From contig WHTX01000018.1 of the NCBI GenBank assembly GCA_009377505.1, forward strand, positions 1 through 32,887: a stretch of DNA of 32,887 bases, in the 5' to 3' direction. This DNA comes from Acidimicrobiia bacterium (GTDB taxonomy: Bacteria; Actinomycetota; Acidimicrobiia; Acidimicrobiales; CAIXPF01). The notes below the pieces were generated by a model that made no database searches, was not told the DNA's origin, and was given only the letters and a program-made list of their open reading frames with translations. This document shows, one piece after another, positions 1 through 32,887 of the stretch. How positions within the stretch are numbered: the stretch's first letter is position 1; every line of letters starts with the position of its first letter. Made by a program: the position numbers and the translations under genes.

Positions 1-1
1 A

Positions 2-86
2 CTGACCTGGACGGCACCTGGTCGGTCGAGTGATGCGGCCGACTGGCTGACCAGCTCGAACGAGCTCGAATGCAAGATCGGGGCTA
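2..86 (-). repeat. MITE-like element, copy 1 (cut by the window start)
   Basis: This segment is the reverse complement of 23306-23390, with 83 of 85 positions identical. It ends at the same TAGCCCCGATCTTGCAT terminus (read on the minus strand from position 86). The other end lies outside the window. It begins 45 bp downstream of the stop codon of the response regulator. The two mismatches are at positions 11 and 16. Calling it a non-autonomous mobile element is an inference from the terminal inverted repeats of the complete copy. Confidence 0.75.
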
Positions 87-131
87 GTGGTGCCCCGCAC
101 AGGCGATCGTGACGCTGATCGTGCGCGCAGC

Positions 132-848
132 TCAGTCCTTCGGCGGGGCGTACTTGTAGCCGAGGCCGCGGATGGTGACGATGCGCGTCGGGTTGGCAGG
201 GTCCGGCTCGACCTTGGCCCGGAGGCGCTTGACGTGCACGTCCAGCGTCTTCGTGTCCCCCACGTAGTCCATGCCCCAAACGCGGTCGATGAGCGTCTCG
301 CGGGGCAGCACCCGGCCGGCGTTGTCGAGGAGCAGGGCGAGCAGCTCGAACTCCTTGAGGGGCAGGTTGACGGCCGCCCCGCGGATCTCGACCTCGTGGC
401 GCTCGAGGTCGAGCGCCACGTCGCCGACCTCGATGCGCTCCGTCGAGGGCAGGCGGGCGTCGCTCGACCCGTCACCGGGCACCCGTCGCATCACCGCCCG
501 GATGCGGGCCACGAGCTCGCGCAGCCGGTAGGGCTTGGTGACGTAGTCGTCGGCGCCGACCTCGAGGCCCACGACCGTGTCGATCTCGGAGCCCTTGGCC
601 GTCACCATGATGATGGGCACCCGGCTGCGGGCGCGCAGGTGGCGGCACACGTCGACCCCCGAGAGCCGCGGCAGCATGACGTCGAGGAGCACGATGTCCG
701 GCTTGACCACCTCGAACATCTCGATCGCCTCGAGGCCGTCGACCGCCACCTCGACCCGGAAGCCCTCTCGCTTCAGCCCGACGCGCAGGGCGTCGACGAA
801 GCTCTCCTCGTCCTCGACCACGAGCACCGTGGGGTTGCCTGCGACCAC
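132..848 (-). CDS. regX3: OmpR/PhoB-family response regulator, RegX3-like
   Basis: This is a DNA-binding response regulator of about 238 aa. The N-terminal receiver domain shows the acidic pair at EDEE (residues 12-15), the phospho-acceptor Asp56 in LLDVMLP, a conserved Thr in MVTA and Lys105 in VTKP. The C-terminal winged-helix domain ends with the usual RIVTIRGLGYKY. It is the last gene of the pst-phoU operon and follows a SenX3-like kinase, which fits the SenX3-RegX3 phosphate-starvation system of actinobacteria. GTG at 848 is chosen because GGAAGG lies 6 nt upstream. A GTG at 854 overlaps the kinase stop as GTGA but leaves no room for that ribosome binding site. Its likely target is the PHO box upstream of pstS, so the operon is probably autoregulated. 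Confidence 0.93.
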   Translation of the reverse strand: MVAGNPTVLVVEDEESFVDALRVGLKREGFRVEVAVDGLEAIEMFEVVKPDIVLLDVMLPRLSGVDVCRHLRARSRVPIIMVTAKGSEIDTVVGLEVGADDYVTKPYRLRELVARIRAVMRRVPGDGSSDARLPSTERIEVGDVALDLERHEVEIRGAAVNLPLKEFELLALLLDNAGRVLPRETLIDRVWGMDYVGDTKTLDVHVKRLRAKVEPDPANPTRIVTIRGLGYKYAPPKD

Positions 849-850
849 GT

Positions 851-2092
851 TCACCCTTCCGTCGGGGGCCGCTCGTCGAGCGAGGCCCCCGGTCGACGCT
901 CGTCGGACGGGCCCCCCGCTTCCCGGTACCGGGGCAGGACGAGCGTGAACGTGGATCCCTCGCCCTCGCAGGACCGCACTGTCACGCTCCCGCCGAGGTT
1001 CCCCACGATGTGGCGCACGATGGCCAGGCCCAGGCCCGTGCCCCCCGTGCGGCGGCTCCGGCCCTTGTCGACCCGGTAGAACCGCTCGAAGATCCGTTCG
1101 AGGTCCCGCGCCGGGATGCCGATGCCGCGGTCCACCACGGCCAGCTCCACCCACTCGCCCACGCCCGTGGCGCCCACGCGGACCACGGACCCGTCCTCGG
1201 AGTACTTGAGGGCGTTGTCGACGAGGTTGTAGAGCGCCGAGACGAGTTGGCGCCGGTCACCGACCGCGCACAGGTCCGGGGGCGGGTCGTCGACCACGAA
1301 GTCGATGCCGCGCTCCTCGGCCGTCGTGGCCACCCTGGCGAGGGTCTCGGCGATGACGTGCCGCACGCTGGCCGGGCCGCGCACCTGCTCGGCATCGGCT
1401 TCGATCTGGCTGAGGAGCAGCAGGTCGTCGATGGTGCGGCCGACGCGCATGGCCTCGTGGTGCAGGCGCACGGAGAGGCGGCTGAGCAACGCGGGGTCCT
1501 CCTCCCCCGTCATCGTCTCGGCGAGCAGCGCGATGGCGCCCACGGGCGTCTTGAGCTCGTGGCTGATGTTGGCCACGAAGTCCCGCCGCACGTCCTCGAG
1601 CCGCCGCCGGGCCGTGACGTCCTCCACCACGACGACGAAGCCCCGCTCGTCGAGGGGCAGGACGGCGATGTCGAAGGTCTGCTTGGGCGGGCCCGCCACG
1701 TCGAGCCGACGCTCGACGCGGCCCGGTACCGCGGCGTCGAGCAGCTCGCCGATCGTCGCTTCGACCAGCGCCAGCGAGTGGCGGGCATCGACGTAGGCGC
1801 TCCCCGCGGCGTTGGCGAAGGTCACCTTCTGGTTGCGGTCGTAGAGGAGCACGCCGTGGGAGAAGGCGTCGAGGACCTCGGCGAGCTGGGCCGTCGCCCC
1901 GTTGCTGGCGGCCTCTCGCGCCTCCACCAGCTCCCGGGCGCGGGCCAAGGCCGAGTCGAGCTCCCCGACGCCGCTGTTGAGCGCCGCTTCGAAGCGGCGG
2001 AGCACCGACCGCCTGGTGAGGGCGGTCGTCAGCGCGACGGCGACGGCGAGCAGGCTCGCGACGGCGAGCACCCACCCCGCGGGCCCGGCCAT
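851..2092 (-). CDS. senX3: Sensor histidine kinase, SenX3-like
   Basis: This is a membrane histidine kinase of 413 aa, the partner of the adjacent response regulator. One hydrophobic segment (about residues 5-26) is followed by a short coiled stretch. A PAS-like domain spans about residues 66-160 (LLYDRNQKVTFANAAG). The HisKA box is FVANISHELKTPVG with His178. The ATPase domain has an N box (NLVDNALKY, Asn289 and Asn293), a G1 box (DRGIGIP, 321-327) and a G2 box (GGTGLGLA, 350-357). I see only one membrane segment and no extracellular domain, so it probably senses state through PhoU/Pst rather than phosphate directly; that is an inference from the PhoR/SenX3 paradigm. There is no strong ribosome binding site before the ATG, and the upstream phoU ends 13 bp away, so translation is probably coupled. 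Confidence 0.93.
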   Translation of the reverse strand: MAGPAGWVLAVASLLAVAVALTTALTRRSVLRRFEAALNSGVGELDSALARARELVEAREAASNGATAQLAEVLDAFSHGVLLYDRNQKVTFANAAGSAYVDARHSLALVEATIGELLDAAVPGRVERRLDVAGPPKQTFDIAVLPLDERGFVVVVEDVTARRRLEDVRRDFVANISHELKTPVGAIALLAETMTGEEDPALLSRLSVRLHHEAMRVGRTIDDLLLLSQIEADAEQVRGPASVRHVIAETLARVATTAEERGIDFVVDDPPPDLCAVGDRRQLVSALYNLVDNALKYSEDGSVVRVGATGVGEWVELAVVDRGIGIPARDLERIFERFYRVDKGRSRRTGGTGLGLAIVRHIVGNLGGSVTVRSCEGEGSTFTLVLPRYREAGGPSDERRPGASLDERPPTEG

Positions 2093-2105
2093 GCGCGGCT
2101 GCTCG

Positions 2106-2852
2106 CTACTGGCCGAGGCGTTCCGGCTGCGCCCGCTCGAGCTCGGCGAGCGCCGCCTCGTGGGCGTGGCCCGCCATCACGCCCTCAGCCATGAACTGGA
2201 CCCGCTCACCGATGTTGACTGCGTGGTCGCCGATCCGCTCGTAGTAGCGAGCGATCAGGGCGAGCTGCACAGCCCCCGAGATGGGCAGCTCGCCCCGTTC
2301 GTCGGCCTCGAAGATGGCGGCCACGAACTCGGACTGCAGGTCGTCGAGCCGATCGTCGAGGTCGTGCAGGGCGGCGCCGAGAGGGCCGCTGCGGTCCACG
2401 TAGGAGTCCATGGCGAAGCGCAACATCCGCGTCGCCTCATCAGCCATCTGCTGCACGATGCCCCGCACGACCGGCGGGATCTCGACCGTGCTGATGCGCC
2501 GGGCGCCCTTGGCGACGTTCACCATCAGGTCGCCCGACCGTTCGAGCTCGGCGTTGATCCTCATGGTGGCGACGATCGTGCGCAGGTCGCTGGCCATCGG
2601 CCCTTGCAGGGCGAGCAGGCGGAAACAGCTCTCCTCCACGCGCAGCGACAGCGCGTCGAGGCGGTCGTCGTTGTCGATGACCTCCTTGGCCAGGGCGGGC
2701 TCGCCGGACAGCAGCGCTTCGGTCCCCCTGACCACCGACTCGCCCACGAGCGCAGCCAGGTGGACAAGATCGGAGGAGATCACCTCCATGTTCTCGTGGA
2801 GCAACCTCCGGAAATCCCCCATGGTCTCGGTCGTCCTCTCAGGCGTCTCCAT
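2106..2852 (-). CDS. phoU: PhoU-family phosphate regulator (first of two)
   Basis: This is a cytoplasmic all-helical regulator of about 248 aa. It links the Pst transporter to the sensor kinase and represses the phosphate regulon when phosphate is plentiful. Two PhoU repeats are visible. Each has the acidic/arginine signature that binds metal clusters: ELERSGDLMVNVAKGARR in the first half and YYERIGDHAVNIGERVQ in the second. The ATG at 2852 has GAGGGG 3 nt upstream. An ATG at 2822 (MGDFRRLL) would match the usual PhoU start better but has a poorly placed ribosome binding site. It lies 28 bp after the second phoU and 13 bp before the kinase gene, all on one transcript. Two tandem phoU genes recall PhoY1/PhoY2 of mycobacteria, although those are unlinked. 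Confidence 0.9.
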   Translation of the reverse strand: METPERTTETMGDFRRLLHENMEVISSDLVHLAALVGESVVRGTEALLSGEPALAKEVIDNDDRLDALSLRVEESCFRLLALQGPMASDLRTIVATMRINAELERSGDLMVNVAKGARRISTVEIPPVVRGIVQQMADEATRMLRFAMDSYVDRSGPLGAALHDLDDRLDDLQSEFVAAIFEADERGELPISGAVQLALIARYYERIGDHAVNIGERVQFMAEGVMAGHAHEAALAELERAQPERLGQ

Positions 2853-2880
2853 CGTCCCCTCGACAGTCTGCATCGTCGGC

Positions 2881-3555
2881 TCAGCGCACCTCGGCGGCAA
2901 GGTGTTCCGAGTCGCCGGTTATGAGGTACCGCACACGGGCGCCGATCACACGGGCGTGGTCAGCGATGCGGTCGAGCGAGCGCCCCACCGTGACCGCCCG
3001 GATCGCCAGCTCCGGCGCGTCCCGGCGCCGGAGGCCGATGAGCTCGGTGACCAGCCGGTCGGCGAGCAGGGCCATCTCCTCCCCGCCGCTGTTGAGCTCG
3101 GTGGCCAGGCCGAGGTCGCACGTGGCCCAGGCTCGCTCGGCGACGCGGAACTCGGTGATGGCCCGGTTGGCCATGCTCACCAGCAGGTCGTGCACCACGG
3201 GCTCCGAGGCCAGCAGCTCGTGGGCCTCGGCGGCCTTGGTCCCCCTGATGGCGAGATCGCCGACCCGCTCGAGCTCGGCGGTCACCCGCAGGGCGCCGAC
3301 GATGAGCCGCAGGTCCCCGGCGACGGGCTGTTCGCGCGAGAGGAGCTCGTGGCATCGCTCCATCAGGTCGACGTTGCTGGCGTCGATCTCGTTGTCGGCC
3401 GCGATGACCAAGGTGGCCGCGGCATGGTCACCGTCCTCGATGACAGCGCGCATGCGCTCGAGCGCCTGGTCGACCCTCATGGCCATCAGCTCCACCTGGA
3501 GGCGCAGGTCTTCGAGGCCGTGGGCGAAGGCCCGCCTGGCTGGTCCGCTGCTCAT
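2881..3555 (-). CDS. phoU: PhoU-family phosphate regulator (second of two)
   Basis: This is a second, diverged PhoU of 224 aa, encoded 16 bp downstream of pstB. Both PhoU repeats are present: ELERVGDLAIRGTKAAE in the first half and RSLDRIADHARVIGARVRY in the second. It is shorter than its neighbour and clearly diverged from it, so it is not a recent tandem duplicate. The second repeat has IADHA where GDHA is usual, which may alter metal binding. The ATG has only a weak GAG-type ribosome binding site. Division of labour between the two proteins (one on PstB, one on the kinase) is possible but cannot be read from the sequence. Confidence 0.9.
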   Translation of the reverse strand: MSSGPARRAFAHGLEDLRLQVELMAMRVDQALERMRAVIEDGDHAAATLVIAADNEIDASNVDLMERCHELLSREQPVAGDLRLIVGALRVTAELERVGDLAIRGTKAAEAHELLASEPVVHDLLVSMANRAITEFRVAERAWATCDLGLATELNSGGEEMALLADRLVTELIGLRRRDAPELAIRAVTVGRSLDRIADHARVIGARVRYLITGDSEHLAAEVR

Positions 3556-3571
3556 CGTTCACTCGCCCCGC

Positions 3572-4459
3572 TCAACCGAAACGACCGGTGATGTAGTTCT
3601 CGGTGCGCTCGTCGGACGGGTTGGAGAAGATCGTCTGCGTGGCGTCGTACTCCACGAGGACGCCGGTGCGGCGGTCCTCGGCCGTGTCGAGCTCGACGGT
3701 GAAGAACGCCGTGTAGTCGCTGACGCGCGCCGCCTGCTGCATGTTGTGCGTCACGATCACGATGGCGTACTCGTCCTTCAGCTCCTGCATGAGGTCCTCG
3801 ATGCGGCCGGTCGCGATCGGGTCGAGGGCCGAGCACGGCTCGTCCATGAGCAGCACGTCAGGGCTCGAGGCGATGGCGCGGGCGATGCAGAGCCGCTGCT
3901 GCTGGCCACCGGAGAGGCCGAGAGCGGACGCCTGCAGCCGGCCCCGGACCTCCTCCCACAGGGCCGCCTTCCGCAGGGACGTCTCGACGATCTCGTCGAA
4001 CTGGGACTTCTTGACCCCGGCGATCTTGGGGCCGAAGACGATGTTGTCGTAGATCGACTTCGGGAAGGGGTTGGGCTTCTGGAATACCATCCCGATCCGG
4101 CGGCGCACCTCCACCGGGTCGACCCGGCGGTCGTAGAGATCGACCCCGTGGTAGGCGACCGTGCCCTCGACTCGGGCCCCCTCGATCAGGTCGTTCATGC
4201 GATTGAAGCAGCGGAGCACCGTCGACTTGCCACAGCCCGAGGGCCCGATCATGGCGACGATCTGGTTGTTCGGCACGGGCAGGGTGACGTTGCGCACGGC
4301 GCGGAACGCGCCGTAGTAGACGGACAGGTCCTGCACATCGAGGACGGTCTCGAGGTCGGCGGGGCGAGGGTGGGCCCCGCCTTCGTTGACGGCCAATGGC
4401 TGGGCCAGGCCGTGCGTCGCCGTGGCGGTTTCGGATGGCATCGTCATCGCGGGGGTCAC
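3572..4459 (-). CDS. pstB: Phosphate ABC transporter ATP-binding protein PstB
   Basis: This is the ATPase subunit of the high-affinity phosphate importer, about 295 aa. It has Walker A GPSGCGKS (residues 72-79), a Q-loop in [17 protein letters not shown], the signature [14 protein letters not shown], Walker [14 protein letters not shown] and the switch His in VTHNM. These motifs and the C-terminal [10 protein letters not shown] are diagnostic for PstB rather than a generic ABC ATPase. About 35 extra residues precede the domain. The chosen GTG at 4459 overlaps the pstA stop (GTGA) and has AGAGG 2 nt upstream. The ATG codons at 4447 and 4441 are alternatives, and the short spacing leaves the start uncertain. 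Confidence 0.95.
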
Positions 4460-5394
4460 GACCTCTTCTTCTCGTACCGGTTGCGCAACAGGATCGCCGT
4501 GGCATTGGCCAGGAGCACGATCACGAGCAGGACGATGATGGCGGCGGCGGCGTTCTCGAGGAACTCGCGCTGGGGCCGCTGGGACCACGAGGCGATCACG
4601 ATCGGCATGGCCGTGAAGCGCTCCTGGAGCTGGCCGACGTCGAAGTAGCCGCTGTTCTGGCCGAGGCGCCCGGTCACGGCTCCGACGAGGATGAGCGGGG
4701 CCGCTTCGCCGAGCGCCCGGGAGAGGGAGAGCAGCGTTCCCGTGAGGATGCCCGGGGCTGCGTAGGGCAGGACGTGGCTGCGGATGACCTCCCACTTCGT
4801 GGCGCCGACACCGTAGCCCGCCTCCCGCAGCGACTGGGGCACGGCCCGCACGGCCTCCGACGCGGTGATGATCACGATGGGGAGCACGAGGATAGCCATC
4901 GTGATCCCCCCGGCGAGGACCGTCCGCCCCCCGGTGAAGCCGTCGAGCGCCTTGACGAAGATCGAGAAGCCGAGGATCCCGTAGACGACGGCGGGCACGC
5001 CGGCGAGGTTGCGGATGTTGAGCTCGATGAAGCTCGTCAGCTTGTTCTTCGAGGCGTACTCCTCCAGGTACAGGGCGGCGGCGATACCGAGGGGGAACGA
5101 GATCACGACGACGAGGATGCCGATCCACATCGTCCCCCGCAGCCCCTGGGCGACGCCTGCCTCGTCCGCCTGGGAGCGCAGGGTGGCGCTGAGGAAGCCG
5201 GTGCCGCGGTCGGCGAGGACCCCCCAACCGTCCGAGATGACCTGCGCCAGCAGCACACCGAGAATGACGATCGTCATGAGCAGGCCGAGCTGGAGGAGGA
5301 TCTTGAAGATGGCCCCCTTGGCGTCGCCCTTCCCCTGGATCTGCGCCTCGACGCGCGCCTTGGTGTCCGTTCGCAGGGGCGAGATGACGGCCAT
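4456..5394 (-). CDS. pstA: Phosphate ABC transporter permease PstA
   Basis: This is an inner-membrane permease of the Pst importer, 312 aa. It has six likely membrane helices; the first is around residues 31-52 and the last near 283-302. The cytoplasmic EAA loop that docks PstB is visible as [23 protein letters not shown]. Also typical of PstA are [16 protein letters not shown] and [11 protein letters not shown]. The ATG has GGGAG 5 nt upstream. It lies 11 bp after pstC and overlaps pstB by 4 bp, so the two permeases and the ATPase are translationally linked. The length is normal for the family. Confidence 0.95.
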
Positions 5395-5405
5395 CAGAGC
5401 TCCCT

Positions 5406-6350
5406 TCAGTACTTCTGCCGCACGCGGCGGACGAATCGGTCACCGATGATGTTCAGCCCGAACGTGATGGTGAACAGGAGGAGCCCGACGAAGAACAGGC
5501 TCTGGAAGGTGAGGCCCTCGCCGACGACCGCATCGGTGCCCGAAGCGAGCGAGGCCATCGCCGCGGTCATGGTCATGCCGGGCTCGAACGGGTCGGTGGT
5601 GAAAGAGGCCTGGCCGCCGCCACCAGCGGCGATGAAGACCACCATCGTCTCGCCGATGGCTCGCGACACCGAGACGATGAAGGCGGCGACGAGGCCGGAG
5701 ATGGCCGCGGGGACCACGATCCTCATCGTGGTCGTCGCCTTGTGGGCACCGAGGCCGGCCGACGCCTCGCGCAGCTCGCGGGGCACCGAGCGCATGGCGT
5801 CCTCCGAGATGGAGGCCACCAGGGGGATGGTCAACATCCCGACGCCGAGGCCGGCCGCCGCCAAGTTGGAGAGCGGGGCGTTGGCGTTGAGGTTCTGGAT
5901 GATGTTCGGCGAGATGAAGGTCAGGGCGAAGAAGCCGATCACCACGCTCGGGATCCCGGCGAGGATCTCTATCGTCGGCTTCAGGACCCTTCGGACCTCG
6001 GGCTTCGCGTACTCCGACAGGTAGACGGCCACGGCGAAGCCGAGGGGACCGGCGATCACCATGGCGAGCCCCGTCACGATCAACGTCGCCACCATCAGCG
6101 TCTTGATGTCGTAGAAGCCGTCGCGGGGGAACCAACCCGTCGTCCACAGGCTCGCCCACTCGACCTCGGAGATGAAGGTCCACGCCTCCTTGACCAGCGA
6201 GCCGACGATGAGGGCGCTGATCACCAGCGAGGTCAACCCGGCGAGGGTGAGCGCGTAACGGACCCCCCGCTCGCGTCGGTGGCGATGGGCGTTGCCCTTC
6301 AGGTCCTCGAAGGACAGTCGGTTCGGTGTCGATCCCATCGAAGCCGTCAC
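5406..6350 (-). CDS. pstC: Phosphate ABC transporter permease PstC
   Basis: This is an inner-membrane permease that pairs with PstA, 314 aa. Predicted helices include residues 31-53, 84-110, 125-150 and a C-terminal one near 286-306. The EAA loop reads [23 protein letters not shown]. The PstC-type motifs [16 protein letters not shown] and [15 protein letters not shown] are present. The GTG start at 6350 has GAGAGG 7 nt upstream, so it is preferred over the ATG at 6338. It is separated from pstS by 44 bp that contain a small stem-loop. Confidence 0.95.
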
Positions 6351-6380
6351 GTGGGTGCCTCTCCCTCCATGGCCATGTCG

Positions 6381-6395
6381 GCTGGTCCGGCCAGC
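6381..6395 (-). promoter_or_regulatory. Small stem-loop at the pstS stop codon
   Basis: GCTGG, a TCCGG loop and CCAGC form a 5-bp stem whose 5' side on the transcript touches the pstS stop codon. A stem-loop between pstS and pstC could stabilise or partly terminate the message so that more binding protein than permease is made. The stem is short and could be chance in this GC-rich sequence. Confidence 0.3.
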
Positions 6396-7480
6396 TAGCC
6401 CTTGCCCTGCTCCCAGGCGTCGCGGGTCGCCTGGAGATCATCCTCCGCCAGGGCCACGTACCCCACCTCGTCGGCGGCAGCGATGCCGTCGCCGACGTAG
6501 AAGTCGACGTAGGCGCCGACGGCGGGGTTGTCCTCGAGCGCCGTCTTGCTCACGTAGATGTACAGCGAGCGGGACAGCGGGTACTCGCCCCCAGCGATCG
6601 TCACCGGGGTCGGCTCGACGCAGGCGCCGCCCGGCTCCTCGGAGACCTGGAAGGCGGTCAGGCGATCGCCCTGCTCGGCAAAGTAGGCGTAGCCGACCCA
6701 ACCGAAGGAGTTGGCCGTGCCCTCGATGTTCTGGACGATCAGGTTGTCGTCGGCCGACGCGGTGTAGTCCTTCCGCGTGCTCGCCGCCGCGTCCTCGGTG
6801 ATCTTGCCCACCTCGACGCGGGTCTCGCCGACGCCCTCGAGGGCGATCTCGATGAAGCTGTCGTAGGTGCCCGACTCGGCACCCGGGGCGGTCATGGAGA
6901 ACGGCGCGTCGGGAAACTGCGTCGTCGAGCCCAGCTCGGTGGCGACCGGCTGGAACCCGCTCCAGTTGTCGACGCCCTCGGCCTCCGGTCCGGCGATGGC
7001 GTAGAGGTCGGCGAAGCTCATGCACTCGGGCAGGCCCGAGGTCTGCGGGCTCGTCACCACTGCCATGCCGTCGATGGCGACCTCGAGCTCGACGTACTCG
7101 ATCCCCGAGGCCTCGCAGTCCGCGATCTCCTCGTCGCTGATGGCGCGCGACGCATCGGAGATGTCGGTCTCACCTGCGCAGAACAGTTGGAAGCCGTCGC
7201 CGGTACCAGGCCCGTCGACGTTGACGACGACGTCCGGTGCCTCCTCTTCGAACAGCTCGGCGACCCGGATCGAGATGGGCTCGACGGTCGACGAGCCTGA
7301 GATGTTGACCTCGCCGCTGAGGTCGTCGGTCGAGGCGCCGCCTGCGGTCGTCTCGCTGCCACTCGAGGTGGTGGGCTCCGAGCCGGTGTCGTCGCTGTCG
7401 TCCCCACCGCATGCCGCGGCGACGAGAGACAGCAGGAGCAGGCCCGCTAGAGGGCTCCTCCAGCGATTGCTGATCCTCAC
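6395..7480 (-). CDS. pstS: Periplasmic phosphate-binding lipoprotein PstS
   Basis: This is the substrate-binding lipoprotein of the phosphate importer, 361 aa. The N-terminus is a lipoprotein signal (positively charged RISNRWR, hydrophobic LLLLSLVAAA, lipidated Cys24). A Gly/Ser/Thr/Asp-rich tether follows to about residue 50. The mature domain begins with the phosphate-loop motif ISGSSTVEPIS and contains GAESGTYDSF, the second phosphate-contacting segment. The start is GTG at 7480, with AAGGAGG 7 nt upstream, the best ribosome binding site in the operon. It is the first gene of the operon and lies below a PHO box. The length is normal for actinobacterial PstS. Confidence 0.95.
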   Translation of the reverse strand: MRISNRWRSPLAGLLLLSLVAAACGGDDSDDTGSEPTTSSGSETTAGGASTDDLSGEVNISGSSTVEPISIRVAELFEEEAPDVVVNVDGPGTGDGFQLFCAGETDISDASRAISDEEIADCEASGIEYVELEVAIDGMAVVTSPQTSGLPECMSFADLYAIAGPEAEGVDNWSGFQPVATELGSTTQFPDAPFSMTAPGAESGTYDSFIEIALEGVGETRVEVGKITEDAAASTRKDYTASADDNLIVQNIEGTANSFGWVGYAYFAEQGDRLTAFQVSEEPGGACVEPTPVTIAGGEYPLSRSLYIYVSKTALEDNPAVGAYVDFYVGDGIAAADEVGYVALAEDDLQATRDAWEQGKG

Positions 7481-7551
7481 GTGGGTTCCTCCTTGGATGT
7501 CCCGTACCGGCGGCAAGCTAGGTGGGGCCGGTAACGAGTCCCGTCGCCGGA

Positions 7552-7580
7552 GGTGGCGCGGAGGTGAACGAGCGTTGAAC
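7552..7580 (-). promoter_or_regulatory. PHO box upstream of pstS
   Basis: Read on the minus strand there is GTTCAAC (7580-7574), four bases, then GTTCACC (7569-7563), and a weaker third repeat CGCCACC (7558-7552). All are spaced 11 bp apart. Direct repeats of GTTCACC at 11-bp intervals are the known binding site of PhoP/RegX3-type regulators in actinobacteria. The site lies 83-100 bp upstream of the pstS start, on the correct strand, and the cognate regulator is encoded at the end of the same operon. Confidence 0.8.
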
Positions 7581-7643
7581 GTTCGCCCATCTGTCGTCCA
7601 GGTGTGCCCGGGGGCCCACCGGTGTTCATGGTGTGCCCGAGGC

Positions 7644-8822
7644 TCACGCGTCCCGCGGCTCCTTCGGCGGCGCCAGCAGGTCGGCCAGGCGCTCGGCCGG
7701 TGGCGGGTGGTCGCGGGAGAGCGCTCGCCAGCGCGACGGCGCGAGGTCGCTGCCGGCCTGCACCATCACCCGGCGCAGGTGGGCGGCGAGGTGGCGGCCG
7801 TCGCCCAGGAGGCCCACGGCGAAGGCATCGGCGTCGCGCTCGTGGGAGCGGGAGACGGCACACAGGACAAGGTGGCTCACTGCGCCGGCGCCGACGGCGA
7901 GGACCATCCACAGCGGGAGCAGTCGCGGGTCGAGCCGGTCGAAGTCGCCGCCTGCGGCCAGGGTGCGGACGAGGAGGTCGGCCAGGGCCAGGAAGGCCAG
8001 GGCCGCGGCGGCGGCGGCCAGCCAGGCGGTGGTGGCGCGGCGGTGGTGGCCGAGCTTCCAGTGCCCGAGCTCGTGGGCCACCACCACGTCGAGGTCCGCC
8101 GTCGGGCCCCGGACCACGTCGGCGGCGATGACGAGGCGGCGAGCACGGCCGAAGCCTGCGACGTAGGCACCTTCGTCCCCGATGGGCCCGCCCACCGCGG
8201 CGAGGACCGTCGGACAGCCCAGGCCTGCTCGACGGGCGAGCTCACCGATCCTCGCCAGCACCTCGGGGTCATTGACGCGCACGACGCGGTCGACGACGGG
8301 CGCCACCACGAACGGGTAGAGCACCGCCGCCGCCATGGACACGACGGCGAGGACGACGGAGACGACGACGGGCCACCATGGGGTGGCGCGGGCGACCGCG
8401 GAGATGCAGAGCAGCAGGAGCCCGCCGAGCACGAGGCGGACGACGGCCGAGGCGATCGGCCCGACGACGAGGCGGCCGAGCCCGGGCTCACCCGTCCGCT
8501 CCGCCCCCTCGGCGACGCCGTCGGCGAGCAGCCACTGTTCGCGCGCACCGGCGAGGAGGCGGTGCGGCAACGCGGCCGCCTCGAGGGCCACGAAGACGAC
8601 CAGCACCCTGTCGGTCCACAACGCCTGCGGGTAGGGCCGGACGAGGTGCTCGGCGAGCCCCAGGGCGAGGAACAGGACGAGCACGGCGGCGTCGGCCAGC
8701 GCCCGGCACGTGCGTACCTGGGCCAGTGACCGGTGCAACGCGGATGCCTGGGCGAGCTGTGACGCACCGAACCACCGCTCCGGGTCCGCACCCGGCATCC
8801 GCCGCCCCGTCCCGAGGCCCAC
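7644..8822 (-). CDS. M48-family membrane metalloprotease (Ste24/HtpX-like)
   Basis: This is a membrane zinc endopeptidase of 392 aa. The active site is VVAHELGHWKLGHH, with zinc ligands His250 and His254 and catalytic Glu251. The third ligand is Glu328 in SRSHERDADAFAV. Helices lie before the catalytic domain (about 41-60, 73-90, 120-145, 152-178) and after the HELGH motif (265-290, 303-323). This order matches CAAX prenyl protease 1/Ste24 more than the shorter HtpX. The GTG at 8822 has GAGG close upstream; an ATG at 8798 is equally plausible. It is alone between the pst promoter and a gene-free region, so its substrate is unknown; membrane protein quality control is likely. Confidence 0.88.
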   Translation of the reverse strand: MGLGTGRRMPGADPERWFGASQLAQASALHRSLAQVRTCRALADAAVLVLFLALGLAEHLVRPYPQALWTDRVLVVFVALEAAALPHRLLAGAREQWLLADGVAEGAERTGEPGLGRLVVGPIASAVVRLVLGGLLLLCISAVARATPWWPVVVSVVLAVVSMAAAVLYPFVVAPVVDRVVRVNDPEVLARIGELARRAGLGCPTVLAAVGGPIGDEGAYVAGFGRARRLVIAADVVRGPTADLDVVVAHELGHWKLGHHRRATTAWLAAAAAALAFLALADLLVRTLAAGGDFDRLDPRLLPLWMVLAVGAGAVSHLVLCAVSRSHERDADAFAVGLLGDGRHLAAHLRRVMVQAGSDLAPSRWRALSRDHPPPAERLADLLAPPKEPRDA

Positions 8823-9271
8823 CTACCTCAGCCGCCTCGCCGAAGGAGATCGGCCCGGGCGTGCGCCACCACCCAGGCCGACGCCCCCGTGGCGTGCAGA
8901 GCTGGGGAGCAGGGGTGCGCCGCGGCGAGCACGCCCTGATCGTAGGTCCTGGCCGGCGGCGGCGGCGCCGTCAGGCCTCCCGCCGCCTCGCACGAGGACA
9001 CGGGCACCTCGCGGTGTCCTTGGCCGTTGCTCCGGTGACGAAACGGCCGGCGGGCGCGCTGGTCGGGTGGTGTTCCCGGGCGTGCCGGGCTCGCCCGGGG
9101 GGCCGGCCCCGCCCGCGCCCCCGGCATCCCGCCAGGCACGCCGTCCCCCACGGGCATTTCATCACCGGAGCAATACCCAGGACCGGGGGCCCGAGCACGC
9201 GCCCCGCCTCGACGGGCGCTCCACCCGGCCCCAACGAGCTCGAACCGACGAGCAGACCAACTACCGCACGA
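8823..9271. other. Gene-free stretch of 449 bp
   Basis: Open frames here are rich in Arg, Pro and Gly, lack any recognisable domain and look like chance frames in GC-rich DNA. The only clear structure is an inverted repeat at 9027-9173. The M48 protease promoter should lie near the 8823 end, but I could not identify a convincing -10 box. Confidence 0.6.
9027..9173. repeat. 147-bp structure bounded by inverted repeats
   Basis: TTGCTCCGGTGACGAAA at 9027-9043 is matched by the reverse complement of 9157-9173 at 16 of 17 positions. Extending inward to 28 bp gives 23 matches. The 113-bp interior has no coding signal. Such an arrangement is typical of a miniature inverted-repeat element or the ends of a decayed insertion sequence. 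I see no target duplication, so two facing regulatory sites remain an alternative. Confidence 0.5.
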
Positions 9272-9700
9272 TCAGCGGCCGAGGGCGGCGGCGCCGAAGC
9301 GCTCCAGCACCTCCGCGTCAGACGCCCAGGTGAGCAGGGACCGGGCGTCGGCCGGGGTCGCCCAGCGCACCTCGTCGACCTCGTCGTTGGGGACGAAGGC
9401 ACCCCGCTCCACCTGCATCTCCCACCACCGCACCACCTTGGGGCGGCCGCGGTGGTCGGTGTAGCGCACGCTGCCGAGGTCGGCGCCGAGGCGGCAGTCG
9501 AGGCCGGTCTCCTCGGCCACCTCACGTCGCGCCGCCTCCTCGAAGCTCTCCCCCGGGTCGAGCTTGCCCTTGGGGAAGGACCAGTCCTGGCGGCGCGGAC
9601 GGTGGACGAGCAGAACCTCGACGCCCTCCTCGACGGGCCGCCACACCAAGCCCCCGGCGGCCCGCACGAGCGCGCCGGTCGGGCCATTCGCTGCGCTCAT
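9272..9700 (-). CDS. Nudix hydrolase, MutT-like
   Basis: This is a Nudix hydrolase of 142 aa that cleaves a nucleoside diphosphate-X substrate. The full Nudix box (G-x5-E-x7-REUxEExGU) spans residues 45-67: GKLDPGE then REVAEETGL. The surrounding LVHRPRRQDWSFPKGKL resembles the N-terminal domain of mycobacterial MutT1, which is also encoded next to ppk1. The C-terminal histidine-phosphatase domain of MutT1 is absent. The ATG at 9700 lies in the first of three 44-bp tandem repeats. The frame is open back to an ATG at 9775, but those extra 25 residues are only translated repeat. The substrate (8-oxo-dGTP, Ap4A or other) cannot be told. Confidence 0.9.
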   Translation of the reverse strand: MSAANGPTGALVRAAGGLVWRPVEEGVEVLLVHRPRRQDWSFPKGKLDPGESFEEAARREVAEETGLDCRLGADLGSVRYTDHRGRPKVVRWWEMQVERGAFVPNDEVDEVRWATPADARSLLTWASDAEVLERFGAAALGR

Positions 9701-9812
9701 CGGGCTTCCCGCTCCCGGCCGCTCGGGCCATTCGCTGCGCTCATCGGGCTTCCCGCTCCCGGCCGCTCGGGCCATTCGCTGCGCTCATCGGGCTACCCGC
9801 TCCCGGCCGCTC
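9681..9812. repeat. Three tandem copies of a 44-bp unit at the ppk-mutT junction
   Basis: The unit occurs at 9681-9724, 9725-9768 and 9769-9812. The first two copies are identical and the third differs at one base (TTCCC to TACCC). On the minus strand each copy carries an ATG followed by AGCGCAGCG. In the copy at 9769-9812 this ATG overlaps the ppk stop (ATGA), and in the copy at 9681-9724 it is the mutT start. As 44 is not a multiple of three, each copy number puts a different frame between the two genes. Confidence 0.95.
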
Positions 9813-11893
9813 AGCTTGGCCCGCTGGCGGCCGGCGACGAGCTCGTGCAGGCGCACGTGCGCCTCGACGTCGCCGGAGACGCTGGCCCCGTCCTCGCCGA
9901 GCTGCGCCACCCGGGACCACGAGCCGTCGGCGCCGAGCCGCCAGGCCAGGGTGTCGTCGACCAGGTTCACGTCGATGACCTCCCGCAGCCGGGCCTGCAG
10001 GGAGGGCTCGACCACGGGCACGAGCGCCTCGACCCGACGGTCGAGGTTGCGGGGCATCAGGTCGGCCGAGCCGATGTACCAGGCCGATCGCCCCGGGCCG
10101 TCGCCGTTGGCGAAGTGGTAGATGCGGGAGTGCTCCAGGTACCGGCCGACGAGGGACCGCACGCGAATGCGCTCGGACTGGCCCGGCACGCCCGGGACCA
10201 GGCAGCAGATGCCCCGGATGATGAGGTCGATGTCCACGCCCGCCTCGGACGCCTCGTAGAGGGCCTCGATGGTGCTCGGGTCCACGAGGCTGTTCATCTT
10301 GAGCACGATCCGGCCGTCGGGCCCAGCCGCCTGCTCGCCCTCGATGAGGTCGAGGATGCCGCGGCGCAGGGCGTGAGGGGCGACGAGGAGGCGCTGGTAG
10401 CGCGGCTCGTGCCCGAAGCCGGTCAGGTGGTTGAAGAGGTTCGTGACGTCGGCGGCGATCGTCGGGTCGGTCGTGAACAGGCCCAGATCCTCGTAGATGC
10501 GAGCGGTGCGGGAGTCGTAGTTGCCCGTCCCGATGTGGCAGTAGCGGCGCAGGCCGTCGCCGTCGTCGCGCACCACCAGGGTGACCTTGGCGTGGGTCTT
10601 CAGGCCGACCATGCCGTAGACGACGTGCACCCCCGACTGCTCGAGGCGCTTGGCCCAGTCGATGTTGTTCCGCTCGTCGAAGCGGGCCGTGAGCTCCACG
10701 AGCACAGCCACCTGCTTGCCGTCCTCCGCCGCCTGCACCAGCGCATCGATGATCGGGCTGTCGCCCGACGTGCGGTACAGCGTCATCTTGATGGCCAGCA
10801 CCCGAGGGTCGCTGGCCGCCCGGGTGACGAAGGCCTCGACGGAGGAGGTGAAGGACACGTAGGGGTGGTGGACCAGCACGTCGCCGCGGCGAATGCTGGT
10901 GAACACGTCGCCCTCGTCGTCGTCGACCAGCTTGGGCTCGACGCCCGGTGAGAGCACGGCGAACCTGAGGTCGGGCCTATCGAGGTTGACCAGGGCCCAG
11001 AGCGAGCTGAGGTCGAGGGGGGCCGGCGAGCGGTAGACGTCCTCCTCGTCGACCTCGAGCTCCTCCGTGAGCAGGTCGAGCATCTCCTGGGGCATGCCCG
11101 CAGCGACCTCGAGGCGCACCGGGTTCTTGAAGCGCCGGCGGCGCAGCTCCATCTCGAGGGCGGCGAGCAGGTCGTCCGCCTCCTCGTCCTCGAGGGTGAG
11201 GTCGGCGTTGCGGGTGACGCGGAAGGCGTGGGCGCCGACCAGGCCGACGCCAGGGAAGAGCACCTCGAGGTGCCGGGCGATGACCTGCTCGAGGGGGACG
11301 AAGCGCCCACCGTCGGGCAGGGGCATGAACCGGGGCAGGAGGGACGGGACCTTCACCCGGGCGAACCGCTCGGCCTCGTCGCCCTCCACCCAGCCGAACA
11401 CGCCGAGGTTCAGGGCCAGGTTCGAGATGTAGGGGAAGGGGTGGCTCGGGTCGACGCCGAGGGGGGTCAGCACCGGGAAGACCCGGTCGTGGAACTCGGT
11501 CTCGAGCGCCTTGCGGTCGTCCCGGTCGAGGTCCTCCCAGCTCGTGACCTCGATGCCGGCCCGCCCCAGCTCCGGCTGCAGGTCCTCGAGGAAGACCCTG
11601 GTCTGGCGAGCGAGGAGCTCCTCGACCCGGTCGCGGATCTCGAGCAGCTGGACGGCAGGCGAGCGGCCGTCGGGCGAGATGCCGCTGACCTGGCCGGCGA
11701 CGAGGTCCTTGAGCCCTGCCACGCGGACCATGAAGAACTCGTCGAGGTTCGTCGAGAAGATGGCGCAGAACTTCAGGCGCTCGAGGAGCGGGAGCCTGCG
11801 GTCCTCGGCCAGGGCGAGGACTCGGGCGTTGAAGTCGAGCCAGGAGAGCTCACGGTTGAGGATCCGTAGCGGAGGGCGCCCAGCGGCCAGCAC
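9785..11893 (-). CDS. ppk: Polyphosphate kinase PPK1
   Basis: This enzyme reversibly transfers the gamma-phosphate of ATP to inorganic polyphosphate. It has 702 aa, the normal PPK1 length. The N-terminal domain starts LNRELSWLDFNARVL and continues FSTNLDEFFMVRVAG. The phosphorylated His is His453 in YCHIGTGNYDSRTARIY, the second conserved His is His593 in IYHFANGD, and the metal-binding Arg lies in YRTSGDSPII. The C-terminus (GRERVAR) comes from the 44-bp repeat, so it has been altered by the repeat. The start is GTG at 11893, with no ribosome binding site but a TACCAT box 6 nt upstream. Storage of phosphate as polyphosphate fits the Pst operon nearby. Confidence 0.96.
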   Translation of the reverse strand: MLAAGRPPLRILNRELSWLDFNARVLALAEDRRLPLLERLKFCAIFSTNLDEFFMVRVAGLKDLVAGQVSGISPDGRSPAVQLLEIRDRVEELLARQTRVFLEDLQPELGRAGIEVTSWEDLDRDDRKALETEFHDRVFPVLTPLGVDPSHPFPYISNLALNLGVFGWVEGDEAERFARVKVPSLLPRFMPLPDGGRFVPLEQVIARHLEVLFPGVGLVGAHAFRVTRNADLTLEDEEADDLLAALEMELRRRRFKNPVRLEVAAGMPQEMLDLLTEELEVDEEDVYRSPAPLDLSSLWALVNLDRPDLRFAVLSPGVEPKLVDDDEGDVFTSIRRGDVLVHHPYVSFTSSVEAFVTRAASDPRVLAIKMTLYRTSGDSPIIDALVQAAEDGKQVAVLVELTARFDERNNIDWAKRLEQSGVHVVYGMVGLKTHAKVTLVVRDDGDGLRRYCHIGTGNYDSRTARIYEDLGLFTTDPTIAADVTNLFNHLTGFGHEPRYQRLLVAPHALRRGILDLIEGEQAAGPDGRIVLKMNSLVDPSTIEALYEASEAGVDIDLIIRGICCLVPGVPGQSERIRVRSLVGRYLEHSRIYHFANGDGPGRSAWYIGSADLMPRNLDRRVEALVPVVEPSLQARLREVIDVNLVDDTLAWRLGADGSWSRVAQLGEDGASVSGDVEAHVRLHELVAGRQRAKLSGRERVAR

Positions 11894-11899
11894 GGCGCG

Positions 11900-11905
11900 A
11901 TGGTA
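11900..11905 (-). promoter_or_regulatory. Putative -10 box of ppk (leaderless)
   Basis: TACCAT on the minus strand ends 6 nt before the GTG of ppk and matches TANNNT. It lies in the 28-bp gap after the 88-aa gene, so ppk may have its own leaderless start as well as read-through. Confidence 0.45.
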
Positions 11906-11921
11906 GCTATCGCCGACATCG

Positions 11922-12188
11922 TCAGGACGTCTCCTGGTAGCCCAGATCCCAGTCGATCTCGATCAGCTCGCGTTCGGCGTCGCGCACCACTCGCTCGCGG
12001 TTGCGGCGGAACTGGGGGTCGTGGGGCGGGAGCAGGGTCAGCCGGGCGATGGCGCGGGCACGGAAGTCGTCGATGAGCTTGCGCTCGCCGTAGCGGCCCC
12101 GGATGTCCCAGTGGGGGGCGACGGGGCCGAGGTAGACGATCGTCGCCCCGGCGACGGGGGGCTGCGGCTCGGTCTCGACGGTCGTCAT
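11922..12188 (-). CDS. Conserved-looking small protein of unknown function, 88 aa
   Basis: I do not recognise this protein. It is soluble and highly charged, with a hydrophobic N-terminal patch (ATIVYLGPVAPHWDI) followed by an Arg/Asp/Glu-rich helical C-terminal half (FRRNRERVVRDAERELIEID). The ATG at 12188 has GGAGG 7 nt upstream, and third codon positions are strongly G/C, which supports coding. It lies 28 bp before ppk on the same strand, so it may be co-transcribed with ppk. A role in polyphosphate metabolism would be guesswork. Confidence 0.75.
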   Translation of the reverse strand: MTTVETEPQPPVAGATIVYLGPVAPHWDIRGRYGERKLIDDFRARAIARLTLLPPHDPQFRRNRERVVRDAERELIEIDWDLGYQETS

Positions 12189-12414
12189 CGCGGGTCCTCC
12201 AGGCGGTGGGGGCGGGCTCTCGAGCAGGGCGGCCGGCCGGATGGGGCGCGCCGTGGCGGAAGCGGGAGGTTACTACCGTGCTGGACAGGGCACTGGCCGC
12301 CTCCCTGTAATCGAGCCGTGATGTGCGGTGCTCGTCGGAGGGAGCTACCCACGGTAGGGTTGCTCGGTACGTCGTTGGAGCGAACCCCACCGCGGGCTAC
12401 CCGATGAACGCTCG

Positions 12415-12432
12415 GGCCAGCACGACCTGGCC
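12415..12432 (+). promoter_or_regulatory. Stem-loop in the probable 5' leader of whiB
   Basis: GGCCAG, a CACGAC loop and CTGGCC form a perfect 6-bp stem 32 bp before the whiB start. Upstream at 12346-12358, CTACC-CAC-GGTAG is a small palindrome next to a possible -10 box TAGGGT (12355-12360). Together these suggest a leader of roughly 100 nt on the whiB message. No riboswitch class was recognised. Confidence 0.35.
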
Positions 12433-12464
12433 GGCGCGGCGGACCGGTGGGAACGGAGGCCCGC

Positions 12465-12713
12465 ATGGCGAACCAGTGGATGGCGCAGGGGAACTGCGCT
12501 GAACGGCCACCCTCGTTGTTCTTCCCGAGCGACGGGGTCGGCGTCGAGGTGGCGAAGCGTGTCTGCGCTTCGTGCCCCGTCAGACAGGAGTGCCTCGAGT
12601 ACGCCCTTCGCAACCGCATCGACCACGGCGTGTGGGGCGGCACGTCGGAGCGTGAGCGCCGGCGGATCCTCAAGCGCCGTCGCCTCCTCCACGAGGAGGC
12701 TGGCCTGGTCTGA
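12465..12713 (+). CDS. WhiB-family iron-sulfur transcriptional regulator
   Basis: This is a WhiB-like protein of 82 aa. The four cysteines that hold a redox/NO-sensitive [4Fe-4S] cluster are Cys11, Cys34, Cys37 and Cys43. The G(V/I)WGG turn is at residues 55-59 (GVWGG), followed by a basic DNA-binding tail (SERERRRILKRRRLL). The ATG at 12465 has GGAGG 5 nt upstream, so it is preferred over the GTG at 12447. WhiB proteins act with the principal sigma factor and are nearly confined to actinobacteria and their phages. It faces tatA across a strong hairpin. I cannot assign a WhiB subclass. Confidence 0.93.
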   Translation: MANQWMAQGNCAERPPSLFFPSDGVGVEVAKRVCASCPVRQECLEYALRNRIDHGVWGGTSERERRRILKRRRLLHEEAGLV

Positions 12714-12759
12714 GACTGGCGGCCGGCCAGCAGGCGGCCGAACCAGGCCCAAGACGCGC

Positions 12760-12786
12760 TTCGAGCCCCCGGGACGGGGGCTCGAA
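12760..12786. terminator. Bidirectional hairpin between whiB and tatA
   Basis: TTCGAGCCCCC (12760-12770), the loop GGGAC and GGGGGCTCGAA (12776-12786) form a perfect 11-bp stem. It lies between the convergent whiB and tatA stops. There is no T-run on either side, as is common for actinobacterial terminators. Confidence 0.8.
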
Positions 12787-12803
12787 CACTTGTCGACCTC
12801 GAA

Positions 12804-12977
12804 TCAGGCCGTGGGCTTCTTCTCGGACTCGTCGTCGCCGCCCTTGCGGAACTCCCGCTGGGCTTCACCGATGGATCGAGCCAGCTTCGGGAGCTGCGTA
12901 CCGCCGAAGAGGAGGAGCACGACGAGCAGGATGATGATCAGCTCGCTGCCGCCCAAACTGCCGAGTGCGCCGAACAT
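12804..12977 (-). CDS. tatA: Sec-independent translocase subunit TatA/TatE
   Basis: This is a 57-aa membrane protein of the twin-arginine export system. One N-terminal helix (ELIIILLVVLLLFGG) is followed by the invariant FGGTQLPKLARSIGEAQREF hinge and amphipathic helix, then a short charged tail (DDESEKK). The helix-FG-LP-amphipathic order is diagnostic of the TatA family; the Thr-Gln in place of the usual lysine-containing loop is a common variant. A TAGGCT box ends 6 nt before the ATG and no ribosome binding site is seen, so it is probably leaderless. No tatB or tatC is nearby. Confidence 0.92.
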   Translation of the reverse strand: MFGALGSLGGSELIIILLVVLLLFGGTQLPKLARSIGEAQREFRKGGDDESEKKPTA

Positions 12978-12983
12978 GGGGCC

Positions 12984-12989
12984 AGCCTA
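12984..12989 (-). promoter_or_regulatory. Putative -10 box of tatA (leaderless)
   Basis: TAGGCT on the minus strand ends 6 nt before the tatA ATG, the distance expected when transcription starts at the start codon. Confidence 0.55.
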
Positions 12990-13021
12990 CCCCTCCCCCT
13001 GGCGCTGCGGGTCGAGTCTGG

Positions 13022-13312
13022 TCAGGCCGACCGAGGATTCCGGGTGAGCTGGGCGATCGCCGCCAAGGCCCGCTCCCGCCGGATGCGCCGGCGCTCACGC
13101 TCGGACAGGCCGCCCCAGATGCCGAACTTCTCCCCATGGCGGATGGCGAACTCCAGGCACTGCTCGCGCACGACGCACCCGCGGCAGACCTCCTTGGCCT
13201 CACGGGTGGACGCGCCCCGCTCGGGGAAGAAGAGGTCCGGGTCGACCCCGAGGCAGTTCGAGTACTCCTGCCAGGCCAAGTCTTCGGCGGGATCGTTGAT
13301 GGGGATTCGCAT
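13022..13312 (-). CDS. WhiB-family regulator, second copy
   Basis: This is a WhiB-like protein of 96 aa. The cluster ligands are Cys20, Cys43, Cys46 and Cys52. The GIWGG turn is at 64-68, followed by LSERERRRIRRERALA. The ATG has GGAAGG 7 nt upstream. It is diverged from the WhiB at 12465 (different spacing before Cys1 and a longer C-terminus), so the two are unlikely to be recent duplicates. It lies 44 bp before tatA on the same strand. A long region (13313-13578) separates it from the divergent macro-domain gene and holds an AT-rich palindrome. Confidence 0.93.
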   Translation of the reverse strand: MRIPINDPAEDLAWQEYSNCLGVDPDLFFPERGASTREAKEVCRGCVVREQCLEFAIRHGEKFGIWGGLSERERRRIRRERALAAIAQLTRNPRSA

Positions 13313-13513
13313 GGCGTGTCCTTCCGATCGCGCTGGCTCCGCGATTCGTGCCGCCGCACCGCCTCCGCGTGCCCTCGGCGCGGCCGCTCGTCACCGGGTC
13401 CACCCGGTGGGCAGCGGCCCCGGTTCGACGTTCCCCCGCGGGTGTCGAGTGGCCTCGTCACCGACGGGCAGCGCCGACCGGCTCCGCCCAGGGTCGCCCC
13501 GATGTGACGCCCA

Positions 13514-13523
13514 TGTAATTACA
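13514..13523. promoter_or_regulatory. AT-rich palindrome TGTAATTACA (possible operator)
   Basis: TGTAATTACA is a perfect 10-bp palindrome and the most AT-rich spot in the region. Half-sites TGTGA flank it at 13504 and 13529. It lies between the divergent whiB and macro-domain genes, 56 bp upstream of the latter. It could be an operator or part of the whiB promoter. Confidence 0.4.
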
Positions 13524-13565
13524 CTCCTGTGATCTTGCCGCTCCCCTGAGCGAAAAGCAAGGGGG

Positions 13566-13571
13566 TAACGT
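13566..13571 (+). promoter_or_regulatory. Putative -10 box of the macro-domain gene (leaderless)
   Basis: TAACGT ends 7 nt before the GTG at 13579, and there is no ribosome binding site. The same box and spacing occur before the gene at 19406. Confidence 0.6.
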
Positions 13572-13578
13572 CACCTGC

Positions 13579-14073
13579 GTGCAACTCCGCGCCTTTCGGG
13601 GTGACATCACCGCTCTACGCGTTGACGTCATCGTGAACGCAGCCAACGCTGCCCTGCGAGGCGGAGGCGGCGTGGACGGCGCCATCCACCGGGCCGCGGG
13701 CCCCGAGCTGCTCGCCGCCTGCCTCGAGCTCGGCGGCTGCGAGCCCGGCGACGCCAAGGCGACCCCCGCCTTCCGCCTCGCCGCCCGCCACGTGGTCCAC
13801 ACCGTCGGGCCGATCTGGCAGGGCGGCGGCGCGGGCGAGGCCGACGTACTGGCCTCCTGCTACCGGCGCTGCATCGAGGTGGCGAGCGGCCTCGACGCCC
13901 GCACCATCGCCTTCCCCGCCATCTCCACCAGCGTCTACGGCTACCCCCGCGCCGAGGCCGCGGCCATCGCCGTCGGCACCCTGCGCTCGGCGCCGAGCGG
14001 GCTCGATCGGTGCGACCTCGTCGCCTTCGACGACGAGACGCTCGACCTCTACGAAGCAGCCCTGTCAGGCTGA
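13579..14073 (+). CDS. Macro-domain protein (O-acetyl-ADP-ribose deacetylase-like)
   Basis: This is a stand-alone macro domain of 164 aa that binds ADP-ribose. Expected residues are present: the Asp9 adenine contact in FRGDIT, Asn20 and Asn23 in VNAANAAL, the GGGGVDGAIH loop with Asp33, and the PAISTSVYGYP phosphate loop. The set matches the MacroD/YmdB group, which removes acetyl or ADP-ribose groups from ADP-ribose derivatives and proteins. The start is GTG with a TAACGT box 7 nt upstream. No ADP-ribosyltransferase is adjacent, so this looks like a housekeeping enzyme and not the antidote of a toxin pair. It converges on the decarboxylase gene, sharing one hairpin. Confidence 0.93.
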   Translation: MQLRAFRGDITALRVDVIVNAANAALRGGGGVDGAIHRAAGPELLAACLELGGCEPGDAKATPAFRLAARHVVHTVGPIWQGGGAGEADVLASCYRRCIEVASGLDARTIAFPAISTSVYGYPRAEAAAIAVGTLRSAPSGLDRCDLVAFDDETLDLYEAALSG

Positions 14074-14107
14074 GGCGCCGCCCCGCTCGCCACGCCCGGG
14101 CGCCTCA
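14071..14107. terminator. Hairpin spanning both stop codons (macro/decarboxylase)
   Basis: TGAGGCGCC (14071-14079) pairs perfectly with GGCGCCTCA (14099-14107) over a 19-nt loop. The first three bases are the macro-gene stop, and the last three are the stop of the minus-strand decarboxylase gene. It is a plausible shared terminator. Confidence 0.65.
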
Positions 14108-15679
14108 CCCGCTCGGGCCGTCGGGCACGGTGTCGATCACGGCGAGCAGCGCAGCGGCGACCGCCCCGAGCTGGCCGGCGTCGAGGGAGGCGAGGGAGAG
14201 CCGGACGTCCCACTGCGGCGCGCCGAACACCTGCCCGGGCAGGACGACCACCCCGTGCTCGGCGGCGAGGCGCAGCACGATGGACGCCGGGTCGACGTGC
14301 TCGGCGAGCCAGGTGGCGAACCCCGCGCCGCGGCGGTTCGCCGCCACGGCGAGCAGGTCCACGAGGGCGTAGTAGAAGCTGTCCCTGCCCCCCGGCTCGT
14401 GGAGGCCGAGCGGCCCGAACAACGCGTCGAGGCGATGGCGGAGCTGGGCCCGGGTGCGCTCGAAGTACTCGCGCCCGCTCGGCATGACCAGCGCCAAGGC
14501 GAACATCGCCATCTGCACCTGGTCGGGAGTGGCCAGGCCGGCGATGTTGTGCAGGGCAACCTCGCGGCTGTCGGCCACCATCCGGTCCACGAAGGACAAG
14601 CTCGAGACGTCGCCCGTCACCGAGCGGTACCGCTGCTGCTGGGCGCGGCGGGCCGCCGGGCCCTGGGCGGCCAGCAGCTCGTCGAGCACGGAGTCCTCGT
14701 GCACGGCCACGAAGCCCAGGCGCGCCCCCGTGGCCCCGAAGTGCTTCGAGAAGGAGTGCAGGCAGATGACGTTGCGGGGGATCTCGGCGGCAAGGGAGCG
14801 GAAGCCGTCGACGAACGTGGCGTAGACCGTGTCGGTCACCACGATGAGGTCGGGGCGGCGCCGCTCGACGAGGTCGCGCAGGTGCGCCAGCCACTCGTCG
14901 GGCAGGGCTCGGCTATCGGGGTTGCCCGGGTTGATGAGGAAGAAGGCCTTGATGTCAGGCGCGGCCAAGCGGTCGATCAGCTCGTCGCCGAAGCGGTCGG
15001 GGGTGAGGTGGCCTGCAGGCAGCTCGACGACCTCGAAGCCGAAGTCCTCGAGGATGGGGATGTGCAGGTAGGGCGTGAAGATCGGGGTCGCCAGGGCGAT
15101 CTTGGCCCCCCCGCCGAGGAGCTCGTTCTCCCGCAAGGCGCGGAACACGTATGCCATGGCCGCGGCACCGCCCTCGGTGCCGAAGATGTGGAACCGCCCG
15201 GGCGGCGGCCGCCCGGCGGAGGTCACCTCGGCCAGGTAGCGGCCGAGCACCGCCTCGACGTGGGTGAGCGAGCGTGTGGGCGACGGGTAGCTCGAGCCCA
15301 GCGCCCCGACGACGAGCTCGTGCGCCCACGCGTCGGGCTCGAAGCCCAGCTCCTCGACGCCGTAGCGCAGCGCGTCCTCGAGGAAGTCGGCCCCCCTGCG
15401 GGCCGTCCCCCCCGGCCCGAGGAGCCCGGCGGTGGCGGCGAGGCGGTTCCGCACCCGCCCAGCGATGCCGTCCCGGCGCGGCGCCCGGCCCCACATGGGG
15501 TCGTCGCTCGCCGCCTCTGCCTCCTCCGCAGCGACGAGGCCGAGCAGGTGGGCGGCCGCCCGGGGGGCGGTCGAGAGCCAGTTGGGCTGGCCTCGCCCCG
15601 CGTCGAGCACCGGCTTGCCCGAGGCGAGGGCCGCGGCGGCGATGGCCTTGCCCAACTCGGAAACGGCCAGCTCAGCCAC
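14105..15679 (-). CDS. asd: Aspartate 4-decarboxylase/transaminase-like PLP enzyme
   Basis: This is a PLP-dependent fold-type I enzyme of 524 aa. The long N-terminal part (LDAGRGQPNWLSTAPRAA, then the PDAWAHELVVGALG region) matches aspartate 4-decarboxylase, which makes L-alanine and CO2 from aspartate and has weak transaminase activity. Ordinary class I aminotransferases are about 130 residues shorter. The PLP Lys312 is in HSFSKHFGATGARLGF, the ring-nitrogen Asp283 in VVTDTVYATF and the Asn in FFLINPGNPDSRAL. GTG at 15679 has GGAAGG 6 nt upstream; the frame runs open further upstream but with poor coding quality. No aspartate:alanine antiporter is adjacent, so a proton-motive aspartate-alanine cycle is not supported here. 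Confidence 0.85.
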   Translation of the reverse strand: MAELAVSELGKAIAAAALASGKPVLDAGRGQPNWLSTAPRAAAHLLGLVAAEEAEAASDDPMWGRAPRRDGIAGRVRNRLAATAGLLGPGGTARRGADFLEDALRYGVEELGFEPDAWAHELVVGALGSSYPSPTRSLTHVEAVLGRYLAEVTSAGRPPPGRFHIFGTEGGAAAMAYVFRALRENELLGGGAKIALATPIFTPYLHIPILEDFGFEVVELPAGHLTPDRFGDELIDRLAAPDIKAFFLINPGNPDSRALPDEWLAHLRDLVERRRPDLIVVTDTVYATFVDGFRSLAAEIPRNVICLHSFSKHFGATGARLGFVAVHEDSVLDELLAAQGPAARRAQQQRYRSVTGDVSSLSFVDRMVADSREVALHNIAGLATPDQVQMAMFALALVMPSGREYFERTRAQLRHRLDALFGPLGLHEPGGRDSFYYALVDLLAVAANRRGAGFATWLAEHVDPASIVLRLAAEHGVVVLPGQVFGAPQWDVRLSLASLDAGQLGAVAAALLAVIDTVPDGPSG

Positions 15680-15884
15680 GGTGGGCCTTCCGTGAGCCCC
15701 AGAGCGTCGCCGACCTGGCGACCGAGCCCGCCGCGGCCACGGCGACGCCGTTGCAGCCACCCTCGTGGATCGCCGGGCCGCCCCCCTCGATCGCCTCACC
15801 CGTGCCGAGCACGGCGACATCTTCTCACGGTGCGCGGCCTCTCGCGCGCAGGGCGGCGGTGCCGGCCCGGTCGCCGTGGCCGAG

Positions 15885-17906
15885 TCAGGCGCGGGCGCGA
15901 CCGCCGATGAGCCGGCGCTTCTGGTCGATGAAGTCGACGAGCACGTAGTCACCGAGCGTCTCGGGCGTGGTGAAGAAGGCCCGGCCCCGGTTCATCTCGG
16001 CCACCTTCTCGATGAACTGCTTCAGGTAGCTGGTGGCGTCGAGCATGAACGTGTTGATCACGATCCCGTCCCGGGTGCACCGCGACACCTCGCGCAGCGT
16101 CCGGCGGATCGTCTCCTGCTCGGGCGGGTAGGCGAAGTAGGGCGTGCCGTCGTCCTCGATGTGGGCGGTGGGCTCGCCGTCGGTGATCATGATGATCTGC
16201 TTCGTGCCGCTCTGGCGACCGAGGAGCTGGCGGGAGATGGCCAGCCCGTGCTGCATGTTCGTGCCGTACACGTAGTCCCAGGAGACCTCGGGCAACTCGG
16301 TGGCGCTGAACTCGCGAGCCACGGAGGAGAAGCCCACCAGGCCCAGGTAGTCACGCGGGTACTGCGAGGAGATCAGCGCGTGCAGCGCCATCGCCACCTT
16401 CTTGGCGGGCAGGAAGTTGTCCCGCATCGGCATGGAGAGCGACAGGTCGAGCATCAGCACCGTCGACTGGCGGACCAGGTGCTCGGTGCGCTCCACCTCG
16501 AAGTCCTCGGGGGTCAGCTGTACCGGCGTGCCCGTGCCCGAGCGGCGGACGGCGTTGCGCACGGTCTGCTGGATGTCGAGGTTGAAGGGGTCGCCCCACT
16601 CGTACTGCTTGGTCGAGTACTCGCGCTCGTGGCCCCAGCCCGCCTTCTCGAGCGCGTGGCGGCCCACCTGGTCCATCTTCAGCTTCTTGAAGAGGTCGGT
16701 GAGGGCGTTCTGGCCGATCTGGCGGATGCCCCGGGGGGTGAGCTCGAGGCGGCCGTCCGACTTGCGGTCGATGAGGCCGGCGTCCTCGAGCATGCGGGCG
16801 AACTGGGCCATGCGCTCGAGGGACTGGGCCGCCTCCTCGCCGAGGAGGTCGCGAGCGCGGTCGATGTCGACCTCGGCGAGGGCGCCGGGGTTCGTCGCCC
16901 CGCGCAGCAGGTTCTCGAGCTGGTCGAGGTCGCCGAGCTCCTGCATGAGCTGGGAGGCCTCGGCGAAGTTGAGCGGGTCCTGGCCGTTGAAGTTGTACTG
17001 GCGGTCCCAGCCCATGTCGGGGAACGCCTGGCGCAGGTTCTCGCCGAGCTGGTCCATCTGCCAGCGCAGGTCCATGTCCTCGAGCAGCTGCTCGGACAGG
17101 CCCTGGAGCTGCGCCCGCTGCTCGGGCGTCATCGAGTTCATCATCGCCTGCATGGCAGCCATGCGCTGGGCCATGATCTCGAGCAGCTCGTCGAGGTTCT
17201 CGGGGCCTTCGGGGAAGAAGTCCCCGTAGCGCTGCATGAACTCCTCGAAGCCCTGCTGGGTGTCCTCGCCCCGGTTCTTCTGGTCGAGCAGGTTGTTCAG
17301 CTCGGCCAGCATGTCCTTCATGCGCTGCATCTGCTCGGGGCTGACGTTCTCCATCGCCCCGGCCATCTGGTTCACGTAGGACTGCATGAGCTGTTGGCGG
17401 AGCTTGTCGACGAGCTGCTCGAACTGCTGCTGCGCTTCCTGGGAGACGAAGTCGTAGCTCTGGAGCTCCTTCACCTGGCCGGCGAGATCGGGGGGCAGCA
17501 TGTCGAGTTGGAAGTTCCGCTCGGCCATGGCCTGCTCGGTGACCTCGTGCTGGCGCTCGTCGCCTGACGCCCCGGTCTCGTCGAGGCGGTCCTCGATGGC
17601 CTCGCGCTCGGTCTCCACCACGTCGCGGAGCTCCTGGGCGATGTCGTCGTAGACTCCGCCCAGGTCGTAGCGCTCGAGCTGGTCACGGCGCTTGCGCCGC
17701 AGGTTCTCGAGCATCTCCCGCATGCCCTGCATGCGGTCCCCGTCGGGGGTGCGGAAGCCGGACTGCATCATCCGGCGCAGGGCCGCGTTCAGGTCGCCGT
17801 GGTAGAGCAGGTCGTCGGTGATCTCGCCGAGCACCTCCTCGGCGGTCAGCTCGAACCCGGACTGCGTACCGTCCCAGCGGGAGTACAAGAACCGAGAGCG
17901 CCCCAT
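15885..17906 (-). CDS. VWA-domain protein with long Gln/Met-rich helical region (MoxR partner)
   Basis: This is a soluble protein of 673 aa. Residues 1-430 are mostly helical and rich in Gln, Met, Glu and Leu, with coiled-coil-like stretches. The C-terminal VWA domain (about 480-673) has an intact metal site: DLSLS (Asp487, Ser489, Ser491), a Thr near 549 and ITDGEP with Asp576. It is encoded without its own ATPase, but the MoxR/chelatase-type AAA+ at 23446-24852 is the usual partner. By analogy with CbbQO, RavA-ViaA and magnesium chelatase I-D, the pair probably remodels or inserts metal into a target. The ATG at 17906 has TAGCCT 7 nt upstream and no ribosome binding site. Confidence 0.88.
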   Translation of the reverse strand: MGRSRFLYSRWDGTQSGFELTAEEVLGEITDDLLYHGDLNAALRRMMQSGFRTPDGDRMQGMREMLENLRRKRRDQLERYDLGGVYDDIAQELRDVVETEREAIEDRLDETGASGDERQHEVTEQAMAERNFQLDMLPPDLAGQVKELQSYDFVSQEAQQQFEQLVDKLRQQLMQSYVNQMAGAMENVSPEQMQRMKDMLAELNNLLDQKNRGEDTQQGFEEFMQRYGDFFPEGPENLDELLEIMAQRMAAMQAMMNSMTPEQRAQLQGLSEQLLEDMDLRWQMDQLGENLRQAFPDMGWDRQYNFNGQDPLNFAEASQLMQELGDLDQLENLLRGATNPGALAEVDIDRARDLLGEEAAQSLERMAQFARMLEDAGLIDRKSDGRLELTPRGIRQIGQNALTDLFKKLKMDQVGRHALEKAGWGHEREYSTKQYEWGDPFNLDIQQTVRNAVRRSGTGTPVQLTPEDFEVERTEHLVRQSTVLMLDLSLSMPMRDNFLPAKKVAMALHALISSQYPRDYLGLVGFSSVAREFSATELPEVSWDYVYGTNMQHGLAISRQLLGRQSGTKQIIMITDGEPTAHIEDDGTPYFAYPPEQETIRRTLREVSRCTRDGIVINTFMLDATSYLKQFIEKVAEMNRGRAFFTTPETLGDYVLVDFIDQKRRLIGGRARA

Positions 17907-17913
17907 GGGTTTG

Positions 17914-17919
17914 AGGCTA
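17914..17919 (-). promoter_or_regulatory. Putative -10 box of the VWA gene (leaderless)
   Basis: TAGCCT on the minus strand ends 7 nt before the ATG at 17906. The divergent DUF445 promoter lies about 90 bp away. Confidence 0.55.
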
Positions 17920-18007
17920 GTGGTCGAGGCCGGGGCTGTCCCGACGTCGGGCAACCAGGGCTGGTGGCGGCGGGCGTCGCGCTGCCGTCCAGAGGCCGGG
18001 CCAGCTC

Positions 18008-18013
18008 TATCGT
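18008..18013 (+). promoter_or_regulatory. Putative -10 box of the DUF445 gene (leaderless)
   Basis: TATCGT ends 8 nt before the GTG at 18022. The same hexamer and spacing occur before the Fpg/Nei gene. Confidence 0.55.
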
Positions 18014-18021
18014 GGGCGGCC

Positions 18022-19293
18022 GTGCCCGATGCCGCCGCCCCCCTCCCCTCCCTCGGGGACGAGGAGGGGCGACGGCGCCAGCTGCGACAGATGAAGGCAC
18101 GGGCCACTGGCCTGCTTCTCCTCGCCGCCGGCGTGTTCGTGGCCGCCCGCCTCTTCGAGGAGGACCACGGCTGGTTGGGCTACGTGCGGGCCACGGCGGA
18201 GGCGGCCATGGTGGGCGGGCTGGCCGACTGGTTCGCGGTGACGGCGCTCTTCCGCCACCCCCTGCGCATCCCCATCCCCCACACGGCCATCATCCCCACC
18301 CGCAAGGACCAGCTCGGCCACAGCCTGGGCAGCTTCGTGGAGGACAACTTCCTGGCCGGGCCGGTGATCGCCGAGAAGCTGCGCTCGGCGCAGGTGGCCA
18401 ACCGGGTAGCGGCCTGGTTGCTGGCGCCGGGCAACGCCACGGTCGCCGCCCGCCACACGAGCGCAGCGCTGGCGGGGGCGGCGGAGGTGCTGAGAGACGA
18501 GGACGTGCAGTCAGCCATCGAGTCGGGCCTCATCGGCCGGCTCCGCAAGGTCCAGGCCGCCCCGCTCGCCGGCAAGGTGCTCGAGATCGCCACGGCGGAG
18601 GGGCGCCACACCGAGATGGTCGACGCCACCCTCGCCGCCTCGATCCGCTTCATCGACGAGAAGCGGGAGTCCCTGCGCAGCCGGTTCGGGCGCGAGTCGC
18701 CGTGGTGGGTGCCCGAGCCCATCGACAGCCGCATCTTCGAGAAGCTCTACGGCGGCCTCCGCTCCTTCCTCACCGAGGTGGCGGGGGACCCCGAGCACGA
18801 GTTCCGCCGCTACCTCGACGAGCGGGCGGCCGAGCTCGCCCAGCGCCTCCAGCACGACCCCGAGCTCATCGCCCGGGGCGAGCTGTGGAAGGAGGAGCTG
18901 CTGCGCCACCCTGCCGTGGCCAGCTGGTCGGCGTCGCTGTGGTCCGACCTCAAGGCCACTTTGCAGAAGCAGGCCGAGGACCCCGCCTCCGAGCTGCGCC
19001 GGCGCATCGAGCAGGCGGCGGCGACGCTCGGGAGGAGCCTGCGGGACGATCCCGAGCTGCAGGCCAAGGTGGACGGGTGGATCGAGTCGACCGTGCTCTA
19101 CGTGGTCGAGCAGGAACGCCACCAGCTCGCCGAGCTGATCTCGGGGACGGTCGCCCGCTGGGACCCCGACGAGGCGTCCGAGCGGATCGAGCTGCAGGTC
19201 GGCCGGGACCTCCAGTTCATCCGCATCAACGGCACCCTGGTCGGTGGGCTCGCCGGCCTCGGCATCCACGCCATCGGCCAGCTCATCGGGTAG
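18022..19293 (+). CDS. DUF445-family membrane protein
   Basis: This is a DUF445 protein of 423 aa (the YjiN/YheB-related family, function unknown). The N-terminal helix (ATGLLLLAAGVFVAARL) is followed by the family's conserved AEAAMVGGLADWFAVTALFRHP and a helix-rich middle with FEKLYGGLRSFL. A C-terminal hydrophobic end, INGTLVGGLAGLGIHAIGQ, probably re-enters the membrane. The GTG at 18022 is chosen over upstream starts because of the TATCGT box 8 nt before it; the frame upstream reads into the VWA promoter. It is the first of three plus-strand genes that each have their own promoter. Confidence 0.88.
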   Translation: MPDAAAPLPSLGDEEGRRRQLRQMKARATGLLLLAAGVFVAARLFEEDHGWLGYVRATAEAAMVGGLADWFAVTALFRHPLRIPIPHTAIIPTRKDQLGHSLGSFVEDNFLAGPVIAEKLRSAQVANRVAAWLLAPGNATVAARHTSAALAGAAEVLRDEDVQSAIESGLIGRLRKVQAAPLAGKVLEIATAEGRHTEMVDATLAASIRFIDEKRESLRSRFGRESPWWVPEPIDSRIFEKLYGGLRSFLTEVAGDPEHEFRRYLDERAAELAQRLQHDPELIARGELWKEELLRHPAVASWSASLWSDLKATLQKQAEDPASELRRRIEQAAATLGRSLRDDPELQAKVDGWIESTVLYVVEQERHQLAELISGTVARWDPDEASERIELQVGRDLQFIRINGTLVGGLAGLGIHAIGQLIG

Positions 19294-19392
19294 TGAACGC
19301 GACCGAGGCCCTGCCCGTGGCCCGCTCGGCCCGGGGCTCCTGGGGCCTGCCGGGTGCACCTGGTGCCGGTCACCGGGACAAGGCGCACCCGG

Positions 19393-19398
19393 TAACGT
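19393..19398 (+). promoter_or_regulatory. Putative -10 box of the GH1-like gene (leaderless)
   Basis: TAACGT ends 7 nt before the GTG at 19406, exactly as upstream of the macro-domain gene. Confidence 0.6.
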
Positions 19399-19405
19399 CC
19401 CCGGC

Positions 19406-20593
19406 GTGGCGCTTCCCGAGGACTTCTGGTGGGGTGTCGCCTTCGCCTCCGTGCAGGCCGAGGGCGCGGCGCCGGAGAGCGACTGGCGCGACTGGGAGCG
19501 CCAGGGCCGGGCGCCGTACTCGGGCGAGGGCGGCGGCTTCGGCACCTCCTACCGCGACGACCTGCGGCTCTTCGCCGCCCACAACCTCCGCCACGTGCGC
19601 CTCACCCTCGAGTGGAGCCGGCTCGAGCCGACCAACGGCAACGTCGACCCGTGGGCGGTCGAGCACTACCGCAGGGTCCTCGCCGCCGCGGCCGACGCCG
19701 GGCTCGCCGTCTGGGCGACGCTCGTCGACCGGACGCTGCCCGGTTGGTTCGGGCTCGACGAGCGGGGCTTCCGCGACCAGCGGGCCCGCTCCTACTACTG
19801 GCCCCGCCATGTCGAGCGCTGCGCCGAGGCGTTCGGCGCTGACGTCCACGCCTGGGTGCCCATCGCCCGCCCCCTGCGGCTGGCTCGAGCCGGCTACCTG
19901 GTGGGTAGCGCGCCACCGGGCCGTACCGACCCCCGTCGCTTCGGCGAGGCCCTGGTCGGGGCGCACCAGGCCGGGCTCGAGGCCTGGCGGGTGCTACGAG
20001 GCGGGCCGCCCGTCGCCACCTGCTACGACGTGGCCGACGTGCGGCCGGCGGAGGCCGGGCTGACCGAGCGCCGGGCGGCGGCGCAGGTCGACCGGAGCCA
20101 TTGGGGCTGGACCACAGCCTTCCGCGACGGCCTTCTCGAGCTGGGCGGGGGCCCCCAGGTGCAGGTGCCGCTCCAGCGCGAGGCGTTCGACCTCGTCGGG
20201 CTCACCATCGAGGACCGGGTGCGGGTCGACGCCGAGGGACGTTGGACGTCGGCGCACGTGCCCGAGGACGTCGCCGCCCTGGTGCGCCGGGTCGCCGAGG
20301 AGGGCCCCGAACGCCCCGTCGTGGTGCTCGGCCAGCACATCGCGAGCCCCGACGAGCTCGGCGGGGTGGCCGATGAGCTGGACGGCGCCGTCGCCGACGG
20401 GGTGCCCCTGCACGGGTGGTTCGCCGAGCCGGCCATCGACGGCTACGAGGGCGCCCTGGGCGCCACCGAGCGCGGCCTGTTCACCTCGGACCGCCAGGCC
20501 CGGCCCCAGGCCGAGCTGCTCGCCGAGCTCGCCGGGCGCAGCCGCCCTCCGGATGACTTCTCGAACGCCGTCCTCCTCGGCGGACCGGGCTGA
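19406..20593 (+). CDS. Glycoside hydrolase family 1-like protein lacking both catalytic glutamates
   Basis: This is a protein of 395 aa with the GH1 (beta-glucosidase) barrel layout. The N-terminus LPEDFWWGVAFASVQAEG matches the GH1 start FLWGxATSxxQxEG, and YRDDLRLFAAHNLRHVRLTLEWSR matches the first barrel strands. Where GH1 enzymes have W-x-T-x-N-E-P with the acid/base Glu, this protein has WVPIARP (150-156), putting Ala154 and Arg155 in place of Asn-Glu. Where they have V-T-E-N-G-I-A with the nucleophile, it has VLGQHIA (307-313), putting Gly309 in place of Glu. The HW of strand 3 is also lost (TLVDRTLPGWF). It is probably not a hydrolase; it may bind sugar or serve another role. It is shorter than typical GH1 (about 440-480 aa). 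A strong TAACGT promoter and intact frame argue against a pseudogene. Confidence 0.82.
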   Translation: MALPEDFWWGVAFASVQAEGAAPESDWRDWERQGRAPYSGEGGGFGTSYRDDLRLFAAHNLRHVRLTLEWSRLEPTNGNVDPWAVEHYRRVLAAAADAGLAVWATLVDRTLPGWFGLDERGFRDQRARSYYWPRHVERCAEAFGADVHAWVPIARPLRLARAGYLVGSAPPGRTDPRRFGEALVGAHQAGLEAWRVLRGGPPVATCYDVADVRPAEAGLTERRAAAQVDRSHWGWTTAFRDGLLELGGGPQVQVPLQREAFDLVGLTIEDRVRVDAEGRWTSAHVPEDVAALVRRVAEEGPERPVVVLGQHIASPDELGGVADELDGAVADGVPLHGWFAEPAIDGYEGALGATERGLFTSDRQARPQAELLAELAGRSRPPDDFSNAVLLGGPG

Positions 20594-20889
20594 CGGCCCA
20601 GGGTCGTGAGCGGAGGGACGGCCTCGGGCGGCAGGGGCGGGGCGCGCGCGACGACGCGGTGGGGGTGTGCACCGCAGTGCCGTTCGGGATCACCAGCGGG
20701 CGGGCGGGGACGAGCGGTCTGGATCTGGACCACCGCGAAGGTTTGTGCACCGTGGCGGTGCAGGATCCTTCGCGGTTCCGTGGCGGGGCCAGCGGGGCAC
20801 GGCCGCCCGAGCGGCAGAAGCCGGGCCGGTCCTGCGCGCCCGGGCCGGTCCTGCGCCCCCGGGCGGGGCGGCGTGGCAAGCTGCGGGCC
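20594..20889. other. 296-bp intergenic region with a palindromic repeat
   Basis: No gene is supported here. It contains the 43-bp double palindrome at 20733-20775 and, at 20877-20882, CAAGCT. That hexamer occupies the usual -10 position 7 nt before the GTG at 20890 but matches TANNNT imperfectly. An earlier in-frame GTG at 20659 would translate the palindrome and is unlikely. Confidence 0.6.
20733..20775 (-). repeat. Dispersed 43-bp double palindrome, copy A
   Basis: The outer arms CCGCGAAGG and CCTTCGCGG pair perfectly (9 bp). The inner arms TGCACCG and CGGTGCA pair perfectly (7 bp) over a TGG loop. Its reverse complement matches 30139-30181 at 39 of 43 positions, so the two copies lie in opposite orientation. 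It behaves like a REP-type intergenic repeat and could also act as a terminator for the upstream gene. Confidence 0.85.
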
Positions 20890-21756
20890 GTGTTCGAGGG
20901 CTTCAGCAGCGAGACGGTCGACGTGGGCGAGGTCGCCATCCACGTGCGCCGGGCCGGCACCGGCCCCGCGGTGGTGCTGGTGCACGGCTATCCCGAGCAC
21001 CACCTCTGCTGGCACAGGGTGGCCCCGGCCCTGGCCGAGCGGTTCACGGTCTTGTGCCCTGACCTACGGGGGTACGGGTGGTCGGCCAAGCCGGCCGGGG
21101 CCGACTACTCGAAGCGGGCCATGGCCGGCGACCTCGTCGGGCTGCTCGATCGCCTGGACATCGGGCGGGCCGCCATCATCGGCCACGACCGCGGGGCCCG
21201 GGTCGCCTACCGGGCCGCGCTCGACCACCCCGACCGGGTGAAGCGGTTGGCCGTGCTCGACATCGTGCCCACGGTCGAGCAGTGGGAGCAGCTCGACTGG
21301 CGGCGCAGCCTCGGGAGCTGGCACTGGTACTTCCTGGCCCAGCCCGAGCCCATCCCCGAACGACTGATCGCTGCCGACCCCGGCTGGCTGTGCCGGCTCC
21401 TCATCGAGCGCTGGGCCCGCGACCCCGCCACCATCGACGCCGAGGCCATGGCCAGCTACGTCGAGGTGTTCGGGGACCCGGGCACGGTCCACGCCTCATG
21501 CCAGGACTACCGGGCCGGGGCCACCGTCGACTGGGACCTCGACGAGGCCGACCGGGCCGCCGGCCGGCGGATCACCTGCCCCACCCTGGCCCTGTGGGGC
21601 GACCGCGGGGTGCGGGGCAACGCAACCATGGCCGACACCTGGTCGCGCTGGGCGACCGACCTGCGCAGCGCCCCGATCGACTGCGGCCACTTCCTCGCCG
21701 AGGAGGCGCCGGAGGCGACCCTCGCCGAGCTCGTCCCCTTCCTCGAGGGCCGCTGA
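20890..21756 (+). CDS. Haloacetate dehalogenase-like alpha/beta hydrolase
   Basis: This is an alpha/beta hydrolase of 288 aa that closely follows the fluoroacetate dehalogenase pattern. The oxyanion region is VHGYPEHHLCW. The nucleophile elbow is IIGHDRGARV, with Asp100 and the carboxylate-binding Arg101 and Arg104. The halide pocket residues known from RPA1163 are all present: His145 and Trp146 in SWHWYFL, and Tyr207 in CQDYRAGAT. The catalytic His267 is in DCGHFLAEEAPE. LDIVPT and ADPGW also match the family. It probably cleaves the carbon-halogen bond of haloacetates to give glycolate; an epoxide hydrolase is the main alternative. The GTG at 20890 marks the conserved N-terminus. No transporter or regulator is adjacent. 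Confidence 0.85.
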   Translation: MFEGFSSETVDVGEVAIHVRRAGTGPAVVLVHGYPEHHLCWHRVAPALAERFTVLCPDLRGYGWSAKPAGADYSKRAMAGDLVGLLDRLDIGRAAIIGHDRGARVAYRAALDHPDRVKRLAVLDIVPTVEQWEQLDWRRSLGSWHWYFLAQPEPIPERLIAADPGWLCRLLIERWARDPATIDAEAMASYVEVFGDPGTVHASCQDYRAGATVDWDLDEADRAAGRRITCPTLALWGDRGVRGNATMADTWSRWATDLRSAPIDCGHFLAEEAPEATLAELVPFLEGR

Positions 21757-21768
21757 CCCGCGGCCCTC
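21745..21768. terminator. Hairpin spanning the stop codons of the dehalogenase and phoH genes
   Basis: GAGGGCCGC (21745-21753) pairs perfectly with GCGGCCCTC (21760-21768) over the loop TGACCC. The dehalogenase stop TGA is in the loop, and the phoH stop overlaps the right arm. It is a compact bidirectional terminator. Confidence 0.7.
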
Positions 21769-23089
21769 AACCGAAGGGGCCGTCGAGCACCCGGGAGACG
21801 AGGGCGGCGATGGGGCTGCGCTCGGAGCGGGCCAGGGTCACGTGCCCGAACAGCGGGTGGCCGCGCAGCGACTCGATCACCGAGACGATGCCGTCGTGCA
21901 CGCCGACCCGTAGGTTGTCCCGCTGGGCCACGTCGTGGGTCAGCACCACCCTGCTGCCCTCCCCCAGCCGGGACAGCGCCGTGAGCAGCACCCCCCGCTC
22001 GAGGTTCTGCGCCTCGTCGATGATCACGAACGTGTCGGTCAGGCTCCGGCCCCGGATGTAGGTGAGGGGCAGCACCTCGAGCAGGTGCCGGGCCTGCACC
22101 TCGGCCACGACCTCGCTGCCGGCCACGGCCTCGAGGGCGTCGAGGGTGGCGGCCGTCCAGGGCTGCATCTTCTCGGCCTCGGTCCCCGGCAGGTAGCCGA
22201 GGTCCTGGCCGCCAACGGCGTAGAGGGGGCGGAACACCACCACCCGGCGCTGGCGGCGCTGCTCGAGCACGGCTTCGAGCCCGGCGGCGAGGGCCAGCAC
22301 GCTCTTGCCCGTGCCCGCCCGGCCACCGAGGGAGACGATGCCCACGTCGGGGTCGGCCAACAGGTCGAGGGCGACGCGCTGCTCGGCGGAGCGGCCCCGG
22401 ACGCCGAAGAGAGATCGGTCGCCCCGCACGAGGTGGGCGCGCTTGTCGGCCCGCACCCGGGCCAGGGCGGCCTGGCTCCCGGCCACCAGGGACAGCCCCG
22501 TGTTCGGCGGCAGCTCCCGCACCTCGGGCAGGTCGACGACCCGGTCCTCGTAGAGGCGGTCGATCGCCTCGGCCGTCACGTCGAGCTCGACGAAGCCCGT
22601 CCACCCCGTGTCCCGGGCCAGCTCGTCCCGGTACTCCTCGGCGTCGAGGCCGGCCAGGCTGGCCCGCAGGCGCAGCGGCAGGTCCTTGGAGACGATGACC
22701 GTGTCCCGGCCCTCGTTGGCGAGGTTCATCGACACGGCGAGGATGCGGTGGTCGTTGCTCGAGCCCCGCAGGGCCTCGGGCAGGCCGGAGAACTCGGCGT
22801 GGTTGAGCTCGATGCACAGGCAGCCGCCGGCCTCGTTCACGGGGACGGGCGACACCAGGGTCCCGTGGCGCAGGCGGAGCTGCTCCAACAGGCGCAGGGC
22901 CCGCCGGGCCGCCCACCCCAGGTCGGGGTGGTGGCGCTTCGCCTCGAGCTCGTCCACGACCACGACGGGCAGGACGACGTCGTGTTCGGCGAAGCGCCGC
23001 ACCGCCTCGGGGTCGGCCAGCAGCACGGACGTGTCGAGCACGAACGTACGGCGGGGCGCGGCCGAGCCGACGTCACGGGATGGAGCCAT
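21767..23089 (-). CDS. PhoH-family protein with N-terminal PIN domain (PhoH2-like)
   Basis: This is a PIN-PhoH fusion of 440 aa. The PIN nuclease domain (about 14-150) shows the acidic residues Asp19 (FVLDTSVL), Glu47 (VVDELEAKR), Asp113 (SNDHRIL) and Asp136 (SKDLPLRL). The PhoH ATPase domain (about 225-440) has Walker [10 protein letters not shown] (255-263), Walker [10 protein letters not shown] and THDVAQRDN. The mycobacterial homologue PhoH2 is a sequence-specific RNA helicase and ribonuclease. In mycobacteria an antitoxin-like gene, phoAT, lies upstream; I see no such frame here. The ATG has GGGGG 5 nt upstream. The 3' end shares a hairpin with the convergent dehalogenase gene. Confidence 0.93.
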
Positions 23090-23305
23090 CGATACCCCCT
23101 GGGTGTGCGACCACCGTCGAGCGCCTCTCCGCCGCGGGCTGCTCGTCTGGTCCGGTGGTCACCGATGTCGCGGACCGTAGACCCATCAGGTGTCCCTGTC
23201 GTGGACCAATCGTTGCCGACGCGTGAACACGCCCAGCTCGCCGCCGACGGGCGGGAGCACGCCGGCCGGCCGCTATGGCACGGGGCCGCCCCGCTGCGAG
23301 GCCGG
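23090..23305. other. Region between phoH and the MITE-like element
   Basis: The whole gene-free interval is 23090-23445 (356 bp); its other part is the element at 23306-23426. No coding frame here is convincing. On the minus strand TACGGT (near 23175-23180) fits TANNNT and could be the phoH -10 box, about 85 bp from the start. No good -35 box was found. Confidence 0.4.
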
Positions 23306-23426
23306 TAGCCCCGATCTTGCATTCGAGCTCGTTCGAGCTGGTCAGCCAGTCGGCCGCATCACTCGACCGACCAGGCGCCGACCAGGTCAGCGGCATGGCC
23401 ACGAGCCTCATGAAAGATCAGGGCTA
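23306..23426 (+). mobile_element. MITE-like element, complete copy (121 bp)
   Basis: The left end TAGCCCCGATCTTGCAT and the reverse complement of the right end TAGCCCTGATCTTTCAT agree at 15 of 17 positions and both include a flanking TA. The left 85 bp recur in inverted orientation at 2-86. One frame across it reads open, ending MATSLMKDQG then stop. It could therefore be the 3' remnant of a gene, such as a transposase, instead of a classical MITE. It ends 19 bp from the stop of the MoxR-type gene. Confidence 0.65.
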
Positions 23427-23445
23427 GTGCAGGGGAAGGGCCTGC

Positions 23446-24852
23446 TCAGGCCCGCGAGCGGTAGCTCGCCTTGGTGCCCGCGGCGTCCTTGTTGAGGCGC
23501 TTGGACAAGTGCAGGCCCTCGAGCAGGAACTCGACGGCCGAGGCGACCATGGCCGGGGACTCGTCGCCCTCGGTGAGGGCTTGGACGGGGCCCCGCAGGT
23601 CCTCGACCTGGGAGACCGTGCGCACGAAGGTGGTGGAGGGCACGTCTTCGCCAGCGTCGACCACGAGCCCGGAGTCGAACGTCTCGACGATGCCCCTGAA
23701 GGTCTCCCCCGACACCCGGCTCTTGAACACGGTGAGCACGGCGCCGCGCAGCAGCTGGTCGATGATCTGGCCGTCGCGGCCCTCCTCGAGGGTCTCGATC
23801 TCGACCTTGCCCGCCGTCGAGGAGACGAGAGCGTCGAGGTCGCTGACCCGGGGCACGACCTCGTCCTCGCCGTGGCCCAGGGCCCGGCGCGCCGCGTTGG
23901 CCACGAGGGTCTCGTGGTTGGAGACCGAGAGGCGCACCGAGACGCCGGAGCGCTGGTTGATGTTGCCGCTCGCCCGGGCCAGGTGGGTGATCGTGGCGAT
24001 GATCTCGTCCATGAACTTCGGCACCCGCACGGAGATGCCCTCGGCGACGAAGGGGGTCGCCTCCTGGGCCACGATCGCCATCTCGATGTCGGTCGTGGGC
24101 GGGTAGTGCGTGCGGATCTGGGCGCCGAAACGGTCCTTGAGCGGGGTGATCAGGCGGCCGCGGTTCGTGTAGTCCTCGGGGTTGGCGGAGGCCACGAGCA
24201 GGACGTCGAGCGGCAGGCGGACCTTGTACCCCCGCACCTGCACGTCGCGCTCCTCGAGCACGTTCAAGAGGCCCACCTGGATGCGCTCGGCGAGGTCGGG
24301 CAGCTCGTTCATGGCGAAGATGCCCCGGTTCGTGCGGGGCACGAGCCCGTAGTGCAGCGTCAGCTCGTCGGAGAGGTACCGCCCCTCGGCCACCTTGATG
24401 GGGTCGACCTCACCGATGAGGTCAGCGACGGAGGTGTCGGGCGTGGCCAGCTTCTCGCCGAAGCGGTCGGCACGGTGCACCCAGTCGATCCGCGTGTCCT
24501 CCCCGTGGGCGGCGATGAGGTCCTTGGCGTACCTCGAGATCGGCGCGTAGGGGTCGTCGTTGATCTCGGACCCGGCGATGACCGGCATCCATTCGTCGAG
24601 GAGGTCCACGAGGCGTCGGATGAGGCGGGTCTTCGCCTGGCCCCGCTCCCCCAGGAAGACGATGTCGTGGCCGGCGAGCAGGGCGTTCTCCACCTGGGGG
24701 ATGACCGTGTCCTCGAAGCCGAGGACGTCGGGGAACAGCTCCCTGCCCTCCTTGATGCTCTGGAGGGCATTGCGCCTCAGCTCTTCCTTGACCGTCCGCG
24801 AGACCCAACCGGACTCACAGAGCTGACCCAGCGTGGCGGGGCGGGAGGACAT
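23446..24852 (-). CDS. MoxR/magnesium-chelatase-type AAA+ ATPase
   Basis: This is an AAA+ ATPase of 468 aa related to ChlI/BchI and MoxR. Walker A is GERGQAKT (68-75), with Ala73 where GxxGxGK has Gly. Walker B is GIFAMNELPDL, with Asn where Asp is usual. Sensor 1 is LLVASANPEDYTNRGRL, and PLKDRFGAQIRTHYP carries the arginine finger region. As I know the family, the atypical Walker residues are shared by this clade and do not by themselves imply inactivity. The C-terminal lid reaches about residue 350, followed by an extra helical region. The likely partner is the VWA protein at 15885-17906, 5.5 kb away. The ATG has TACCGT 7 nt upstream and no ribosome binding site. Confidence 0.88.
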   Translation of the reverse strand: MSSRPATLGQLCESGWVSRTVKEELRRNALQSIKEGRELFPDVLGFEDTVIPQVENALLAGHDIVFLGERGQAKTRLIRRLVDLLDEWMPVIAGSEINDDPYAPISRYAKDLIAAHGEDTRIDWVHRADRFGEKLATPDTSVADLIGEVDPIKVAEGRYLSDELTLHYGLVPRTNRGIFAMNELPDLAERIQVGLLNVLEERDVQVRGYKVRLPLDVLLVASANPEDYTNRGRLITPLKDRFGAQIRTHYPPTTDIEMAIVAQEATPFVAEGISVRVPKFMDEIIATITHLARASGNINQRSGVSVRLSVSNHETLVANAARRALGHGEDEVVPRVSDLDALVSSTAGKVEIETLEEGRDGQIIDQLLRGAVLTVFKSRVSGETFRGIVETFDSGLVVDAGEDVPSTTFVRTVSQVEDLRGPVQALTEGDESPAMVASAVEFLLEGLHLSKRLNKDAAGTKASYRSRA

Positions 24853-24859
24853 GCGGCCC

Positions 24860-24865
24860 ACGGTA
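24860..24865 (-). promoter_or_regulatory. Putative -10 box of the MoxR-type gene (leaderless)
   Basis: TACCGT on the minus strand ends 7 nt before the ATG at 24852. The VWA partner gene has the same arrangement (TAGCCT, 7 nt). Confidence 0.6.
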
Positions 24866-24995
24866 GTGCGGGCACACCAGCTGCGCGCCGCACGCAGCGC
24901 CCGCCCCGGGCGCGCCCACGCGCCCCGCGCCTCCGTCCCAGGTCGCAGCACGTGGGACGGGCTGGGCTGGTTCGCCTCGAGCGCATCGGGCCGGG

Positions 24996-25001
24996 TAGCG
25001 T
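24996..25001 (+). promoter_or_regulatory. Possible -10 box of the sdhCAB operon
   Basis: TAGCGT fits TANNNT and would give an sdhC leader of about 75 nt. No clear -35 box accompanies it. Confidence 0.35.
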
Positions 25002-25083
25002 CCCCTTCGCCCCGGCACCCGCGCCGGGACAGCACGCCAGGCTTCAGAGCGAGCTTCCAGAGCGATCCGTACGGGGGTCCGCG

Positions 25084-25893
25084 GTGGCGACGACGACACC
25101 GGCCCAACCACGCCAGACGAACAAGCCGATCTTCCCCCAGCGCAAGCGCCTGCCGTTCCCGCTGGGGCTCTACCAGTCCGCGATCGGCAAGAAGTGGGTG
25201 ATGGGCATCACCGGGATCATGCTCATGGGCTACGTGCTCGTGCACATGATCGGGAACCTGCACATCTACGAAGGGCCCGGGCAGATCAACGAGTACGGCG
25301 AGGCCCTACGCGACCTCGGCGGCCACCTGGCGCCCCGCACGTTCGTGCTCTGGGTGCTGCGCATCGGGCTGGCGGGGGCCTTCGTGCTCCACATCCACGC
25401 CGCCTACTCGCTGACCCGCCTGAACCACAAGGCCCGGCCCTCCAAGTACGCCGGGGGCCGCACGTACCACGCCGCCAACTTCGCCTCGCGGTCGATGCGC
25501 TGGACCGGCGTCATCGTCCTGCTCTACCTCTTCTTCCACCTCGCTGACCTGACCTGGGGCTGGTGGCTGGGCGACGACTACATCCGTGGCGACGTCTACA
25601 ACAACGTGGTCCGCAGCCTCAGCTCGGTGCCCATCGCCCTCATCTACGTCGTCGCCAACGTGGCCCTGGCGGTGCACCTGTACCACGGCGCCTGGAGCAT
25701 GTTCCAGAGCCTCGGGCTCAACAACCCCCGGTTCAACGGCATGCGGCGCGGCTTCGCCACGTCGTTCGCCGCCATCATCCTGATCGGCAACCTGTCCTTC
25801 CCGATCTTGGCCGTCAGCGGCCTCGTCAGCCAGGACAACCGCACGCACGAGTGCCACGACGGCACAGAGGCGTGCCTCGGGACGAACAACTGA
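25084..25893 (+). CDS. sdhC: Succinate dehydrogenase cytochrome b subunit (SdhC, b558 type)
   Basis: This is the membrane anchor of succinate:quinone oxidoreductase, 269 aa. It has five predicted helices (about 38-58, 87-109, 140-160, 180-202 and 224-248), the single-subunit class-B arrangement seen in Wolinella, Bacteroides and many actinobacteria. Candidate heme ligands are His54 (LVHMIGNLH), His103 or His105 (VLHIHAAYS), His152 (FFHLADL) and His201 (LYHGAWSMF), consistent with two b hemes and menaquinone chemistry. After the last helix a tail of about 20 residues holds Cys257 and Cys264 ([10 protein letters not shown]), which is unusual. The start is GTG at 25084, with a GGGGG stretch 6 nt upstream. 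SdhA follows after 20 bp. Confidence 0.93.
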
Positions 25894-25913
25894 CCGCAGA
25901 AGAGGAGCGACGG

Positions 25914-27842
<1,929 letters not shown>

Positions 27843-27891
27843 CCGCTGGGCGACAGGTGGAGGCCGGGCGAGGAGTGAGGACCGAGACGAC

Positions 27892-28677
27892 GTGAGCGGC
27901 ACCAACGCGAAGCCCATCCGGATCACGCTCAAGGTCTGGCGCCAGACCGGGCCCGGCGCGCCCGGCGGGTTCGAGACCCACGAGGTGGCCGAGGTCTCGC
28001 CCGACATGTCCTTCCTCGAGCTGCTCGACGACGTGAACGAGCGCCTGATCGCCGAGGACCGCCTGCCCATCACCTTCGACCACGACTGCCGAGAGGGCAT
28101 CTGTGGGAGCTGCGGGATGATGATCAACGGCAAGCCGCACGGCCCCGAGCTCGCCACCGCGACCTGCCAGCTGCACATGCGCAAGTTCAAGGACGGCGAC
28201 ACCGTCGTGGTGGAGCCGTTCCGCGCCGCGGCCTTCCCCCTCATCCGCGACCTCGCCGTCGACCGGGGCTCCATGGACCGGATCATCGAGGCGGGCGGCT
28301 ACATCTCGGCGGACACCGGCTCGGCCCAGGACGCCAACATCGTCCCCATCCCCAAGCCCGTGGCCGACGGCGCCATGGACGCCGCCGCCTGCATCGGCTG
28401 TGGGGCCTGCGTGGCCGCCTGCCCGAACTCCGCCGCCCAGCTCTTCACCTCGGCCAAGCTGTCCCACCTCAACCTGCTGCCCCAGGGCCAGGCCGAGCGC
28501 TGGGCGCGCACCGAGGCGATGGTGGAGACGATGGAGTCCTTCTTCGGCTCCTGCACGAACCACGGCGAGTGCGAGGCGGCCTGCCCCAAGTCGATCTCCA
28601 TCGACTTCATCGCCTTCATGAACCGTGACTACGTGAACGCGAAACGGAAGAACCGCCAGCTGCTCTCCCAGGGCTGA
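27892..28677 (+). CDS. sdhB: Succinate dehydrogenase iron-sulfur subunit SdhB
   Basis: This is the electron-transfer subunit of complex II, 261 aa. The [2Fe-2S] ligands are Cys66, Cys71, Cys74 and Cys92 ([12 protein letters not shown] through TATCQ). The next cluster uses [12 protein letters not shown] (Cys167, 170, 173, 177), and the third uses Cys221, Cys227 and Cys231 ([15 protein letters not shown]). It carries electrons from the SdhA flavin to the SdhC quinone site. The GTG at 27892 has a weak GAGGA too far upstream (11 nt); 49 bp separate it from sdhA. The frame and length are normal. Confidence 0.96.
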
Positions 28678-28687
28678 GACAGGCCTC

Positions 28688-28707
28688 CACGCCGCCGCGG
28701 CGGCGTG
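28688..28707 (+). terminator. Perfect 20-bp palindrome after sdhB
   Basis: CACGCCGCCG followed by CGGCGGCGTG is a perfect palindrome 10 bp after the sdhB stop. Outer arms GCCTCC (28683) and GGAGGC (28721) can extend it. It is a likely terminator for sdhCAB, although the central bases would have to open to form a loop. Confidence 0.5.
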
Positions 28708-28946
28708 CGGGCCCGCGCCGGGAGGCTCCACTGGCTCGACGACCTCGCAACCGTCGCCCGCCTCGTGGCGGGCTCCAGACCCGCCTCCGCCCGGCTCGCC
28801 GGGGCGATGAGCGCCGCGCCCGGCCGACGCGGGCGCACCGGGCACGGGCGCACCGGTGGGCGGAACGCTGGCGCGCCCAGCGGGCCGACACGATCCAGAG
28901 CCTGGTCGCCCTGGCCCTCAACTCGGCCACGAGCCTCGTCGCCGGG

Positions 28947-30065
28947 GTGATCCTCGCCGGCATCACCGGCACGCTCGAGGAGCTGCCCGGCCTCCTCGTC
29001 CTCGTGCCCGCGGCCATCGGGCTCCGGGGGAACGTGTTCTCGGCGCTCGGCAACCGGCTCTCGACCTCGATCCACGTGGGCACGTTCCGCTTCTCCGCCC
29101 GGCGCGACTCGATCCTCGTGCAGAACCTGGCTGCGGCCCTGGTGCTCACCATCGGCATGTCGTTGCTGCTCGCCGTGGCCGCTCGGGTGCTCGCCGTCGC
29201 CCTGGCCGTGCCCGGGGCCGCCTCGCTCGGCAATCTCGCCCTCGTCTCGATCCTGGGCGGGACGCTCGCCTCCCTCGTCGTGCTGGCCGCCACGCTGACC
29301 CTGACGCTCGGGGCCGTGCGCTACGAGTGGGACCTCGACAACCTCGTCGCCCCGGTGGTGTCGACCCTCGGCGACGTGGTGACCCTGCCTGCGCTGTGGC
29401 TCGCCGCCGAGCTCGTCGGCGTGCGGGTGCTGGCCCCGTCCCTCACCTGGTTGCTGGTGCTGGGCACGATGGTCGCCATGGCCGTCACCTGGCGCAGCCG
29501 GCTGGGGCTGCTGCGCCAGATCATCCGCCAGTCCCTGCCCGTGCTGACCGCCGCCGCGCTGCTCTCCACCCTGGCGGGGCTGACCCTCCAGCAGCAGCTC
29601 GACACGTTCCTCGACTACAAGGCCCTGTTCCTGCTCGAGCTGGCCTTCGTTTCCTCCATCGGCGCGCTCGGCGGCATCTTCTCCTCCCGGCTGGCCACCG
29701 CCTTCCAGCTCGGGACGATCGAGCCGGTGGGCGTGCCCGGCCGGGCGGCGCGCGTCGCTGGGCTCGGGGTGCTCGCCCTGGCCGCGCCGGTCATGGTGCT
29801 GAACGCGGTGGGCGCCGAGCTCGTCGCCGGGCTCTTCGGCCAGTCGAGCCCCGGGCTCGGCTCGATGCTGGCCCTCTCGCTCGTGGCCGGGGCCATCGTG
29901 ATGGTGTTCGTGTGCGGCGTCGCCTACTTCGGCACGCTCGCCGCCTACCGCGTCGGGCTCGACCCCGACACCTACGGCGTGCCCGTGGTGACGTCCTCCG
30001 TCGACTTCGGCGGCGCCCTCGTCTTCGTCGTCACCATCGTCTCCCTCGGCATCGCCGCGACCTAG
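28947..30065 (+). CDS. MgtE/SLC41-like divalent cation transporter; true start uncertain
   Basis: This is a polytopic membrane protein of at least 372 aa with about ten helices. Two similar halves carry the MgtE-like motifs LVPAAIGLRGNVFSALGNRL and SIGALGGIFSSRLATAF, so it is probably a magnesium or related cation transporter without the cytoplasmic CBS domains of MgtE. The first in-frame ATG/GTG/TTG is the GTG at 28947, but this starts inside the first helix. The same frame upstream reads AERWRAQRADTIQSLVALAL and NSATSLVAG, a clear first half of that helix, back to about 28860. No ATG, GTG or TTG exists in this frame up to the stop at 28626. An ATG at 28807 is in the next frame. Either a CTG start (28731 is one) or a frameshift is needed. 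Confidence 0.8.
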   Translation: MILAGITGTLEELPGLLVLVPAAIGLRGNVFSALGNRLSTSIHVGTFRFSARRDSILVQNLAAALVLTIGMSLLLAVAARVLAVALAVPGAASLGNLALVSILGGTLASLVVLAATLTLTLGAVRYEWDLDNLVAPVVSTLGDVVTLPALWLAAELVGVRVLAPSLTWLLVLGTMVAMAVTWRSRLGLLRQIIRQSLPVLTAAALLSTLAGLTLQQQLDTFLDYKALFLLELAFVSSIGALGGIFSSRLATAFQLGTIEPVGVPGRAARVAGLGVLALAAPVMVLNAVGAELVAGLFGQSSPGLGSMLALSLVAGAIVMVFVCGVAYFGTLAAYRVGLDPDTYGVPVVTSSVDFGGALVFVVTIVSLGIAAT

Positions 30066-30138
30066 TGTCCTGGAAGGCTGAGGGGCGGTCTGGGCGATCC
30101 GCGGTGGGCGGGCGGCGGCGTCGCCCCGGCCAGGCGAA

Positions 30139-30181
30139 CCGCGAAGGATCTTGCACCGCCACGGTGCAGGAACCTTCGGGG
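30139..30181 (+). repeat. Dispersed 43-bp double palindrome, copy B
   Basis: The outer arms CCGCGAAGG and CCTTCGGGG pair at 8 of 9 positions. The inner arms TGCACCG and CGGTGCA pair perfectly over CCA. It matches the reverse complement of 20733-20775 at 39 of 43 positions. It lies between the convergent MgtE-like gene and the gene ending at 30265. Confidence 0.85.
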
Positions 30182-30264
30182 ATGGTACGGCCTGAGGGCT
30201 CGACCCGGTGACAAGCACGGGCGTCGAGATCGGTGCGATCGCGGCGCGAGTGACGGACGGTGCC

Positions 30265-30972
30265 CTACTCGCCGCGCTCGAGGAGGTTCACCCAACCCGC
30301 GCCCCCGCTCGCCGAGCGGCCCAGCAGGCGGCGCACGACCATGCCGACGGGGGCGGGCAGGCGCACGACCGCGGCTCCGCTCACCTCTGCGGGGGCGTCG
30401 TCCGCCCAGCCCGAGGGGCCGCAGAACCGACCTCCGGGGCGTATGGGCGGGATCCCCACCCCCCACACGTGGCCCCGTCGCCCGCAGCCGTCGAGCTCGA
30501 CACGCTCATCGCCCACGAGCAGCACCCCGTGCGCCCGGCCCTCCTGGCTGTAGCCGCCCGCGGTCGGGGCCGGCGCCCCCGCGGCCTCCCATTCGAGCTC
30601 GAAGCCGAAGGGCACGCGCTCGCCGCGGAAGGCGCCGAGGGCGTCGTCGGGATGGTCGAGGCGCAGGGCGAACGCCTCGAGCCCGTAGGACCAGTGCACG
30701 AAGGGCCGCTCGCAGGCCTGGTCGGCCCAGATGCCGCTGGCCCGCAGCTCGAGGGGCCGCCCGAGCAGGATGTCCGTCTCGAGCAAGGTCACGGTCAGCG
30801 CTCCCGCCTGCACGACCGAACCCCAGTACCAGGCGCGCCCGAGGCCCGGCCAGCGCAGGAGGGTCACGTGGCCGCCGAGCGACGCGTCCGCCACTGCGTA
30901 CTCGAGGTCGAAGGACTCGAACCACGCCGCCTCGCCGGGCGAGCTGTGGGCCAGCTCGTCTCGGGCGTGCAC
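30265..30972 (-). CDS. Unknown beta-rich protein, possibly lipocalin-like (AttH/Svf1 type)
   Basis: I do not firmly recognise this 235-aa protein. It is soluble, beta-rich and Trp/Gly-rich, with no signal peptide. Segments such as WFESFDLEYAVADASLGGHV, PFVHWSYGLEAFALRLDHP and ELDGCGRRGHVWG recall the two-barrel lipocalin-like families (AttH, Svf1, DUF7064/7065) that bind hydrophobic ligands. This is a fold-level guess. The GTG at 30972 is chosen because TACCGT ends 7 nt upstream; longer frames run into the divergent gene. It shares a 54-bp divergent promoter region with an SCP2-like gene, which also suggests lipid binding. Confidence 0.7.
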   Translation of the reverse strand: MHARDELAHSSPGEAAWFESFDLEYAVADASLGGHVTLLRWPGLGRAWYWGSVVQAGALTVTLLETDILLGRPLELRASGIWADQACERPFVHWSYGLEAFALRLDHPDDALGAFRGERVPFGFELEWEAAGAPAPTAGGYSQEGRAHGVLLVGDERVELDGCGRRGHVWGVGIPPIRPGGRFCGPSGWADDAPAEVSGAAVVRLPAPVGMVVRRLLGRSASGGAGWVNLLERGE

Positions 30973-30979
30973 GCCCGTG

Positions 30980-30985
30980 ACGGTA
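30980..30985 (-). promoter_or_regulatory. Putative -10 box of the lipocalin-like gene (leaderless)
   Basis: TACCGT on the minus strand ends 7 nt before the GTG at 30972. Confidence 0.6.
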
Positions 30986-31011
30986 CCGCGCCCACCGCTC
31001 GGGGCTGCGAG

Positions 31012-31017
31012 TAGGCT
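31012..31017 (+). promoter_or_regulatory. Putative -10 box of the SCP2-like gene
   Basis: TAGGCT ends 9 nt before the GTG at 31027. It lies back to back with the TACCGT box of the divergent gene, 26 bp away. Confidence 0.5.
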
Positions 31018-31026
31018 TGCCGACCC

Positions 31027-31485
31027 GTGGTCGCCTACCTGAGCCCGGCGTGGGTCGAGGCGCTCGACCGTGCGCTCGACGCGGTGGTGGCGCCGCCCGA
31101 CGCTCCCGACCTCGTGGTCCAGTACGTGGTCCTCGCCGACGCCGCCACCCAGGGCGGAAGCGGGGCCGAGGGCGGAAGCGGGGCCGAGGGCAGCAGCGGG
31201 GCCGAAGCTGCGGCTTACCACCTCGAGCTGTCCGCGGCCGGCGTGCGGGCCCGGTCGGGGCGCGCCCCGGGCCCTGACGTCTGCTTCACCCAGTCCCTCG
31301 AAACCGCCCGCCGCGTGGCGCGGGGCGAGCGCTCCGCCCAGGTGGCCGTGCTCACCGGCGAGGTCCGCGTCGAGGGCGACGCCTCGCGCCTCGTCCCCTG
31401 GCGCCGCGCCCTGGGCGGTCCGGTGGCGGCAGCCCTCGCCGGGCTCGCCCCCGGCCCCGGCCGCCCCGCCGGCCCTGAGGACTGA
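31027..31485 (+). CDS. SCP2 sterol-carrier-domain-like protein with a repeat linker
   Basis: This is a protein of 152 aa. The C-terminal part, DVCFTQSLETARRVARGERSA then VLTGEVRVEGDASRLVPWRRAL, follows the SCP2 pattern, in which a helix and the G-x-hhV-x-GD strand close a lipid-binding pocket. The N-terminal SPAWVEALDRALDAV is the usual first helix. Between two strands an insert of about 20 residues rich in Gly, Ser, Ala and Glu is encoded by 18-bp tandem repeats. No ribosome binding site is seen; a TAGGCT box is 9 nt upstream. It probably binds a lipid or fatty acyl ligand; the ligand is unknown. Confidence 0.75.
   Translation: MVAYLSPAWVEALDRALDAVVAPPDAPDLVVQYVVLADAATQGGSGAEGGSGAEGSSGAEAAAYHLELSAAGVRARSGRAPGPDVCFTQSLETARRVARGERSAQVAVLTGEVRVEGDASRLVPWRRALGGPVAAALAGLAPGPGRPAGPED
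31153..31206 (+). repeat. Three 18-bp in-frame tandem repeats inside the SCP2-like gene
   Basis: GGCGGAAGCGGGGCCGAG occurs twice in perfect tandem (31153-31170 and 31171-31188), followed by a third copy with three changes (31189-31206). Each copy adds six residues (Gly-Gly-Ser-Gly-Ala-Glu) in frame, so copy number can change without breaking the protein. Confidence 0.9.
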
Positions 31486-31563
31486 GCGCCCCTCGCCGAA
31501 GCCGGCCGAACCTCGTGGCCGCGCCCCGGGGCCGCCCCCTGGGCGGAGCGCCAGCGGCGTCCC

Positions 31564-31569
31564 TATCGT
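31564..31569 (+). promoter_or_regulatory. Putative -10 box of the Fpg/Nei gene (leaderless)
   Basis: TATCGT ends 8 nt before the ATG at 31578. Confidence 0.55.
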
Positions 31570-31577
31570 GTGGGGCC

Positions 31578-32414
31578 ATGCCCGAGTTGCCCGAGGTCCA
31601 GGCCCACGCCGAACGCCTCACCGAGGCCTTCGGTGGAGCCGTGTTGGAGCGATTCCTGCCCCTCAGCTTCGTGGCCCTCAAGACGGCGGTCCCCCGGCCC
31701 GAGGACGCCTATGGGACCGCCCTCGACGAGGTCGGGCGGCGGGGCAAGTACCTCCTCGCCCGCTTCGGGCCCCAGACCTTCGTCGTGCACCTCATGCAGG
31801 GCGGCCGTCTCCGCCGGGACGAGAAGCAGTCGGCCAAGCCCCGCTTCGGCGTCGCCCGCTGGCGCTTCGAGGACGGGAGGGCCTGGCTGCTCACCGAACC
31901 GGGGACCGAGCGCAAGGCCGGAGTCTGGGTCATGGCCGGCGACCCCACCACCCAGCCACCGCTCGACAAGCTCGGGCCCGAGGCCGACCAGCTCGACGAG
32001 GCGGCCCTGGCCGAGCGGCTCACCACCAACCCGATGCGCCTGCACGGCTTCCTGCGCGACCAGCACGCCGTGGCCGGGCTCGGGCGCCGGCTGGCCAACG
32101 AGATCTGCTGGGAAGCGCAGCTCTCCCCCTTCGCGGCCACGGCCAAGCTCAAGGGGGACCAGGTCGGGGCGCTGCACGCCGCGGTCCAGTCCTGCGTCGC
32201 CGCCGGCCTCGAGGACGAGCGCAGTCGCGACGACATGGTCGCCAGCGCGGAACGAGCGGGCAGCGTGCACGGCCGCAGCGGACAGGCCTGCGCCCGGTGC
32301 GGCGACGAGTTGCGGTCCGTCGAGTACCGCTCCTACACGGTGACCTACTGCCCGACGTGCCAAACAGGGGGCAAGGTGCTCGCCGACAACACCACCAGCC
32401 GCTTCCTGCGCTGA
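31578..32414 (+). CDS. Fpg/Nei-family DNA glycosylase/AP lyase
   Basis: This is a base-excision repair enzyme of 278 aa. The start MPELPEV gives the catalytic N-terminal Pro and Glu after Met removal. Lys57 in GRRGKYLL is the conserved beta-delta elimination lysine. The helix-two-turn-helix segment reads AVAGLGRRLANEICWEAQLSP, an actinobacterial variant of the classic GIGNIYADE. The C-terminal zinc finger uses Cys238, Cys241, Cys258 and Cys261 (CARCGDEL and YCPTCQTGG). The ATG at 31578 is forced by the catalytic Pro, so the frame upstream to 31515 is not used. The lesion range (8-oxoG or oxidised pyrimidines) cannot be judged from sequence. Confidence 0.93.
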   Translation: MPELPEVQAHAERLTEAFGGAVLERFLPLSFVALKTAVPRPEDAYGTALDEVGRRGKYLLARFGPQTFVVHLMQGGRLRRDEKQSAKPRFGVARWRFEDGRAWLLTEPGTERKAGVWVMAGDPTTQPPLDKLGPEADQLDEAALAERLTTNPMRLHGFLRDQHAVAGLGRRLANEICWEAQLSPFAATAKLKGDQVGALHAAVQSCVAAGLEDERSRDDMVASAERAGSVHGRSGQACARCGDELRSVEYRSYTVTYCPTCQTGGKVLADNTTSRFLR

Positions 32415-32455
32415 ACGCGCCGGCAGCACGGGGTGGGCGCCGCCTCCTCGCCCCA

Positions 32456-32478
32456 ACGTCCCCGCCCAGGGGCGACGT
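32456..32478. terminator. Hairpin between the convergent fpg/nei and mdh genes
   Basis: ACGTCCCC, the loop GCCCA and GGGG-CG-ACGT form an 8-bp stem with a 2-nt bulge, and the last base touches the mdh stop codon. It is imperfect but well placed. Confidence 0.45.
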
Positions 32479-32887
32479 CAGATCAACTGCATCTCCGCGA
32501 CGGTGTCGCGCTCGTCGACCAGTTCTGCGACGGTCTTGTCGACTCGGCCCCGGCTGAACTCGTCGAGGTCGAGGCCCTGCACGATCTCGTAGCCGCCCCC
32601 CGAAGTGGTGACCGGGAAGGACGAGATCAGGCCCTCGGCCACCCCGTAGGAGCCGTCCGAGGAGATGGCCATCGAGACCCAGTCACCGAAGGGGGTGGCG
32701 GTTGCCCAGGTCCGCACGTGGTCGATGGCGGCGTTGGCGGCCGAGGCCGCGGAGGAGGCACCGCGCGCCTCGATGATCGCCGCGCCCCGCTTCTGCACGG
32801 TGGGGATGAAGTCGCCTTCGACCCAGGCCTGGTCGTCGACGACCTCGGCCGCGGGCCGCCCGCCCACCTGGGCGTGGAAGACGTCGG
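32478..32887 (-). CDS. mdh: Malate dehydrogenase, 3' part (runs off the window)
   Basis: This is the C-terminal 135 residues of an NAD-dependent malate dehydrogenase; the 5' part lies beyond 32887. The segment [17 protein letters not shown] and the following [14 protein letters not shown] are the conserved helix and small-residue patch of the actinobacterial and cytosolic-type [23 protein letters not shown] and [11 protein letters not shown] also match closely, and the C-terminus follows the family pattern. It interconverts malate and oxaloacetate in the TCA cycle and so joins functionally with sdhCAB. It converges on the glycosylase gene. Confidence 0.95.

Follow-up and report, generated by a model that had tools for sequence, protein, structure and literature searches.

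An open reading frame in the 32,887-nt stretch of Acidimicrobiia DNA analyzed here (the window) encodes a protein that belongs by homology to GH1, among the largest and best-studied glycosidase families, and that has lost both catalytic glutamates of that family along with most of the surrounding pocket. It is very probable that this GH1-like protein now serves a new function other than cleavage. Our preferred reading, to which we give a probability of roughly 0.65, is that it is a non-hydrolytic binding protein whose pocket, judging from alignments, was rebuilt in a clade-specific manner. Coordinates of the gene, its altered codons, and its neighbors are collected in Table 1.

Table 1. Features of the GH1-like locus, in window coordinates
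Feature	Position	Strand	Basis or remark
VWA-domain protein (conserved core 15888-17882), MIDAS-like DLSLS, divergent neighbor	15885..18107	-	Pfam PF13519; conserved neighbor
DUF445 protein between VWA and GH1-like genes, close relatives only	17818..19293	+	Pfam PF04286, E = 1e-117
TAACGT, candidate -10 element (leaderless transcription)	19393..19398	+	7 nt upstream of GTG; not a sigma-70 consensus match
GH1-like pseudoenzyme, 395 aa	19406..20593	+	GTG start, in agreement with orthologue starts
D108 codon, GH1 catalytic-pocket His position	19727..19729	+	alignment
R155 codon, GH1 acid/base Glu position	19868..19870	+	alignment; after beta-4 in model
E269 codon; Tyr there in every aligned catalytically complete relative	20210..20212	+	alignment
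G309 codon, GH1 nucleophile Glu position	20330..20332	+	alignment; beta-7 in model
E341 codon, in place of pocket Trp	20426..20428	+	alignment
MoxR-type AAA+ ATPase, convergent neighbor	23446..25263	-	conserved position
sdhA-sdhB, beyond MoxR, conserved in many loci	25563..28677	+	

The first-pass annotation of this DNA had described an intact frame of 395 codons, and that description holds: the frame runs open from GTG to TGA, and its product is the only GH1 in this genome. The same annotation ranked the promoter among the clearest in the window, a claim that survives only in part. A scan of positions 17700 to 21000 for sigma-70 consensus promoters and for terminators found neither; however, a TANNNT box recurs 6-7 nt 5' of the start in five close relatives (L035-L039), and this element would fit a leaderless actinobacterial transcript.

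Membership in GH1 by descent is evident from profile, sequence, and model comparisons. The protein matches Pfam PF00232 (Glyco_hydro_1; E = 9.8e-21, 74.1 bits against a curated cutoff of 22.6), TIGR03356 (E = 2.1e-24), and, among PDB sequences, the Pyrococcus horikoshii GH1 1vff (E = 6.4e-21), while its alignment with Streptomyces griseus SGR_2426 (PDB 8kap/9u98) spans nearly the whole protein. AlphaFold, supplied with 29 aligned sequences, predicted a full GH1 TIM barrel of eight strands with high confidence (pLDDT 93.3, pTM 0.92); this predicted (beta/alpha)8 barrel superposes on GH1 structures, and its top PDB match in Foldseek was the GH1 glycosidase 1vff (TMq 0.87). The window protein thus shares with the GH1 beta-glucosidases its fold, near full-length alignment, and motif order, but differs from them in the replacement of both catalytic Glu residues, the adjacent Asn, and the pocket His, Tyr, and Trp.

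In the alignment, WVPIARP (residues 150-156) stands where GH1 has WxTxNEP, with A154 for Asn and R155 for the acid/base Glu, and VLGQHIA (307-313) stands where GH1 has VTENGIA, with G309 for the nucleophile Glu. The model places R155 immediately after beta-4 (149-153) and G309 within beta-7 (305-310), the canonical GH1 locations of the NEP and ENG glutamates, and neither position is occupied by another Glu or Asp. The strand-3 His-Trp/Phe is replaced by D108-R109, and further pocket changes comprise Trp to E341, Asn to G346, Trp to G349, and Tyr to E269, leaving Q17 and E348 as the sole survivors of the usual -1 sugar site. The earlier statements that both catalytic Glu residues, the neighboring Asn, and the strand-3 His-Trp had been lost are therefore borne out. 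Because both carboxylates are gone, as are most residues that hold the -1 sugar, the GH1 double-displacement reaction appears impossible, and it is highly likely, as judged from the alignment, that the protein is not a GH1 glycosidase. With most of the -1 subsite lost, the protein is likewise unlikely to bind glucose there in the canonical way.

To place these replacements in context, we compared 28 nucleophile-less pseudoenzyme representatives with 23 complete relatives. None of the 28 retains the nucleophile Glu, the Asn preceding the acid/base Glu, the pocket Tyr (269), the pocket Trp (341), the aromatic residue after the pocket His (109), or the Asn of DNFEW (346), a loss of the catalytic motif relative to active homologues. 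The barrel scaffold residues and a family-specific LPGWF...WPRHV stretch are kept in the pseudoenzymes, and LPGWF, W132-R134-H135-V136, D52, W70, and D345 are conserved in both sets. Throughout the large pseudoenzyme clade, the nucleophile position is Gly, Ala, or Ser, and the acid/base position varies by sub-clade: Arg in clade A (the window clade), Asp in clades B and D, and Glu beside an Arg in clade C. Clade C (L013, L062, L064, L066, L068, L069, L071, and L074) retains its acid/base Glu within an REP motif that is conserved in most members and has an AGDLA-like sequence at the nucleophile site; this is a distinct type of pocket, perhaps with a function of its own.

Orthologues at 36-47% identity were retrieved by genome search from the same family and order, and a class sample added further Acidimicrobiia families that carry the GH1-like gene. 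A scan of genome contigs yielded 41 loci, most labeled as Acidimicrobiia or Actinomycetota metagenome-assembled genomes. Three contigs titled Bifidobacterium breve (L040, L052, and L063) bear the syntenic Acidimicrobiia locus, and their titles look wrong. At E<=1e-65, a phylum-wide sample of 296 genomes gave matches in Acidimicrobiia and none in other classes, and the loci from the contig scan likewise look like Acidimicrobiia. In several families, the same locus encodes complete versions that resemble the window protein in their LPGWF...WPRHV stretch and in sequence (~40-46% identity for L007, L042, and L126-L135) but keep NEP and a nucleophile Glu in an AE/CE motif (L007, L042, L043, L086, L091, L124, and L126-L135). 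When the catalytic columns were left out of tree building, the order-level pseudoenzymes were monophyletic, with support of 99/98 in the first tree and 92/96 after the addition of L137. A second loss, L076 (QPLHHPT, LITGLGI), is nested inside the complete group, where the tree forces two changes. These phylogenies indicate that the pseudoenzymes comprise one large clade plus at least one further, independent loss, and that the window gene goes back to a GH1 subfamily of Acidimicrobiia that is syntenic and catalytically complete. The genome with the independent loss (G060) encodes both the syntenic copy lacking both Glu residues (L076, 6183-7583) and a non-syntenic paralogue with both intact (L077, 6199-7407), a natural pair for comparing a dead copy with a complete one.

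In one family, f7, the GH1-like gene is short and divergent, or absent. The short copies, whose frames are open, encode 287-367 aa and lie at this locus or close to it (L078, 5957-7060; L081, 3942-5009; L082, 5577-6614; L083, 5914-6777). We considered whether 180-aa frames at this spot in f7 were shrunken GH1 remnants and rejected the idea, given their cyclase-like DLSGFT sequence and a GH1 profile match at noise level. An open reading frame of ~182 aa resembling nucleotide cyclases (FVFxDLSGFT) adjoins the VWA gene in this family (L117, 2740-3288; L118, 7579-8130; L120, 7599-8147; also L078, L081, and L082), and in some f7 genomes it stands in place of the GH1-like gene.

Retention of the gene was assessed on orthologue pairs. 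Frames are open in 41 of the 41 loci from the contig scan, two of which run off contig ends, and this exceeds chance. For pseudoenzyme pairs more than 85% identical, Nei-Gojobori dN/dS mostly falls at 0.02-0.1 and peaks at about 0.19, giving an overall 0.02-0.2 for close pairs that is indicative of purifying selection; the window copy itself, whose nearest relative is ~45% identical, lies outside this estimate. Among the window's nearest relatives, dN/dS is 0.11-0.14, compared with 0.09-0.14 for the flanking DUF445 gene, 0.04-0.07 for MoxR, and 0.02-0.04 for VWA in the same genome pairs. The GH1-like gene is therefore under constraint, yet its rate of evolution exceeds that of the chaperone genes beside it. 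The first-pass annotation had proposed a retained pseudoenzyme and not a decaying gene, and that proposal is now supported by the predicted structure and its match to 1vff, the conservation of the loss substitutions among collected orthologues, the trees, the low dN/dS, and the class-wide synteny.

The old active site also shows signs of renewed constraint. Conservation at the former -1 site exceeds that of other non-helix columns in clade B (0.84 versus a mean of 0.60, p = 0.004) and in clade C (0.72 versus 0.46, p = 0.001); in the four sequences of the window clade, the difference is suggestive but not significant (0.62 versus 0.50, p = 0.15), and clade D has no excess conservation there (p = 0.81). 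The window clade carries a charged set of pocket residues: R155, E/D269, E341, D/E108, G309, and Q/H310. In most sub-clades, positions 155 and 269 bear opposite charges, the sign switching from one to another: R/E in the window clade, D/R in clade B, E/R in clade C, D/R in L008, E/R in L137, and H/E in the independent loss L076. The pattern fails in L010, L012, L044, L014, and L072/L073, and clade D holds exceptions. A 155-269 ion pair may thus have replaced the catalytic dyad, and the alignments indicate that sub-clades fixed new pocket residues after the nucleophile was lost.

Several other explanations would account for parts of these data. That the protein is still a canonical GH1 glycosidase, misaligned at first reading, is scarcely credible: although Q17 and E348 of the sugar site persist, alignment and predicted strand positions agree on Arg155 and Gly309. 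It is also very improbable that the gene is in slow decay and persists by chance alone. Its branches are longer than those of complete relatives and f7 has only shortened copies or none, but frames are intact throughout, the gene is kept across many families, clades B and C show renewed conservation of the pocket, and the low dN/dS over deep divergence largely refutes decay. A novel enzymatic activity in the old pocket, built on relocated carboxylates (D108, E269, E341, and E348), would suit the window clade, where positions 108 and 269 are acidic in 6/6 sequences and E341 and R155 are present in 6/6, and there are known pseudoenzymes whose catalytic residues have relocated (PMC10211241). The acids differ among sister clades, however, with clade C lacking both E269 and E341, so the clades share no new dyad. 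This option is distinctly unlikely.

A further alternative looks to the neighborhood, namely that the GH1-like protein joins the adjacent MoxR AAA+/VWA chaperone pair as a third component, whether client or adaptor, and would present the VWA MIDAS with an acidic surface. In 49/49 loci that show all three genes, a set that may include near-duplicates, VWA and MoxR flank the GH1-like gene, which is often <200 nt from the divergent VWA gene. The window thereby recalls the RavA-ViaA and NorQ-NorD systems, having a MoxR-type/VWA pair near sdhAB; NorQ-NorD reportedly acts with NO reductase, and to our knowledge neither system has a GH1-like component. RavA-ViaA of Escherichia coli associates with fumarate reductase (PMC10585395), and sdhAB is often next in our loci; the MIDAS of NorD binds acidic residues on the target protein (PMC9976466). 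Against this, the GH1-like gene is antisense to both neighbors every time and hence outside their operon, a difference from the known systems, as is its nonobligatory presence. The VWA gene occurs in 16/24 class members tested, mostly genomes without a GH1-like match, and MoxR and VWA adjoin each other without the GH1-like gene in L116, L119, and L121-L123; an obligatory partnership was accordingly rejected. Because ppk, tatA, whiB, and sdhAB are also conserved nearby, the whole region is slow to rearrange, and synteny alone is modest evidence of a functional link. On balance, a role as chaperone component, which would be a special case of the binding reading, seems rather unlikely.

Other neighbors were also considered as functional partners and rejected: DUF445 is restricted to the close family, and an alpha/beta hydrolase gene is not conserved. 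The VWA/MoxR-type AAA+ pair beside sdhAB is conserved in Acidimicrobiia, and the association of RavA-ViaA with fumarate reductase suggests, as an idea open to testing, that the pair may help complex II to mature. Elsewhere in the window, the minus strand from 851 to 11893 holds a phosphate cluster comprising genes for a PhoR-like kinase, two PhoU-like proteins, the Pst transporter, a NUDIX protein, and ppk, all named from reading their translations. Two closely spaced WhiB-like genes on opposite strands (12447-12713 and 13022-13312) flank a TatA-like gene.

The closest functional parallel is found in animals. The Klotho KL1 and KL2 domains are known GH1 pseudoglycosidases (PMC10628560, PMC7828330), barrels that have lost catalytic Glu and are used for partner binding, and the recruitment logic matches that proposed for the window protein. 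Klotho, however, consists of tandem animal receptor domains, whereas the window protein is bacterial and single-domain, and its subsite losses go much further; its one 395-aa barrel begins at strand 1 and leaves no room for a signal peptide, unlike a tandem secreted or membrane receptor. A pseudoglycosidase as such is a known kind of protein; for a bacterial GH1 pseudoenzyme, we found no precedent in the literature searched, whose limited coverage is not proof of absence. The boldest form of the parallel would be a bacterial Klotho counterpart: at a single fixed locus, catalysis would have been lost two or more times from a GH1 barrel that now assists, or is handled by, an actinobacterial MoxR/VWA chaperone as its adaptor or client, the chaperone maturing succinate dehydrogenase or another complex. 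We consider this a long shot.

In the binding-protein reading that we prefer, a soluble GH1-fold (beta/alpha)8 barrel incapable of the double-displacement reaction would have been kept by purifying selection after catalysis was lost, and its old active site would have been remade as a clade-specific charged pocket. Through this pocket face, the barrel would recognize a ligand or partner protein and act as a sensor, carrier, or adaptor and not as a hydrolase. We infer both the lack of hydrolysis and the binding role, which could take the form of scaffolding or of binding another ligand. Counting against this reading, the gene is dispensable in some lineages, as the short, divergent, or missing f7 copies illustrate.

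For genome annotation, a PF00232 match in Acidimicrobiia that carry this family is no evidence of a beta-glucosidase. Complete and dead versions of one gene occupy one locus across a bacterial class, and sister clades have rebuilt the pocket differently; the transition from enzyme to binding protein would therefore be directly testable in this family.
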